Source: Myxococcales bacterium
GTDB lineage: Bacteria > Myxococcota > Myxococcia > Myxococcales > JAJYLH01
Length of the DNA: 64,000 nt
Assembly: GCA_021787845.1 (NCBI GenBank)
Contig: JAJYLH010000004.1
Span: forward strand, 62,001-126,000
Direction of reading: 5' to 3'
In this document: piece after piece, positions 1-64,000 of the stretch
Layout of the letters: every line of letters begins with the position of its first letter
Numbering within the stretch: position 1 is the first letter of the stretch
Notes under the pieces: model-generated
Databases searched by the model: none
The model's input: the letters and a program-made list of their open reading frames with translations, nothing else
What the model was told of the DNA's origin: nothing
Translations under genes and position numbers: made by a program

Positions 1-15
1 GATCGGTCCGATCGG
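1..15. repeat. GATC 9-bp periodic array (partial)
   Basis: Nearly two units of a 9-bp repeat (GATCGGTCC then GATCGG), cut by the window edge. It lies about 20 bp past the stop codon of the epimerase gene at 36-965 (minus strand). Same family as the arrays at 6068, 28371, 39429, 54104 and 55795. Confidence 0.7.
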
Positions 16-35
16 CGCGAAAGCCGCCCGGAGCC

Positions 36-965
36 TCAGACCTTCGTGCGAAAGTACGCGATCGTCCGGGCGAGACCCTCCTCGAGACCGGTTCTGGGCT
101 CCCAGCCGAGCAGCGCCTTCGCCCGCCCGATGTCCGGCCGCCGCTGCCTGGGGTCGTCCTGCGGCAAGGGCAGATACTTGGTCGCGCTCGACGAGCCGAC
201 CGCCTGCCGCACCGCGTCCGCGAACGCGTTCATCGTCCGCTCGATGGGGTTCCCCAGGTTGACCGGGAGGTGGTCGCCGCGGTCGTAGAGCGCGAGGAGC
301 CCCTCCACCAGGTCGTCGACGTAGCAGAACGACCGCGTCTGGCTCCCGTCGCCGAAGACCGTCAGCGGCTCGCCCCGCAAGGCCTGGCTGATGAACGCCG
401 GCACCACCCGCCCGTCGAGAAGGCTCATCCTCGGCCCGTAGGTGTTGAAGATGCGGGCGATGCGCGTGTCCACCCCGAGACCGCTATAGGCCACCGTCAG
501 CGCTTCCGCATAGCGCTTGCTCTCGTCGTAGCAGCTCCGGGGCCCGACACTGTTCACGTGGCCCCAGTAGGTCTCCTTCTGCGGGTGCTCCAGCGGGTCG
601 CCGTAGACCTCGCTCGTCGAGGAGACGAGAAACCGGGCCCCGTCCGCCCGCGCGCGCTCGAGCGCGTGCCGCGTTCCCTCCGCGCCGACCCGCAACGTCT
701 CCACCGGGTGGGCGAGGTAGTGCACCGGCGAGGCGAGCGACGCGAGGTGGAAGACGCCCGTGAACCGTCCGGGGACCGGCAGCCCTTCCGTGCAGTCGGC
801 CTCGAGGAAGCTAAAACCGCTCCTCCCGACCAGGTGCGCAACCTTTTCCCGGGACCCGGTGATCAGGTTGTCGAGGCAGACCACCTCTCCCCGCTCGAGC
901 AACCGCTCGCAAAGATGCGAGCCGATGAAGCCGGCGCCGCCGGTGACGAGAAAGCGTTCGCTCAT
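36..965 (-). CDS. NAD-dependent epimerase, UDP-glucuronate decarboxylase-like
   Basis: Extended short-chain dehydrogenase of 309 residues. The Rossmann motif TGGAGFIG is at residues 8-15, the SSTSEVYG strand at 115-122 and the catalytic YxxxK at Y146/K150. The RIFNTYGPRM segment and the GPRSCYDESKR stretch are typical of UDP-glucuronate decarboxylases (UXS), which convert UDP-glucuronate to UDP-xylose in the cytoplasm for surface polysaccharide. Length fits a soluble bacterial UXS. The ATG at 963-965 precedes the Rossmann strand by only four residues, so no longer start is needed. No glycosyltransferase is adjacent within the window, so the pathway is inferred from family alone; another NDP-sugar epimerase is the alternative. 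Confidence 0.88.
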   Translation of the reverse strand: MSERFLVTGGAGFIGSHLCERLLERGEVVCLDNLITGSREKVAHLVGRSGFSFLEADCTEGLPVPGRFTGVFHLASLASPVHYLAHPVETLRVGAEGTRHALERARADGARFLVSSTSEVYGDPLEHPQKETYWGHVNSVGPRSCYDESKRYAEALTVAYSGLGVDTRIARIFNTYGPRMSLLDGRVVPAFISQALRGEPLTVFGDGSQTRSFCYVDDLVEGLLALYDRGDHLPVNLGNPIERTMNAFADAVRQAVGSSSATKYLPLPQDDPRQRRPDIGRAKALLGWEPRTGLEEGLARTIAYFRTKV

Positions 966-1172
966 CTGTTCTTCGCTCGCTTCGCCCGAGTCGAGTGCGG
1001 GCAGGCGCGCCGCGCTTCCCCTCGGAGGCCGAGCACCCTAAGAAACTGTTCGGTCGCGTGTCAATCTCGGACGGGGCCCGCCGATGAGCGACTTCGCGGA
1101 GCTCTCGTGCGTCGAAGGATGGACGGCGGGGCCGACGCTCCCGTAAGATGCGCCGCCTTGTTGGGGAGTTCG

Positions 1173-1844
1173 ATGAGCCGAATGCTCTCTCGCGCCGCCT
1201 GCGCCGTGTGCGCCGTCCTCGCCGCCTGCGCCTCTTCGACCCCGACCGTGCGGCACGACCAGAACGCCGGTCCCCAGCCGGAGGCGGTCTCCGTCTCCGA
1301 GGCCGCCGCCCAGGCGAACCAGATGTCCCCCGGCAAGCCCGGGCCCGGGGAGGAAGTGCAGGCCGTCGACCTGAACGGCGACGGCAAACCGGACGAATAT
1401 AATTTCTATTCGAAGGGCACGCTGGGCAAGGACGGCCAGCCGAAAGAGGGGGCCGACGGAACGATGCCGCATCCCCTCCGGCGGGAGATCGACCTGAACG
1501 GCGACGGCAAGATCGACATGTGGCAGTGGTTCGACCGCGACGGGCACCTGGAGAGGGAAGCCTACGACCTGGACTTCGACGGCAAGGTGGACTTGGTCGT
1601 GTACTACGAAAAGGGTGTCGTCATCCGTAAGGAGGTCTTCCACCGCTTCTCGGACAAGCCCGACGAGTACAAGTACTACGAGGGCGGGAAGCTCGTCCGG
1701 GTCGAATACGACCGCAACCACGACGGGCACATCGACGAGTGGGAGTACTGGGAAGACGGCAAGATCGACCGCATCGGCTACGACGACAACGGCGACGGCA
1801 CCGTCGACCGCTGGGTCAAGGCCAAATCGGAAGCGCAGCAGTAG
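1173..1844 (+). CDS. Lipoprotein with DxNxDG calcium-loop-like repeats
   Basis: 223 residues from ATG 1173. The N-terminus has a hydrophobic signal ending in a lipobox (VLAAC), so an outer- or inner-membrane lipoprotein is predicted. The mature part carries repeated acidic loops: DLNGDGKPD, DLNGDGKID, DFDGKVD, DRNHDGHID and DDNGDGTVD, spaced by aromatic-rich segments. Such loops resemble EF-hand or thrombospondin type 3 calcium loops and are common in myxobacterial surface proteins. The open frame extends much further upstream, but that part is antisense to the epimerase gene and lacks a signal, so the start before the signal peptide was chosen. Calcium binding is inferred; no enzymatic domain is visible. 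Confidence 0.8.
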   Translation: MSRMLSRAACAVCAVLAACASSTPTVRHDQNAGPQPEAVSVSEAAAQANQMSPGKPGPGEEVQAVDLNGDGKPDEYNFYSKGTLGKDGQPKEGADGTMPHPLRREIDLNGDGKIDMWQWFDRDGHLEREAYDLDFDGKVDLVVYYEKGVVIRKEVFHRFSDKPDEYKYYEGGKLVRVEYDRNHDGHIDEWEYWEDGKIDRIGYDDNGDGTVDRWVKAKSEAQQ

Positions 1845-1881
1845 AGCGAAAGCGCTACCGGTTCCATCGAAGCGCCAGGAC

Positions 1882-2097
1882 CCTCGCCGAAAACGTCGCT
1901 CAGGCTTCCGTTGGAGCCGGACACGTGAGTGTCCTCAGTGGGGCACGGCCAGCGCCGTTCGTCGGCTCGCCGTTTCGGCGGTCATGGCGATTCGAGGCGC
2001 ATCGCGGTCGACGACGGCCCCGCCTGCACCCGGACACTCACTTGTCCGGCTCCAATTCGCGACGCACGCAAGCTGATCACAGGGGCTTTCGGCGAGG
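1882..2097. repeat. Nested inverted repeat element, copy 1
   Basis: Inner arms at 1911-1934 and 2032-2055 match 23 of 24 bases as an inverted repeat (GGAGCCGGACACGTGAG core). Outer arms CCTCGCCGAAA (1882-1892) and TTTCGGCGAGG (2087-2097) are perfect. It lies between the convergent ends of the DxNxDG lipoprotein and the porB-like gene. A relative sits at 39552-39679. It could form a large cruciform or act as a bidirectional terminator; a non-autonomous mobile element is also possible. Confidence 0.65.
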
Positions 2098-2103
2098 CGC
2101 TGG

Positions 2104-3114
2104 CTAGAACGCCGCCCACTTCTTCAGCCGCTCGACGTTGCGGTCGGCATACGACTGGAGCTTGGCGAGGTCGCCCTCGCGGCCGGGCGTGACCCGGATC
2201 TCGCCGTCGACCAGCCGCGCCAGATGCTCGAAGCGCCGCTGCTTGACGAGGTACTGCTCGACGGGAGGCCTCTTGCCCTTCTCCGGCACGTGCTTGACCT
2301 CGCCCGGCTCGCCCGCGCGCTTCCTGAAGCAGGGGAAGAGGCCGGTCTGGCTGGCGAGCTTGCCCAGCTCCGCCGTCAGCCCCTCCTCGAACTTCCACCC
2401 GGCGATGCAGGGCGAGGGGACGAAGACCACCGCGGTGCCGTTCGAAGTGTTGATCGCCTCCTCGGCCACCTCGGCGAAGAACGGCGCGAACGCGGGCGAG
2501 CCCTGGGCGACGAAGGCCGCCCCCGCCGCGATGGCGAGGCCGACGTGGTCGATCGGGTCCTCGGGGAGCCCTCCGGGAGCGGTGGAGCTGTCCGCGAAAG
2601 GCAGCGCGGTGGGGCTGAACTGGAACCCGGTGTTCGCGAAGACCTCGTTCATCTGCACGAAGATGGCGATGCGCGCCCGCCGCTGAATCGTGTGCAAGAG
2701 GGAGCGCAGCCCGATGGCGAGAGCGCCGCCGTCCCCCGAGAGCGCGACCACGTTCGGGCTCGGCGCCTTCCACGCGCCCACGCCTTCCAGCACCGTCGCG
2801 ACGTCCCGCACCGCCTCGGCGATGGTCGGGGAGCTCTCGAAGACGTTGTGCATCACGCCGAGGCTCTTGCCGAAGAGCTCCGGCGACTGTGGGCCGCGGC
2901 CCCAGGAGATGAGGTTCGGATACATCAGCGTCGAGACTTCGCCGCAGAAGGTGCCGAGGGTGAGCACCGTCTTCTTGCCGTTGTCGGTCGCGCGCCCGAC
3001 CTCGTGGAAGGTCACCGCCTCCATGCAGCCGGGGCACAAGGCGTGTCCCTCGACGAACGCGTCCTCGCGCAGGGCGTGCTCTTTGAACGTCGGGAGCGGA
3101 CGGGCCATCGGCAA
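2104..3114 (-). CDS. 2-oxoacid:ferredoxin oxidoreductase beta subunit (PorB-like)
   Basis: 336 residues. This is the thiamine-diphosphate-binding subunit of a pyruvate/2-oxoacid:ferredoxin oxidoreductase, which oxidatively decarboxylates the oxoacid to acyl-CoA and reduces ferredoxin. Visible marks are CPGCMEA near the N-terminus (cluster cysteines), FCGEV and a late SPCIAGW cysteine, the ThDP motif SGDGGALAIGL, and NEVFANTGFQFSPTALPF, which matches the NExYxNTGxQxSxxTP signature of PorB. Third gene of a minus-strand operon, 12 bp behind porA. The substrate is most likely pyruvate but this cannot be proved from sequence alone. Confidence 0.9.
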   Translation of the reverse strand: MPMARPLPTFKEHALREDAFVEGHALCPGCMEAVTFHEVGRATDNGKKTVLTLGTFCGEVSTLMYPNLISWGRGPQSPELFGKSLGVMHNVFESSPTIAEAVRDVATVLEGVGAWKAPSPNVVALSGDGGALAIGLRSLLHTIQRRARIAIFVQMNEVFANTGFQFSPTALPFADSSTAPGGLPEDPIDHVGLAIAAGAAFVAQGSPAFAPFFAEVAEEAINTSNGTAVVFVPSPCIAGWKFEEGLTAELGKLASQTGLFPCFRKRAGEPGEVKHVPEKGKRPPVEQYLVKQRRFEHLARLVDGEIRVTPGREGDLAKLQSYADRNVERLKKWAAF

Positions 3115-3126
3115 AATCTCCTGAAA

Positions 3127-4479
3127 TTAGAGCTCTACGCCTTCGTGGACGATGTGCCAGCGCTGGGAAACCTTGCCGGTGCGGGCGGCCTGCACGGTGG
3201 CGCGGGCGATGGCCCGCCAGGTCTCCGCCGACACGTCGGCGCCGCCCATCCCGCAGAAGAACGACTCGACCGGCGGATGCCTTCCGCTCTCCGAGAGCGC
3301 TTCGGTCACGTCCAGGGTCAGGTGCCCGCGGCCGTGGTGGTGCGCTTCGTTGACGACGCCGACCGCGTTGACGTTCGAGAGCGCCTTCGCGAAAGCCTGG
3401 GAGGGAAACGGCGTCAAGAGCCGCAGGACGACGACGCCGATCCGCATCTCCAGCTCGCGCCGCAGGTCCGGCAGGAGCTGGAGCACGGTGCCGGCGTCGG
3501 GGCCGAGGCAGACGAGCGCGACTTCGGCGTCGTCCATCCGGTGCTGCTCGAAGAGCTGGAGGCCCGGGCGGCCGAAGCGCTCCTGGAAGAGGGCAGCGAC
3601 CTTGGGGAGCACTTCCAGTGCCGCCTGGATGCGCCGCTTCTGCCCCACCTTGAAGCTCTGGAACCAGGCGCTGGTGACGCAGTTGCCGAGCGAGGTGTCG
3701 CCGTCGAGCAAGCCCGGCGGATGGGTGCCCTGCTGCCCGAGCGCCAGCGCCTCGTCGAGGAAGGCGTTCACCTTCTGGTCCGGCTCCACGATCAGCCGGG
3801 CGGAGCGGTGGCTGTCCTTGATCCCGAAATACGCGGGCATCGTCGGGGTCATCACGTCCGGGTGCATCCCCACCGCGGGAAGCTGCAGGAGCGTGTCGTA
3901 GATCTGCTGCTTGCCGCGGCACATCACCTGGATGAAGCCGTCGTCGCGGTGGCCCAAGGTGTCGGACGGGTCGCCCTCGATGCAGAGGGGGTAGTTGGCG
4001 GTCGCCCGGCAGACGTTGACGACGACCACGTTCCCCAGGCCGGAGGCGCCGAGCGAGCGCAAGGTCTCGGTCATGTGGTCTAAGCCGACCGAGCTGGTGG
4101 CGGTGCCGAAGACGAGGTCCCGGCTGGCGGCAGCGGCGCCGGCCAGCCAGTCGGCGGCGGCGTGCTCGGCCTCGAGCTGCTTGACCCGCTTGGTGCGCAC
4201 CTTGCGGCCTTGGACCTCGACGTCGAAGTGGCCGCCCATCGTCTGCGCGGCGAGGTGCTCGAGCCACTTGGTCGCCGGGGTGATGGGAAACCCGGCCATG
4301 ATGATCGCGCGCCACCACTGGAGAAACGGAATCGCCGCGGCGACGTTGCCGTCCGCCGAAATCGCCGTCTCTTCGTCGTAGAGCGGCCGGTGCATTTCTT
4401 CCACGCGCTTCAAGTCGATGGCGCTCTCGTACCGGGCGCCGTAGTCGCCGACCAGCTTCAAGGCGGGTTCCATCGTCAT
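3127..4479 (-). CDS. 2-oxoacid:ferredoxin oxidoreductase alpha subunit (PorA-like)
   Basis: 450 residues. GFPITPATKWLEHLA matches the GYPITPSSP-type signature of PorA pyrimidine-binding domains; TATSSVGLDHMTETL and the later GVVVLRLLTPFPSQAF (domain II/III) also fit. It pairs with the beta subunit to hold ThDP. The start overlaps the stop of the upstream gamma-delta gene by 4 bp (ATGA), indicating translational coupling. The gene order gamma-delta, alpha, beta is usual for the multi-subunit form. Confidence 0.9.
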   Translation of the reverse strand: MTMEPALKLVGDYGARYESAIDLKRVEEMHRPLYDEETAISADGNVAAAIPFLQWWRAIIMAGFPITPATKWLEHLAAQTMGGHFDVEVQGRKVRTKRVKQLEAEHAAADWLAGAAAASRDLVFGTATSSVGLDHMTETLRSLGASGLGNVVVVNVCRATANYPLCIEGDPSDTLGHRDDGFIQVMCRGKQQIYDTLLQLPAVGMHPDVMTPTMPAYFGIKDSHRSARLIVEPDQKVNAFLDEALALGQQGTHPPGLLDGDTSLGNCVTSAWFQSFKVGQKRRIQAALEVLPKVAALFQERFGRPGLQLFEQHRMDDAEVALVCLGPDAGTVLQLLPDLRRELEMRIGVVVLRLLTPFPSQAFAKALSNVNAVGVVNEAHHHGRGHLTLDVTEALSESGRHPPVESFFCGMGGADVSAETWRAIARATVQAARTGKVSQRWHIVHEGVEL

Positions 4480-5453
4480 GCGCTCTCCAGCACGCCTTCG
4501 CGGCGCATCGGGGTCTCCACTTCATGGAACAGGTCGAGCGGGCAGGAAGCGATGCACTCCCGGCAGACCTTGCAGAAGTCGTCGAACTTGGCGCCGGTGA
4601 CCAGGGCCCCGCGCGGGTCCGGCGTGAACTCGATGATGCCCTCCGGACAGGCGACGACGCACAACGAGCAGCCGTTGCAGCGGTTCGTCTCGTCGTGGAA
4701 CTCGACCCGCACGCCCGGCCGGCCGTAGCCGCTGGTCCGGTTCTTCCGCGACGTCCTGAGGGCCGACTGGGCTCCGGCCGGGACGTCGGTCTTCGGGTGC
4801 GCTGCCGGCCGGCGATGGTCGGTCGAGGGGTCGGCCGGGAAGTCGCCGACCCGGCTCTCGGTCAGCGCCGCCCGGAACAGCTCCGCGTTCTGGTCCACGA
4901 GCCGCTGCGGAATCCGCCGCTTCTTCATCACGTGGAGAAGCGATTCGAGCCCGGCGTCGGGCGAGACGAACCCGGTCGCGTGCACCAGCGCCGCGAGGAC
5001 GCCGACGTTTCCCAGCGGCCGCCCGAGGTACTTCTGGCCGAGTTGGTCGGCGCTGACCGTGACCACCCGGCCGCCCAGCCGGTACTTCTGCGCTGCCTCC
5101 TCGGGCGACGCCGGCGTGTTGACGACGTAGAGCGCCTCGTGCGTCCCTTCGGCGAAGTCCACCTCCTCGCCGGCGGCTTCGTTCATCAGCACCGCTACCG
5201 TGGGGCTCGTGATCTGGCAGGCGGTCAGCACCTCGCCCCGGGCCAGGCGCAGGTACGCCCGCACGTTCGCGCCCTTGCGGGCCGAGGAGAACAGCGGCCA
5301 GTCCTGAACGTCGAGCTCCGGGTGGGTCGCGAGGGCGGCGCCGAAGGATTGCATCACGAGCACCAGCCCGCCGCCGGCCTTGCCGTCGCCGCGGACGTCG
5401 ACGCTGGCGCCCGACTCGAGCCGCTGGCGCAGGAACTGCGCGTCGATCGTCAT
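4476..5453 (-). CDS. 2-oxoacid:ferredoxin oxidoreductase gamma-delta fusion
   Basis: 325 residues in two parts. Residues about 1-190 resemble the PorG gamma domain (KAGGGLVLVMQSFGAAL, then VAVLMNEAAGEEVDF, then GNVGVLAALVHATGF). The last about 85 residues are a two-cluster ferredoxin, the delta subunit, with CNGCSLCVVACP and CKVCRECIASCP motifs, each binding a 4Fe-4S cluster. A Pro/Ala-rich linker joins them. ATG at 5451-5453 has a GGAG nine bases upstream. First gene of the operon; the 4-bp overlap with porA supports co-expression. The clusters carry electrons from the ThDP site to an external ferredoxin. Confidence 0.87.
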   Translation of the reverse strand: MTIDAQFLRQRLESGASVDVRGDGKAGGGLVLVMQSFGAALATHPELDVQDWPLFSSARKGANVRAYLRLARGEVLTACQITSPTVAVLMNEAAGEEVDFAEGTHEALYVVNTPASPEEAAQKYRLGGRVVTVSADQLGQKYLGRPLGNVGVLAALVHATGFVSPDAGLESLLHVMKKRRIPQRLVDQNAELFRAALTESRVGDFPADPSTDHRRPAAHPKTDVPAGAQSALRTSRKNRTSGYGRPGVRVEFHDETNRCNGCSLCVVACPEGIIEFTPDPRGALVTGAKFDDFCKVCRECIASCPLDLFHEVETPMRREGVLESA

Positions 5454-5607
5454 CTGCCGCTACTCCTTGGCGCCGCTAGGGCCCGGTGCCGGTGGGGAGC
5501 CCGAAATCCGAGCGGGCGTCCGGTCGTCCCGATCTTCCAACGCCGGGCCTAACATCAGACCCCGGCACGAGGCCGCCCCTATAGCGCCTTTCCAGGGAGA
5601 GTGCACG

Positions 5608-6051
5608 ATGACCGCGAAGGAAGCGAGACAGCTCCTGCTCGGGCAGCACGAGCGGCTCCGGCAGGCGCTGGGAGAGCTGGAGCGGCTCGCGAAAGCGGTA
5701 GCGGCAGGCAGCGAATCGGCGGGCCTCCGCGCGCGCGCGATCGCGCTCGGCGAGATGGTGCGCGACCACAATCTGGACGAAGAGCGGCTCTTGCAGCCGA
5801 TTCTGAAGAACCTGGACGCCTGGGGGCCGGAGCGAATCGACCGGTTGATCGAGCATCACGCGGACGAGCACGCGGCGCTCCACCGGACGCTGGACGAGGC
5901 CGCTTCCGAAGAGCTGAGCGACGGGCGCCGGGCGAGTGCGGTTCTGGTCGCCGTGCGGGAGCTGACCGAGCATATGGAGTGCGAGGAGAGGGAGCTGCTC
6001 GCCGAGAACGTGCTGCGCGACGACGTCATCACCGACGGGTTCTGCGGGTAG
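5608..6051 (+). CDS. Hemerythrin-like HHE-domain protein
   Basis: 147 residues, all helical by appearance. Ligand-type residues follow the hemerythrin pattern: H14 (GQHERL), H54 with E58 (DHNLDEERLL), the EHHADEHAALH cluster, and HMECEERELL near the end. Members bind a di-iron site and O2, NO or reactive oxygen species. ATG 5608 has an AGGGAG eight bases upstream; the longer open frame upstream is antisense to porGD. It is divergent from the oxygen-sensitive por operon, so a role in oxygen sensing or protection is plausible but unproved. Confidence 0.8.
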   Translation: MTAKEARQLLLGQHERLRQALGELERLAKAVAAGSESAGLRARAIALGEMVRDHNLDEERLLQPILKNLDAWGPERIDRLIEHHADEHAALHRTLDEAASEELSDGRRASAVLVAVRELTEHMECEERELLAENVLRDDVITDGFCG

Positions 6052-6067
6052 GCCGGCCGTCCGCGCC

Positions 6068-6107
6068 GATCGGACCGATCGGTCGGATCCGACTGATCAG
6101 TCCGTTC
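6068..6107. repeat. GATC 9-bp periodic array
   Basis: Four in-phase units: GATCGGACC, GATCGGTCG, GATCCGACT, GATCAGTCC. Begins 17 bp after the hemerythrin stop codon, in the gap between convergent genes. Internal palindromes allow hairpins, so it may serve as a bidirectional terminator. Confidence 0.75.
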
Positions 6108-6250
6108 AGCGGCGGCGCGGGCCGGCGCGGGCCAGCGAGTCGACGTCGCGCTCGGACGCTCCTGGGGCCGCCTCTGCGGGGGCCTGGCAGCGCTTCTACT
6201 GGGCGCGCGAGCGGTGTCCTCCGGGCTCCGGGCTGGAGCCGGACCCGCCG

Positions 6251-8077
6251 CTACGGCCCGGTCGCCGGCACAATCAGCGAGTAGGAGCCGTCGGACGACG
6301 ACGCGCCTTGGCCGACGAGCTGGCTCGTCTTGTCGGCGTTCACCACGTAGGCCTCGATCGACGCGGCGAGCGGGTGCGAGGCGTTGGCGGAGAAGAGTTG
6401 CCCGAAGAGGTCGAACGGCTGGTCGAGCTCGATCATCAGCCGCGGCGGCTGCTCGTTCGGGTCGGTCGGGTCCAAGGGGGGCGAGAGCGCTCCTACCGAC
6501 TCGGTGGTCACCGGCAGCTTCGCGTTCGACGGCGGCGTCAGGATGAGGGTGTATTCGCCGGCGGGCACGTACAGCGAAAAGACGCCCGTCTCGTCGCTCA
6601 CGGCGCGCAGGTGGAGATCCTGGTCGACCTGATCGTCCGCGCGTCGCACCGCTTCGACCGCGACGAACGGCACCGGCGCTCCCCCGCTCAGGGACTCGCC
6701 CGCGAGGTCGACGGCGAGGTCCCGCGGGTAGTCGCACTCGAAATCCTGGGTCGCGCTCTCCCCCGCCTGGACCACGAAATCGCTCCTGCTCACCGGCGGG
6801 CAGAGCCCCCACGGGACGTGGTGGTAGGTCGGCTCGGACGGCGGCAGCACCGCGAGGGGCAGGTACGCTCCTGGAAAGAGCTTGGCCTGGTAGGCACCGG
6901 TCGCGTCCGTCAACACCGTCGTCGAATAGCTGAACGGGCTCGTCTCGTCGTCGGTGTGGAAGGTCACCTGCGCGTCGGCGACGCCGATAGGGACCCCGTC
7001 CGGGCTCGCCGCGAGCACCTGCCCGGACACGTCCACCCGCCGATCGATCTCGATCGGCGCCCGAGCCGCCGCCTGTGGCTTGGAGGTTCCGTCGACCGTG
7101 TAGACGGTCGGGTCGACGAACGACGGGAACTGGGCGCCGTTGGACGACGGGCCGAGCTGGAGCCGGACGTGGTAGGCGCTCTGCCCGTCGGGTAGCCGCG
7201 GGAGCCAGAGGCTGAAGCTCCCGCTCTGGTCGGTGGTCACCGGTTGCGCGAGGAGGGTGCCCTGCAGGGCCTGGGCGCCGGTGGCGCTCGCCGGGATGGA
7301 ATCCGCGTCCACCGCCCACACATCGACGCCGGCGGGGACGGGGACGGGCGAGCCGCCGCGGGCGACCTGGGCGGTGCCGGCGAAGTTGACCAGCTCGTTC
7401 GGACCGGACACCTCGATGGCCTGCGGCACCGCGGCCAGCGTGCTCAACGAGACCGCTCCCGTGAAGGGGTGCTCCGGCGGTGGAACGAGCGGCTGGTCGG
7501 TGAGAGGGTCGAGGGTGGTCGAAATCGGCGGCACGACGGTCAGCCGGAAATTCCCTTGCGGCAGGAGCAGCGAAAAGGCGCCCGGCTGGTCCCCCTGGTC
7601 CCCCCCGCTGGTGGCGTCGAACGACAGCGGCCGGTCGGGAATCAGCGGCGCGAATTGGAAGTGGAGCTTCGCCTGGACGACCGGAGCCCGGTTCGAGTGG
7701 AGGACGACGGTGCCGCTGACCTGGCCGGGGGCCGGCAGGACGAGCTGCTGGTTCTGCCCGTTCGCGAGGTCGACGGGACCGAACTGGGTCGGCGGCACCG
7801 CTTCCGAGAGGGGTCGGACCTCGAGGTAGATCTCGCTCGTCGGAACGGACGGCGCCGGAATCACGCAGATGCCGTCTTTCGAGGACATCGCGCCGCCCGA
7901 GCCCGGAGCTCCGCTGCCGTTGGCGGCGCGGCAGACTTCGTTACGGGCCTTCGAGCAGTCCTGGTCGGTCGCGCAGGCGCGCGGCGCGAGGTGCGGCGCC
8001 ATCGAGTCCTTGCCGGCGAGCATCCCGGCGCAGGCGGGCGTGAGGAGGAGCAGAAGCGCTACAAGTCTCCGGATCAT
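6251..8077 (-). CDS. Large lipoprotein with carboxypeptidase-regulatory-like repeats
   Basis: 608 residues. Signal peptide and lipobox (LLLLLTPACAG) at the N-terminus, then a Cys-containing segment (CATDQDCSKARNEVC). The body is built of repeated beta-sandwich-like units with the phrases GTVVLHSN, GAFSLLLPQGNFRLTVVPP, GSFSLWLPRLPDGQ, GAYQAKLFPGAYLPLAVLPP and GVFSLYVPAGEYTLILTPP. These resemble carboxypeptidase regulatory-like or transthyretin-like folds found in surface proteins. The start overlaps the stop of the upstream lipoprotein by 4 bp (ATGA) and has a GGAG upstream, so the two are co-translated. No catalytic motif is seen; a cell-surface structural role is the best guess. Confidence 0.8.
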   Translation of the reverse strand: MIRRLVALLLLLTPACAGMLAGKDSMAPHLAPRACATDQDCSKARNEVCRAANGSGAPGSGGAMSSKDGICVIPAPSVPTSEIYLEVRPLSEAVPPTQFGPVDLANGQNQQLVLPAPGQVSGTVVLHSNRAPVVQAKLHFQFAPLIPDRPLSFDATSGGDQGDQPGAFSLLLPQGNFRLTVVPPISTTLDPLTDQPLVPPPEHPFTGAVSLSTLAAVPQAIEVSGPNELVNFAGTAQVARGGSPVPVPAGVDVWAVDADSIPASATGAQALQGTLLAQPVTTDQSGSFSLWLPRLPDGQSAYHVRLQLGPSSNGAQFPSFVDPTVYTVDGTSKPQAAARAPIEIDRRVDVSGQVLAASPDGVPIGVADAQVTFHTDDETSPFSYSTTVLTDATGAYQAKLFPGAYLPLAVLPPSEPTYHHVPWGLCPPVSRSDFVVQAGESATQDFECDYPRDLAVDLAGESLSGGAPVPFVAVEAVRRADDQVDQDLHLRAVSDETGVFSLYVPAGEYTLILTPPSNAKLPVTTESVGALSPPLDPTDPNEQPPRLMIELDQPFDLFGQLFSANASHPLAASIEAYVVNADKTSQLVGQGASSSDGSYSLIVPATGP

Positions 8078-8595
8078 TGCGACTCCGGGCAGGGCGTGCC
8101 GCTCGGCATGTACTCGACCGTCCAGCGGTAGGTGACGGCGTAGTAGCTCTTGGCGATCGCGCGGTTCTGCGGTTCGACCGAGCTGTCCGCGAACCCGTCG
8201 GAGATGACCACCTCGAGGAAGAACGGGCGTCCGTCGCGGTGGAGCGCGTCGATGAGCGAGGAATCGAACTTCACCGGCGGATAGATGGTCGAGCCCGGGT
8301 CGACGGTGAGGTCCTCCGCGTCCTGGATGCCGTGAAAACCGCCCTGGTAGTCGACGAACCACCGGGCATGGAGCGTCTGCCCGGTCGGGTCCTGGAGGTT
8401 GTCGAGGCGGAACTCGACCGGGTTGGTGTCCGCGACGCACACGATGGGAGCGTCCGGCGTGACGTCCTTGGTGACGTCGAAGCTCGGCGGCTGGCGCTGG
8501 ACGACGACCGGCTGCTCCTCTTCGATGTCCTGCGGCGACAGGCAGGCGACGCTGGCGAGCGAGAAAACGATGGCGAGCCTCCAAGCGAGGCGCAT
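8074..8595 (-). CDS. Hypothetical lipoprotein
   Basis: 173 residues from ATG 8593-8595, with GGAGGT five bases upstream. Short signal followed by a lipobox-type cysteine (LASVACLS). The rest is a beta-rich sequence without a recognised domain, containing an EEEQPVVVQ stretch and a C-terminal cysteine. A frame extension to 8661 adds residues before the signal and lacks support. It forms a two-gene operon with the 608-residue lipoprotein. Confidence 0.72.
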   Translation of the reverse strand: MRLAWRLAIVFSLASVACLSPQDIEEEQPVVVQRQPPSFDVTKDVTPDAPIVCVADTNPVEFRLDNLQDPTGQTLHARWFVDYQGGFHGIQDAEDLTVDPGSTIYPPVKFDSSLIDALHRDGRPFFLEVVISDGFADSSVEPQNRAIAKSYYAVTYRWTVEYMPSGTPCPESQ

Positions 8596-8787
8596 CGAGC
8601 ACCTCCGGCCGGCCTTGGGCAGAAGCAAGAATCCGACCAACACTGAGAGCCTAGAAATCAAGCGGTTTCGTCTCCTCCTGGTCCCGGCGCTCGCGACAGC
8701 GCGATCACGGTTGCCTGCAAGTCGGCGCGGCGCCCAGCGGCGGACGGGACGCGCGCTCCCGCTCGACCTTCACCGGTCGCATCGTCG

Positions 8788-10626
8788 CTACGCCCGGCTC
8801 CCTTCGTCCTCCGGCTCGTCGAGCGGCACGCGGCCTTCGAGCCGGGCGCGCTTGCGCTCGAGGTAACGGAAGATGGTGCGCGCGTCGACCCCGAGGTCGC
8901 GCGCGGTCTTGGTCCGGTTCTCGTGGTTTCGCCCGAGCACCTCGTCGATGTAGCGCTCCTTGAACTCTTCGATCGCGTTCACGAGCGGCTGAATCGGCGC
9001 CAGGCTCTCCGGCCTCAAGTCCAGGTCGGTGACGGTCACGAGCGGCCCGTCGGCGAGGACGATGGCCTTCTTCAGGCGGTTCTCCAACTCCCGGATGTTG
9101 CCCGGCCAGGCGTAGCGCATGAGGGCCTCGACCGCGTCCTTCGCGAACCCCTTGACGCTACTCGAGAGCTCTTTTGCGAAGCGGGAGAGCAGATGCCGGG
9201 CGATCACCTCGACGTCGTCGCCGCGATCGCGCAGCGGCGGCAGGTGCACGCCGACCACGTTCAGCCGGTAGTAGAGGTCCTCCCGGAAGCGGCCGGCCTT
9301 GAGCTCGTCCTCGAGCACCCGGTTGGTCGCCGCGACGATCCGGATGTCCACCGGCTCCGGCCGGCTGTCGCCGACCTTGGTGACGACCTTCTCTTGCAGC
9401 GCCCTGAGGAGCTTCACCTGGAGCCCGACCGGCAGCTCGCCGACCTCGTCGAGGAAGAGGGTCCCCCCGTTCGCCGCCTGGAACCGGCCGATGCGCGTCG
9501 CCACCGCGCCGGTGAACGCGCCGCGCAGGTGGCCGAACAGCTCGCTCTCCATCAGCTCCGCAGGGATCGCGCCGCAGTTGATGACCACGAACGGTCCGCC
9601 CTTGCGGGGGCTGCGGCGGTGCAGCTCCCGGGCGATGAGCTCCTTGCCGGTGCCCGTTTCGCCGGTGATGAGGACCGAGATGTCCGTCGGCGCGATTTTC
9701 TCCAGCTTGCGGTAGACCTCGCGCATCGCGTCGCAGGAGCCGATGATCTCGCCGAACCGCGCCTCCTCCGCCGCCTTCTTCAAGGCGCGGTTCTCCAGGG
9801 TCAGCTCGTTGAGGAGCTGGGCGTTGCGCACGAGGAGCGACGCCTGCGCCGCGTAGATGGTCAAGAGCGCCAGCGCCCGGTCGTCGAAGTGGTTCGCGAC
9901 CCGGTCGTTGCCGACGTAGAGGAGCCCGAACGCCGCGCCCTGGCGGTCGAGCAGCGGCACCGCGAGGACGCTGCACAGCTTCAGGTTGACGACGCTCTCC
10001 GAGCTGTTGAACTCCTGGTCGTTGAGCGCGTCGGAGACGATCACCGGCTTCTTCGTCGTCAGCGCCTTGCGCACGATGCTGTCGGAGAGCGTCTGCACCG
10101 CGCTCTCGACGTTGTGGCGCTCCAGGTGGCGGGCGACCCTGACGTGGAGCTGCCCGTCCTCCACCAGCACCAAGAACGCCTTGTCCGCGCTCGTCACCTT
10201 GATCGTGCCGTCGACCAGCGCTTCGAGGAGCTTCTCCAGGTCGCCCTGGGCGAGGAGCCGTTCCGAGAAGCGGTACAGCTCGCTCAGGGCTTCGAGCGCG
10301 TCGGGCTCGCGTTCTTTCGAGAGGTGCAAGGTCGCCCGCGCCGGCGGCGTCAGGTGGAAGCTCACTTCCGTCTGCCCGAGCCGGAAGCGGTCGCCGTCTT
10401 GGAGCTTGAGCCTGGTCAGGCGCTTGCCGTTCACGACCACCCCCGCGCCCTCCACCACCGACGCCGAAAAGAGGCCCTGGTCCCGCTCGATCGCCACCAC
10501 CCCTTCGGCGCTCTCGTCCGACAGCGCGACGTCCAGGTCCTCGCCGCGACCGAGCGAGGTGATCGCCTTGACCAGGGTCACCGTGCGCGGCGCCTCGCCG
10601 GGCGAACGGATGGTGAGCACGGGCAT
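8788..10626 (-). CDS. Sigma-54-dependent activator with FHA and GAF domains
   Basis: 612 residues. Domains in order: FHA-like (about 1-95), GAF (about 130-285), AAA+ sigma-54 interaction domain (about 295-530) and a Fis-type helix-turn-helix (about 565-605). Walker A GETGTGKEL, the loop GAFTGA that contacts sigma-54, and Walker B-like GGTLFLDEVGEL are intact, so it should remodel sigma-54 polymerase. The FHA is partly degenerate: the GR of LGRG and the N of VNGK remain, but the usual S-x-x-H is not evident. ATG is preceded by AAGGAG. Last gene of a block with a Ser/Thr kinase two genes upstream, which suggests the FHA reads kinase-made phosphothreonine. Myxobacteria use many such regulators in development. 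Confidence 0.9.
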   Translation of the reverse strand: MPVLTIRSPGEAPRTVTLVKAITSLGRGEDLDVALSDESAEGVVAIERDQGLFSASVVEGAGVVVNGKRLTRLKLQDGDRFRLGQTEVSFHLTPPARATLHLSKEREPDALEALSELYRFSERLLAQGDLEKLLEALVDGTIKVTSADKAFLVLVEDGQLHVRVARHLERHNVESAVQTLSDSIVRKALTTKKPVIVSDALNDQEFNSSESVVNLKLCSVLAVPLLDRQGAAFGLLYVGNDRVANHFDDRALALLTIYAAQASLLVRNAQLLNELTLENRALKKAAEEARFGEIIGSCDAMREVYRKLEKIAPTDISVLITGETGTGKELIARELHRRSPRKGGPFVVINCGAIPAELMESELFGHLRGAFTGAVATRIGRFQAANGGTLFLDEVGELPVGLQVKLLRALQEKVVTKVGDSRPEPVDIRIVAATNRVLEDELKAGRFREDLYYRLNVVGVHLPPLRDRGDDVEVIARHLLSRFAKELSSSVKGFAKDAVEALMRYAWPGNIRELENRLKKAIVLADGPLVTVTDLDLRPESLAPIQPLVNAIEEFKERYIDEVLGRNHENRTKTARDLGVDARTIFRYLERKRARLEGRVPLDEPEDEGSRA

Positions 10627-10642
10627 CGGTCGGGCTCCTTCT

Positions 10643-11809
10643 TCAGGGCTTCGCCTGCCCGGCAGTGGTATCGCCTACCGGGACCGCTTTCGGGTGCCGC
10701 GCGCCGGACGCGGCCGGCGGAGGGGCTTTCTTCTCGCCCTTCGCGCCGGCCTTGCCGTTCGCCACGGGAGGACGCTGGCCGGCAGCGGCCCCGCCCGCCG
10801 CCGACGCCGGCGAGGTCTGGGTCGACTCGACGCGCCCCGGCGCCGCGGGCGTCATCGGCCTCGCCTGGCCACCGGGTGGGCTGCTGGCCGCCCCCGGCAC
10901 CGACGGCCTTTGCGCGGGCGCGGGAGGGGCGGTCGCGGCGGGCACCGAGACCGGCCGCGGCAAGGGTCCCGCCGGCGCCGCCGAGGGCAGCTCGCTCTCG
11001 CTCAACACCCGGTCGGGCGCGAAGTCGACGTTCGCCTCGACCGCGCCCGCGAGCCAGAGCAGGTAGAACGCCCCCCCGCTCGCCCATTTGGCCGTGTCCA
11101 GCTTCTGGGCCAGCGCATAGTTCGGCGGCGAGAACCGGTGGGTCTGGCTCGAACGCAAGGCGTCGACGAGCAGGTACGAACCGATGGAGACCACCGCCGC
11201 CAACACCTCGGTCGCGGCGAAGGTCGCGCCGAGCTTCACGCTTCCGTTCTGGAACTGCCCGAGCCCGAAGGGCATCCACGCGAGCAGGACCGACGAGTGC
11301 GCGACCGTCTCTTCCAGGACCCGCGGCTTCGTGAGCGCCGTTCGCCGCTGCTCCTCGGCCAGAGCCTGCATCTTCGCCTCCTCGGCCTCGGCCTTGAGCC
11401 GCTCGTGCCGGAGCTTGCGAATCGGCGCCAGGTACTTCTCGTTGCGCCGGCGGACCTGGTCGAAGAACGCCACCGCGTCCGGCGGGACGAAGAACGGGTC
11501 GAGCTGGTAGTCCGGGTCCTGCTTCAACAGCTCGAACATCGCGTTCTCGGCGTCCGCCGGCCGGTGGAGGTAGAAGTACGCGAGCCCCAGCATCCGGTAC
11601 GCTTGGACCCGCTGGCTCTCCGAGAGGTCCTGCTCGGCGGGAACGCTCTTGAGTAACGACACCGTCTTGGGGAAGTCGCCGTACTCGAAGGCATCGTGCG
11701 CCTCTTTGAGCACCTCGGGAGCGGTGTCGGCCCGCGCGACCGCTCCCGCGAGGCACACGACGGCGCCGGCGGCGGTGAGCGACAACGCTTGGCGCACCAA
11801 CGCGCGCAT
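10643..11809 (-). CDS. Secreted TPR-like protein with Pro/Ala-rich tail
   Basis: 388 residues. N-terminal signal peptide ending near AGAVARA. Residues about 25-110 look like TPR helices (AHDAFEYGDFPKTVSLL, YRMLGLAYFYLHRPADAENAMFELL). A charged helix follows (KLRHERLKAEAEEAKMQALAEEQRR), then two hydrophobic stretches around 170-215 and 250, then a long low-complexity tail of Pro, Ala and Gly from about 270. Sits between the Ser/Thr kinase (39-bp gap) and the sigma-54 activator (16-bp gap) on the same strand, so probably one operon. Likely an envelope partner of the kinase system; function unknown. Confidence 0.78.
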   Translation of the reverse strand: MRALVRQALSLTAAGAVVCLAGAVARADTAPEVLKEAHDAFEYGDFPKTVSLLKSVPAEQDLSESQRVQAYRMLGLAYFYLHRPADAENAMFELLKQDPDYQLDPFFVPPDAVAFFDQVRRRNEKYLAPIRKLRHERLKAEAEEAKMQALAEEQRRTALTKPRVLEETVAHSSVLLAWMPFGLGQFQNGSVKLGATFAATEVLAAVVSIGSYLLVDALRSSQTHRFSPPNYALAQKLDTAKWASGGAFYLLWLAGAVEANVDFAPDRVLSESELPSAAPAGPLPRPVSVPAATAPPAPAQRPSVPGAASSPPGGQARPMTPAAPGRVESTQTSPASAAGGAAAGQRPPVANGKAGAKGEKKAPPPAASGARHPKAVPVGDTTAGQAKP

Positions 11810-11848
11810 CCGGACGGCGGTACCCCAAAGGCCCCGAAAGCGCTCTCG

Positions 11849-13750
11849 CTAGCCCTGGGGCTCCATCGTCACGTCGAGCGGCAGCTTCTGCCCGGCGCGC
11901 ACGACGACCGTCCGCACCCAATCCTTGAACCCGGTCGCGCCCAGCCGTACGTGCACCTCGCGAGAATAGCGCCATTGCCCGTCGGCGTCCTCACCCATGT
12001 GCACGCGCAACCGCCCGCCCTTGAGCTCGCTCAACAGGTGCGAGACCTGGTCGGCGAGAACGCCGACGGTGCTCGAGTCTAAAGGCCCGTGGACCTTCAA
12101 GACGAGGACCCCGTCCAACGGCACGAGCTTCTCCCGGAAGTCGCGCTTCTCGCCGGGGCCGAGGGTCGCGTCGAGCGCCATCGGCTGGCAGCCCTCGTGC
12201 GACAGCTCGATGCGATGGAGGCCCGGCGGCAGGTCGCCGTCCCAGGCGCGGGTCTCCGCCACCTCGCGCCCGTCGATCTCGATCCGCGCGAACGGCAGGA
12301 CCTCGATCGACAGATGCGCCTTCTTCACCGGCAGCGGCGCCCGGACGCTGGCCACGGCGAGCGGATGGAGCCGCGGCGCGACCGGCGAGGGCGCCGGGCG
12401 CGGATGCCAGCGCGGATGGGACCGCGGCGCCAACTTCTCCCTCGGCTGGATTGCCGCGAGAGGAGGCTTGGCAGGGGTCTTGGCGATCGGCGGCGCTTTC
12501 GGGGTCCGGGCGGGGCGCTTCGCCGCGAGCGAGCGGGGCACGGGCCGCGGCCCCGGCGTTGGATGGGAGCGCAGCCGCTCGGCGTGCCGGACGACCGGAA
12601 ACGCCGCCAGCAGGACCAGCGCCGCCGTGGCGAGCATCCACAGGCGCCGGCGCCAGCGCGCGCGGCTCTTGAGCTGGTCCAGCGCCTGTCGGGCCTGGCC
12701 CGCCTCGGGGGTGCCCGGCGCGATGGCGATGATTCGCGCGAAGCTCTGGAGCGCTTTCGCCGGCCGGTGGTCCCGGGCGGCCGCCTCTCCTTCCCGCTGG
12801 AGCCGGCCGATGATGAGCTGCTTGGTCTCCCGCGCGACCTTCTCCGGCTCGGCGAGAAACGAGGTCACGAGCTCCTCGGGCCGTTCGAAACCGCTCTCGA
12901 GGAGCGTCGCGCGCAAGAGCTCCTGCAGTTCGGTCGCCGACCGCACCCGCTCCTCGCGCCGGGCGAGGGTCTGGTCGATCACGTGCGCGAGCGAGTCGGA
13001 CACCGCCGGCTCGAGCTCGCGCGGGTCGTGGTAGTCGCCGTCGAGGATCCGCTTCAACAGCGCCGCCGGGCTCGGGCCTTCGAAGGGGAGCTGACCGGTC
13101 GAAAGCCAATAGAGAATCGTGCCGAGCGAGAACAGGTCGCTGCGCTCGTCCGCCTCCTCGCCGTCGATGATCTCCGGCGCCATGTGCGCGGGCGAGCCGA
13201 CGAGCGACCCGGTGACCGTCATCCGCTCGTCGCGGTCGAGAATCTGCGCGATGCCGAAGTCCATCAGCTTCAGCGCCGGCGCTGGCCCGTCCTCCCGGAT
13301 CATCACGTTCTCGGGCTTCAGGTCGCGGTGGACGATGCCCTGCTGGTGCGCGTGGGCGAGGGCGGCGGCGAGGACGTACGTGGCGGCGGCCGCGATTTCC
13401 GGCGGGTCGAACGGGTGCGCCTCGGCGAACGCCCGCAGGGTCCGCCCGCGGATCAGCTCGGTGACCAGGAACGCTTCCGGGCTCTCTTCGCCGGAGTAGT
13501 CGTAGATCTCGAGGATGTTCGGGTGGTGCAGCCGGGCGACCGCTTTCGCTTCCCGCGCGAGCCGGCGGCGGTGCTCGGCCCGGGCCGCGAGGTGCGGGTG
13601 GAGCAGCTTCACCGCGACGTCGCGCTCGAGCGACTGGTCGACGCCCCGGTAGACGACGGCCATTCCGCCGTGCCCGACCTCTTCGAGGAGCCGGTAGCGC
13701 TCTCGGACCCTTTCGGTCGCCGGCAACTTCTTCCACCTCGCGGGCGCCAC
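11849..13750 (-). CDS. Transmembrane Ser/Thr protein kinase with PEGA domain
   Basis: 633 residues from a GTG at 13748-13750. Kinase domain in about the first 290 residues: Gly loop VGHGGMAVVYRG, VAIK-type lysine in DVAVKLL, catalytic HRDLKPENVM, DFG in LMDFGIAQ, and an activation loop with GSPAHMAPEI (usually Y in place of H). A juxtamembrane helical stretch with a TPR-like unit precedes one membrane helix (LWMLATAALVLLAAFPVV). The outside part has a Pro/Arg-rich linker and a PEGA domain (RIEIDGREVAE, LPPGLHRIELSHEG). Such kinases sense envelope state and phosphorylate cytoplasmic FHA proteins. The downstream FHA activator is a candidate target. Confidence 0.9.
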   Translation of the reverse strand: MAPARWKKLPATERVRERYRLLEEVGHGGMAVVYRGVDQSLERDVAVKLLHPHLAARAEHRRRLAREAKAVARLHHPNILEIYDYSGEESPEAFLVTELIRGRTLRAFAEAHPFDPPEIAAAATYVLAAALAHAHQQGIVHRDLKPENVMIREDGPAPALKLMDFGIAQILDRDERMTVTGSLVGSPAHMAPEIIDGEEADERSDLFSLGTILYWLSTGQLPFEGPSPAALLKRILDGDYHDPRELEPAVSDSLAHVIDQTLARREERVRSATELQELLRATLLESGFERPEELVTSFLAEPEKVARETKQLIIGRLQREGEAAARDHRPAKALQSFARIIAIAPGTPEAGQARQALDQLKSRARWRRRLWMLATAALVLLAAFPVVRHAERLRSHPTPGPRPVPRSLAAKRPARTPKAPPIAKTPAKPPLAAIQPREKLAPRSHPRWHPRPAPSPVAPRLHPLAVASVRAPLPVKKAHLSIEVLPFARIEIDGREVAETRAWDGDLPPGLHRIELSHEGCQPMALDATLGPGEKRDFREKLVPLDGVLVLKVHGPLDSSTVGVLADQVSHLLSELKGGRLRVHMGEDADGQWRYSREVHVRLGATGFKDWVRTVVVRAGQKLPLDVTMEPQG

Positions 13751-13790
13751 TCTACACGACCGGCGAGGGGGTCCGACCTTGGCCGCCGCC

Positions 13791-14885
13791 CTAGCGCAGC
13801 TCGGTCAGCCGGGTGCCGGGATAGGCCTGGGCGAGAATCTGCGCGGCCGACTCGCCGGCGAGCGCCCGGCCGCGGGCGCACCACTGGCACAGCCCCACCG
13901 CGTGACCGGAGCCGGAGCCTTCGAAGACGAGGTCCCGCCCGCGCCGGACGATTCTGGCGTCCAGGCTCGGCAGCGCCTGGTACCCGATCAGCCGCCGCAG
14001 CTCAGCCCCGCTGACGTTCCGCGCGCCATCCCGGGTGACGAGCTTCACCCGCGCGATACGGCCGGTCCTGGTCCTGGCGACGACCGAGATCTCCCGCAGC
14101 CGATCGCCGATCACCTGGGCGCTTCGAAGCTGCCGCGACAGCTCGGCGAGCGCGATTCGCTTGGTCCAGTGCGCGGTCGGCGCTCTTCCGCCGCCCCGGC
14201 AGGAGGTCGGCACGAGGTAGGGAATCGAGACGCCGAACGCCGCGCGGGCCGACTCGGTGCGGCCGGTGCAGGAGGAGAAGTAGTACGTCTGCGCGAGTGA
14301 GCCCCGAAAGGTGAGGACCTCGCCCCGGGTCGCGCGGGCCGCGGCGATGGACCGCCGGTCGAGGGAAGCGGCACCCCTGTAGACTTGCGAGAGCACTCCC
14401 GCCCCCACGTCGAAGGGCTGGTTCCGGGTCGTCCGCGCGCGCACCAGGGCGTACGTGCGCGCGGCGATCGCCTGCGCCTCGAGCGCCTGCATCGGCCAGG
14501 AGGGCGGCATCTCCGACCCGACGACGCTCGCGACGTAGGTTTCCAGATCCACCCGGTCGACGGCGTAGAGCGTCCGGTCGGTCGCGGCGACCTCGACCTC
14601 GCCCAGGAGGCCGACGCCGTTGACGTCGATGCGCGCGCCGGCGGCGTCGGAGATCAAGAGCACCGGCGCGAGCTGCCGGCCGTCGGAAACGAGCGGCCCG
14701 ACCGACCGGAGCCGCACCTGACGGCCGACCGCGACCGGCGGGCCCCCAGGGGTGGTGCGCGCGACCAGGTGCGCGCCGCGAATGGTCAAGGACGGGCCGC
14801 TCGCCACCGCGACGCGGACCGAACGCGCCCGCGCGACCGACCCGAAAGCCGCGGCGAGCGCCAGCCAGGCGATGAACGAGCTCAT
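13791..14885 (-). CDS. SpoIID/LytB-domain protein
   Basis: 364 residues from ATG 14883-14885, placed directly before a signal peptide (MSSFIAWLALAAAFGSVARA). The SpoIID domain is shown by VVGSEMPPSWPMQALEAQAI, AARTYALVRA, TRGEVLTF and a C-terminal GHAVGLCQWCARGRAL, equal to the GHGVGMSQWGAxGMA signature but with Cys in two usual Ser/Gly positions. SpoIID proteins are peptidoglycan lytic transglycosylases or amidase enhancers acting outside the membrane. The frame continues upstream to 15038 without a signal sequence, so that extension was rejected. It is 40 bp upstream of the kinase gene, possibly the first gene of the kinase operon. Confidence 0.85.
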   Translation of the reverse strand: MSSFIAWLALAAAFGSVARARSVRVAVASGPSLTIRGAHLVARTTPGGPPVAVGRQVRLRSVGPLVSDGRQLAPVLLISDAAGARIDVNGVGLLGEVEVAATDRTLYAVDRVDLETYVASVVGSEMPPSWPMQALEAQAIAARTYALVRARTTRNQPFDVGAGVLSQVYRGAASLDRRSIAAARATRGEVLTFRGSLAQTYYFSSCTGRTESARAAFGVSIPYLVPTSCRGGGRAPTAHWTKRIALAELSRQLRSAQVIGDRLREISVVARTRTGRIARVKLVTRDGARNVSGAELRRLIGYQALPSLDARIVRRGRDLVFEGSGSGHAVGLCQWCARGRALAGESAAQILAQAYPGTRLTELR

Positions 14886-15011
14886 CAGCGCCGAACGTCG
14901 CGCGAGCGGGAGAGTCGCGCAAGAAACCGGCTCCCCACCGAGGTCGGTCCCGCGAAACCCGCGCCGACTCATCCGGTTGCACGCAGCTGGACGAGAGCGC
15001 CTGCACAGGTC

Positions 15012-15040
15012 GGATGGGCTCCGCTCCCCGACACCCATCC
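15012..15040. terminator. REP-like hairpin at gene end
   Basis: Inverted arms GGATGGG (15012-15018) and CCCATCC (15034-15040) with the interior GCTCCGCTCC typical of the widespread GTAGGATGGG...CCCATCC repeats. It touches the stop codon of the 15040-16866 gene and lies before the SpoIID gene, so it probably terminates the former. A relative is at 45363-45432. Confidence 0.55.
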
Positions 15041-16866
15041 TACTCGCCGAACGGCGCCAGAAAGCCGAGGGCCGGGTCCGTTCTCGTGAGGCGGAAGAGC
15101 TCCTGCCCGGCGCGGAAGACGGTCAGGCGCTCCTCGCCCAGGTCCAGCGCGTCGCCCAGCGAAAGCGCTCCCGTGAACATCGAGAACTCGTCGCCGGCCT
15201 CGCGGCCCGTCTGCGCTCGCCGGTACTCGACGCGGGTCCGGCTCGTCGCGACGCCGTCGAACACCACCACCCGATGGTGGTCGAAATAGAGCGCCGGGCG
15301 GGCGAGGAGCTCCCAGCGCCGCCGGGCCCGCGCCGCGTCCGCTCGCTCGAGCTCCTCAGCGGCGCGCCGCGCCCAAGCGATCGCCGCCGCGCAGTCGAAC
15401 CGGCAGGGAAAGAACGGCACCGGCACGACCACCAGGTTGTTCAGCTCCGGCGCGAAGCGCGCCGAACGGGTCCGGGCCCAGGTCGAATAGCGGTTGCGGG
15501 TGTTGTTCGCCCGGTCGTCCTGCGCCGCGAACGCCTCGACGCAGCAGGGCGGATAGCCCATCAGCTCGCCGAGCGCGCGCACCTGCTGCGTCGGATCGCC
15601 CAGCGCTTGCGCTGCCGCCGCCTTCCGCGCGAGCCCGGGGTCGTGCGAGAGGTACAGCTCGACCTGCGCCTCGCCCCGGTCGCGCTGGTCGTTCCAGGTG
15701 TCCTGGGGGCCTCTCTCCACCCGCCGCTCGCGCCGCTCGACGTGGACTTCGCCGTACGGGGCGAGCGCGCCGGCGACCGCGTCGGGCGCGACCGTCAGGA
15801 ACACCACCGGCTTGAGCCCCGCGCGAAACGCCCAGACCTCGCCCAGCCCCTCCGGCTGTTCGGCAACGCTGGCGCTTTGCGCCTGCGGTACCGCTCCCCG
15901 AAGCCCGAGTTGCTCCAGGAGCGGCGCCGGTCTCGTTTGACAGAGGCGCACCGCCTGGCCGAGACGCCTGCGGCTCGGCGGGAGCCGTTCCGGCAGGCGG
16001 TCGAGCACGTCGCGCAAGAGGCGCGCGACCTGCCGGCCCTCGACCAACGTCTCGCCCGCGCTCTCGAGGAGCTGCACGAGAGCGCGCTCGGTGGCCGGCC
16101 GGGGCGGCTTGCCCGGCGGCCGCGGCTCGCCGCGCAGCCCGAAGATCTCCTCGCCGTCCTGGAGGCTCCAGTCGGCCATCGTCCGCGGGCCTTCGAGGCC
16201 GACGTGCAGCTCGCGGCCGGTGGTGGTGGCGGTCAACGCTATCCGGCAGCGCTCATCCTCGAGGGAAGCGGTGACGACCCGCCCTTCGGGCCGCGCGCTC
16301 TCGACCACCCGCGCTTGGGGGAACAGGCGCCGGACCAGGGCGAGCGCGTGCCAGAGCGTCTCTTCCAGGTCCGCCTCGGGCGAGGCGGGCAGGCCCCGGA
16401 TGTCGAAGGTCGCGCGCTCGACGGCGCGTGCGGCGATGACCTGCTCGGCGAGGCGGCGGCCCGGAAGCGTCACCCAGCCGTGCGCGAGCTCCACTTGAGC
16501 GGCACCCGCGGGCAAATCCGCTTCCGCCAGGGCGAGGTGCAGCGGCGCCTCGACCAGCGCCCGGCGGCCGCCCCTCGATTGCGCCCCGGGTGAGCGGGCG
16601 AGCGTGAGGGCGGCGTCGAGCCCCGACCGAGGCGGGAGCGCGACCAATGCCTGGGCGTCGGGATGCGCGGCGAGCGCGGCGAGGAGGGAATCGAAGACGG
16701 GAGCGGCGGGAGGCGGCAGCGCTGCCGGGTGCCGGACGACCTGGGCCGCGAGCTCCAGCCGGGGCGACCGGGCGATCACCTCGGCGTAGGCGCGGGCGCG
16801 CTCGCCGCCGCCGACCAGGAGAATCGGCCGAGGCGGCGGAGCTGGAAGCGGCGCGCGGGGATGCAA
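15040..16866 (-). CDS. Gfo/Idh-like N-terminus fused to GYPxCC-motif domain
   Basis: 608 residues, starting with TTG at 16866; no in-frame ATG precedes the first conserved strand, so the start is tentative. Residues about 8-330 resemble a Gfo/Idh/MocA oxidoreductase-like module: a nucleotide-binding-like ILLVGGGERARAYAEVIARSP and a beta-rich second half. The C-terminal about 270 residues hold LGELMGYPPCCVEAFA near residue 430 and FFPCRFDCAAA near 488, a CC/PCxxxC pattern like the DUF483-type proteins. Those cysteines could bind metal. Function unknown; the two halves may act on the same metabolite. Alternative: the N-terminal half has lost cofactor binding. Confidence 0.65.
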   Translation of the reverse strand: MHPRAPLPAPPPRPILLVGGGERARAYAEVIARSPRLELAAQVVRHPAALPPPAAPVFDSLLAALAAHPDAQALVALPPRSGLDAALTLARSPGAQSRGGRRALVEAPLHLALAEADLPAGAAQVELAHGWVTLPGRRLAEQVIAARAVERATFDIRGLPASPEADLEETLWHALALVRRLFPQARVVESARPEGRVVTASLEDERCRIALTATTTGRELHVGLEGPRTMADWSLQDGEEIFGLRGEPRPPGKPPRPATERALVQLLESAGETLVEGRQVARLLRDVLDRLPERLPPSRRRLGQAVRLCQTRPAPLLEQLGLRGAVPQAQSASVAEQPEGLGEVWAFRAGLKPVVFLTVAPDAVAGALAPYGEVHVERRERRVERGPQDTWNDQRDRGEAQVELYLSHDPGLARKAAAAQALGDPTQQVRALGELMGYPPCCVEAFAAQDDRANNTRNRYSTWARTRSARFAPELNNLVVVPVPFFPCRFDCAAAIAWARRAAEELERADAARARRRWELLARPALYFDHHRVVVFDGVATSRTRVEYRRAQTGREAGDEFSMFTGALSLGDALDLGEERLTVFRAGQELFRLTRTDPALGFLAPFGE

Positions 16867-17043
16867 GTCGGCGGCGAGACTGGCACGAGCCGAACGCTCG
16901 GCGCAAACGGCCGAGCGGCGTCAGAAAGCGGCCAACGAGGGCTTCGCGCGCTCCCGTTCATTCCAAGAACGGTCGGCGCAAGGCCGCGCCGGCGGGCGCA
17001 CGATCGCTCTGCTCGGCGAGCCGCCGCTTCGACCGCGGGTGTT

Positions 17044-17718
17044 CTAATCGCCCTGGATCAAGCGATAGCCGGCGCCGCGGACGGTGCGGATTTCCGCGGT
17101 GGCGCCGGCGCGGGCGAGCTTCGTGCGGACGTAGCCGATGTAGACGTCCACGACGTTCGGCAGGCCGTCGAATTTCTCGCCCCAGACGCGGTCGAGCAGG
17201 CGCTGTCGCGACAGCACTTCCCCGGGCTCGCGCGCCAGCTCGCTCAGGAGCCCGAACTCCCGCGCGGTCAGCGCGATTTCGCTGCCGGCGGCGGAGAGCA
17301 CCCGGCGCTCCCGGTCGAGCAGCACCCCGCCGCCGAGGTCGGTCGCGCCGTCCCAGGCCATCGCGCGGCGGTGGATCGATTCGATTCGCAGCACCAGCTC
17401 TTCGAAGTCGCAGGGCTTGCCCAGGTAGTCGTCCGCTCCGGCGCGCAAGCCCGCGCGGCGCTCCTCCAGGGAAGCGCGAGCGGTGACGATCAGCACCGGG
17501 GTGCGCAGCCCCAGCGAGCGCCAGTCGACGAGCAGGCCGAGCCCGTCGCCGTCGGGAAGCGCCCGGTCGAGGACGATGGCGTCGAACGGCCGCTCGATCG
17601 GCCGGCGTCGCGCGGCCTCGCAGCGGTCCTGGACTTCGACCAGGTGGCCGAGAGCCCTCAGTTTCACCGAGAGCGGTTCTGCCCTGGGGAGCGCGGCCTC
17701 CACGACGAGAAGCTTCAT
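17044..17718 (-). CDS. OmpR-family response regulator, atypical receiver
   Basis: 224 residues from ATG 17716-17718, the usual length for OmpR/PhoB proteins. Receiver domain 1-120 with phosphoacceptor D51 (IVLDRALPDGDG), the T of LIVTARA and K of YLGKP. The usual acidic pair after strand 1 (VEDD) is VEAA here (E7-A8-A9), so the Mg2+ pocket keeps one acid only. The C-terminal winged helix (about 130-222) is normal: LTAREFGLLSELAREPGEVLSR, RVWG, VVDVYIGYVRTKL, IRTVRGAGYRL. No histidine kinase is adjacent. A frame extension to 17856 was not used because MKLLVVE is the usual first strand. Confidence 0.87.
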   Translation of the reverse strand: MKLLVVEAALPRAEPLSVKLRALGHLVEVQDRCEAARRRPIERPFDAIVLDRALPDGDGLGLLVDWRSLGLRTPVLIVTARASLEERRAGLRAGADDYLGKPCDFEELVLRIESIHRRAMAWDGATDLGGGVLLDRERRVLSAAGSEIALTAREFGLLSELAREPGEVLSRQRLLDRVWGEKFDGLPNVVDVYIGYVRTKLARAGATAEIRTVRGAGYRLIQGD

Positions 17719-18149
17719 GCGCGGGCGGTAGACCTCGACGGGAACGTCGGGCGGGTAACGGGGGCTGAGGGCGGCGTCATCCATCGCGGACACCAGTGCC
17801 GCGACGCGCGGCGGCGTTGAAAGTCGCCTGGTGGAGGCGGCGTCGGCCCGATGCAAAGGTGCGTCGGGGTGGATGGAGGTCGCGTCGGCCTTTCGCCATC
17901 AGGCGGAGCGCCACGATGGCCGGGCGCGTCCCGCGCGGCTGGCGACGCCGACCGCGGGAGTGGGTGGTCCTCGTCGGGGCGCGCGGAGCCAAGCGCCGTG
18001 TCGGCCCGCCGGCCACCGCCAGCCGCCGCGCGCCCTCCGACCGTGGAGCCTGCCTGAGGCTTGACAGGATGGCCGCCTCGTGCTTTGCTGCAAACGTCAT
18101 TTCCGAAGGGTGTGCGAACGGCCGGCGACGGCCGACATCGGGGAGCACG
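17719..18149. other. 431-bp divergent intergenic region
   Basis: Separates the response regulator (minus) from the giant lipoprotein (plus). Short open frames here are out of context and lack conserved sequence. The only recognisable signal is a candidate promoter at 18061-18089. No repeats of the families seen elsewhere were found. Confidence 0.6.
18061..18089 (+). promoter_or_regulatory. Candidate sigma-70-type promoter
   Basis: A perfect TTGACA at 18061-18066, a 17-bp spacer and TTTGCT at 18084-18089 as a weak -10. Transcription would start near 18096, giving a leader of about 55 bases before the giant lipoprotein start, which has GGGAG just upstream. TTGACA is rare outside coding sequence in this GC-rich window, but the -10 matches only three of six positions. 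Confidence 0.4.
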
Positions 18150-21100
18150 ATGAAGCATTCTCGACGATTCTCGTGGTCGCTCGCGATCGTCCTTCTCGCG
18201 GTGGGAGCGGTCTTTTCCCAACTCGGATGCAGCCCAGCTCCGGGTGTCGGCGCCGATGGCGGGCAATCGGATGGCGGCGTCTGCCAGCCGTCCACTTGCA
18301 AGACGCTCGGATTCGACTGCGGCACCGCCTCGAACGGGTGCGGCGGGACCCTGTCCTGCGGAAGCTGCTCCGGGACGGACACCTGCGGCGGTGCCGGGAA
18401 GCCCAACATCTGCGGCCCGGGCACCTGTACGCCCAAGACCTGTCACGACCTGGGATTCGACTGCGGCACGGCCTCGAACGGGTGCGGTGGGACCCTGAGC
18501 TGCGGAAGCTGCTCCGGGACGGACACCTGCGGCGGTGCCGGTCAGCCCAACGTCTGCGGCACGCCGTGCACCCCCAAGAGCTGCCACGACCTGGGGTTCG
18601 ACTGCGGCACCGCCTCGAACGGGTGCGGCGGGACCCTGTCCTGCGGAAGCTGCTCTGGGACGGACACCTGCGGCGGTGCTGGGCAGCCCAACGTCTGCGG
18701 CAGCGCATACACCTGGACGAGCATGCCGAGCGGGACGACCGACGACCTCCGCGGTATCTGGGGGAGTGGCCCGAACGACTTGTGGGCGGTGGGCGACAAG
18801 GACAACGGGTCGAGCGTCCCGGCCACGGTGAACGTCTTCCACTCCGATGGCATTCGTTGGTCCGAGGTCGCGGACAAGACCAACGACGGAGAGCTGTACG
18901 CCGTCTGGGGAAGCGGACCCGACGACGTGTGGGCGGTCGGCAACGCCATCGAGCGCTGGGACGGGACTACGTGGACGATGATCGACAGCGGCAACTTGGG
19001 TTACCCGAGCCTCAATGGAGTCTGGGGCAGCGGGCCGAACGACGTCTGGGCAGCGGGCGCGGACGACAACGGCCAGGGCGAGATCGCCCATTGGAACGGA
19101 AACGCCTGGTCGGTTTCCGCGACGAGCTCCGGTTGGAGCAACCTTGCCGCGGTTTGGGGAAGCGGGCCTGACGACGCGTACGCGGTCGGTAACGACACCT
19201 CGGGCGGAGCGCTCTTCTTGCGTTGGAATGGCACGAGTTGGTCTCCCGAGCCGGTGCCTACATCGCCTTTTCCGGGCTTGCCTGGAGACATTCCGGACGC
19301 TCTCTGGGGTTCGGGGCCGGACGACATCTGGGGGGTTGGAAGCGGTCTCGATCACTGGGACGGGAGCCGATGGGCGCATCGCGGCGGCCTCGTCGGCGGC
19401 TCGTTTCCGCTCTACGGCGTCTGGGGCAGCGGAGCGACGGACATCTGGGCCGTGGGGGACTCCGGGACGATCGGCCACTATGACGGGACGGCCTGGGTGA
19501 AAGCGACGAGCGGCACCACCGAAACGCTCTACGGCGTTTGGGGCACGGGGCCGGGACACGCCTGGGTGGTCGGCGCGGGTGGAACGATCCTCATGCTCGT
19601 CTCGTCGATCGACGAACCGCCGACGGTGGCTCTCACGACTCCGGCCAGTGGCGCGACGGTCTCGGGCACGGTCGAGCTATCCGCGACCGCGAGCGACGAC
19701 ATCGGGATCGCGAGCGTCCAGTTCACCGCCAGCGGTCAGACCGTGGCCACGGACGAGAGCGCTCCGTACCAGATGGGTTGGAACACCTGCACGGTGCCCG
19801 ATGGCACGGTGACGATCGCGGCGACGGCGACCGAGGCGGGCAAGGGCCAGACGGCGACGGACAGCCGCACGGTGACGGTGGACAACGCCGCTGTCGCCCC
19901 CTACCTCGCCGGCACGCCGGGCGATGGGAAGGCGACGCTCTCCTGGACCACCGAGTGCGGTGCCGCTTCCCAGGCGACCTTCCAGATCTATTGGGCGACC
20001 TCGCCCGGGGTCACGACCGCCAGCCAGGTCGTGAGCGCCGCGAGCAGTCCTTACGTCCAATCCAGCCTGACGAACGGGCAGACCTACTACTACCGGGTGG
20101 CGATGGTGAGCGGCTCGGGCGTGGGCGCGCTGTCCAACGAGGTAGCGGTCACGCCCGGGACTTTCGACGCGACCACCTGGTCTTCCAGCACCCAAGGTTC
20201 AGAAGACCTCCACGGCGTCTGGGGAGCGGGGCCGAGCGACATCTGGACGGTGGGGAACGCGGGCACCGTCCTCCACTATGACGGGCAAGCCTGGACTACC
20301 CAGGCGAGCAGCACTAGCGCCGACCTACGTGGGGTCTGGGGCAGCGGACCGGCCGATGTCTGGGCGGTGGGCCTCGTCGGTAGCACCTGCTCCTCGGGCC
20401 AGCAATGCCACGACATCACGGGCCAGGGTAATTACGAGTGCGTCGACCCGAGCACGAGCAATGGGGTCCCCGCGAACGCGCCGACCTGCACCCAGGCGCA
20501 GGGTTGGGCGTGCCCCAGCGGCGAGTCGTGTTTCGGCCCCAAGGGTGCGACCAGCGGCTTCTGTTTCGCGGCTTGCACCATCTCGGCCTCGGCGACCGTG
20601 TTGCACTGGGATGGGAGCGCCTGGTCCAGCGTGAGCGGCGGCACCCCGTCCGACCTGCATGCGGTCTGGGGTAGCGGCCCGAACGACGTCTGGGCGGTCG
20701 GTGGAACCTACGATGCGAACTTCAATGACCTGACGGGAACCATCGTCCACTGGGACGGCAGCACGTGGCAGAGCGTGGACAGCGGGACGAACAACGTGCT
20801 CAACGGGGTCTGGGGAACCGGTCCGAACGACGTCTGGGCGGTGGGCGATTCCGCGACCATCCTCCACTGGGATGGAACCAAGTGGTCCGGCTCGACCGGC
20901 GGGGACTTCCTGACTGGAGTGTGGGGAAGCGGCTCCAAGGACGTGTGGACGGTGGGCGCCGTCGGTCTGGCCATACATTGGGACGGAACCGCATGGTCGA
21001 AGGTGCCAAGCTGGACCAGCAACGAACTCCTTGGTGTTTGGGGAAGTGGCCCCAGCGATGTGTGGGCAGTGGGCGACAGCGGAACCCTCCTGCGCTGGGA

Positions 21101-24100
21101 CGGACAGCAATGGTCCCCCCAAGACAGCGCCACTCAGGCCCCGTTGTTCGGGGTCTGGGGTGCCGGGCTCGGTGACGTGTGGGCAGTGGGCGCGGGGGGA
21201 ACGATCATCCACAGCACGGTCGCGCCGGACGCGCCGCCGCAGGTCGCGATCACTGCGCCGACAGTGGGAACCGCGGTCTCGGGGACCGTCGAGATCACTG
21301 CGAACGCCAGCGATGACGTGGGCGTGACGAAGGTCGAGATCGGCGCTGGCGACCAGACCCTGGCGACCTTTGGCTCCGCGCCGTACGTCGTGCAGTGGGA
21401 TACCTGCAAGGTCGCGGACGGGCCGGTCACGCTCACGGCGACCGCGACCGACACCGTTGGGCAGACCGGCACGAATTCAGTCCAGGTCGTGGTTGACAAC
21501 TCGGCGCCGCCAGTTCTGACGGGCACGGCCGGCGAGGGGACCGCGACGCTGACGTGGACGACGGGCTCCTGCGGCACCCCGCCGAGCTCGTTCAATCTCT
21601 ACTGGTCGACCGCTACTGGCGTGACGACTTCGAGCACGCTCGTCGCAGGAGTGACGAACCCGTCTCTCCAAACTGGCCTCACCGACGGTCATGCCTACTA
21701 CTACCGGGTCGCCGCGGTCGTCAACGGAGTCGTGGGTCCGCTCTCGAACGAGGTGTCGGTCACGCCCCAGCCGCTGATGCGCCCGTCCTGGGTCTCGGTG
21801 GCGAGTGGAACGACATCGTGGCTCAATGGCGTTTGGGGTAGCGGACCGAGCGATCTTTGGGCGGTCGGCGGCGGCTACAGCCAGGGCGTTTTGACGGGAA
21901 CTATCCTCCATGGCGACGACAGCGGCTGGTCTCCGGCGACGATCCCGGCGACCACGGCGCAGCTCCACGGCGTTTGGGGAAGCGGGCCCAACGACGTGTG
22001 GGTCGTGGGCGCCGCGGGCGATGACTCGTCGGGCGTGATTCTCCACTGGAACGGGAGTGCCTGGTCTCAGGACACGAGTGAAACCGCCTCTGCCTTGTTC
22101 GGGATCTGGGGCAGCGGCGCGAACGATGTCTACGCGGTCGGCCGAGACGCCGGGGATCACGGGGTCATCCTCCACTGGAATGGCCAAGCCTGGTCGAGCG
22201 CAACCTTGCCTTCGGGCACGGTAGATCTGGCGAGCGTGTGGGGCAGCGGGCCGAACGATGTCTGGGCGGTCGGGCGCTCGGCGCTGCACTGGGACGGTGG
22301 CGCGTGGTCCGACGAGACCAGCAGCTTCGCCGGGGGACTGGGCGCGGGCGGATGCGCGGCAATCTGGGGAAGCCAGTCGGACGACGTCTATCTCGCGGAT
22401 TCCTCCTCGTTTCACTGGAATGGCAGCAAGTGGTCGATGATTCCGGCCTTGGACGCCAGCAATCCTTGGGGCCTGGCCGCGTGTGGCGTGTGGGGTAGTG
22501 GGACCTCCGACGTCTGGGTCGTCGGCGCCCAGGGCATGACCGCCCACTTGGACGGCGGGTACTTCTCCGCCGTGGCGAGCGGAACCACAAACAACCTGAA
22601 CGGCGTCTGGGGAAGCGGGCCGGGTAACGTCTGGGTGGTCGGTGACGAAGGGACCATCCTTCACAAAGTCACGGTTGCCGACCTGCCGCCGACGGTAACG
22701 ATCACGGCTCCCCCGTCGAGCGCCACGGTCTCTGGAGCGGTCACGCTCTCCGCGACCGCGAGCGATGATGTGAGGGTGGCGAGCGTTCGGTTCACCGCCG
22801 CGGGCTCTGGCGTCGCGACGCTGACGGACTCGCCCTACACGACAACCTGGGACACCTGCGGGCTCCCCGACGGTCCTGCGACCATCGTCGCCGAGGCTAC
22901 TGACGACGCCGGCCAGACCGCCACCGATTCGCGCACGGTGACCATCGCCAACGCGGCGGTGCCGCCGGTGTTGAGCGGCGGCGCGGGAGATGCGAAGGCG
23001 AGCTTGGAGTGGACGACCTGCGGGCCGAAACCGGACTCGTTCGACCTCTACTGGGCGAGCGCGCCGGGCGTGACGACTTCGAGCACCGTCGTCGCGAGCG
23101 CCACGAGCCCGTACACGATGACGGGACTCGCTGACGGTCAGTCCTATTACTTCCGGGTGGCGGCCGTGCGCGGCGGGGTGGTCGGCGTGCTGTCGAACGA
23201 GGTGGAAGTCACGCCTTCGAAGCCACTGTGCGGCGCCGGCGCGTGGTGCTGGTCGAACCCGCGGCCGGAAGGGAACAAATTACGGGCAATCGCGGGAAGC
23301 GCGGCAAACGATGTCTGGGCGGTCGGCGATGCGGGAACCATCGTGCACTGGAATGGGACGGCTTGGGCGAACGTCATCAGCGGAACCACGAACGACCTCT
23401 ACAGCGTCTCGGCCAGTAGTCCGAACAACGCTTGGGCGGTTGGTGCTGGGGGGACGATCGACCACTGGAACGGAATGACCTGGTCGGTCACCACGATCGA
23501 CACCTATGGATCCACGCTGGTTGGCGTCTGGAGTAGCGACTCGAACCACGTGTGGGCCATCGTTGGGCGCGGTGACCTCTACTTCTGGAATGGTCAGTCC
23601 TGGTCCGACCCGGACACCGTTAGCACCAGTGGCCTCAATTTCTTGAGCGGGACCAGCATCTGGGGAAGCGGCCCGAACGACATCTGGGCCGCGGACACGA
23701 ACGAGGGGTTCACCCACTTCGACGGCACGACTTGGTCCCGAATTGGTTCGAACAAGCTCGCGTATGCAGGCGGGAGCGGTCCCTCCGACGTCTGGACAGT
23801 TGGTTCCGGCGGCGCCGTCGCCCATTGGAACGGCACTGCCTGGTCCAGCTCGACCAGCGGGACCACCAACGATCTCGCTGGCATTTGGGCGAGCAGCACG
23901 AGCGACGCCTGGGCGGTCGGCGCAGGCGGCACGATGGTCCACTGGGACGGCAGCGCCTGGGCGGGCGCCGCGGGCGGAACGACGGCGGACCTGCTCGGCG
24001 TCTGGGGCAGCGGCTCTGGCGATGTCTGGGCGGTCGGCACCGCGGGAACCATCGTCCACTGGAACGGGACTTCGTGGACGGGCGCTTCCGGCGGCGCGAG

Positions 24101-27100
24101 CAACAATCTGAACGCGGTCTGGGGCAGCGGCTCCGGCGATGCGTGGGCGGTCGGCGACGCGGGCTCGATGCTGCATTGGAACGGGGACGCCTGGCTCGTG
24201 GTGCCGAGAATGACGTCAGCGAACCTCGAGGCCGTTTCCGGTTCCGGGCCGAGCGACGTCTGGGCGGTCGGGGGGACGAAAGACTCAGCGGGGAATGACA
24301 TCGGGGGAACCGCTCTGCACTGGGATGGTCATGCCTGGTCGAACGTGTCCACGGGCGCCTCGGGGGTCCTCAATGGAGTTTGGGACAGCGGTCTTGGCGA
24401 TGTCTGGGCGGTCGGTGACTATGGAACCGTTGTTCACTGGAACGGCGGTGTCTGGAGTCGGGTCGCTGCGCTCGGCGATCCTCTCTATGGAATCTGGGCG
24501 AGCGGTTCGAACGCCCTATGGGCCGTGGGCGGCGTTCCACAAGAGTGGGGGGAGAGTGGGTCATCCGACATCCTTCAGGGGAACGGCGCATTCTGGTCAT
24601 CGATGACGAGCCCGAGTTCGATGAGCCTGAAAGCGGTTCGTGGCGACGGGCCGGACGACGTGTGGGCCGTCGGCGGCTACGACTACAACGTTCCCACAGT
24701 CGGCGACCAAGAGGGCCAGGCGCTTCTCCATTGGAACGGTAGCGCGTGGTCGAGCGCTTCCACGGGAAGCTCGATGCCGTTGTACGGGGTCTGGAGCAGC
24801 GCGGCGGACGACGCCTGGGCGGTCGGTGGTTCGGGCACGATGCTCCACTACGACGGCCAGAGCTGGTCGGCGGTCTCGAGCGGCGCGACCGCGGACCTCC
24901 GCGGCATCTGGGGCTCCAGTTCGAAAGATGTGTGGGTGGTCGGCAAGAACGGGACCATCCTGCACTGGGATGGCAGCGGCTTTGCCCTGCCAGGACCGCA
25001 TGTCAAGCTGACATCGCCCACGGCCGGGTCTACGGTCTACGGTCAGAAGATCCAACTGTCGGCCGACACCAGCGCGGACACCGCGGACGGCTTGAGCATC
25101 GCCAAGGTCCAGTTCCAGGTCGGAGGCAGCACCGTCGCGACCATGACGACCGCCCCCTTCGTGACCACCTGGAACGGGTGCCAAACCAGTGATGGTCCGA
25201 TCACGGTGACAGTGACCGTCACCGACACCTTGGGCCGCACCGCGACGGACACTGCGCAGGTGACGCTGGCGAACAGTAACGCGCCGGCTATGCTTTCTGG
25301 CACTCCTGGAGACACGACGGCCACCCTGACTTGGACCGACGTCTGCGGCGGCCCGGTCGGCGATTTCACGGGCGACGTGTACTGGTCCACCAGTCCGGGC
25401 GTGACCACCTCCAGCTCGGTACTGTCGAACGTTTCCGATCCCTACATGCAATCGGGGCTCACGAACGGCCAGACGTACTACTACCGAGTCCAGTCCTTCA
25501 CCAACGGAACGCCTTTCGGACAAATGTCCAACGAGGTCGCGGTGACGCCGGAAGGCTGGTACGCCCCGTGGTCCACCGCGGTGACGGCGACCACCACCGG
25601 CGCGCCAGACGCCGAGGCGGTCTGGGGAAGCGGGCCGAACGACGTGTGGATCGGCGGCACCCGCGGCACCCTCCTGCATTGGGATGGCAGCGCGTGGACG
25701 AATGTACCCAGCGGCACGACCAACACCCTCCGCGCCATCTGGGGAAGCGGTCCCAGCGACGTGTGGGCGGTCGGAGACTCCGGAACCGCATTGCACTGGG
25801 ATGGCGCTGCCTGGTCGGCTGCGGCGGTCCCGACGGTCGCCGGAGCGGACGGCCCCTCGGACTTGAGCTCGGTCTGGGTGGACGGCCCGACCGACGCCTG
25901 GGCCGTGGGCATTGCCTCGCAGTACCCCTACGGCGTTCCGGCACTTCTGCACTGGGATGGACAATCTTGGACGAACCAGGCGCCCCCGGCAGGGCTGGCC
26001 GCTTTGTCCGAGGCATCCTTGAAGTCGATTTGGGGAAGCGGTCCGAACGACGTCTGGGTGGTCGCTACCTTCAGCGGCGGAAACGATTCGGACGACATCT
26101 TTCACTACGACGGGACCTCCTGGTCAACCGCGGCCTCGATTCCCGCGAACTACGGTCTGGTCAGCTTATGGGGGAGCGGAGCCGACGACGTCTGGGCGAC
26201 CGGAGATGGCATTACGCTCCACTGGGACGGCACTTCCTGGACGGCAGTAACCTTGCCCTCGCCGCTGACCTACGTGACCTTCGATGCGATTTCATGTAGC
26301 GGGGCGAGCGATGTGTGGATGGTCGGGCGGTCGACGGGTTACGGGAACGTCGCGCACTTCGACGGCAGTACCTGGTCGATGATCGCGAGTGGCTCGACCG
26401 CCAACCTCAACGCCGTCTGGGCGACTGGCCCCGCCGAGGCGTGGGCTGTCGGCGATTCGGGCACCATCGTCCATTGGAACGGCACTGCTTGGTCGACGAT
26501 CGCCTGGCCGATTCCCGCCTGGACGGCCGGCGGTCTCAACGCCGTCTGGGGCAGCGGACCTGGCGACGCCTGGGCGGTGGGCGACGGCGGCGGCATCGCA
26601 CATCTGAGCGGCACCACCTGGTCGCCCGTGATCAGTGGAACCACCCAGAAGCTACGCGGTGTCTGGGGCAACGACTCGGCCGACGTCTGGGCCGTCGGCG
26701 ACAACGGAACGATCCTTCGATGGGACGGCCAGGCATGGTCCGCCGTGACCGGTGGAACGACCAACTACCTCTATGGAATCTGGGGCAACGCGCCCACCGA
26801 CGTCTGGGCCGTGGGCGGCGATCCGGGCGCCAACGGCGCGAACTGGACGGGAACGATTCTGCACTTCGACGGTAACTCCTGGTCGGCGGCCAGCATCCCC
26901 GCCACCCCAGGGCATTTCAACGCCGCCTGGGGTAGCGGTGCGGACGATGTCTGGGCAGTGGGTAGCGGCGGAGCCGTCCTCCACTGGAACGGAAGCTCCT
27001 GGTCCAGCATCGAGAGTGGGACCACCAACGAGCTCTACGGCATCTGGGTGAGCGGCCCGAGCGATGTGTGGGTCGCGGCGAACACCTCCGCTCTCCACTG

Positions 27101-27383
27101 GGATGGCCAATCGTGGTCGCCAGCGACGATTCCCGCGGGCCTCTCCGGGATCAGGGCGGTCTGGGGCAGCGGCGCGAACGACGTTTGGACGATGAGCAAC
27201 AGCTTCGTCTTGCACTGGGATGGCCGCGCCTGGATCGAAGCCTCCTCGGTGGGCGCCAGCGTCATCGTCAACGGCATCTGGGGTAGCGGACCGAACGACG
27301 TCTGGGGCGTCGGCGTGGCCTACGGGGGCGATTACGGAAGCACCCCTTACGAGACGATTCTGCACTTCCCGCCCGGGCCGTGA
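18150..27383 (+). CDS. Giant multi-propeller predicted surface lipoprotein
   Basis: 3077 residues from ATG 18150, preceded by GGGAG. N-terminal signal with a possible lipid-anchor cysteine at C27 (FSQLGC, an imperfect lipobox). Three Cys-rich repeats (about 46-184; GFDCGTASNGCGG, SCGSCSGTDTCGG) follow. The rest is made of about 40-residue blades of the form GVWGSGPNDVWAVG...TILHWDG..W, grouped as 7 (188-486), 7 (674-1022), 7 (1211-1508), 14 (1694-2281) and 14 (2469-3077). Each gap holds one Ig-like plus one FN3-like domain (GQTYYYRVA, LSNEVAVTP). The second block has a Cys-rich insert between blade strands. Blocks begin with a lone W-strand and end with a half blade, as in velcro-closed propellers. 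No enzymatic motif; adhesion or ligand display is inferred. The open frame upstream to 17796 lacks a signal. Confidence 0.85.
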   Translation: MKHSRRFSWSLAIVLLAVGAVFSQLGCSPAPGVGADGGQSDGGVCQPSTCKTLGFDCGTASNGCGGTLSCGSCSGTDTCGGAGKPNICGPGTCTPKTCHDLGFDCGTASNGCGGTLSCGSCSGTDTCGGAGQPNVCGTPCTPKSCHDLGFDCGTASNGCGGTLSCGSCSGTDTCGGAGQPNVCGSAYTWTSMPSGTTDDLRGIWGSGPNDLWAVGDKDNGSSVPATVNVFHSDGIRWSEVADKTNDGELYAVWGSGPDDVWAVGNAIERWDGTTWTMIDSGNLGYPSLNGVWGSGPNDVWAAGADDNGQGEIAHWNGNAWSVSATSSGWSNLAAVWGSGPDDAYAVGNDTSGGALFLRWNGTSWSPEPVPTSPFPGLPGDIPDALWGSGPDDIWGVGSGLDHWDGSRWAHRGGLVGGSFPLYGVWGSGATDIWAVGDSGTIGHYDGTAWVKATSGTTETLYGVWGTGPGHAWVVGAGGTILMLVSSIDEPPTVALTTPASGATVSGTVELSATASDDIGIASVQFTASGQTVATDESAPYQMGWNTCTVPDGTVTIAATATEAGKGQTATDSRTVTVDNAAVAPYLAGTPGDGKATLSWTTECGAASQATFQIYWATSPGVTTASQVVSAASSPYVQSSLTNGQTYYYRVAMVSGSGVGALSNEVAVTPGTFDATTWSSSTQGSEDLHGVWGAGPSDIWTVGNAGTVLHYDGQAWTTQASSTSADLRGVWGSGPADVWAVGLVGSTCSSGQQCHDITGQGNYECVDPSTSNGVPANAPTCTQAQGWACPSGESCFGPKGATSGFCFAACTISASATVLHWDGSAWSSVSGGTPSDLHAVWGSGPNDVWAVGGTYDANFNDLTGTIVHWDGSTWQSVDSGTNNVLNGVWGTGPNDVWAVGDSATILHWDGTKWSGSTGGDFLTGVWGSGSKDVWTVGAVGLAIHWDGTAWSKVPSWTSNELLGVWGSGPSDVWAVGDSGTLLRWDGQQWSPQDSATQAPLFGVWGAGLGDVWAVGAGGTIIHSTVAPDAPPQVAITAPTVGTAVSGTVEITANASDDVGVTKVEIGAGDQTLATFGSAPYVVQWDTCKVADGPVTLTATATDTVGQTGTNSVQVVVDNSAPPVLTGTAGEGTATLTWTTGSCGTPPSSFNLYWSTATGVTTSSTLVAGVTNPSLQTGLTDGHAYYYRVAAVVNGVVGPLSNEVSVTPQPLMRPSWVSVASGTTSWLNGVWGSGPSDLWAVGGGYSQGVLTGTILHGDDSGWSPATIPATTAQLHGVWGSGPNDVWVVGAAGDDSSGVILHWNGSAWSQDTSETASALFGIWGSGANDVYAVGRDAGDHGVILHWNGQAWSSATLPSGTVDLASVWGSGPNDVWAVGRSALHWDGGAWSDETSSFAGGLGAGGCAAIWGSQSDDVYLADSSSFHWNGSKWSMIPALDASNPWGLAACGVWGSGTSDVWVVGAQGMTAHLDGGYFSAVASGTTNNLNGVWGSGPGNVWVVGDEGTILHKVTVADLPPTVTITAPPSSATVSGAVTLSATASDDVRVASVRFTAAGSGVATLTDSPYTTTWDTCGLPDGPATIVAEATDDAGQTATDSRTVTIANAAVPPVLSGGAGDAKASLEWTTCGPKPDSFDLYWASAPGVTTSSTVVASATSPYTMTGLADGQSYYFRVAAVRGGVVGVLSNEVEVTPSKPLCGAGAWCWSNPRPEGNKLRAIAGSAANDVWAVGDAGTIVHWNGTAWANVISGTTNDLYSVSASSPNNAWAVGAGGTIDHWNGMTWSVTTIDTYGSTLVGVWSSDSNHVWAIVGRGDLYFWNGQSWSDPDTVSTSGLNFLSGTSIWGSGPNDIWAADTNEGFTHFDGTTWSRIGSNKLAYAGGSGPSDVWTVGSGGAVAHWNGTAWSSSTSGTTNDLAGIWASSTSDAWAVGAGGTMVHWDGSAWAGAAGGTTADLLGVWGSGSGDVWAVGTAGTIVHWNGTSWTGASGGASNNLNAVWGSGSGDAWAVGDAGSMLHWNGDAWLVVPRMTSANLEAVSGSGPSDVWAVGGTKDSAGNDIGGTALHWDGHAWSNVSTGASGVLNGVWDSGLGDVWAVGDYGTVVHWNGGVWSRVAALGDPLYGIWASGSNALWAVGGVPQEWGESGSSDILQGNGAFWSSMTSPSSMSLKAVRGDGPDDVWAVGGYDYNVPTVGDQEGQALLHWNGSAWSSASTGSSMPLYGVWSSAADDAWAVGGSGTMLHYDGQSWSAVSSGATADLRGIWGSSSKDVWVVGKNGTILHWDGSGFALPGPHVKLTSPTAGSTVYGQKIQLSADTSADTADGLSIAKVQFQVGGSTVATMTTAPFVTTWNGCQTSDGPITVTVTVTDTLGRTATDTAQVTLANSNAPAMLSGTPGDTTATLTWTDVCGGPVGDFTGDVYWSTSPGVTTSSSVLSNVSDPYMQSGLTNGQTYYYRVQSFTNGTPFGQMSNEVAVTPEGWYAPWSTAVTATTTGAPDAEAVWGSGPNDVWIGGTRGTLLHWDGSAWTNVPSGTTNTLRAIWGSGPSDVWAVGDSGTALHWDGAAWSAAAVPTVAGADGPSDLSSVWVDGPTDAWAVGIASQYPYGVPALLHWDGQSWTNQAPPAGLAALSEASLKSIWGSGPNDVWVVATFSGGNDSDDIFHYDGTSWSTAASIPANYGLVSLWGSGADDVWATGDGITLHWDGTSWTAVTLPSPLTYVTFDAISCSGASDVWMVGRSTGYGNVAHFDGSTWSMIASGSTANLNAVWATGPAEAWAVGDSGTIVHWNGTAWSTIAWPIPAWTAGGLNAVWGSGPGDAWAVGDGGGIAHLSGTTWSPVISGTTQKLRGVWGNDSADVWAVGDNGTILRWDGQAWSAVTGGTTNYLYGIWGNAPTDVWAVGGDPGANGANWTGTILHFDGNSWSAASIPATPGHFNAAWGSGADDVWAVGSGGAVLHWNGSSWSSIESGTTNELYGIWVSGPSDVWVAANTSALHWDGQSWSPATIPAGLSGIRAVWGSGANDVWTMSNSFVLHWDGRAWIEASSVGASVIVNGIWGSGPNDVWGVGVAYGGDYGSTPYETILHFPPGP
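18286..18702 (+). repeat. Three tandem Cys-rich coding repeats
   Basis: Three near-identical copies of about 130-140 bp at roughly 18286-18418, 18430-18553 and 18571-18702, encoding C-P-K-x-C...LGFDCGTASNGCGGTLSC. The DNA identity between copies is high enough to suggest recent duplication or gene conversion. Similar Cys-rich units follow the signal peptide of many myxobacterial surface proteins. Confidence 0.8.
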
Positions 27384-27479
27384 CCTCGCTCCCCGCGGGA
27401 AGCGGCACCGGGCGGCCGGCAGGCGGCTCTCCCGGCGAGGTTCAGTCGACCAGGACCTCGCCAGGCCGCCGCCGGCGGG

Positions 27480-28295
27480 ATGCGTTATGCTCCCGCCGTG
27501 ACGCACTCCGACGACGAGCTGCTCGCCCTCGCCCGCACCGGTGACGCCCGAGCGACGACCGAGCTGTTGACCCGCCACGAGAAGTCCATCTACCGCTTCG
27601 GCCTTCGGATGTGCGGCAACGAGGAGGACGCGCGCGAGGTGCTGCAGGACACGCTCCTCGCTGCGTTCCGGCACCTGCCGGGCTTTCGGGGCGAGGCTGC
27701 GCTGTCGACCTGGCTCTACCAGCTCGCGCGCAGCTTCTGCTTGAAGTCGCGGCGGCTGAAGTCGGGCGAACCGGCGACCTTCGTGGATGTCGACTCGGCG
27801 GCGGCGGTCAACGTCCCGAGCGAGGACCACGGCCCCGACGCGCGGGCGCACGCGCGCGAAATCGCGCAGGCGCTCGGGCGCGCGCTCCGGGAGCTGCCGG
27901 CCACCTCGCGCGAGGCGGTGATTCTGCGCGACGTCGAGGGGCTCTCGGTCGAGGAGGCGGCGAAGGTCGCGGGGCTCGAGGTGCCGGCGTTCAAGAGCCG
28001 CCTGCACCGGGCGCGGCTCGTCCTGCGCAAGAAGCTCGCGATGCTCGGCGACGACGAAGTGACCCTCTGCCAGCAGCTCGCGCGGGAGCTGGTCGAGGAC
28101 AACCTCCTGGACATCGACCAGTCGGCCTGCGAGCGCATCGAGCGCCACTTCGCGAGCTGCCCCAAGTGCGGCGACGCGATGGACCACCTGCGCCAGACGG
28201 TGTCGCTCTGCCGGGCGCTGCCGCATGGCGACGCGGTGCCGCCGCACGTCCAGGAGGCCGTCCGCCGCGCGCTCTTGGCCATCGCCGCGCCCTAG
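27480..28295 (+). CDS. ECF-type RNA polymerase sigma factor with zinc-finger tail
   Basis: 271 residues, longer than a standard ECF factor (about 190). Region 2: DARATTELLTRHEKSIYRFGLRMCG, DAREVLQDTLLAAFRHL, FRGEAALSTWLYQLARSF. Region 4: LRELPATSREAVILRDVEGLSVEEAA and AFKSRLHRARLVLRKKL. After region 4 comes a tail of about 75 residues with H-x3-C-x2-C (ERHFASCPKCGDAM), the pattern of zinc-binding anti-sigma domains. The regulator may therefore carry its own inhibitory or redox-sensing module. ATG 27480 is used; a GTG at 27498 is an alternative. No separate anti-sigma gene is next to it. Confidence 0.85.
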   Translation: MRYAPAVTHSDDELLALARTGDARATTELLTRHEKSIYRFGLRMCGNEEDAREVLQDTLLAAFRHLPGFRGEAALSTWLYQLARSFCLKSRRLKSGEPATFVDVDSAAAVNVPSEDHGPDARAHAREIAQALGRALRELPATSREAVILRDVEGLSVEEAAKVAGLEVPAFKSRLHRARLVLRKKLAMLGDDEVTLCQQLARELVEDNLLDIDQSACERIERHFASCPKCGDAMDHLRQTVSLCRALPHGDAVPPHVQEAVRRALLAIAAP

Positions 28296-28370
28296 CCCTG
28301 GCGCGAAGCGACTGCGCTTCCGGAAAGCGACAGCGGTGTCGTTCCCGATGGCGTGGAGCGGTCTCGCGCC

Positions 28371-28437
28371 GATCAGACCGATCAGACCGATCAGACCGAT
28401 CAGACCGATCAGACCGATCGGTCTGATCGACGGCGAC
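28371..28437. repeat. GATC 9-bp tandem array (largest)
   Basis: Six perfect head-to-tail copies of GATCAGACC (28371-28424), followed by GATCGGTCTGATC. The last unit plus this tail is a perfect 22-bp palindrome (28416-28437). It lies 75 bp after the sigma factor stop codon. In translated frames it gives Ile-Arg-Pro or Ser-Asp-Arg runs that are not real protein. Confidence 0.9.
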
Positions 28438-28594
28438 GCCTCGGAGCGGCCCGCGGGCATTTCCCCTCGGCGGGCTGTCGCGTGTCTCTTGTGGGCACGC
28501 GGCCTTGGCCTCCCGGCCCGTGTTCGCCTATCCTGCCGTTCCTGCCCCGCCTTTTTTTCGCGCCGTGCGCGCGATCCCACGAGAGGACATCGAC

Positions 28595-29041
28595 ATGAGG
28601 ACGCTCGTCGCCCTGCTGCTGCTCGTCGCCCTGCCGCTTCCCGCCTGCGCCCACGCGCCGCCCCGGCCCGCCGCCCAGCTCGCCGGGTGGGACGCCCGCC
28701 ATCCGATCGCCGCCCGGGAGCTCGGCACCTGGGTGCGCAGGCACCCCATCGCCGCCCGCAACTTCTTCGAGTTCGACGCCCACCATCCCCGCGCCGCCCG
28801 GCGCCTGTGCACCTGGGCCATCCGCCACCCGATGAAGCCGTTGCAGCGGTTCATCGTCCGGCACCTGGGGCAACCGGCGTTCGAGACGATCCTGGTGACG
28901 CACCGGCCCGCCGCCCGGGCGCTGATGGGTTGGTGCCGCCGACGCCCAGCGGCAGCGGAAGACCTCCTCGCGCACCCGGGCGGGCTCTGGTGGGCCGGAA
29001 ACCACCTCTACGCCAGCTATTGGATGATGGAACGGAGATAG
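28595..29041 (+). CDS. Small lipoprotein with His-Pro 14-residue repeats
   Basis: 148 residues from ATG 28595, with GAGAGGA upstream. Signal peptide and lipobox (LVALPLPACAH). The mature part is a run of about 14-residue repeats: WDARHPIAARELGT, WVRRHPIAARNFFE, FDAHHPRAARRLCT, WAIRHPMKPLQRFI, followed by more diverged units (HRPAARALMGW, RRPAAAEDLL). A helical, solenoid-like fold is plausible. The many His residues could bind metal or heme, but no standard motif is present. Not recognised as a known family. Confidence 0.72.
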   Translation: MRTLVALLLLVALPLPACAHAPPRPAAQLAGWDARHPIAARELGTWVRRHPIAARNFFEFDAHHPRAARRLCTWAIRHPMKPLQRFIVRHLGQPAFETILVTHRPAARALMGWCRRRPAAAEDLLAHPGGLWWAGNHLYASYWMMERR

Positions 29042-29082
29042 AGCGCGGCAGGTTGGCTCAAGCGCTGCCGGCGAAGGTCGGC

Positions 29083-30819
29083 TCAACCGTATCGCGACGT
29101 CGAGAGCGGCGGGGCGACGCCTTGGCGGACGTCCTCGGCGACCTCGCCCGGTAGCGGGAACCAGCGCAATGCCTCGAATTCGGGCGGGAGCACGGGACCC
29201 GCGGCGGGCACGACCGGCTCCTGCCCGGCGCGGTCGAAGATCTGCCGGGCGTCGGCGAGATACCCAGCGAGAGCGCTCTCGGGCTCCGTCGCGTGGCGGG
29301 AACGGAAGTCGAGCCAGCCTGCCTCGTAGGTGATGTCGCGAAGGCTCATCGGCTGCGCCGGCCGCTGGCCGACGTGCGCCCAGAGCGACGTGCGCGGGTC
29401 GAACCGGTACCGCGGCAGGAGCTTCCAGCCCTCGTTCGCGACGAGGTGGACCGCCTGCACCAGGTAGTCGAAGACCGCCTCGCTCAGGAAGTAGTTGAAG
29501 TTGATGCGAAACCACCCGAGCTTGATGCCGTCGTAGCCGCGCCCGATCACCTGGTCGAACCGGCGGCTCTCCGCCTCCTCCACCTCGAAGAGCCGGTGCC
29601 CGTAGGGACCGGCACAGGAGCAGCCGCCGCGGGCCTGGATGCCGAAGAGGTCGTTGAGCAGGGCGACGACGAAGTTCCAGTGAAGGTAGCCGCTGCCGTG
29701 CCGAATAGCGAGAGCGACGATGGAGAGCCGCTGCGCATCCGGGTTGCCCATGATCTTCAGCCGCGGGTTTTCGCGCCAGGAGGCGATGGCGCGGCGGATG
29801 AACGACTCCTCACGCGCGCGAATGGTCTCGGCGCCGACCGCTTCCTTGAGCTGGAAGACGAGCCCCGCCCGAATCGACTCCAGAATCGCCGGCGTGCCGC
29901 CTTCCTCGCGCCGCTCGGTGCCGAGCGAATAGTGGTGCTCGGTGGGGCTGACGAACGAAACCGTCCCGCCGCCAGGCACTACCGGTACCGTATTGTGGAA
30001 GAGCTGCCGCTTGGCGACGAGGACGCCGGGCGTGCCCGGACCGCCGATGAGCTTGTGCGGCGAGAGGAAGACCGCGTCCTTGTGCGCGTCCTCGCCGTCG
30101 AGCTCCGGGTTCATCTCGATCTTCAGATACGGCGCGGCGGCGGCGTAGTCCCAGAACGAATGGGCGCCGTACCGGTGCAACAGCCGCGCGATGGCGCGGT
30201 CGTCGGAGAGGATGCCGGTCACGTTCGAGGCGGCGGAGAACGAGCCGATCTTCAGGGGGCGCGCCTGGAACGCCTTCAGCTTCGCCTCGAGGTCGCGCTG
30301 GTCGATTTCGCCGTCGGCGTCGGAGCGGATGGTGACCACCTGCGCGATCGACTCGCGCCAGGGCAGCTCGTTCGAATGGTGCTCGTACGGCCCGATGAAG
30401 ACGACCGGCCGCTGGTCCTCGGGGATCTGCCGCGAGAAGCCGTAGTGCCGGTCGAGGTCGTGGGGCAGCCGCAGGTTCAACACGTGCACCAGGTGGTTGA
30501 CCGCGCCGGTCGCGCCCGAGCCGCAGAAGAGCACCAGGTCGTCGGGGCCGCCGCCGACCGCCTCGTGGATGATCGCCCGCGCGTCCTCGCGAAAGCGCGT
30601 CGTCTGCAGACCGGTCGCCGAGCTCTCGGTGTGCGTGTTCGCGTAGAGCGGCATCACCTGCTGGCGCACGAAGTCCTCGATGAACGAGAGGCTCCGCCCG
30701 CTCGCGGTGTAGTCGGCGTAGACCACCCGCCGAAAGCCGAACGGCCCCAAGAGCGCTTCGTCGTCGCCGATGATCGAGGCGCGGATGACATCGATGAGCG
30801 AGGTCGAGGACGGTTCCAC
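29083..30819 (-). CDS. Class V aminotransferase-fold protein (cysteine desulfurase-like)
   Basis: 578 residues. The start chosen is GTG 30817-30819, which has GGGAGG five bases upstream; a longer frame to 30912 lacks one. The PLP-dependent fold is shown by VVYADYTASGRSLSFIEDF, YANTHTESSATGLQTT, LFCGSGATGAVNHL and the lysine motif FLSPHKLIGGPGTPGVL. A Cys-rich GGCSCAGPYGH near residue 400 recalls the active loop of cysteine desulfurases but with two cysteines. Longer than IscS/SufS (about 400), with a C-terminal extension. Substrate unknown; no Fe-S assembly genes adjoin. Divergent from the ferritin-like gene, so a link to iron metabolism is possible. Confidence 0.82.
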   Translation of the reverse strand: MEPSSTSLIDVIRASIIGDDEALLGPFGFRRVVYADYTASGRSLSFIEDFVRQQVMPLYANTHTESSATGLQTTRFREDARAIIHEAVGGGPDDLVLFCGSGATGAVNHLVHVLNLRLPHDLDRHYGFSRQIPEDQRPVVFIGPYEHHSNELPWRESIAQVVTIRSDADGEIDQRDLEAKLKAFQARPLKIGSFSAASNVTGILSDDRAIARLLHRYGAHSFWDYAAAAPYLKIEMNPELDGEDAHKDAVFLSPHKLIGGPGTPGVLVAKRQLFHNTVPVVPGGGTVSFVSPTEHHYSLGTERREEGGTPAILESIRAGLVFQLKEAVGAETIRAREESFIRRAIASWRENPRLKIMGNPDAQRLSIVALAIRHGSGYLHWNFVVALLNDLFGIQARGGCSCAGPYGHRLFEVEEAESRRFDQVIGRGYDGIKLGWFRINFNYFLSEAVFDYLVQAVHLVANEGWKLLPRYRFDPRTSLWAHVGQRPAQPMSLRDITYEAGWLDFRSRHATEPESALAGYLADARQIFDRAGQEPVVPAAGPVLPPEFEALRWFPLPGEVAEDVRQGVAPPLSTSRYG

Positions 30820-30950
30820 CGGCACCTCCCGAATTCGCGCCAGTCCTAGCGCATCGCGGGCGCGGGCGCTCGCCCGTCGTCGCCGGCGCACCGCCGGCCT
30901 TGCGCCCGTCATCGCCCGTCGTCACCTTTGCGGTCGTTGGAGGATCCGCC

Positions 30951-31364
30951 GTGCCGCAGACGCCGCCCGCCCATTTCATGGTGCCGCGCAAGCTGACCGA
31001 CTCCGAGCTCGCGCAGGCGATTCGCCTCGACCTCGAGGCCGAGCTCGACGCGATGAACCTCTATCAATCGCACATCGACGCGACGGACCACGCGCTCGCG
31101 AAGAAGGTCCTCGCCTACGTGCGCGACGACGAGCGCGAGCACGCGGCGCTGTTCAACGCGCTCCTGCGCGAGCTCGACCCGCAGCTCGCCGAGGAAGAGG
31201 CGGCGGCACCGGAGAAGCTAAAGCTCATCGAGAGCGGTGCCTCTGAGCAGGAAGTCGCCGCGCTGACCGAAAGCGGCGAAGGGGAGCCGGCCGGCGACGA
31301 GGTCCGCAGCCACCGCTTCGTTCCGCGCGAGCTGACGGTCGGCTCCTTGCGCGGCGGAAGCTGA
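30951..31364 (+). CDS. Encapsulated-ferritin-like protein with encapsulin cargo peptide
   Basis: 137 residues from GTG 30951, with TTGGAGGA eight bases upstream. The ferritin-like helices hold E31 and Y38 (EAELDAMNLYQ) and E61/H64 (DDEREHAALF), which fit the metal-site positions of encapsulated ferritins (EncFtn, residues E32, Y39, E62, H65 in the Rhodospirillum protein as I recall). After a Glu/Ala-rich linker of about 45 residues, the tail is ELTVGSLRGGS, matching the encapsulin cargo-loading motif LTVGSLRR known from Myxococcus. EncFtn forms ferroxidase rings that deliver iron into the shell. No encapsulin shell gene is in this window; the next gene encodes a glycosidase. Confidence 0.87.
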   Translation: MPQTPPAHFMVPRKLTDSELAQAIRLDLEAELDAMNLYQSHIDATDHALAKKVLAYVRDDEREHAALFNALLRELDPQLAEEEAAAPEKLKLIESGASEQEVAALTESGEGEPAGDEVRSHRFVPRELTVGSLRGGS

Positions 31365-31401
31365 CGGCGCCGCGAGAGGCACCGGTGCGATACTCGGCGC
31401 G

Positions 31402-32907
31402 ATGCGCCAGGGGCCGGTTCTCCTCGCTCTCGCCGTCCTCGCCGCCTGCGGGCCGCGCCATCCTTTCCCCGGCATCACGAGCGACGACGGCGGGCCGACC
31501 CTCGCCGACCGCGTCGGGCTCGCCGGCGGGCTTCCCTGGGGCGACTCCGCTCAGGCGAAGGCCGAACGGGCGACCGAGCTCGGGCGGATGAAGAGCCTGG
31601 GCTTGCACCGGATGCGGCTCGACCTCACCTGGTCGCAGATCGAGACCGCTCCCGGTCAGTTCGATTTCTCGGGCCTCGACCCCGCCGTCCGCGACGCGTC
31701 CCAAGCGGGCATCTCGCTCCTCGGCATCCTCGACTACGGCAACCACATCTACCCGACCGCCTCGTCCCAGGCGGGCTCGACCGACGTGGGCCAGCAGGAC
31801 CACTCGCCCCCGGTGGACGTCGCGCACTACGCGGACTACGTGCGCGCGGTCGTCGCCCATTTCCGGCCGCAGGTGACCGAGTACGAGCTGTGGAACGAGC
31901 CGAACGTCTGGAGCCGGTTCTTCCTGCCGAAGGCGGACCCGGTGAAGTACGCGGCGCTCGCGCGCGCGGGAGTCGACGCCGGCCGGCAGGCGTGCCCGAC
32001 CTGCACCTTCGTCCTCGCCGGCGTCTCGATGCCGCAGCCGATGCCGCCGCCGTTCGCGGGCCTCTCTCCCGACGGGCTCGATTACCTGCACGACGTCTAC
32101 CGCGCGGCGCCGGACCTGAACCGCTGGGTCGACGCCGTCGCGTTCCATCCGTACCAGTACCCGAAGGATCCGCCCGAGCAGGAGACCGAGCCGTATCCAG
32201 GCTACGTGCAAGGAAGCCTGTCGACGCAGACGAAGAACGTCCAGGCGCTCGAAGGGGGACAGGAGGGCAAGCCTCCACCGTTGTGGGTCACCGAGGACGG
32301 CTGGTCGACGAACCCGGACGTCCCGTCGACCGACGCCGAGCTGGGGCAGGTGATGGGGCTGTCGCCGTCGCTCGTCGCCGACGCGCGCGGGATGCTGGGC
32401 GAGACCGCCTTCGAGCGGCTCGTCGAGACCATGCGCGGGGTCAGCGAAGCCGACCAGGGCCGCGACCTCGAGCGCGCGATTCTCCTGTCGGCGTCGCTCG
32501 GGATCGCGCGCTTCTACGTCTACACCCTCGCCGATTCCGGCGACCACCCCGAGTACAACCAGGAAGCCGCGTTCGGCGTCTACCGCGACGACGGCTCGCC
32601 CAAGCCCGCCGCGCCGGTCCTCTCGACGCTCCTCACCCGCTTCGGAAGCTTGCGCTACTCGAGCGACGTCACGGCCGCGCTCGGGCTCTCGCAGCCCGAC
32701 AGGGCTCTCGCCTTCCGAGACGGCTCCCGCTCTGTGCTCGCGCTGTGGCGGTGGCAGCAGGGGACCCAAGGGGTGGAAATCGACTCGCTCCCCGGCGCGA
32801 CGACCGTCGTCGCGAGCGACGGCCGGGTCCTCGCCACGAAAGCGAAAGGCGACTCGCTCGAGCTGACGGTCGGCCCGGACGTCGCCTGGGTCGAGGTCGC
32901 GCGCTGA
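31402..32907 (+). CDS. Glycoside-hydrolase-like lipoprotein (clan A TIM barrel)
   Basis: 501 residues. Signal and lipobox (LAVLAACGP) predict a lipoprotein. The barrel resembles GH39/GH5-type retaining glycosidases: LGLHRMRLDLTWSQIETAPGQFDFSGLD at strand 2, the acid/base motif YELWNEPNVW, and a likely nucleophile in LWVTEDGWST. The C-terminal about 90 residues form a beta-rich domain (YSSDVTAALGLSQPDRALAF, SVLALWRWQQG). Substrate cannot be read from sequence. It starts 37 bp after the ferritin-like gene on the same strand, possibly co-transcribed. Confidence 0.8.
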   Translation: MRQGPVLLALAVLAACGPRHPFPGITSDDGGPTLADRVGLAGGLPWGDSAQAKAERATELGRMKSLGLHRMRLDLTWSQIETAPGQFDFSGLDPAVRDASQAGISLLGILDYGNHIYPTASSQAGSTDVGQQDHSPPVDVAHYADYVRAVVAHFRPQVTEYELWNEPNVWSRFFLPKADPVKYAALARAGVDAGRQACPTCTFVLAGVSMPQPMPPPFAGLSPDGLDYLHDVYRAAPDLNRWVDAVAFHPYQYPKDPPEQETEPYPGYVQGSLSTQTKNVQALEGGQEGKPPPLWVTEDGWSTNPDVPSTDAELGQVMGLSPSLVADARGMLGETAFERLVETMRGVSEADQGRDLERAILLSASLGIARFYVYTLADSGDHPEYNQEAAFGVYRDDGSPKPAAPVLSTLLTRFGSLRYSSDVTAALGLSQPDRALAFRDGSRSVLALWRWQQGTQGVEIDSLPGATTVVASDGRVLATKAKGDSLELTVGPDVAWVEVAR

Positions 32908-33024
32908 TCAGACGGCCAGGGCTCGGCTCGACGCACTCGTGATGGCCATTGGGCTTGAGCCGCGCGGCTCGAACCGGTCGTCGATAGCAAGTGTGTGAAC
33001 CCGACAGGCATGGTTCGTCGCACC

Positions 33025-33058
33025 CCGCTCGCCCTTCGACTGCGCCCAGGGTGAGCGG
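33025..33058. repeat. CCTTCGACTGCGC palindrome family
   Basis: Arms CCGCTCGCCCT (33025-33035) and AGGGTGAGCGG (33048-33058) around TTCGACTGCGCC. Lies in the 219-bp gap between convergent genes (glycosidase and GGDEF protein). Belongs to a dispersed palindrome family widespread in bacteria; other members are at 43625, 47813 and 60375. Confidence 0.65.
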
Positions 33059-33126
33059 TCCTGCATCACGTGCCTTGCATACTCCATTCAGAGGCTATCC
33101 GGCTCGCTCGAGTCGACCGCCGCGGG

Positions 33127-34491
33127 TCACGCCGCCTGGCTCGCCGCGAGGTAGACGATGTTGCGGGCTTCCCGCTTTCCCCGGTACATCGCCTCGTCCG
33201 CGAGGCCCAGGAGCGCTGCCGCGTCCCGCGCGTGCTCCGGGAAGCAGGCGATGCCGATCGAGGCGGTCATCTTCACGTTCTTCCCCTCGCGCGCGAGGAA
33301 GACGTGGTCGGCGACGGTGGCCCGCAGGCGCTCGGCGATCTTGAGCGCGGTCTTCTGGTCGGTCCGCTTCAGGAGGAGGCAGAACTCGTCGCCCCCGTAG
33401 CGCGTCGCGATGTCGCGCTCGCGCAGCGACGCCTTGATCACCCGCGCCGCTTCCTGGAGGAGCCGGCTGCCCACCAGGTGACCGAAAGCGTCGTTGACCT
33501 GCTTGAAGTGGTCCAGGTCCGCGAAGAGCACCGCGAACGGCGCCTCCTCGTGCTGGCAGGCGTCTTCCAGCGCCTGCTTCAGGTAGCGCGCGTTGAACAG
33601 CCGGGTGTGGTCGTCGATGAGCGCCAACAGCTCCGTCTTCTGGAACCGCTCCAGGGTCGCCAGGGTGACCGCCGCGCTCTTCGCGAGAAACTCCGCCCCC
33701 CGCACCCCGGCCGCGGGCGGCATCGCCTCCGAGAAGAGGGCCGCCGCGCCCAGGACCGTCCCGTCCAAGAAGAGCGGAACGAGGGTCGCGAACCGCCCCG
33801 CGAGGGACGGCAGCGCTTCGGTCCCCGGCAGCGCTTGTGTCACCTCCACGCCCTCGCCCTGCACCGCTCGGAGCGCCGCCGGGAGCACCCGGTCGACGAG
33901 AGCGGTCTCGTCCTCCATCGCGAGGCCCTCCGACCGCACCAGCTCCAGCCCTCCGGAAGCGCTGCGGAAGAAGGCTCCGCTCGTCGCCAAGAGCTCGGAC
34001 CCGAGCGCCGGCATCAACGCGTTCGCCACCGCCACCCAGTCGGCCGCCGCCTGGAGCCGCCCGGCCGCCTCGAACAGCCTGAGGCTCGTCTTGAGCGCCG
34101 CATTCTCCTGGAGGACGCGGCGCATCCCGAGCGCGCGCCCGACCGCGACCGCGAGGGTGTCCTTGGTCACCGGCTTGATGAGGTAGTCGCTCGCGCCGAG
34201 CTTGAGCGCCCGCACTGCCGGCTCCACCCGCTCGTGCCCGGTGATGACGACGACGTCGGTCTCCGGGTCGACGCGCTTGACGTACTGGAGCACCTCGAGC
34301 CCATCCAAGTCCGGCAGGAGCAGGTCGGTGACGACGACGCGATAGTGGTCGGTCGCGAAGAGGGCGAAGGCGGCTTGGGCGCTCTCGGCGACATCGACCT
34401 CGCAGCCGGCGGCCTGCAGGTAGTCGGCGTAGATTTGACGGGCGAGCCGCTCGTCGTCGACCAGGAGCACCCGGGGCCGGTCGTCGCCCAT
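33127..34491 (-). CDS. Response regulator with GGDEF diguanylate cyclase domain
   Basis: 454 residues from ATG 34489-34491, which has GGAGGG seven bases upstream; an in-frame GTG six codons earlier is less likely. REC domain 1-120: LLVDDERLARQ, phosphoacceptor in VVTDLLLPDLDG, KP in DYLIKPV. The middle (about 150-290) is GAF-like. The GGDEF domain has RYGGDEFCLLL and an intact I-site (RERD, five residues before GGDEF), so it should make c-di-GMP from GTP with product inhibition. Cytoplasmic. No partner histidine kinase is nearby. Confidence 0.92.
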   Translation of the reverse strand: MGDDRPRVLLVDDERLARQIYADYLQAAGCEVDVAESAQAAFALFATDHYRVVVTDLLLPDLDGLEVLQYVKRVDPETDVVVITGHERVEPAVRALKLGASDYLIKPVTKDTLAVAVGRALGMRRVLQENAALKTSLRLFEAAGRLQAAADWVAVANALMPALGSELLATSGAFFRSASGGLELVRSEGLAMEDETALVDRVLPAALRAVQGEGVEVTQALPGTEALPSLAGRFATLVPLFLDGTVLGAAALFSEAMPPAAGVRGAEFLAKSAAVTLATLERFQKTELLALIDDHTRLFNARYLKQALEDACQHEEAPFAVLFADLDHFKQVNDAFGHLVGSRLLQEAARVIKASLRERDIATRYGGDEFCLLLKRTDQKTALKIAERLRATVADHVFLAREGKNVKMTASIGIACFPEHARDAAALLGLADEAMYRGKREARNIVYLAASQAA

Positions 34492-34597
34492 GAAAAGTCC
34501 CTCCACCACCCCCGCAAGATCACGGTACCAAAAACCGGGACCCGCGGTGAACGAGCGAGGAAGCCGTGACGCATTCGGGTGACGGCGGTCACGGTCT

Positions 34598-35752
34598 TCA
34601 GGCCGCGCCGACCAGCTCGATCGCCTCGAGCAGCTTCGCTTCGCTCTTCTCGCGCAGCATGTAGACGGTGTCGCCCATCGCGCCGGCGAGGACGGGCGGC
34701 ATCGGGCGGCTCCAGATCAAGGTCGGGCCGAGAGCGCCGACGAGCGCGTCGTGGCCGAGCCGGTAGCGGACCTCGTGGCGGCGGCCGACGTGGGCGACGT
34801 GCCATTTTCGCTCGTAGGTGAAGCCGTCGAGGCTCTGGCCGGTGACCGCTTTCGCCCACAGGCGGTAGACGTCGAAGTCGCAGGTCCAGTTCATCATGTC
34901 CGTCGTGAAGCCGCCCGGCGGACGCAGGTTCGCTTCCAGCGCGCGAAAGCCGTCGCCCTGGACGAAGAACTCGAGGTGGAAGAAGCGCGCCTTGAGGTCG
35001 AACGCGCGGACGATGCGGCGGCCGTATTCCTCGAGCAAGGGCGGGATGTCGCGGCGCGAGTAGTAGTGCATCGTCCGCCGCTCGTTGACGATGTCCATCA
35101 CCCCCGCGCTGAACAGGTGGCTCAACGAGAAGACGATGCGGCCGTCCTCGTCGGTCAGGCCGTCGAAGCTCGTGACGGTGCCCGGCTCGAACCGCTCGAC
35201 CACGTACCCCTGGAGCGGTCGTGCCGACAGGCGGCCCAACTGCTCCTCGCTCGTGACCTTGAAGGTGCCCGCCGCGCCGACGCCGACGTCCGGCTTGAAG
35301 ACGACGGGGAGCCCGAAGCGGGCGATGGCGCGCCGCGCTTCGTCGAGGGAGTCCACCCGCAGGCCCTCGGTGCAGGGCACGCCGGCCGCGCCGAAGACCT
35401 CCCGCATCCCGGTCTTGGAGCGAAAGCGCTTCAGCTCCCTCGGCTTGAACCCCTCGACGTTGAAGTCCTCCCGTAGCCGCGCCTCCAGCTCCATCCAGTG
35501 CTCGTTGAGCGAATCGAGCCGGCCAAGGCGCCCGTGCCGGTGGATGAACAGCGCCGCCGCCCGCAGCACGTCGTCGTAGCGGTCGAAGCGGGGCACATGG
35601 ATGAAGTCGGCGAGCGAACCCTTGAGCTCGCCCGAGAGCTCGTGCCAGGGCGCGTCGGCGAGGCCCAGCGCCCGGGCGCCCTCCTCCTTCAGCGCGCGGC
35701 AGAAGTGCCAGAACTGCGGCGGGAAGTGCGGTGAGAGGAAGAGGACGTTCAC
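34598..35752 (-). CDS. ATP-grasp domain protein
   Basis: 384 residues from GTG 35750-35752, preceded by GAGGTG. N-terminal pre-ATP-grasp fold (VNVLFLSPHFPPQFWHFCRAL). The ATP-grasp core has SKTGMREVFGAAGVPC, the nucleotide-binding PVVFKPDVGVGAAGTFKV, YVVERFEPGTVTSFDGL and the metal-ligand segment FHLEFFVQGDGFRALEANLRPPGG. Related to carboxylate-amine ligases such as biotin carboxylase-like or peptide ligases. Substrate unknown; it stands alone, convergent with no biosynthetic partner. The frame continues far upstream to 37978, but that is antisense to other genes and is not protein. Confidence 0.83.
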   Translation of the reverse strand: MNVLFLSPHFPPQFWHFCRALKEEGARALGLADAPWHELSGELKGSLADFIHVPRFDRYDDVLRAAALFIHRHGRLGRLDSLNEHWMELEARLREDFNVEGFKPRELKRFRSKTGMREVFGAAGVPCTEGLRVDSLDEARRAIARFGLPVVFKPDVGVGAAGTFKVTSEEQLGRLSARPLQGYVVERFEPGTVTSFDGLTDEDGRIVFSLSHLFSAGVMDIVNERRTMHYYSRRDIPPLLEEYGRRIVRAFDLKARFFHLEFFVQGDGFRALEANLRPPGGFTTDMMNWTCDFDVYRLWAKAVTGQSLDGFTYERKWHVAHVGRRHEVRYRLGHDALVGALGPTLIWSRPMPPVLAGAMGDTVYMLREKSEAKLLEAIELVGAA

Positions 35753-35947
35753 TTCGGCAGACACCTCGCGGCCGGAGCGAACCAAGAGCCCTCCGGCCCG
35801 ATGCCGAAAGCTATCGCATCCGACGAGGGAGCGGGCACCGGAACCGGCGGCGCGGCATCCGAGTCCGGGCGGCGGAGGGGTTCGCAAGATTGCTCTCATG
35901 CGACGCGGCCGATCGCTCGGCATCCTTCTTTCGTGGAGGCATTTTCG

Positions 35948-36790
35948 ATGCCGCGTCCGTGGGTCGTCCTCGTGCCGCTGCTCCTCGCCAGCTGCGCGGG
36001 AGAGCGCAGCGACTATCCGTACGGCTCCGACGCCGGCCAGGGCTCGACCGCCACCGCTCCGAGCGGCCTTCCCTGCGACGTCGCGCAGATTCTGCAGGCG
36101 CATTGCACGTCCTGCCATTCCGATCCGCCGATGATGGGGGTGCCGATGGGGCTCGCCACCTACGCCGATCTGACGGCGGCGTCGGCCGCCTATCCGGGCG
36201 AGACCTACGCGCAGCGCTCGCTCACGAGGATGCAGGCGGGCACCATGCCTCCGGGCGGCGGGACGAGCGCCCAGGACCTCTCGACCTTCCAGGCTTGGGT
36301 CGTCTCCGGTACCCCGCAGGGCTCCTGTGGGGCGTCGGCGCCGGACGGCGGGACCTCGAGCGTGCCGAACTCGGCGCCGGTGTGCACGAGCGGCGTCACC
36401 TGGACCGGCGACGACGGCTCGTCGCTGATGCACCCGGGGATGGCGTGCATCGCCTGCCACACCCAGGGCGGCAGCGGCGGCGAGGGCGAGGGCGGCCCCA
36501 GCTTCTCCGCCGCGGGCACGGTCTATCCGACGACGCACGAGCCGAACGACTGCTACGGCATCGACGCGACGGTGACCATCACCGACGCGAGCGGCGCGAC
36601 CTACGCCGCGACCGCGAACCGGGCGGGGAACTTCAGCTTCCGGCAAGCGCTCCAGTTTCCCATCACCGCTTCCGTCTCCTCCAATGGCCGCACCCGGCCG
36701 ATGGCGACGCCGCAGATGTCCGGCGACTGCAACTCCTGCCACACGCAAAAGGGCGCTTTCGGGGCTCCCGGCCGGATCGTCGCGCCGTAG
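35948..36790 (+). CDS. Triple CxxCH lipoprotein (c-type cytochrome-like)
   Basis: 280 residues from ATG 35948, with GGAGG upstream and directly before a signal/lipobox (VPLLLASCAG). Three heme c motifs are visible: CTSCH (after LQAHCTSCHSDPP), CIACH and CNSCH. The context ILQAHCTSCH...MPPGGG is that of domains in myxobacterial outer-membrane cytochromes. A beta-rich segment (DATVTITDASGATYAATA) lies between hemes 2 and 3. Heme attachment is inferred from motifs; axial ligands are not certain. The upstream frame extension lacks a signal. Confidence 0.82.
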   Translation: MPRPWVVLVPLLLASCAGERSDYPYGSDAGQGSTATAPSGLPCDVAQILQAHCTSCHSDPPMMGVPMGLATYADLTAASAAYPGETYAQRSLTRMQAGTMPPGGGTSAQDLSTFQAWVVSGTPQGSCGASAPDGGTSSVPNSAPVCTSGVTWTGDDGSSLMHPGMACIACHTQGGSGGEGEGGPSFSAAGTVYPTTHEPNDCYGIDATVTITDASGATYAATANRAGNFSFRQALQFPITASVSSNGRTRPMATPQMSGDCNSCHTQKGAFGAPGRIVAP

Positions 36791-36822
36791 GGCGGCCCCC
36801 GTTCTCGGGATTCGAAGGCCGT

Positions 36823-37611
36823 TCAGGAGCTCGCGCTGGTGTACTTGGCGAGGGCGCCGCGCCAGGTGAGGCGAGCGACGGCCGCGAACGCCAGCGCTCC
36901 GCCGATGGAGGCCGCCGCGTCGGACCAGGTGAAGCGGCTCAAGAGCGCTTCCGCCGGGTAGGTGGTCATCAAGGCCAGCGGAATGACGAAGGTGAAGACG
37001 AAGTGGAGGATGCCGCGAAAAACCGAGGCGGGCCAGCGGGCGGCGTCGAAAATCGAGGTGAAGAGGTAGCTCAGGTTGTCGACCCGGACCACGTAGAAGG
37101 CGCTGGAAACGACGAGAATCCAGATCGAATAGAGGAGCGCGACCGCCGCCGCGAGCAGGAGCAGCGCGATGACGACGCCCCCCGGCGAGGGCGCGTGGTG
37201 CGTCTTCCAGAAGGCCCATCCGAACAGACCGAAAGCGCCGAAGGTCCCCGAGAGCGCGGACGGATCGAACTTGGCGGTGGAGACCAGGAACTGCGCGTCG
37301 GCGGGCTTCATGAGGACGAAGTCGAGGGTGCCCTGCCGGATGTGCTCGACCACCTGGACCAGGCTCGGGTTGACGGCGCCGTCGAGGAGGCTGCGCAGGA
37401 GCAGGAAGAACGCGAGGACCAGGAGCGCTTGGCCAAAGCTCCAGCCGGCGACGGAAGGCCGCTTGCCGAAGACCACGAAGAGCGGGACGAACGTCGCCGC
37501 GCTCCAGAAGAGCCCGGCGAAGCCCTGGACGACGAATTCGACGCGATACTGCATCGCCAAGAGGAGCGAGGCGCGCACCTGGATGCCGACGAGACGCAGA
37601 TAGCGCAGCAC
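36823..37611 (-). CDS. ABC-2 family transporter permease
   Basis: 262 residues with six hydrophobic segments, for example VVQGFAGLFWSAATFVPLFVVFG, LLVLAFFLLLRSLL and ALLLLAAAVALLYSIWILVVSS. Similar in layout to the ABC2_membrane_6 (DUF990) permeases, which work in pairs as drug or polysaccharide exporters. The start abuts the stop of the second permease. Third gene of the ABC operon 39399>36823. Substrate not predictable. Confidence 0.85.
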   Translation of the reverse strand: MLRYLRLVGIQVRASLLLAMQYRVEFVVQGFAGLFWSAATFVPLFVVFGKRPSVAGWSFGQALLVLAFFLLLRSLLDGAVNPSLVQVVEHIRQGTLDFVLMKPADAQFLVSTAKFDPSALSGTFGAFGLFGWAFWKTHHAPSPGGVVIALLLLAAAVALLYSIWILVVSSAFYVVRVDNLSYLFTSIFDAARWPASVFRGILHFVFTFVIPLALMTTYPAEALLSRFTWSDAAASIGGALAFAAVARLTWRGALAKYTSASS

Positions 37612-38406
37612 CTAGCCTCCGTAAGCCGCGTAGCGGCGCACGCCCGCGTTCCACAAGAGGCGCACGGCGACGAAGAGGCCCGCGATCCACAGCGCTTGCA
37701 GAGCGAACGCGCGGGCGATGTCGGCGTGGCTGAGCTGACCGAGCATCGCCTGCACCTGCACGCCCAAGAGGAGCCGGAACGGCAGCACGTCCGCGACCAC
37801 CCGGAGCCAATGGGGGAAGAACGCGAGCGGCACCATGTAGCCGGAGAAGACAGCGTAGAGGCCGAGCCACAGCTCGAAGACGCTCCCGGCGCTTTCGACG
37901 AAGAACGCGAGGGTCCCGACGATCGACATCACGAGGAAGGTCATCGCCCAGCCGCCGGCGATGAGCAGCGGCACACACGCCCAGGTGAAGGGGTCATGAG
38001 AGAGGTGAGCGCTCTCGAGGACCACGAGAATCACCGCGATCGGCAGGGCCAGCATCGCCCGGAGCGGCACCGCCGCGAGGTTCTCGGCGCTGTAGTCGAG
38101 GAGTGGGTGGACCGGACGCAACAGGCGCATCGCCATCACGCCCTGGCGGACGTCGGTGGTCATCTCCCAGACCACCCAGGCGCTCGTCACGAGCCGCACG
38201 ACCTGCGTCGAGAGGTAGTAGGCGACGAACTCGGGCGTGCCGTAGCCATGCACTGGCGCCTCGCGGGCGACCGCCGACCAGAGCGCCAGGTTGATGAGGG
38301 GGAGGTTCGTCGTCAGCATCCAGACGAGCAGCTCCGCTCGGTAGGCGAGAGCGCTGGCGAACCCCACGCGCAACAGCGTCGGGTAGATGGCGAGAAGCCG
38401 CCGCAT
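37612..38406 (-). CDS. ABC-2 family transporter permease
   Basis: 264 residues with about six membrane segments (LIAGGWAMTFLVMSIVGTLAFFV, WLGLYAVFSGYMVPLAFF). It contains VVWEMTTDVRQGVMAMRLLRPVHPLL, like the conserved amphipathic coupling region of DUF990-type permeases (compare VVEHIRQGTLDFVLMKP in the partner). The two permeases share this pattern, so they likely form a heterodimer. Start and stop abut its neighbours directly. Confidence 0.85.
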   Translation of the reverse strand: MRRLLAIYPTLLRVGFASALAYRAELLVWMLTTNLPLINLALWSAVAREAPVHGYGTPEFVAYYLSTQVVRLVTSAWVVWEMTTDVRQGVMAMRLLRPVHPLLDYSAENLAAVPLRAMLALPIAVILVVLESAHLSHDPFTWACVPLLIAGGWAMTFLVMSIVGTLAFFVESAGSVFELWLGLYAVFSGYMVPLAFFPHWLRVVADVLPFRLLLGVQVQAMLGQLSHADIARAFALQALWIAGLFVAVRLLWNAGVRRYAAYGG

Positions 38407-39399
38407 CTAGCGTGAGTCCGCCCCGTCGGTGCGCGAACGGCGGAACAGCTCGCGCAGGGCGTCCTCGAGCGGCGGGTCCTCGACCACCAGGTCGGCGATC
38501 GGTAGGCTCGCGAGCGCGCCGGCGACGGCCGCCTGGAGCTGGTCGGGCCGCACGTCGAGTTCGATGCGCGAGGGCTCGTGCTCCATCACCTCTCCGAACC
38601 GGGCCGCGTCGGCGCCGTCGACCGGCCGGGAGAGCTTGAGCACGATGCGCTTGTTCGGCTTGACGCTCTTGACCAGCTCCTCGATGGCGCCGTCGAACAG
38701 GAGCCGCCCCTTGTCGATGACGACGACCCTGGGACACAGCGCCCGCACGTCCTCCATGTAGTGCGAGGTGAGCAGCACCGTCGCCCCATAGCGTTCGTTG
38801 TAGCGGCGGACGAACTCCCGGACGGTGAGCTGCATCGCCACGTCGAGGCCGATGGTCGGCTCGTCGAGAAACAGCACCTTCGGCCGGTGGAGGAGCGCCG
38901 CCGCGAGCTCGCACTTCATCCGCTCGCCCAGGGAGAGCTGCCGGGTCGGCTGGTTGACGAGCTCGCCCAGCTCCAAGAGCTCCGACAGCTCGCGCACCGT
39001 GTCCTGGAACTGGGCTGGCGGCACCTCGTAGATCGCCCGGTTGAGCGCGAAGGTCTCCGCTGGCGGGAGGTCCCAGAGGAGCTGCTGCTTTTGCCCCATG
39101 ACTAGGGTGATCGACTTCAAGAGCCCGACCGACCGTTCCCGCGGGACGAAGCCGTTGACGAGGGCGCTACCGCTCGTCGGGTGGAGGAGCCCCGCCAGCA
39201 TCTTCAGCGTCGTCGTCTTCCCGGCGCCGTTCGGCCCCAGGAAGCCCACCCGCTCTCCAGGACCGATGTCGAAGGACAGCGACTGGACCGCCGGCACGTT
39301 CCGGTAGGCGCGGTGGAAAATCGACTTGAACGCCGGCACCAGCCCGGGCGGGCGCTGGTGGACGCGGTAGACCTTGGACAGCTCGCGCACGTGGACCAT
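38407..39399 (-). CDS. ABC transporter ATP-binding protein
   Basis: 330 residues. Walker A GPNGAGKTTTLKML, signature LSLGERMKCELAAAL, Walker B KVLFLDEPTIGLD and the H-loop in LLTSHYMEDVRAL are all present. C-terminal about 80 residues form the accessory domain usual in ABC-2 exporters. First gene of a three-gene operon with two permeases, all end to end. No canonical Shine-Dalgarno is seen before the ATG at 39397-39399. A GATC array lies 30 bp upstream. Confidence 0.92.
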   Translation of the reverse strand: MVHVRELSKVYRVHQRPPGLVPAFKSIFHRAYRNVPAVQSLSFDIGPGERVGFLGPNGAGKTTTLKMLAGLLHPTSGSALVNGFVPRERSVGLLKSITLVMGQKQQLLWDLPPAETFALNRAIYEVPPAQFQDTVRELSELLELGELVNQPTRQLSLGERMKCELAAALLHRPKVLFLDEPTIGLDVAMQLTVREFVRRYNERYGATVLLTSHYMEDVRALCPRVVVIDKGRLLFDGAIEELVKSVKPNKRIVLKLSRPVDGADAARFGEVMEHEPSRIELDVRPDQLQAAVAGALASLPIADLVVEDPPLEDALRELFRRSRTDGADSR

Positions 39400-39428
39400 C
39401 GTCGGCGGAATCTAGCGGAGGCGCTCCC

Positions 39429-39475
39429 GATCGGCCGATCGGACCGATCCGACGGATCCGACCGATCGGTCCGAT
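39429..39475. repeat. GATC 9-bp periodic array
   Basis: Units in 9-bp phase after one 8-bp unit: GATCGGCC, GATCGGACC, GATCCGACG, GATCCGACC, GATCGGTCC. Arms ATCGGACCGATC (39438-39449) and GATCGGTCCGAT (39464-39475) are perfect inverted repeats. Lies 30 bp upstream of the ABC ATPase start, which sets it apart from the copies that follow stop codons. Confidence 0.8.
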
Positions 39476-39551
39476 GGCGGCGTCCGCAAGCCTCGAAGCG
39501 CCCGCAACCGGGGTCGAGAGCGGCGCCCGACCGCCGGGGCGAACCACGCCT

Positions 39552-39679
39552 ATCCGGTTGACGCACTTACCCCACGTTGGAGCTGGACACGTCAGCGTCT
39601 GGGTCGGGCACCGCGTCCGAGGCAAACCGGACACTGACGAGTCCGGCTCCCATTCCGGCTCCAAGTGCACCAACCGGAT
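39552..39679. repeat. Nested inverted repeat element, copy 2
   Basis: Outer arms ATCCGGTTGACGCACTT (39552-39568) and AAGTGCACCAACCGGAT (39663-39679) pair at 15 of 17 positions. Inner arms 39579-39602 and 39627-39650 pair at 20 of 24. The inner arms share the core GGAGCYGGAC with copy 1 at 1911-2055. Located just past the stop of the 39706-40218 gene. The 306-bp gap 39400-39705 holds nothing else but this and the GATC array. Confidence 0.65.
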
Positions 39680-39705
39680 GGGCACGGAAACGAACGAGCC
39701 ACGGT

Positions 39706-40218
39706 TCAGAACATGAACGCGATCGTCGCTGACGCGTCGAGCACGGCCGCGAAGTGGACGAAGAGGAAGGCGGCGCCCAACTCGCCGCCGACGCTCCAGC
39801 CGGGGGCGAGCTCGTCGGCGAGCCCGACCGCGACCCGCGGGCCGATGCTGAACTGCGGCTGCACGTCCGCCACGATGCCCAGCTCGAGCCTGGTCGAGAT
39901 CGGGCTGCCGACGAAATCGGAGATGAACCTCATCGCGCCGTGCACCCGCACGTCGCCTTGGGTGTCCCACCAGACCGCGCCGCCGAGCTGCCGGTTCTCC
40001 GCGACCGGGGCGAAGAAGGCCGCACGCAGCTCGAAAGCGACGCTGCCGGTCGGCAGCGATATCGCCTTGCCTTTGGACGCGGTGACTTCCCCGAACGGGA
40101 GCGCCACGGCGGGCGAGAGCTCTGCCGAGTAGCGCCAGCGGGGGTCGACCTCCGCGCGCGCCCGCGCTGACGCGAGCGCGACCGCCGCGGTCACCAACGC
40201 GGGAAGAAGCGTGCGGAT
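39706..40218 (-). CDS. Outer-membrane beta-barrel-like protein, unusual start
   Basis: About 170 residues. A signal-peptide-like stretch (LLPALVTAAVALASARARAE) is followed by a glycine-rich beta pattern ending in phenylalanine (ASATIAFMF), as in small outer-membrane barrels. No ATG, GTG or TTG stands before the signal region. GGAG at 40227-40230 is eight bases before an ATC codon at 40216-40218, and the same GGAGTAGCG context precedes the ATG of the gene at 5453. So an ATC start, or a lost ATG, is proposed; an internal GTG would cut the signal. Six bp after the upstream gene's stop, likely co-transcribed. Confidence 0.6.
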   Translation of the reverse strand: MRTLLPALVTAAVALASARARAEVDPRWRYSAELSPAVALPFGEVTASKGKAISLPTGSVAFELRAAFFAPVAENRQLGGAVWWDTQGDVRVHGAMRFISDFVGSPISTRLELGIVADVQPQFSIGPRVAVGLADELAPGWSVGGELGAAFLFVHFAAVLDASATIAFMF

Positions 40219-40223
40219 TGTCG

Positions 40224-42941
40224 CTACTCCGTTCGGCGGCGCCGCCAGAAGAGCGCGACGAGCCCGAGGAGGGCGAGGGCCATCGCCGGCGTCTGGGCGC
40301 AGCCGCCCTGTGCCACCTCGCCCGCGGTCTTCACGGGGGTGCCGACCTGATTCGCCGGGATGCCGAAGACCGCGTGGCCGACGTTCCCGGAGCGGTCGGT
40401 CACCTGGACCTCGAGCGACGGGTTGTCGCCCAGTTCGGCGAGGGTGAACGCTTGCGGCCCCAGGTAGCTCGCAAAGGCGCCGCCGTTCACCCGGTACCGG
40501 TACGAGAGCTCGTCGTCGCGCGAGACCGCGTCGTGGGCGACGGTGCGCACGGTGCGGGTGTCGCGGTCGAGCACGAGCTGGACATGGGGCGGCTCGTAAT
40601 CGACGAGGAACGACACCGGTGCCGGAGTCCGGCTGATGCTGCCCGGTACCCCGATGTCGCGGCCGACGAAGTCGATGTCGTGCCGGCCCTGGAGCTCGAG
40701 CACCGGCGAGCGGACCTCGATGCGGCGGTTGCGAATCCACGGCGACCAGAGGCCGCCGTCGACCCGGTAGCTGAACTCGTAGCCCCGGAATGACGAGGAC
40801 TCAGGACCGCTCCCGCTCACCTCGACGACCGCGTAGGGCGTCAAGTGCCGGGGTCCGAGGAGCTCGGCTTTCGTCGGGACGAACGAGCTGACCAGCTTCG
40901 CTTCCGTCCTCACCTCGACCGTGTCCGGCTGCGCCGCGAGGCCCAGGTTCGAGAAGATGCCGAGGTGCTGGTAGCCCGGAACGGGCGCCGGCTCCTGGAC
41001 GACGCCGCGCAGGGCGAGGATGTTCAGCTTGAAGCCCTGCACGGTCGGAAGCTGGACCGGCTGCAGCGCGGTCGCGAGGACCGGCTGGATGAGCCCGATG
41101 ATCGCGCTCAAGAGGTCGGCGACGATCTTCGGGTCTTCCGCCAGCATCTCGCTGTGGCTCGCCTGGATGTTGGTGATCGCGCTCGAGAGGTCGGCGAGGA
41201 CCGGCGTCAGGGTGTTGTTCACCGGGTCGGGCCTGAGGCTCAAGGGCAGCGTCAGGTCGGCCGTGAGCGAGAACAGCCGCGTGTAGCGCTCCTCGATGAA
41301 GGCGTAGAAGTCGAGCGTCATGTCCTTGATTTGCAGCGTGATCAGCGGGTCGTCGGGGACCACGGTGCCGTCCGGGTTGGTCTTGGTCGTGCCCTTGCCG
41401 ATGGTGATGGTCGGCGCTTGTTTCGGGCGCAGGGCGATCAGCATCGGAGCGTCCTCGCCATGCGTCAGCTCGCCGAGCGAGGGCAGGAACGTGTTGAACA
41501 GGCTCGTCGAGAGGAAGCTCGAAACGTGCGAGTCGACGTTCAGGCACAACAGCCCGCTCTGGAACGAGTCGAAGAGCGTCTTGTTGATGAAGTTGTCGCT
41601 GACCGCGAGGCCGAGCTGATAGCTCGTGATGTCCGTGCCGCTGTCGGTGGAAATCGACTGGGCGGCGGCGTCGAAGTCGACGGGGTCCGGCGGCGGTGGC
41701 GCTGTCCAGGTGCGCTGCGGCACACAGAGAGCGGCGGTGCCCGGCCCGGCCTGGACCGTCCCGTCCGGCTGCCGCACGGCGGGTTCGGTTCCGCCCATCA
41801 TCCCGATGACGATGCCGCCGTTCTGGACGTAGGCCGACATCGAGCCGTCGCTGTGCTTGCCGCCGGCGACCGCGTAGAGGTCGAGGAGACTGTCGGCCGA
41901 GCCGCCGAAGCTTTCGAGGTACTTGCCGGCGTCGACCCGGCCCTCGAGGCCGAGCTTGGCAGGAACGCAAGTGTCCTGCGACTTGTCGACATAGCAGAGC
42001 CCCGAAGAATCGCAGGCGACCTGGTTGCCCGAGGTGTCCTTGGGGCAGGGGTTGTCGGCGTCGCACTTCTGGCAGCGGAACTTGTCGACGGCGGCGGTGA
42101 TCTGCTGGTTGATCATCCCCTTCATCGCGTCGAGCGCGAGCTGCTTGACGAAGTCGATGTTGAGGAAGTCGCAGGCGGCGTTCCACCAGCTCGAGCCGGC
42201 GGTCTGGCCGATGTAGAGGTCGCCCGACTCGATCATGCTGCCGACGTCGATGCCGCTGACGTTGAACGCGAGGACGTTCCCGTAGTTCGGGTCGAGCGTC
42301 AGCGTCAGGGTCACGTCGAAGGGGATGTACGGCGAGCCCGAGGCGTTCGAGTCGTATTCGACGTCGCACTGGATGTCGAGGGAAGTGCCGACGATGGGCA
42401 CCGTCCCCAAGTGAGCGAGGACGGGAATCGTGCCGGTGTTGACCTGGACCTGGAGCTCGACCGCCACCTTCACCGGGCTCGTCGGTGTGTCCTGCGTCGG
42501 CGTGATGCTCAAGGTCTGCACCTGCGCCTGGACCTGGCACGAGTGCAGGGGCGGCGTCGTCGGCGCGACCTGATCCTCGACCGGCGGGTTGGTGTCATCG
42601 GCGTCGCAGGCCTGGTCGGCGTCGTAGTCGCAGATGTAGATGGGGACGGTGACGTTGCCGACGATCGGAGCGTTGAACGATTGCTGCTGCTCGGTGCAGG
42701 GCACCTGCATGCCCAGGCCATTCGCGGCGACGGCGCCGATGATGTCGTTCACCCGGCTCTCGAAGAATTGGAGCCCTTTCTGGGTGATCTTGGCGTTGAT
42801 GGCGTCGTTGGTGCGCTGGTCGGCCGGAAAGCCGCCAGGGATCGGCTCCGCGCACGAGGAGCAGCTCGTCCCGGAAGTCGAACAGCCGAGGCCCAGGACC
42901 AGGCCCCACACGAGCGAACGGCGAAGGACGCTGCGGTTCAT
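40224..42941 (-). CDS. Large lipoprotein with MYXO-CTERM-like tail
   Basis: 905 residues from ATG 42939-42941, with GGAG upstream. N-terminal signal and lipobox-type cysteine (LVLGLGCSTSG). A Cys-rich patch occurs at about 275-310 (FRCQKCDADNPCPKD). The C-terminus reads GGCAQTPAMALALLGLVALFWRRRRTE, a Cys-Gly, membrane helix, poly-Arg tail typical of MYXO-CTERM sorting signals. Both a lipid-anchor Cys and a C-terminal sorting tail are thus visible, which is unusual. The body is beta-rich with Ig-like endings (YEFSYRVDGG, YEPPHVQLVLDRD). No enzyme motif recognised; surface structural role inferred. The frame upstream to 43598 was rejected as non-coding. Confidence 0.8.
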   Translation of the reverse strand: MNRSVLRRSLVWGLVLGLGCSTSGTSCSSCAEPIPGGFPADQRTNDAINAKITQKGLQFFESRVNDIIGAVAANGLGMQVPCTEQQQSFNAPIVGNVTVPIYICDYDADQACDADDTNPPVEDQVAPTTPPLHSCQVQAQVQTLSITPTQDTPTSPVKVAVELQVQVNTGTIPVLAHLGTVPIVGTSLDIQCDVEYDSNASGSPYIPFDVTLTLTLDPNYGNVLAFNVSGIDVGSMIESGDLYIGQTAGSSWWNAACDFLNIDFVKQLALDAMKGMINQQITAAVDKFRCQKCDADNPCPKDTSGNQVACDSSGLCYVDKSQDTCVPAKLGLEGRVDAGKYLESFGGSADSLLDLYAVAGGKHSDGSMSAYVQNGGIVIGMMGGTEPAVRQPDGTVQAGPGTAALCVPQRTWTAPPPPDPVDFDAAAQSISTDSGTDITSYQLGLAVSDNFINKTLFDSFQSGLLCLNVDSHVSSFLSTSLFNTFLPSLGELTHGEDAPMLIALRPKQAPTITIGKGTTKTNPDGTVVPDDPLITLQIKDMTLDFYAFIEERYTRLFSLTADLTLPLSLRPDPVNNTLTPVLADLSSAITNIQASHSEMLAEDPKIVADLLSAIIGLIQPVLATALQPVQLPTVQGFKLNILALRGVVQEPAPVPGYQHLGIFSNLGLAAQPDTVEVRTEAKLVSSFVPTKAELLGPRHLTPYAVVEVSGSGPESSSFRGYEFSYRVDGGLWSPWIRNRRIEVRSPVLELQGRHDIDFVGRDIGVPGSISRTPAPVSFLVDYEPPHVQLVLDRDTRTVRTVAHDAVSRDDELSYRYRVNGGAFASYLGPQAFTLAELGDNPSLEVQVTDRSGNVGHAVFGIPANQVGTPVKTAGEVAQGGCAQTPAMALALLGLVALFWRRRRTE

Positions 42942-43111
42942 CGCGACTCCCTCCGGCGAAACCCCACGAAAAAGCCGTGCGGGCGCTCGGATGAGCCGCG
43001 CAGTGTAGCCTCGGGCGAGGGGTCCGGGCAAACGCCCCTCCCGCGACCCTTCGCCGCGCCGTGTCAACGTCCGGTGGCGCTCCGAAGAGCGTGCCGTTCG
43101 CGCGCCCGCCG

Positions 43112-43579
43112 CTATTCCCAGCGGTGATAGGCCGGATGCCCGGGCGTCACCGCGACGAAGGTGCCCCGACAGGTCGCGCAGAGCTTCCCGCCGGCTTCGA
43201 GCGAAGCCTCGACGGTCGCCCGATCCGCCGTCGACTCCACGACCTTCGCGCGCAAGGAAATCGGCCCGTCCGTCGGAATCGGCCGGCGCAGCTTCACCTC
43301 GTACTCGGCGGTGACCGTGGTCGGCGGCCGCGCGAGCCCATTCGCCTTCATCAGGTGGACGGCGGCGGTCCAGTTGGAGTGGCAGTCGAGGAGGGTCCCC
43401 GCGATGCCGCCCGCGAGCATTCCCGGGAACGCGTGGTGGTGCTCCTTCGCGCGCCACTCGCAGACCACCTCGTCGCCGCGCTCGAACGAATGGATCCGTA
43501 AGCCCTGCTGGTTGGCAGGACCACAGCCGAAGCAGATGCTCTGCGGCGCGAACGTCTCTTGCAGGCTCTTTTCGGTCAT
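43112..43579 (-). CDS. PaaI-type hotdog thioesterase
   Basis: 155 residues from ATG 43577-43579. The hotdog fold is indicated by FGCGPANQQGLRI, HHAFPGMLAGGIAGTLLDCHSNWTA and PTTVTAEYEVKLRRPIPTDG. The HxFxGxxxGG-type segment carries the region of the catalytic residue in thioesterases. The family cleaves acyl-CoA; physiological acyl group unknown. The N-terminal CxxC-like FGCG motif appears in a subset. The longer frame to 43735 runs through a palindromic repeat and was rejected. Confidence 0.82.
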   Translation of the reverse strand: MTEKSLQETFAPQSICFGCGPANQQGLRIHSFERGDEVVCEWRAKEHHHAFPGMLAGGIAGTLLDCHSNWTAAVHLMKANGLARPPTTVTAEYEVKLRRPIPTDGPISLRAKVVESTADRATVEASLEAGGKLCATCRGTFVAVTPGHPAYHRWE

Positions 43580-43624
43580 CTCGTCCACTCCCGTCCAAGA
43601 CAGATTCTCAGGCCGAGCGAAAAC

Positions 43625-43702
43625 CGCTCGTCCCGAGCGCAGTCGAGGGATGAGTGGTCTTTCGCGGGGACGCTCGTCCCTCGACTGCGCTCGGGATGAG
43701 CG
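43625..43702. repeat. Long inverted repeat, CCTCGACTGCGC family
   Basis: Arms of 30 bp at 43625-43654 and 43673-43702 match at 28 of 30 positions, with an 18-bp loop. Each arm carries the core CCCTCGACTGCGCTCGGGA or its complement, so this is two family members head to head. It lies between the thioesterase start and the end of the release-factor-like gene. Confidence 0.75.
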
Positions 43703-43744
43703 GATCTGGCCGTCGAAACGTGTCTTGGACAGCAATGCATCTCG

Positions 43745-44143
43745 TCACTCCTTCGCCCGCCGATTCGCCTTCTTCGTCGCCGCGCGCTTCTTCGCCGACA
43801 GCCGCTTCTCCTGCGACGCCCGCGTCCGTTTCGTCGGCCTCCGCCGCTTGGGAACGAACGCGAGCTGCTCCAGCTTCTCCCGCAGCCGCTCCAGCGCTCG
43901 CGCCCGGTTCTCGTGCTGGCTGCGACGCTCGGTCGCGGTCACCGTCAGCTCGGTCGCCGGATGGGTGAGCCGCACCCCGCTCTCTGTCTTGTTCCGGTGC
44001 TGCCCCCCAGGACCGCTGGCGACGAACAGATCGATTTCACACTCCGCCCACAGGTCGTCGTCCGGGAGCGCTTTCGCCCTACGCGCCTCCTCCCGCCTCG
44101 CCGGCGTCGCCCGCGCGCCCCTCTCCGAGGGCGTCCCCGTCAC
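43745..44143 (-). CDS. Release-factor-like protein (GGQ domain, ArfB-like)
   Basis: 132 residues from GTG 44141-44143. Core is the class I release factor domain with the GGQ tripeptide in [21 protein letters not shown], followed by a Lys/Arg-rich helical tail ([20 protein letters not shown]). Small stand-alone proteins of this type hydrolyse peptidyl-tRNA on stalled ribosomes (ArfB/YaeJ) or are of unknown release role. The start overlaps the VWA gene stop by 4 bp (GTGA), giving translational coupling; the frame continues to 44503 but has no protein-like content there. Confidence 0.8.
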
Positions 44144-45312
44144 GACGCGCCTCGCACCAGGTGATGCACCGCCCGCTCCAGGCCATCGAGGGTCAGGGGA
44201 AACATCGGGAACACCGCCCGCAGCCGCTGGACCGTGGTCTGGTTCCACCAGGACTCCGGCTCGGGGTTCAGCCAGGCGCTCTTGCGATAATGGTCGCCAA
44301 GCCGCTGCATCCACTCGAGGCCGCTGGTCTTCGTCGCCAGGTCCGACCAGTACGAGCCGCCCGGCAAGAGCAGCTCCGCCGGATGCATCGCCGCGTCGCC
44401 GACGACGACCAGCTTCTCCGACCGATCGCTCGAGCCCAACAGGTCCGCCACCGGGGTCGGCGAACGCAGGTTCGCGTCCTGGTAGACCGCGCGGTAGACG
44501 CAATTATGAAAATAGAATGATCGGAACTTGGCGAAGCGGCCGCTGCGCGAGGCGGCGGTGAAGAGGCGGTTGACGAGCTCGGCGTGCGGGTCCATCGACC
44601 CGCCGACGTCCATCAGGAGCACGACCTTGACCCGGTTTCGGCGCGGCGGGTGGAAGACCAGGTCGAGGTCGCCGGCGTTCTTCGCGGTGCGCTCGACGGT
44701 CTCGTCGAGGTCGAGCTCCTCGTCGGCGCCGTCGCGCCCGAGGTCGCGCAAGAGCCTGAGCGCGACGTCGATCTTGCGCACGTCGAGGACCGCGTCGGTG
44801 CGATAGGCGCGGTAGGCGCGCTCGCCGGCGCGCTGCATCGCGGAGCGCCCGCCGCCCTCGCCGATGACGATGCCGGTCGGGTGCGCTCCTGCCCGGCCGA
44901 AGGGGCTGGTGCCGCCGGTGCCGACCCAGCGGTTGCCGCCGTCGTGGCGTTCGCGCTGCTCGCGCAGACGTTTCTCGAAGAGCGCCCGCAGCTCGTCGGG
45001 CGAGAGCGCTCTTGCCAAGGCCAGCTCCTCCGGCGACAGCTCGCGCTTCATCGCTTCCTTCAGCCACGCCTCGATGTCGTCGGTGATCGACAGCGCCTCG
45101 ACGGTCACGCCCTGGAAGACCGCGAGAAACGCCGCGTCGAAGGCGTCGAAGTGCGCGAGCTCCTTCACGACGAGCGCCCGCGCCAGGTCGTAGAAGCCGT
45201 CGAGGCTCGACTCGTGGAGCCCCAGCTCGAGCGCGCGCATCAGCGCCATCCACTCGTGGGTGGAGACCGGAACCTTGCGCCGCCGCAGCTCGTAGAAGAA
45301 GTCGAGGAGCAT
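44140..45312 (-). CDS. VWA domain protein (CoxE-like)
   Basis: 390 residues. N-terminal helical domain ([25 protein letters not shown]), then a low-complexity region with [10 protein letters not shown], then a von Willebrand A domain with the MIDAS motif DVGGSMD (canonical DxSxS altered: G for the first S). Proteins of this type act with MoxR AAA ATPases in metal insertion or complex assembly, and a MoxR gene lies directly upstream in the same direction, with a 168-bp gap. Downstream is the overlapping release-factor-like gene. Confidence 0.85.
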
Positions 45313-45335
45313 GTCCGTTCACTTGATGCCAGGAA

Positions 45336-45460
45336 CTCTCGCCCGCGTCGCCCGCGTTGGACGGATGGAGCGACAGCGGAACCCATCGCACCGGTCGCCG
45401 CGCCGACGGGTTTCGCTCCGCTTCACCCATCCTACGAGCTCTCGCCCGCGTCGTTCGCGT
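45336..45460. repeat. REP-like palindrome flanked by 22-bp direct repeats
   Basis: Direct repeats CTCTCGCCCGCGTCGCCCGCGT (45336-45357) and the same with CC>TT (45439-45460) match at 20 of 22. Between them is a palindrome starting GGATGG at 45363 and ending CCCATCC at 45426-45432, with GCTCCGCTTC in the right arm. The layout looks like an inserted REP-type element with duplicated flanks. It lies between the MoxR and VWA genes. Confidence 0.6.
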
Positions 45461-45480
45461 ATCGGGCCAGCGGTCCGGCA

Positions 45481-46293
<813 letters not shown>

Positions 46294-46463
46294 GCGCCGG
46301 GACCATAACAGAACGTGGCCGCGGCGGCCTTGGCGGAAACCTTCTCGGCTCCCGCTCGTCCGCCGCGCCTCGGGCCTCCCCCGCTTGCGCTCGCTCCGAG
46401 GAGCAGGACGCCTTCCCCCGACGCGCCCGCCCCCGGGTCCCACCCTACAAGCCAAGAGCGCTG

Positions 46464-47396
46464 CTACATACCGGGAACGCCGCCCTCGAGCAGATCGCCG
46501 ATCGACGCCGACAGGTCGTTCTTCAGCTTCGACTTCGCCCGAATCTCGAGCTGCCGCGCCCGCTCCCGCGAGATGCGGTAGTGCGCGCCCAGCTCGGAGA
46601 GCGTCATCGGTTTGTCCGTCATCAGCCGCTGCTCGATGATGAAGCGCTCCCTCGCGTCCAGCCGGCTGAGCGCCTTGGCCACCTTCGCCTGCGCGAGCGT
46701 CCTCGTCTCGTACGCCTCCAGTTCCTCGTCCGCCACCGCCGCGTGCGCCTCCAGGAAATCGAGGTGGCTCGTCCCGCCCTCGTCGCCCATCGGCGCGTCC
46801 AAAGAGAGGTCGCGCCCTTCCAGGCGCTGGCTCATCTCCACCACCTCGCTCTGCTTCACCCGCAGCTTCTTCGCGATGTCCCCCTCGGCCGCCTGGACCC
46901 CCGCCTCGCCGTGCTTCTCCAGCTCCCGCCGGGTGCGCGCGAGGGAGAAGAAGAGCTTGCGCTGGGCTTGGGTGGTGCCGAGCTTCACCAGGCTCCAGTT
47001 GCGCAGGATGTAGTTCTGGATGTAGGCCCGAATCCACCAGACGCCGTAGGAAATCAGCCGGATCTTCCGGTCCGGGTCGAACTTCTGGACCGCCTTCATC
47101 AACCCGATGTTGCCCTCCTGGATGAGGTCCGCCATCCTAAAGCCGTAGCTTCTATACTCGAAAGAAACCTTGACGACGAAGCGCAGGTTGCTCGTCACCA
47201 GCGTGTGCGCCGCGTCGAGGTCGCCCTGGTCCCGGTAGCGCCGCGCGAGCTGCTGCTCCTCGTCGACGCTCAGGAGGGGCAGGCGGTTGATTTCGCTCAA
47301 GTAGACCGCCAGCGCTCCTGCATCGTTCGGCGCCGCCGCCAGGCTCTGCTTGCGCGCGCGTTTCGGTGTCGGTGATCGCGGATGCGTGCTCCCCAT
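46464..47396 (-). CDS. RNA polymerase sigma factor, RpoH family
   Basis: 310 residues from ATG 47394-47396, with AGGAGAGGGG upstream. Region 1.2/2: [51 protein letters not shown] and [19 protein letters not shown]. The RpoH box [10 protein letters not shown] follows. Region 4 has [16 protein letters not shown] and [19 protein letters not shown]. It directs transcription of heat-shock-type or, in myxobacteria, developmental genes (several RpoH paralogues are known there). Stands alone. Confidence 0.9.
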
Positions 47397-48004
47397 GTCC
47401 CCTCTCCTCTGCTCGAAAGCATCACGCTCGACATGAAAGCCGACCGTGGGTCCGCCCGGTTTTCGCCTCGCCCTCTCCCGCCCCGTGCCGTCGCCTCGTT
47501 TCAGCAATAGCGGTGCCACTCGCACCTCGCACGCTCTCGCCCGCGAGCGCCTTGGTTTCTCGAGCCTGTGGGGCGAGGTGCGCAGCGATCGGTCGTGGCG
47601 GAACTACCGGACCGACGCGGGGCGAGGCGCTTCCCAAGCTGGCGAAAATTCCTTCCGCTCCGGGCGAGCGGATGGAATTTGCCGGGCGCCTCTTCCAGAC
47701 ACGCCCGAGGCCGGGTGCGACACGGCCACCGCCCGTTCGAACGATCGGCCGGGGGCAGTTATTCGCTCGCTTGCAGCCGGCGAAATACAGTCGGACGAGT
47801 CATGGAGCCCGGGACCGCTCACCCTGAGCCCTTCGGCGAGCTCGGGCTGAACTTCGTCGAAGGGCGAGCGGTCGCGCGCGTTCCCGCCCATCCCTCGACC
47901 GCGCTCCGGCTGTCGCCTCCGCTCAGAGAAGGGCTCGCGGGTAAAGGCCTCGGCAACCTGAGCGAACCGGAAAGCCCGCGTCTAGTTCAGTCCTTCCCGG
48001 GCGC
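47397..48004. other. 608-bp intergenic region
   Basis: Between rpoH (start, minus) and queF (end, minus). Open frames of up to 200 codons exist, but they are antisense or overlapping, without motifs or start signals, and were rejected. The region holds one palindromic repeat (47813-47873). The promoter of rpoH should lie in its first part, but no clear -35/-10 was found. Confidence 0.6.
47813..47873. repeat. Palindrome of the CCTTCG family
   Basis: Arms GACCGCTCACCCT (47813-47825) and AGGGCGAGCGGTC (47861-47873), with an inner inverted pair CCCTTCGGCGAGC / TTCGTCGAAGGG. Diverged relative of the palindromes at 33025, 43625 and 60375. Confidence 0.6.
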
Positions 48005-48370
48005 TTACGGCGCAGGCCTCTTCTCGTGCTCCACCGTCACCGTCGTCGCGATGCCGCCGCGGACGTTCCAGCGCGCGACGATCTTCAGCCGCCGCGGGTC
48101 GAGCAGGCGCACCAGGTCGTCGGCGACCGCGTTCGTCACCTTCTCGTGGAACGCGCCCTCGTTCCGATAGCTCCATAAATATAGCTTAAAGCTCTTGAGC
48201 TCGACGCAGGTGCGGTCAGGGACGTAGGCGATGTCGAAGTGGGCGAAGTCCGGCTGGCCGGTCAGCGGGCAGAGGCAGGTGAACTCGGGCACCTCGAAGG
48301 CGATGGTGTAGTCGCGCTCCGGGCACGGGTTGGGAAACGTCTGGAGCGTCTTCGAGGGCTGGCTGGGCAC
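48005..48370 (-). CDS. queF: NADPH-dependent 7-cyano-7-deazaguanine reductase
   Basis: 121 residues, the single-domain (YkvM-type) form. It reduces the nitrile preQ0 to preQ1 with NADPH in queuosine biosynthesis. The catalytic cysteine is C34 in [12 protein letters not shown], with D41 nearby; the QueF motif [20 protein letters not shown] is intact (residues 58-76) and [12 protein letters not shown] closes the fold. No other queuosine gene is in the window. No preQ1 riboswitch-like element was seen upstream. Confidence 0.93.
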
Positions 48371-48565
48371 GGCCTTCTCCTCTTCGCGTCGGCGAGCTGT
48401 TCTAACTCGGCCTGGTCGCGGGACACACGTTCCGCCCGGCTTGCCGCTCGTTCGCCGCGCGCCCGATCGGGGCTCGGGTCGGTTGGCGCCCGGACGGCCG
48501 TTTGAAAACGAGGGTCCGAAGTGCTATCCGGCCCGGGGCTTTTGAAGAAGGAGGTCGAGGCGCCG

Positions 48566-49000
48566 ATGCTCACTGTGACCGCCGCGGGTTCGTCCGCTCC
48601 CTCGCCGCGCGGGCCCGACCCGGAGCCTTCCGGCACCGAAGCCGCTCTGCGGGCCGAGTTGGACACCCTCAACGCGTCGCTGCGGGAGCTCAAGAGCACG
48701 AACTTCGGCGTGCGCGCCTACGTCGAGGCATGGTTCGCGTTCGTCGCCGGCTCCGTCGGGGCGAAGATGCTCTACGACTGGCAGGTCACCCACGGAAAGC
48801 CGCCGCTCGTCGCGTTTCCCATTCTCCTGCTCGGTCTGTCCCTGGGCGCCGACGCCGTCGCCCAGAGGCTCGCCCAGCGCCGCCTCGCGCGCGACGAGGA
48901 GGGGCGCATCCGGAGGCAGCGCGAGCTGCGGGAAAAGCTCGGCCTGGAAGACGCGCCGGTCCCCCCGATGTCGAGCCAGCCGCGGGCGGCGGTCGCTTGA
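48566..49000 (+). CDS. Small membrane protein of unknown function
   Basis: 144 residues from ATG 48566, with GGAGG and a second GAGG upstream. After a Pro/Ser-rich N-terminus, a helix (LRAELDTLNASLRELKS) precedes two hydrophobic segments, VRAYVEAWFAFVAGSVGAKMLY and PPLVAFPILLLGLSLGADAVA, then a charged C-terminus. No known domain. It ends 7 bp before tmk, so the two are co-transcribed. Confidence 0.7.
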   Translation: MLTVTAAGSSAPSPRGPDPEPSGTEAALRAELDTLNASLRELKSTNFGVRAYVEAWFAFVAGSVGAKMLYDWQVTHGKPPLVAFPILLLGLSLGADAVAQRLAQRRLARDEEGRIRRQRELREKLGLEDAPVPPMSSQPRAAVA

Positions 49001-49007
49001 GGAATCG

Positions 49008-49625
49008 ATGGCCGCGCCGTTCATCGTCTTCGAGGGGCTGGACGGCGCCGGCACCACCACCCAGGCGCGGCGGCTCGTCGAGGCGCTCGCCCAAGCCGGG
49101 AGAGCCGCGCACTACACCCGCGAGCCGTCCGACGGACCGGTCGGCACGCTCATCCGCCAGGCCCTCGGCGGCCGTCTGACCCACCCGGACCACAGCCGCC
49201 TCGCGCCGGAGACGATGGCCTTGCTCTTCGCGGCCGACCGGATGGATCACCTCGCCGCCGAGGTCGACCCCGTGCGCGCCGCGGGCGTCGCCGTGGTGTG
49301 CGACCGCTACGTCTTGTCCAGCCTCGCCTACCAGGGCCAGGAGCTGGACGACGCCTTCGTCCGCGCGATCAACGCCCGCGCGCGCGCGCCCGACCTGACC
49401 ATCTTCCTCAAGACCTCGCCCGAGACCGCGCTCGCGCGTCGAGCAGGGCGGCATCTCCAGGCCGACTTGTACGAGGCGCTTCAGACCCAACGCCGCGTGG
49501 CAGCCGCTTACGATGCTGCCATCCAGGAGCGGTCCAGCTCTCACCGGGTGCAGGTGCTGGATGGCGAGCGCCCGGTCGACGGCATCGCGGAGGATTGCTT
49601 GCGCCTCGCGCTTTCCTGCGCCTGA
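49008..49625 (+). CDS. tmk: Thymidylate kinase with altered P-loop
   Basis: 205 residues, usual length. Converts dTMP to dTDP. The P-loop reads GLDGAGTTTQ (residues 10-19): the invariant lysine of GxxGxGK[ST] is T16. The other marks are normal: REPSDGPVG, LFAADRMDH, and VVCDRYVLSSLAYQG (the DRY motif). The lid region SPETALARRAGRH carries arginines. Several thymidylate kinases with GTTTQ-like loops exist to my recollection, so activity is still likely, but the missing lysine should be checked. In a row with the small membrane protein and a sigma-54 activator. Confidence 0.87.
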   Translation: MAAPFIVFEGLDGAGTTTQARRLVEALAQAGRAAHYTREPSDGPVGTLIRQALGGRLTHPDHSRLAPETMALLFAADRMDHLAAEVDPVRAAGVAVVCDRYVLSSLAYQGQELDDAFVRAINARARAPDLTIFLKTSPETALARRAGRHLQADLYEALQTQRRVAAAYDAAIQERSSSHRVQVLDGERPVDGIAEDCLRLALSCA

Positions 49626-49673
49626 GCGAAGCCCGCCAGAGGCCCGAGCGACCGCCCTGCCGATGGCGCTAAC

Positions 49674-51236
49674 ATGCTCGGCCCAGTGCTCATCGACCTC
49701 GCCCTCGAGAACCTCCACATCATCCGTCGCGTGCGGCAGATCGTGCGCAAGTGGTGGTCCCTCGAGCTCGCCTTCACCGACCAGACCGGCTACGTGGTCG
49801 ACCACCAGAAGGGCGTGGTCATCCCGCCGCACAACCCGATCTGCCAGTCGTGCCTGCGCACCAAGGAGGGGTTTGCCCGCTGCAATCGCTCGGTGGAGAA
49901 GGCGATCGCGCAGCTTACGCCGGGACCGGAAGGCGCGAGGCGGCTCGGGCCCTGCCACCTCGGGGTCGACATCGTCGCCGCGCCGATCGCGATCGACGGC
50001 CAGACCCAGGGCGCCCTCTTCGCCTGCGGGTTTCTCCTCGACGGCGGCCCGGAGCGGGAAGAGCGCGTCGCCGCGGGCGCTCGGGCGCTCGGGCTCGAGC
50101 GTGTCGTGCCCGACCTGGACGCCGCGGCCAAGCGCCTGGTCCGCCTCGACGCCCGCGACGCCGACCGCTTCTTCGACCTCGTGACCACCTGCGCGACCGA
50201 GGCGGCGGAGGTCGCCGCGCGGCGGGGGCTGTCGCAGACCATCAGCGCTCTCGCCCCCGAGACGGCGGGCTTCGGCGCCATCATCGGCAAGAGCGCGCCG
50301 ATGAAGCGGTTGTTCGCCGTGCTGGAGCGGGTGGTCGAGACCGACACGACGGTGCTCGTCAGCGGCGAGAACGGGACCGGCAAGGAGCTGGTGGCGCGGG
50401 CGATTCACTTCGGCGGGCCGCGCAAGGACCAGCCGTTCTTGGCTCAGAACTGCAGCGCCCTGAACGACAACCTCCTCGAAAGCGAGCTGTTCGGGCACGT
50501 CCTCGGCTCGTTCACCGGCGCCACCCGGGAGAAGAAGGGCCTGTTCAAGGCCGCCGACGGGGGCACCTTCTTCCTCGACGAAGTCGGGGACATGAGCCCG
50601 GCGATGCAGGTCAAGATTCTGCGGGTGCTGGAAGAGGGCATGTTCCTGCCGGTGGGCGCGACCCGTCCCGAACAGGTGGACGTGCGGGTGATCGCGGCGA
50701 CCAACCGGACGCTCAAGGACCTGGTGCAGCGGCGGCTGTTTCGCGAGGACCTGTACTTCCGGCTGAACGTCATCCACATCGAGGTGCCGCCGCTTCGGGA
50801 GCGGGTGGAGGACATTCCGCTCTTGTGCGACCACTTCCTCACCCGCATCTCCCGGCGCACCCGGCGCACGAAGAAGCGGCTCTCGCCGGAGCTGATGCGG
50901 GACCTCTTCGCGTCGCGCTGGGCGGGGAACGTGAGGGAGCTGGAGAACACCATCGAGCGGCTGGCGGTGCTCGCGGGCGACCGCGAGGTGATCGGGCGGG
51001 AAGTCCGGGAGCTGCAGGGCGAGAAGCAGGAAGACGAACCGGCGCTGGCGAAGGCCGCCGAGCGCGGACACCTGACGGCAGCGGTGCAGGCCCTCGAGCG
51101 GGAGATGATTCAGGCGGGGCTGATTCAGACCCACTGGAACAAGTCGAAGCTGGCGGAGAAGCTGGGCCTGAGCCGCACGACCTTGATCAAGAAGATCAAG
51201 GAGTACGGCCTCGAGGATGAGCTCGATGAGCCGTAG
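49674..51236 (+). CDS. PocR-domain sigma-54-dependent activator
   Basis: 520 residues. N-terminal about 170 residues look like a PocR sensor: [38 protein letters not shown], with several conserved-looking cysteines that may bind metal or a ligand. The AAA+ domain (about 205-430) has Walker [10 protein letters not shown], the loop GSFTGA in place of the usual [18 protein letters not shown] and [11 protein letters not shown]. The C-terminal helix-turn-helix has [20 protein letters not shown]. It should activate sigma-54 promoters on a signal. It starts 48 bp after tmk. Confidence 0.9.
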
Positions 51237-51313
51237 GGCTGCCGCCAGGCGCCCAGCGGGCTCCCGTCACCGGCACGCCGGGCCGCCGCAATCCCGAGCA
51301 GCAGCGCTTCCGG

Positions 51314-52015
51314 TTACCGTTCCGGCTTCTTCCCGACGCCGACCAGCCCCAGGCCGTCGAGGGTCGGGATGACCGCGACGGTCTCGAGCCCGGCGGCGCC
51401 GAAGAGGCTCCGAAAGCGCTCGGGAGTGAAGCGACCGGCGCCGGTGGCGACCGCCCGCCAGAGGACCATCGACAACACGAACCGCGCGTCGCCCGCGCTC
51501 CGTTTGAAGAGCCGCAGGGGAAATGGTTCCCGAGAGGGCTCCAGGAAGACGCAGACGCCGCCGGGAACCAGCACGCGGGCGACCTCCTGGCCGAGCCGGC
51601 GGTCGTCGCCGACGAGGTAGGCGAAGCTGTGGCCGGTGACGACGTCGATGGAGCTGTCCTTGAGCGGGAGCCGGGTCCCGTCGCCGACGATGAAGTCGAG
51701 CCCGGCCGGATGGGGCGGTTCGTGGCGGGCGTAGGCGCGCGCGAGCGCGATCATTTCGGGCGAGAGGTCGACGCCGACGAGGTGCGTCGCGGGCAGCCGC
51801 TCGGCGAGGCCGAAGGCGGAGATGCCCGGGCCGCAGCCGAGGTCGGCGAGGCGCCGGGGCGGCCTCTCGGGCGCGAGCCCGGCGAAGTCGACCAGCGCCG
51901 CGCCGTGCGAGCGCCACACCGGCTGGCGCGTCAGCCAGGCGTACGGCCGCGACCCGACGCCGAAGAGCAGCCGCTTGGAGAGCGCACGCAGCACGGGCGG
52001 GCGACCCGAGTCCAT
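51314..52015 (-). CDS. Class I SAM-dependent methyltransferase
   Basis: 233 residues. SAM motif I LADLGCGPGISAFGLAE, motif II VGVDLSPEMIALA, a GDGTRLPLKDSSIDVV segment (motif III) and LVPGGVCVFLEP (post-III). Belongs to the UbiE/Methyltransf_11 group; substrate unknown. It shares a divergent promoter region of about 70 bp with the HAD gene. Confidence 0.88.
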   Translation of the reverse strand: MDSGRPPVLRALSKRLLFGVGSRPYAWLTRQPVWRSHGAALVDFAGLAPERPPRRLADLGCGPGISAFGLAERLPATHLVGVDLSPEMIALARAYARHEPPHPAGLDFIVGDGTRLPLKDSSIDVVTGHSFAYLVGDDRRLGQEVARVLVPGGVCVFLEPSREPFPLRLFKRSAGDARFVLSMVLWRAVATGAGRFTPERFRSLFGAAGLETVAVIPTLDGLGLVGVGKKPER

Positions 52016-52088
52016 CGGTCGTTTCTACCAGAGGACCGGCCCCGAAGCGTCTCGTGGGCCAGGGGTCCTTGGTGCTCTAATCCGGGCG

Positions 52089-52913
52089 ATGGCTCTCTCG
52101 GAACGAACGCCAACGGCGGCGTCGACCGTCCCCCGCCCGCTCGGCGAGGCCGATTTTTCTCGCGTGCTAGCGATCCTGACCGACGTCGATGGCACCTTGA
52201 CGACGCGCGACCGCCTCGAGTCGGCGACCCTCGCCCAGCTCGAGCGCGTCGCCCGGTCCGGCCGGAAGCTGGTCTTCGTCAGCGGGCGTCCCGCCGGGTT
52301 CGGCGAGTGCTGGATGCGGGAGCTGCCCATCGACGCGGCGATCGTGGAGAACGGCGGGCTCTGGTTCGTGCGCGAGGATGGCCGAATCCGGAAGCGCTAC
52401 TACCAGCCGGAAGCGGAGCGGCTTAGCGCCAGAGCGCGGCTCGAGGCGGAGGTCGAACGGGTCCGGCGGCGGGTTCCCGGCGCCCGGTTGTCGGCCGACA
52501 GCGCGTACGCCGAGGTCGACCTGGCGATCGATCATCACGAGGACGTCCGGCTCGAGGAGGGCGCTGCCACCCGAATCGAAGAGCTGCTGCGCTCACGGGG
52601 AGTGAATGCGGTCCGGTCGAGCGTCCACGTCAACTGCTGGGTCGGCGAGTTCGACAAGCTCCGCGCCGCCAGGCGGCTCTTCGCGGAGTCGTTCGGCCTG
52701 AAGCTCGGGGCGCGAGACCCGCGCGTCGTCTACGTCGGCGATTCGTTCAACGACGCGCCGATGTTCGAGGCGTTCTCGCTCTCGGTGGGCGTCGGGAACG
52801 TCCGCGACATCCTCGACCGCCTGCCGCACCCCCCGCGCTTCATCACCCGCCGCCGGCAAGGCGCGGGATGGCGCGAGGCGGTCCGGGCCGTGCTCCAGGC
52901 GCGAGCCCGCTAA
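52089..52913 (+). CDS. HAD-IIB-type phosphatase
   Basis: 274 residues from ATG 52089. Motif I TDVDGTLT (nucleophile and acid Asp), motif II VSGRP, and motif IV VYVGDSFNDAPMF. The cap between them is of C2 type, as in Cof, sucrose-phosphate or mannosylglycerate phosphatases. Acts on a phospho-sugar most likely. The frame upstream is antisense to the methyltransferase gene and was cut. Confidence 0.85.
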   Translation: MALSERTPTAASTVPRPLGEADFSRVLAILTDVDGTLTTRDRLESATLAQLERVARSGRKLVFVSGRPAGFGECWMRELPIDAAIVENGGLWFVREDGRIRKRYYQPEAERLSARARLEAEVERVRRRVPGARLSADSAYAEVDLAIDHHEDVRLEEGAATRIEELLRSRGVNAVRSSVHVNCWVGEFDKLRAARRLFAESFGLKLGARDPRVVYVGDSFNDAPMFEAFSLSVGVGNVRDILDRLPHPPRFITRRRQGAGWREAVRAVLQARAR

Positions 52914-52943
52914 AGGTCCGAGGCCGTCCGCGACGCCGATGGG

Positions 52944-53606
52944 TCACTCGCCGGTGCCCAGCCGCATCCGCTTTGCGGCCGCGCGAACCTGGTCCAGCAG
53001 GCGCTCGATTTCGATCGGGTGGCGACCGCGCAAGGCTTCGGTCTCTGGGGAGACGTAATCGCTCACGCCTTTGCCCTGCGCGAGCCTCGACCCCAGCTCG
53101 ACCTGCGATTGCGCCGCCTCCCACAACTGCGCTTCGGGGTGGCCGGAGGCGTGGGCGGAAAGCAGCAGCTCTTCGAAGAGCCGCCGAGCCAAGTCCCAGG
53201 CAAAGAGCGCTGCCGATTCCCGGCGGCTCACCAGCTTGGTAAGAGCGGTCCAGGTCGCCTGCATCGCTTCCAGCCGGTCGAGCAGCTCTTGGGCAGCGGC
53301 AGGGCTCGCGTTACCCGGCAGGAGCAGTCGGTCCCGCACCTCGGTCGAGAACCGGTCCATCGCCTGGCCGTAGCGCAAGAGCTCACCGTGCGCGGGCGAC
53401 ACCGTCTGCCAGGCCCTCGGCAGCGGTAGCCTTCCCTCGAGCGCGGTGTCTCGGCCGAGGTAGACGTAGACCAGGAGCCCCGCCGCGAGGCACGCCAGAC
53501 AGAGCAAGAACGTCACGAGGCGGACGCCCGGCCGCGACCGCGACCGCGGGGAGCCCGGAGGGGGAGGGCGTGCTTGCCAGTTTTCTGGCGAGTCCTCGCG
53601 AAGCAT
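52944..53606 (-). CDS. Membrane-anchored helical protein, unknown
   Basis: 220 residues from ATG 53604-53606; a TTG ten codons earlier is an alternative. After a Pro/Arg-rich cytoplasmic part, one membrane helix (LVTFLLCLACLAAGLLVYVYL), then an Ala/Leu/Arg-rich helical domain outside. It contains an Arg/His-rich end (RGRHPIEIERLL). No family recognised. Tail to tail with the HAD gene and divergent from the CoA-binding gene. Confidence 0.65.
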   Translation of the reverse strand: MLREDSPENWQARPPPPGSPRSRSRPGVRLVTFLLCLACLAAGLLVYVYLGRDTALEGRLPLPRAWQTVSPAHGELLRYGQAMDRFSTEVRDRLLLPGNASPAAAQELLDRLEAMQATWTALTKLVSRRESAALFAWDLARRLFEELLLSAHASGHPEAQLWEAAQSQVELGSRLAQGKGVSDYVSPETEALRGRHPIEIERLLDQVRAAAKRMRLGTGE

Positions 53607-53644
53607 TCCGGTGGACAGTATCCCTTCCCGCGGCAAGATCTAAA

Positions 53645-54085
53645 ATGCGCTTCATGGGTGGCCGGATTCTCACGCGGGAAGAGGACATCGCCGAGCTCGT
53701 GCGCTCGCTCAGGCGCATCGCGGTCTTGGGCATCAAGACCGAGGCCCAGGCGGGGCAACCGGCGTTCGACGTGCCCGAGTACCTCCATGCCTCCGGCATC
53801 GAGGTCGTCCCGGTGCCGGTCTACTACCCGGAGGTGGCCCGCATCCTCGGCGAGCCGGTGTACCGCCGGGTGGCGGACGTCCCGGGCGAGCTCGACTGCG
53901 TCGATGTCTTTCGCAAGAGCGTCGACCTGCCCCCGCACCTTCCCGACCTCGTCGCGAAGAAGCCGAGGAGCGTCTGGCTCCAGCTCGGCATCCGCGACGA
54001 CGCGTTCGCGCGCGCGCTCGCCGATGCCGGCATCGCCGTCGTCCAGAACCGCTGCCTGATGGTCGAGCACCGCCGCTTCGCCTAG
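53645..54085 (+). CDS. CoA-binding domain protein (YccU-like)
   Basis: 146 residues from ATG 53645 (an in-frame ATG at 53654 is possible). A single CoA_binding_2 Rossmann domain: SLRRIAVLGIKTEAQAGQPAFDVPEYLHASG, YYPEVARILGEPVYRRVADVPG, VWLQLGI and NRCLMVEHRR. The family binds CoA-like nucleotides; no reaction is known. Ends 18 bp before a GATC array. Confidence 0.85.
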   Translation: MRFMGGRILTREEDIAELVRSLRRIAVLGIKTEAQAGQPAFDVPEYLHASGIEVVPVPVYYPEVARILGEPVYRRVADVPGELDCVDVFRKSVDLPPHLPDLVAKKPRSVWLQLGIRDDAFARALADAGIAVVQNRCLMVEHRRFA

Positions 54086-54103
54086 GTGACGGTCTCGCCA
54101 GTC

Positions 54104-54135
54104 GATCGGACGGATCGGACCGAACGGTCCGATTC
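54104..54135. terminator. GATC 9-bp array between convergent genes
   Basis: Units GATCGGACG, GATCGGACC, GAACGGTCC, GATTC in 9-bp phase. ATCGGACCG (54114-54122), loop AA, CGGTCCGAT (54125-54133) forms a perfect 9-bp hairpin. It lies 18 bp past the CoA-binding gene stop and 28 bp past the stop of the convergent aminopeptidase gene, so a bidirectional terminator is plausible; no U tract follows. Confidence 0.65.
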
Positions 54136-54163
54136 AACCAAGGCCGGTGCGCCAGGCGTCGCC

Positions 54164-55672
<1,509 letters not shown>

Positions 55673-55794
55673 GGCGGACGAGAAGATGGTGCAGTCGTGC
55701 CCACGATTCAAGCGCCAGACTCTGCCCGGGCCTCCGGCGCTCTAGAGGCCCAGTGCTCCCGCACCTTCACCCCAGGGCCGCGCGTCGCGGGACG

Positions 55795-55839
55795 GATCAG
55801 ACCGATCAGACCGATTTGTCCGATCGGTCCGATCGGTTG
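55795..55839. repeat. GATC 9-bp periodic array
   Basis: Units GATCAGACC, GATCAGACC, GATTTGTCC, GATCGGTCC, GATCGGTTG in strict 9-bp phase. Begins 13 bp past the stop codon of the lipoprotein at 55852-56277 (minus strand), upstream of the aminopeptidase gene. Same family as at 28371. Confidence 0.8.
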
Positions 55840-55851
55840 GTGCGCTCGGGG

Positions 55852-56277
55852 CTATTGAGGGGCGCCGCAGGCGAGCCACCGGAGGATCGTCTGGCGGTCG
55901 GCGTCGGTCGGCTGCTGCCGGTAGGACGGCGGCATCATCTGGCTCTGGATGTACGACGAGATGGTGCCGGCCTGCTGCTGGACCGTCGAGAGATTCGAGA
56001 AATAGGGGTGGCAGCCGGTGCAGTAGTTGTCGAAGAACGGCAGCGCGATCGAGCTCCAGGCGCCCGGCTGGCAGGCTGGGTCCACCTGACCGGCGTCGGC
56101 GGTGCCCCCGTCCGGGGTCCCCCCGTCCGAGCCCGAGTCGGCCGTCGAGGTGTTGCCCTGGTTGCCGTTTCCGTTCCCCCCGCCAGCGTAGGCGCTCGGT
56201 GGCCCGCAGGCGACGAGCGAGAGCGCTGCCGCGAGAGCTGCGACCGCGAGGAGTCTTCGCGAATTCGGAGGCCTCAT
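55852..56277 (-). CDS. Single CxxCH lipoprotein (cytochrome c-like)
   Basis: 141 residues from ATG 56275-56277. Signal and lipobox (AALSLVACG), a Gly/Asn/Asp-rich linker (GGGNGNGNQGNT), then a compact domain with CTGCH after FFDNYCTGCHPYF and MMPP as a possible axial-Met segment, ending LRWLACGAPQ. This is the layout of one-heme myxobacterial cytochrome-like lipoproteins. An electron-transfer role is inferred from the motif. Confidence 0.78.
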   Translation of the reverse strand: MRPPNSRRLLAVAALAAALSLVACGPPSAYAGGGNGNGNQGNTSTADSGSDGGTPDGGTADAGQVDPACQPGAWSSIALPFFDNYCTGCHPYFSNLSTVQQQAGTISSYIQSQMMPPSYRQQPTDADRQTILRWLACGAPQ

Positions 56278-56381
56278 CGCTCTCTTCGATGCGCCAGCGC
56301 TCGACCGGTCGCAACGTTTCTGGAGCAGCGCCATCCTGAGCGAAAGCTCATCAGGGCGCGGCGGGCCAGGCGAGGTGGCGG

Positions 56382-56603
56382 ATGAACCCCGTTCGGGAAG
56401 CGCTTCAGGAGAACGGCTGGTACATCCGAGTCACCCGCTGGTCGATGGGCTGGCAGGTGGGCGCGTACTGGCCGACGTTCCCCGCGAAGCTCGGCGCGAG
56501 CTCCGGCTGGTTTCCCAGCGAGGACGAGGCATGGGCGGACCTCCTTCCGCGGGTGGAGGCGGTGAAGGCGCTGCCCGAATTCCCGGCCAACGCTGGGCGA
56601 TAG
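56382..56603 (+). CDS. Small hypothetical protein
   Basis: 73 residues. ATG 56382 has GAGGTGGCGG upstream. Aromatic-rich (NGWYIRVTRWSMGWQVGAYWPTF) with an acidic amphipathic C-terminal half. No signal peptide and no family recognised. It could be real given codon-like composition, or a chance frame; it sits on the strand of the following gene. Confidence 0.5.
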   Translation: MNPVREALQENGWYIRVTRWSMGWQVGAYWPTFPAKLGASSGWFPSEDEAWADLLPRVEAVKALPEFPANAGR

Positions 56604-56739
56604 CGATCCAGCTCGATGGATTCGCTGCCGCCCACCGCCGCGCCATCGAGCGAGGCTCGAGCTGGAGCGCCCCGTCTGTCCTTGACGGATAGCGAACCTT
56701 CGGGCAGTCTTCGCCCCCCGACTCGGAAAAGGGCGCCCC

Positions 56740-58356
56740 ATGAGAAAAACCACGCTGGTCGTGCTGGCCGTCGCGCTCGGAAGCTGCCGCTGCGCGCCGC
56801 ACCGGGGCCTGAGCCCGGACGCGGCTGCCATCTTCTCCCGCGCCGACGAGCCGGGCGCCGGCGGCGCGCTGGTGATCGACCTCGACCAGGCGCGGCAGCT
56901 CGGCCTGCTCAAGCCCGGCGGCAACGGCTTTCGGACCCTGACCGACCTCGGCCTCTACCTGCTTCCCGGCATCGCTGCCGAGATGCAGGGCGAGCCGCTG
57001 GGCCAGCTCGCGGCCCGGTCGTCGGTTCTGCTCGGCATCCTGCGCGACTGGGCGAAGTGGCCACGGGTGCAGCGGTTCGGCCTCCTGGTGCCGGCGCCGC
57101 TCCCCGGACAGCCGGTCGACGCCCTGGTCAACGGGATGACCCTGGTGCTCGCGGTCCGCGGCTCCACCGCCGCGAACCAGGAGCTCCTGCAGGGCATCGC
57201 CGCTCTCGCGAGGGCGGGTGGGCGATTGCCTCTCAAGAGCGCAAACGGTGACCTCTGCTACACCGGGCCCGCCCTCGGCGCCGACGTCTGCGTGCAGGCG
57301 GGCGACGGCTACTTCGCGGCGTCGAGCCCCCAGGGCCTGGCGACCCTCCTGCCGGGCAAGGGCACCCCGAGACCGAAAGCGCACCCGCCCGCGCTGGTCT
57401 TCTTGCACGCGGACATCCCGGCGCTGGGCCAAGGGACCCTGTCGGTCTCCGGGACCTCTTCCGTCCAGCTCGCGGCGATGGTGGCGCCGGCCGACGAGGG
57501 GCTCGCGAAGACCCTCGAGTCGACCGCGAAAGACTATCTCGCGAAGCTCGACCAGACCCGGGCGAAGACCCGCTCGACCCTCGCGCCGGAGCTGAAGGCG
57601 ACCCAGGCCGCGCTGGCCCAGGACCCCAAGGCGCCGGCGAGCCTGAAGGCGACCGCGGCGTCGATGACCGTCGACCGCCTTCTCGACCCGGACGGCAACT
57701 ACGGCGAGCTACGCAAGAGCGTTCTCGTCGAGCGTAAGGGCAACCGGGTCTCGCTAGCGCTCACGGTCCCCGCGAAGGTGGTCCGGCAGTTCGTGAAGCC
57801 GTCGGGGCTGATGACCACGGTCGCCGTCGGCGGCATCCTCGCGGCGATCGCGATTCCGAACTTCCTGAAGTATCAGGCCCGGTCCAAGCAGTCGGAATGC
57901 CAAGCGAACCTGAGGGCTTTCTTCACTGCCGAGAAGGCGTACTACCAGGAAAAGGACTCCTATTCGGCGAGCATCTCCGACGTGGGGTTCGAACCCGAGC
58001 GCGGCAACCGCTACGCGTACTTCGCCTCGGCGACCGGCCCGCTGGAGGATCGGTCGGGGGCCAGTCTCTCACCCGCCGTGGCTGGTCCGGGCGGGGCCTC
58101 CGGCGTCGGCGTAGACGTTTTCCGCTTCCCCGACCTGCGGCCGCTCCAAGCGAGCGATCTGCCTCCGCTCCTCGCCGGCAGCGTGCCCCTCGGGCTGACC
58201 GGCCAGTGCCCCGCCTGCCAGATCACGATGGCCTGCGCGAGCACCTTGAGCGCTGGCGGGTCGCTCGACGTCTGGTCGATCTCGACCCAGGTCCGCTTCG
58301 GTCCCCGCGGGATCATCCGCGCCGGCGAGCCCTTCAACGACCTCTCGGGGCTCTAG
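56740..58356 (+). CDS. Lipoprotein fused to a PilA-like pilin body
   Basis: 538 residues. N-terminal signal with lipobox-type cysteine (AVALGSCRC). Residues about 30-350 form an Ala/Leu-rich domain of unknown type. At 358-378 lies a membrane helix (TTVAVGGILAAIAIPNF) that continues as FLKYQARSKQSECQANL and AEKAYYQEKDSYS, then GFEPERGNRYAYF. This matches the myxobacterial PilA sequence after its first helix turns, but the prepilin peptidase site and the FTLIEL start are absent. The stop codon shares CTAG with the convergent gene. Function unknown; assembly into pili is unlikely without the leader. Confidence 0.8.
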   Translation: MRKTTLVVLAVALGSCRCAPHRGLSPDAAAIFSRADEPGAGGALVIDLDQARQLGLLKPGGNGFRTLTDLGLYLLPGIAAEMQGEPLGQLAARSSVLLGILRDWAKWPRVQRFGLLVPAPLPGQPVDALVNGMTLVLAVRGSTAANQELLQGIAALARAGGRLPLKSANGDLCYTGPALGADVCVQAGDGYFAASSPQGLATLLPGKGTPRPKAHPPALVFLHADIPALGQGTLSVSGTSSVQLAAMVAPADEGLAKTLESTAKDYLAKLDQTRAKTRSTLAPELKATQAALAQDPKAPASLKATAASMTVDRLLDPDGNYGELRKSVLVERKGNRVSLALTVPAKVVRQFVKPSGLMTTVAVGGILAAIAIPNFLKYQARSKQSECQANLRAFFTAEKAYYQEKDSYSASISDVGFEPERGNRYAYFASATGPLEDRSGASLSPAVAGPGGASGVGVDVFRFPDLRPLQASDLPPLLAGSVPLGLTGQCPACQITMACASTLSAGGSLDVWSISTQVRFGPRGIIRAGEPFNDLSGL

Positions 58357-60086
58357 CTCGGAAGACCACCCGCCTGCCGCCGCACCAGCTCGAGGTCGAA
58401 GATGCGCCGGAGGATGGCGATGGCGCAGGCATAGGTCGAGTCCACCCCGAAGTACGAGAGGCTCTTCGACAAGAGGCTCTGCCGTCGGGAGTAAGGGGTA
58501 TCCGAGGCATAGTGTAAGACGCCGACGTCGACCGCCGTCTGGCTGGCGAGCTGGACGATTTCGTCGTTCGGGTGCCGCTTGGGGTTGACCGTCTCGTACA
58601 CGGCGGACAGGTACGGTCCGGCTTCCATCTCCAGCACCGTATAGCCCTCGCGATAGAATACGCTCATGTACTCGCGGTTCTGCAGGAACGCGCCGCGGAC
58701 GGTCAGGGCCTTCTGGTTGTCGAGAACGGTGCCGTGGCCCAGGAACGATTGTACTTGGCTCGCCGTGAAGCCGTTGCGAAAGAGGTAGGTGTTCTTCGAG
58801 TGCTCGTCGTGGACGACGTTGGAGAGCATCACGTCGCCGACCCGCCCGTTCAAGGTGGCGGCCTTGCCCATCAGGTAGATGCCCCGCAATTCGCCGATGC
58901 CCTGCGCGATCCGGGAGAGGTGGTGGTAGGCGGCGAGCCCGAGGGGGTAGTCGATGTTCAGAATAACCGCGTCGCTCCCGCCGAGACGCTCGAACCCCGG
59001 CACGCGCACCCGCTGGTCGACCGGCGCGAAAGGCAGGCGGCCAAGCTCGATCACCTGCGCCGAGACGTCGACGTGCCCCGGGCTCTCGATGGAGCGGATG
59101 CCGCGGCTCTCGTCCGACCGCTGCACCGCCTGGCGCCGCTCGTCGTCGCCGTGGATGAACGCGCGCAACAGGTAGTAGGAGAGGTTCGACAGCTCGTCCT
59201 CGCGCGATTCGACCTCTGCTTTCTCCACCGCCGGCGCCAGGTCCTCCGGGTTCTCGCGGCGCACCCAGTCCAACAGCTCCCGGCGGTTCTCGAGAGCGTA
59301 TCCGCCCAGCAGGTTCGCGAACGAGTGGCTGTTCGAGCTGACGAAGTAGACCGGCGGCCGCCGCATCGGCGCCGCGCGCAGGTAGGCGGGCTCGATGCCG
59401 CTCCACCAGCGCTGCGCCGCCCGCTGGTACTCCGCGAAGGAGCCGTTGAAGAGCCGGACGGTCAGGTCTCGCCGCTCGCTCGCCAGCGCCCGTATCGGTT
59501 CCCCAGAGCGCTCTTGCAGGACGGCGAGGAGCTTTCCCGCTTCCTCGGGCGAAAGGCCCATCTCGTCCGCCAGGTCCTGGACGCGCGGCACGAGCGGCCG
59601 CTCTTCGGGCGCCGACCGGATGAGCTCTCCCAGATGGGTCTCGGAAAGCAGCGCGTGGAGCTTGTTCCATTCGATCTGGTAGGCGGTGAGGATCGGCACC
59701 AGGTCGTCGACGTCGGTCGCGCTCGTGACGAACACCGCCAGGGTCGAGTCGCCGTCGAAGCGCAGCGGCCGCCGCCGTCCGCGGGAGCGCACCCGCTCCC
59801 AGCCGCGCACGTCGAGCCCCTCCGCCTCGAACTGCTCGTGGCTCTGGCCCAGCACCACCCGGCGGACCCGGTGCATGCAGGGCGGCAGCCGGGCCGCGCT
59901 GTACCCGAAGGCCGCGAGGTCTGGAGCCGGGTCGCGGGCGCCCGTGTGCAGGCTGGAGCTCGAGTAGGCGTGCGCCTCTTCGAACGCGCGCACCCGCACC
60001 TCGCCGGAGCTGCGCAAGAGCGAGGTGTACGTCCGAATGTAGAGGTCGATTTCGTCGCTGGTCGTCCGGGGGGTCAGCCGCTCCAT
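58353..60086 (-). CDS. Uncharacterised protein, nucleoside-phosphorylase-like C-terminal half
   Basis: 577 residues from ATG 60084-60086; a longer frame to 60125 is possible. No signal or membrane segment, so cytoplasmic. The C-terminal about 220 residues show GIYLMGKAATLNGRVGDVML and GYTVLEMEAGPYLSAVYE, resembling the GTAG...GDV and EME segments of the purine nucleoside phosphorylase/MTA nucleosidase fold. The N-terminal part is helical and rich in Arg and Glu, without known motifs. Function unknown; nucleoside or nucleotide binding is only a guess. Confidence 0.6.
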   Translation of the reverse strand: MERLTPRTTSDEIDLYIRTYTSLLRSSGEVRVRAFEEAHAYSSSSLHTGARDPAPDLAAFGYSAARLPPCMHRVRRVVLGQSHEQFEAEGLDVRGWERVRSRGRRRPLRFDGDSTLAVFVTSATDVDDLVPILTAYQIEWNKLHALLSETHLGELIRSAPEERPLVPRVQDLADEMGLSPEEAGKLLAVLQERSGEPIRALASERRDLTVRLFNGSFAEYQRAAQRWWSGIEPAYLRAAPMRRPPVYFVSSNSHSFANLLGGYALENRRELLDWVRRENPEDLAPAVEKAEVESREDELSNLSYYLLRAFIHGDDERRQAVQRSDESRGIRSIESPGHVDVSAQVIELGRLPFAPVDQRVRVPGFERLGGSDAVILNIDYPLGLAAYHHLSRIAQGIGELRGIYLMGKAATLNGRVGDVMLSNVVHDEHSKNTYLFRNGFTASQVQSFLGHGTVLDNQKALTVRGAFLQNREYMSVFYREGYTVLEMEAGPYLSAVYETVNPKRHPNDEIVQLASQTAVDVGVLHYASDTPYSRRQSLLSKSLSYFGVDSTYACAIAILRRIFDLELVRRQAGGLPS

Positions 60087-60460
60087 GGGGAGAGGATCAC
60101 TAGTGCCGGCCGCCCTGCCCGGCACCTCGTTCTTGCTGTCCGTCCCGAGGGCCGGCGCCCGTCGTCAGCGTACCCGGCCGAATCCGCTCCGACTGCTTGC
60201 CCGATTGACCGCGTCTTGCCGCGAGCGCAACTCCGCTCATCCCGAGACGTCATGAGCCGTGCCGGCTCAGCATGGGCGATGAAAATGTTCTCGGAGGAAG
60301 CGTAGGGATTTCGCGGAGTTGCGGCCCCTTTTTCATGGCAGCGCAGTCGAGGCACGGGCGCGGCATGGTCCGCTCCACCTGTCCTTCGACTGCGCACAGG
60401 ACGAGCGGCCGGGCTCCCGAGCGAGGCGCGATCAACCGGACGAGCAGAACCGCTCCGACC
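60087..60460. other. 374-bp intergenic region
   Basis: Between two minus-strand genes. Holds a palindrome of the CCTTCGACTGCGC family at 60375-60408 and several short GC-rich hairpins. A 17-codon frame near 60250 is too short to support. No clear promoter was identified. Confidence 0.55.
60375..60408. repeat. CCTTCGACTGCGC palindrome family
   Basis: Core GTCCTTCGACTGCGCACAGGAC, with stem GTCCT (60381-60385) and AGGAC (60398-60402) and outer CGCTC/GAGCG remnants. Lies just past the stop of the FHA coiled-coil gene (minus), so it may act as its terminator. Confidence 0.6.
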
Positions 60461-62857
60461 TCAGGCGACCCCGTTCAAGGTGACGAACATCGCCGCCGCC
60501 TCGCCCAGGTCCTTGACGTCGACCCGCCCCTGCCCAGCGGCCTTGGCGAACCCGACGATGTACTGGCTGCGGGTGTCGCCGCCCCCCTGGAGCGTTTCCC
60601 GATAGCGGTCCTTCGCCTTCTGATGGACCGGCGAGACCATCACCGTCACCGTCTGGTCCTGCACGTCGACGCGAATCGCGGGCACGTGGTCGTCGTCCAC
60701 CGCGAGCGCGCGCGCCTCGCGCATCAGGGCGAAGGCGAAGAGCACCCCTTCCGGCTGCGAGACGCCGAGCGGCGGCGGTGCCGAAGAGAAGGTGACCTTC
60801 GCCGCCGCGCCGGGATCGACCTCCTTGACGAGGCCCTGGCTCTTGGCGAAGCAGCGCTCCAAGTCCGTGCTCTCCTCGTCCTCTTTCATCGCGTCCTGGT
60901 AGTCGAGGATCAGCCGCTTGGCCTTGACCGTCGCCTCCGCGTTCTCGTCGCCGATGGACTCCATGTTGTGGATGACGACGTCCGGCTGGGTCTCGTCGAT
61001 GAGCTCGCGCAGCATCCGCTGCTGGTCCGGGTCGAGCTTCGTGTAGTTGATCTGCCGGACGCAGTTGGCGAGGAGCCCGCAGTCGTGGACGTAGCCCTTG
61101 AGCACCTCGGCGTTGCGCTTCAAGAGGCTGACCGCGTTGTTGATGCCCTCCAGCATCCCTCCTGCTGCCTCGCCGAGCAGGTTCGTGCGCCCGTTCGCGT
61201 AGGCCAGGGTCGCATCGTCGACCGTGCCCGAAGGCCCCGTCCCGGCGTTCGCTTCCAGCGCCTCCACCACCTGCTGCATTTCCGCGTTCTGCCGCTTGAG
61301 CGACTCCAGCTCGTCGACCTGGCTCTTGTAGCGGGCCTCCCAGTCGAAGGTCGCGTCGCGGCTCGCCTTGAGCACGTCGTGGTCCGCCTGCAGCGTCTTG
61401 AGCTGCATCAGGGCGGCCTCCTTGTTCGCCAGCAGGTCGAGCCGTTCCTGCCGGAGCCGGGTGATCTCCTGGTCCGCCTCGCCGACCTTCTGGCGCAAGT
61501 CCTCCGCCACCGCCTCGAGCTGGGAGATGCGCGCCTTCGCGCCGGCGGCCTGGCGCTCGGCCTCGGCCAAGAGCGTGTTCCTCTCCATCAGGTCGTTGAC
61601 CTGCTTCGCGAGGCTCGCCTTCTCGTCCGACAAGTCGGTGGCGCGCCCGTGCGCCTCGTCCAGGGCGGACTTCGCGCTCGCCTCCCGCGCCGCCGCCTGC
61701 TCCGCCGCGCTCCTCTGGCCGATCAGCTCGTCCTTCGCCTGCGCGACCTCGCTCCTCAGCTTGAGCACCAGCGCCTTGTTCTCTCCCAGCTCCTGGGCGA
61801 GCTGGGTCATCTGCTCAGCGGCAGCGCCCCCGCCCTCCCCGACGACCCGGGCCGCTTGCGCCCGCGCCTTCGACAGCTCCTGGGTCAACGACGCCTGCTG
61901 CGCGCCCATCTCCGAGAGGAGCTGGTTCTTCTGCTTGACCCGCTCGTTCGCTTCCCGCTCCCGGGCGCTCGTCGCCAAGAGCTCCTCTTCGAGGCGCTTC
62001 TGCTCCGCCGCCGCCGTCTGGAGCTGGTCGTCCCTCTCCCGCATCGCCGCCGCCGCCCGGTCGTCGCGCTCGGAGAAGAGCTTGATCAGGTCGTCCTTCT
62101 CCCGAAGCCCCCGCTGGGCCGCGTCCGCCTCGGCCGCCTTCGCCGCCGCCCGCCCCTCGAGGTCCTTGGCCTGCCTCTCGAGCGTGTCGAGCTGCCGCTT
62201 GCTCTCCAGGAGCACTCCTGCTTCCACCCGCTTGCGTTCTCGCTCCAGCTCCTCGGGGCTGTAGTAGGCCTCTTTTTCCTGGAGCGAGGCCGCGAGCCGC
62301 CGGTTCTCCTCGTCGCGCTCGCGCATCAGCTCCCTGAGCTTCGCGAGCTCGTCCTTGGTCCCCGAGACCGCCTGGTCCGCGGCGAACTTCTCGCGCTCGG
62401 CGAACTCCGAGCGCATCCGGTCCATCTCCTGCTCCAGGGTCTTGTAGCGGGCCTGGAGCGTCGAAAGCTCGAGCTGGAGCTCGCCCGCCCGCGCGCCCTC
62501 CTCTGCCTTGGGGGGCGGCGGCGCAGCCGCTGGGGCGGAGCGCACCTGCTGAGGCGCCTTCCGGGCCGCCGCCGCGGAGACGAACTGGCAGACCACCGGC
62601 CCGAAAGCGAGGCGGTCGCCGTTCTTGAGCGCCTCCCGGTCGATGTCGGCGTTGTTGACCAGGGTCCCGTTGGTCGACCCGAGGTCCATCACCCACCACT
62701 GGTCGTTCTCGGCCCAGATTTTCGCGTGCTTGGAGGAGACCCCCGCGTCCGGCAACCGCACGTCGTTCGAGGGCGCCCGGCCGATGAAGTTGGGCTCGAG
62801 CTGCAGATCGATCTCCTGGCCCTTGAGCGAGCCATTCAAAATTCTTAACGTCGCCAT
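60461..62857 (-). CDS. FHA-domain coiled-coil protein with possible pseudo-kinase end
   Basis: 798 residues from ATG 62855-62857. FHA domain in about the first 95: FIGRAPSNDV, GVSSKHAKI, DLGSTNGTLV (Gly-Arg, Ser, His, Asn all present), so phosphothreonine binding is expected. Residues about 130-570 are a long coiled coil, Glu/Ala/Lys/Arg/Gln-rich with few breaks. The end (about 590-798) contains AAGGMLEGINNAVSLLKRN, faintly like a histidine-kinase dimerisation helix without the histidine, and a beta-alpha part with IRVDVQDQTVTVMVSP. Large myxobacterial scaffold proteins have this plan. No membrane segment. Confidence 0.8.
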   Translation of the reverse strand: MATLRILNGSLKGQEIDLQLEPNFIGRAPSNDVRLPDAGVSSKHAKIWAENDQWWVMDLGSTNGTLVNNADIDREALKNGDRLAFGPVVCQFVSAAAARKAPQQVRSAPAAAPPPPKAEEGARAGELQLELSTLQARYKTLEQEMDRMRSEFAEREKFAADQAVSGTKDELAKLRELMRERDEENRRLAASLQEKEAYYSPEELERERKRVEAGVLLESKRQLDTLERQAKDLEGRAAAKAAEADAAQRGLREKDDLIKLFSERDDRAAAAMRERDDQLQTAAAEQKRLEEELLATSAREREANERVKQKNQLLSEMGAQQASLTQELSKARAQAARVVGEGGGAAAEQMTQLAQELGENKALVLKLRSEVAQAKDELIGQRSAAEQAAAREASAKSALDEAHGRATDLSDEKASLAKQVNDLMERNTLLAEAERQAAGAKARISQLEAVAEDLRQKVGEADQEITRLRQERLDLLANKEAALMQLKTLQADHDVLKASRDATFDWEARYKSQVDELESLKRQNAEMQQVVEALEANAGTGPSGTVDDATLAYANGRTNLLGEAAGGMLEGINNAVSLLKRNAEVLKGYVHDCGLLANCVRQINYTKLDPDQQRMLRELIDETQPDVVIHNMESIGDENAEATVKAKRLILDYQDAMKEDEESTDLERCFAKSQGLVKEVDPGAAAKVTFSSAPPPLGVSQPEGVLFAFALMREARALAVDDDHVPAIRVDVQDQTVTVMVSPVHQKAKDRYRETLQGGGDTRSQYIVGFAKAAGQGRVDVKDLGEAAAMFVTLNGVA

Positions 62858-63168
62858 CGGCGGCACCCCAGATGTCGGGCCGAACAGCACGGCACCGGAA
62901 GAGCGCGAATATCCCACACCGGACAGCAAATCAACAACGCGTTCGCGGGGTCGCCCGCCGGCCGGAGGCCGGGCGGGGCGGTCCGGGGAGCGGGCTGGCC
63001 GGCGGTCCGGGGCCTTGACCTTCGCCTCCGAGTCCAGTTAGTAGGGCGCCCGTTTTTCGCAGGCCGCACCCGATGGGCAAGAGGTGGCGGCGCTGTTTCT
63101 CAACACGCTTGCGCTCCCGCCGAGGCGGCACCGTCGCCGAGGTCCAGAAAGGGAGCGATGGAGGCGAC
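62858..63168. other. 311-bp divergent promoter region
   Basis: Between the FHA coiled-coil gene (minus) and the pyrophosphatase (plus). A TTGACC at 63015-63020 with TTAGTA 17 bp later is a weak promoter candidate for the pyrophosphatase. Otherwise GC-rich without repeats of the other families. Confidence 0.45.

Positions 63169-64000
<832 letters not shown>

Follow-up and report, generated by a model that had tools for sequence, protein, structure and literature searches.

The closest described relatives of the protein considered here are seven-bladed propellers. Ycf48 (PSII_BNR, PF14870; structures 2xbg and 5ojp) carries the full Asp-box. It is a lipid-anchored assembly factor, and it is lipidated despite a non-canonical -3 lipobox residue, a different one from that found below (PMC8038367). 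The GH74 enzymes consist of two seven-bladed propellers, and in the 'type 3' arrangement one uninterrupted stretch makes two propellers (PMC2716378). Highly repetitive propellers have been surveyed by Pereira and Lupas (2022, PMC9218822). Run lengths peak at 7 and 14 in the WD40-like ones, as many as 47 blades of high similarity follow one another, and the intermediate counts form a continuum. The window analysed here is a stretch of 64,000 nucleotides from a Myxococcales bacterium, and it holds a giant gene whose product carries 49 blades.

Layout of the gene and its repeats

The reading frame at 18150-27383 on the forward strand translates into 3077 residues and ends in TGA at 27381-27383. 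A Shine-Dalgarno-like GGGGAG lies a few nucleotides 5' of the ATG. The features are listed here.

18061..18089, forward: possible promoter, weak, from direct sequence reading (TTGACA, 17 nt, TTTGCT as a weak -10; 60 nt before the ATG)
18150..27383, forward: giant protein of 3077 aa with seven predicted propellers (ORF translation)
18150..18227, forward: signal peptide with atypical lipobox SQLG/C, Cys 27 as +1 (sequence)
18282..18707, forward: Cys-rich stalk, three modules of ~47 aa of the form CxPxTCxxxGxxCG...NGCG, residues 45-186
18708..19616, forward: block 1, 7 blades, predicted propeller 1 (motif scan, AlphaFold2, Foldseek)
19617..20153, forward: linker 1, Big_7 and fn3 (Pfam, linker comparison)
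20154..21233, forward: block 2, 7 blades, putative propeller 2 (motif scan)
20382..20579, forward: Cys-rich insertion with 8 Cys in the B-C loop of block 2 blade 2
21234..21770, forward: linker 2, Big_7 and fn3 (Pfam, linker comparison)
21771..22685, forward: block 3, 7 blades, putative propeller 3 (motif scan)
22686..23219, forward: linker 3, Big_7 and fn3 (Pfam, linker comparison)
23220..24995, forward: block 4, 14 blades, predicted propellers 4 and 5, with the lone strand WCWSNPRPEGN at its start
24996..25550, forward: linker 4, Big_7 and fn3, the most diverged (Pfam, linker comparison)
25551..27380, forward: block 5, 14 blades, putative propellers 6 and 7, the C-terminal end of the protein (motif scan)

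A consensus scan for promoters gave none. The order is thus signal peptide, a Gly/Asp-rich spacer, three Cys-rich modules, and 7-7-7-14-14 blades with Ig-FN3 linkers between the blocks, followed directly by the stop. The protein is acidic (pI 4.1), has a mass of 312 kDa and is 6.3% Trp. Assembly collapse is unlikely, since the frame is intact over 9.2 kb and the blades are only moderately alike in DNA (at most about 79% to the reference copy of the repeat family).

The A-B strand motif was counted with a position-specific scan of the whole protein, using 50 shuffled proteins as the control. There are exactly 49 motifs, each scoring 25-56 bits, with no further hits in the giant. The shuffled proteins gave 2.4 hits above 3 bits each and a maximum of 21 bits. 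The initial annotation had counted 49 blades as 7/7/7/14/14, and the scan matches it exactly: residues 203-463 (7), 690-1002 (7), 1228-1486 (7), 1714-2253 (14) and 2491-3043 (14). The common blade unit has 39 residues and four strands, A-B-C-D. It runs from the A strand (LxGVWGSG) through the A-B turn, the B strand (DVWAVG), the B-C loop, the C strand (GTILHW) and the turn DGxxW to the D strand and the D-A loop. The framework strands hardly vary, and neither do the A-B and C-D turns, which have a fixed length in the giant's blades. The B-C loop (-1 to +72) and the D-A loop (5 to 15) vary in both length and sequence. Mean blade-blade identity is about 0.50 over 30 core positions (0.64 in block 2 alone), so these are not recent copies. 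The GAWCWSNPRPEGN at the start of block 4 is a signature that marks the stand-alone 14-blade relatives. The 66-residue Cys-rich insertion in block 2 blade 2 has no counterpart among the giant's other blades. The blades match no family in the Pfam scan, and the NCBIfam scan of the giant gave no match.

Pfam does recognise Big_7 and fn3 in all four linkers, where Ig-FN3 linkers had been proposed. Linkers 2-4 are 51-60% identical to linker 1 and each has two conserved Cys. The Cys-rich stalk proposed for the N-terminus is likewise there, as the three modules at residues 45-186, and the module recurs in the 14-blade lipoproteins L084, L092, L094, L095 and L096 and in the 21-blade L081. The proposed anchoring by an N-terminal cysteine stands only in part. 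Many homologues have the canonical L-[AS]-[GA]-C lipobox, but the giant's own is Q-L-G-C, which departs from L-[AST]-[GA]-C in having Gln at -3. A lipid anchor is plausible, and we treat it as putative. In Myxococcus xanthus a Lys at +2 marks the inner membrane and an Ala at +7 the matrix (PMC3222651). Cys 27 of the giant has neither the +2 Lys nor the +7 Ala, and by this rule (PMC3222651) the default guess for its location would be the outer membrane.

Several neighbours of the giant may be noted. An ECF sigma factor (27480-28295, forward) lies ~100 nt downstream, and at its C-terminus a zinc-binding anti-sigma domain seems to be fused (CERIERHFASCPKCGDAM). A small EncFtn-like (encapsulated ferritin) protein is at 30900-31364 on the forward strand. 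Three genes in a row lie upstream on the reverse strand (8788-13750). They encode a GAF-sigma54 activator whose N-terminus is FHA-like, a TPR-like protein that is secreted, and a Ser/Thr kinase carrying a PEGA-like domain. Inspection around the giant, L003, L006, L012, L140 and L146 (with a Pfam scan of the giant's neighbours) found no recurrent gene partner.

Predicted ring closure

All five blocks start with a lone D strand and end after strands A-B-C. This is read from the sequence, and the strand lists of two AlphaFold2 models agree. The models cover block 1 (residues 184-490, from the 22-row alignment A2) and block 4 (1695-2290, from the 29-row alignment A1). The initial annotation was right that each block opens with a lone strand, which is the outer D strand, but the closing piece is not the half blade it described. 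It is A-B-C, three of the four strands. A lone strand at one end and an incomplete blade at the other, present in all five blocks, is the layout of velcro closure. The lone D strand that begins a run would pair with the A-B-C strands that finish it.

The block 1 model (pLDDT 89.9, pTM 0.90) has a lone strand at 4-8 and three strands in its last blade, and it is a single closed ring. Its best PDB match by Foldseek is Ycf48 (2xbg, TM 0.73). The initial annotation had called for structure prediction of each block separately; in the two blocks modelled, its velcro-closed seven-bladed rings are borne out as predicted structures, with the same ends in every block. The block 4 model (pLDDT 87.0, pTM 0.76) has whole-length PDB matches to 8i7o_P1 (TM 0.72), 8otz_f (0.70), AIP1 1nr0 (0.64) and GH74 xyloglucanases (~0.63). 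The first two are axonemal doublet proteins that we take to be of the CFAP52 type, and CFAP52 is a double seven-bladed propeller. The deposited title of 1nr0 reads 'Two Seven-Bladed Beta-Propeller Domains'. These matches agree with the idea that the 14-blade blocks are two propellers joined without a linker, seven rings in all. The 14 blades of block 4 would be 2x7, with the 7/7 split resting on the fold matches.

It is worth considering whether a 14-blade run instead folds as one large ring or as an open superhelix. Blades 7 and 8 have no linker between them, and many stand-alone proteins have 14 blades as their unit. However, the full length of the block 4 model fits two-ring proteins (TM 0.64-0.72), a 7-blade block is predicted to make one ring, and the 21 blades of L081 and the 7+14 of L016 fit a quantum of 7 rather than 14. 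We consider either form very improbable. Under the two-ring reading, each internal D strand would be able to close the next ring of a 14-blade run. Since any internal D strand can open the next ring, a run of 7n blades would need no linker to make n rings.

The ends of homologous runs were compared too. Trp stands at the expected lone-D-strand position in 66 of 77 runs, against 6 in a control window, and 31 of 75 proteins end no more than 12 residues past the last A-B motif. Two paralogues at L019 (ORFs at 5383 and 8636) begin mid-blade and end on a lone A strand (NAVWGPR, NHAIWGP). This suggests seven blades with a velcro closure on another strand.

Homologues and their blade counts

A scan of genome contigs gave 79 loci, mainly in Myxococcota and other former Deltaproteobacteria, with some in Chloroflexi, Actinobacteria, Verrucomicrobia, Planctomycetes, Acidobacteria and archaeal MAGs. 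Matches occur in 39 of 60 related genomes (same order, other families), and several genomes have many diverged paralogues each. Many homologues are predicted lipoproteins with propellers at the C-terminus. The common 14-blade class starts C..DGWCW.NPLPQGN, an opening similar to that of block 4. Stand-alone Myxococcota lipoproteins with 7, 14 or 21 blades (L081, L084, L097, L140, L016 and others) have the same blades as the giant, and some share its Cys-rich module or a Big_7/fn3 stalk. They have one or two propeller blocks, whereas the giant has five. Among 195 genomes in the phylum, only one besides the giant's own shares a linker and the following block at length (L111/L140, with many Big_7, one fn3 and 14 blades). 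L016 has 7 blades, then EGF-like modules, then 14 blades. The genomes searched in the order and the phylum do not conserve the giant's plan. Its own genome has no second locus, as all 16 matches fall within the giant's ORF (one extends past its stop). A phage search found no match to the giant, and a plasmid search gave one weak match, to a Nonomuraea record. A cluster at L012 (978-20428) is made up of three long genes for lipoprotein-like proteins bearing 14-blade arrays, interrupted by two genes that are Ser/Thr-kinase-like by sequence.

Blade counts in 78 complete cluster representatives were taken as automated chain counts. These gave 7 blades in 25, 14 in 25, 21 in one, 6 in 13, 13 in eight and other counts in six; none had 10, 11 or 12. 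The binomial p against 1 in 7 is 1e-24, which is overstated because the propellers all belong to one family and so are not independent. In the giant and L016 the chain counts ran across linkers and merged blocks; these two were set by eye. The near misses were also resolved by eye, with the hypothesis known: a degenerate fourteenth blade is visible in L010, L028, L085, L086, L104, L106 and L107 (counted as 13), a seventh blade is visible in most runs counted as 6, and the run counted as 23 proved to be 7 and 14 blades merged across a linker. L024, which has 9 blades and lacks an intact N-terminus, and L033, with 7 or 8 blades, were set aside as undecidable, as were L004, L039 (first ORF) and L057, whose frames are apparently broken. 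The only clear exception is L002 (ORF at 3593, 552 aa), which has 13 clean blades and a 14-class opening. It could be 6+7 or a short-read collapse. The initial annotation had staked its claim on homologue counts being multiples of seven, and the result goes in its favour: they are almost always 7, 14 or 21, mostly in Myxococcota, with L002 as the clean exception. Ring closure seems to dictate copy number.

This matters because, without selection through folding, blade amplification would lead to arbitrary copy numbers. Close orthologues keep blade position (0.82-0.91 vs 0.34), so the arrays are stable over short times. Among 171 pairs of divergent 14-blade proteins the same-position register was the best of 14 in only 16 (12 expected), and blades are more alike within a protein than between proteins in 168 of the pairs (mean 0.46 vs 0.40). 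The simplest reading is that arrays were amplified repeatedly and independently, with selection for 7n, though gene conversion within the protein is an alternative to independent amplification. Divergent arrays have no positional ancestry in common, yet they come in 7, 14 and 21, and this makes the family a natural experiment on whether ring closure is selected. In the giant, one chain takes the 7n rule as far as 49 blades. We also considered whether 14 blades arose by doubling of a 7-blade unit; this was rejected, as there is no lag-7 similarity signal.

Likely role and place among known propellers

The B-C and D-A loops of a propeller share one face. Since these are the loops that vary in the giant, each ring has one variable face and would present it for binding. 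Variable faces on an exported protein with a stalk are in keeping with multivalent binding at the surface, and the target may be matrix, prey, kin or polymer. We argue that the giant is an exported, probably lipid-anchored surface protein with seven propellers on Ig/FN3 linkers above a Cys-rich stalk, and most likely a multivalent binder. The argument builds on the observed repeat layout, counts and homologues and on the predicted ring closure; from these we infer adhesion or recognition as the role. A search for a ligand-binding residue pattern found none, and the genes next to the giant (response regulator, ECF sigma factor, kinase) offer no hint of function.

The rings could also be an architectural spacer, a polymer-like stalk that stiffens a surface fibre, where copy number sets the length and there is no specific ligand. 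Seven similar domains on Ig/FN3 linkers do recall stalk designs, and the blades belong to no catalytic family in Pfam or NCBIfam. However, most relatives carry their propellers as a terminal head on a separate stalk, and L140 has Ig repeats below a single 14-blade head. A fixed framework with variable loops on one face also suggests recognition. We think a spacer unlikely.

The nearest solved relative, Ycf48, raises another scenario, where the propellers serve as a scaffold for envelope assembly or protein interaction rather than as an outward-facing receptor. Ycf48 is just such a lipid-anchored factor (PMC8038367). However, a size of ~312 kDa combined with Ig/FN3 linkers and Cys-rich modules is what exposed proteins typically show. 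The many diverged paralogues in several genomes argue against one housekeeping partner, and the giant's plan is not kept across the order or phylum genomes searched. We consider the scaffold less probable still than the spacer. The multivalent binder remains our preferred reading. More tentatively, and with well under even chances, the family may be one of surface propellers that rebuild their arrays from single blades without blade ancestry, closure forcing an exact 7n. The giant would be the extreme case, a receptor of a myxobacterial lineage that uses seven variable binding discs for multivalent recognition. The giant points to a large modular class of Myxococcota surface proteins outside Pfam and NCBIfam coverage.

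How do the blades relate to known families? Profile A1, built on the 14-blade blocks, finds Ycf48 in the PDB over one ring length (hmmsearch, 5ojp, E 1.1e-14). Pfam on blocks 4 and 1 themselves gives 0 families, PF14870 included, and PF14870 matches only 2 of the 29 aligned members in A1 and 1 of the 22 in A2. Using the Asp-box definitions of PMC2716378, the full box [S/T]-x-D-x-G-x-[T/S]-W between C and D strands has 0 sites in 3077 aa. The short-box spacing D/N-x-x-x-W/F/Y is nearly universal in the giant's C-D hairpins (D/N in 44 of 45, the aromatic at +4 in 45 of 45). Short-Asp-box propellers have Ser/Thr two residues before the Asp, but here it is found in 0 of 45 hairpins, where His/Arg takes its place in 43, and in 1 of 221 in homologues. 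Short-box propellers also have the box in one or two blades, while the giant has the spacing in nearly every blade. The blades are thus a Ycf48-related, Asp-box-like subtype and, by the strict motif, not a member.

Thus Ycf48 resembles the giant in its seven-bladed fold, with significant profile and fold matches, and in an atypical -3 lipobox residue on a lipoprotein (PMC8038367), which the giant is presumed to be. It differs in being a single propeller with photosystem II as its partner. The Asp-box and short-Asp-box propellers, GH74 included, share the hairpin spacing and the making of two rings from one run, and the giant has no Pfam-level match to a glycosidase family. AIP1 and the CFAP52-type proteins match block 4 over its whole length as 14 blades in two rings, but they are eukaryotic intracellular WD40 proteins at 10-12% identity in the fold alignments.

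The highly repetitive propellers (PMC9218822) share with the giant's family run lengths that peak at 7 and 14, in the WD40-like ones, and arrays that arose independently by amplification of single blades. Those sets have blade identity above 60%, against about 50% in the giant, which places it outside that class, and their intermediate counts are continuous where this family has nearly none. The parts of that paper drawn on here describe no seven-ring lipoprotein. Searches of the literature on myxobacterial propellers or lipoproteins turned up no title or abstract that describes the giant's family. The initial annotation nevertheless went too far in stating that no described family has this plan. 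The blades are related to Ycf48, stand-alone lipoproteins with 7 or 14 blades are common in Myxococcota, and repetitive propellers with peaks at 7 and 14 are published (PMC9218822). What is new, compared with these systems, is a bacterial lipoprotein-type chain with seven predicted rings, and a family nearly without intermediate counts despite low blade identity.
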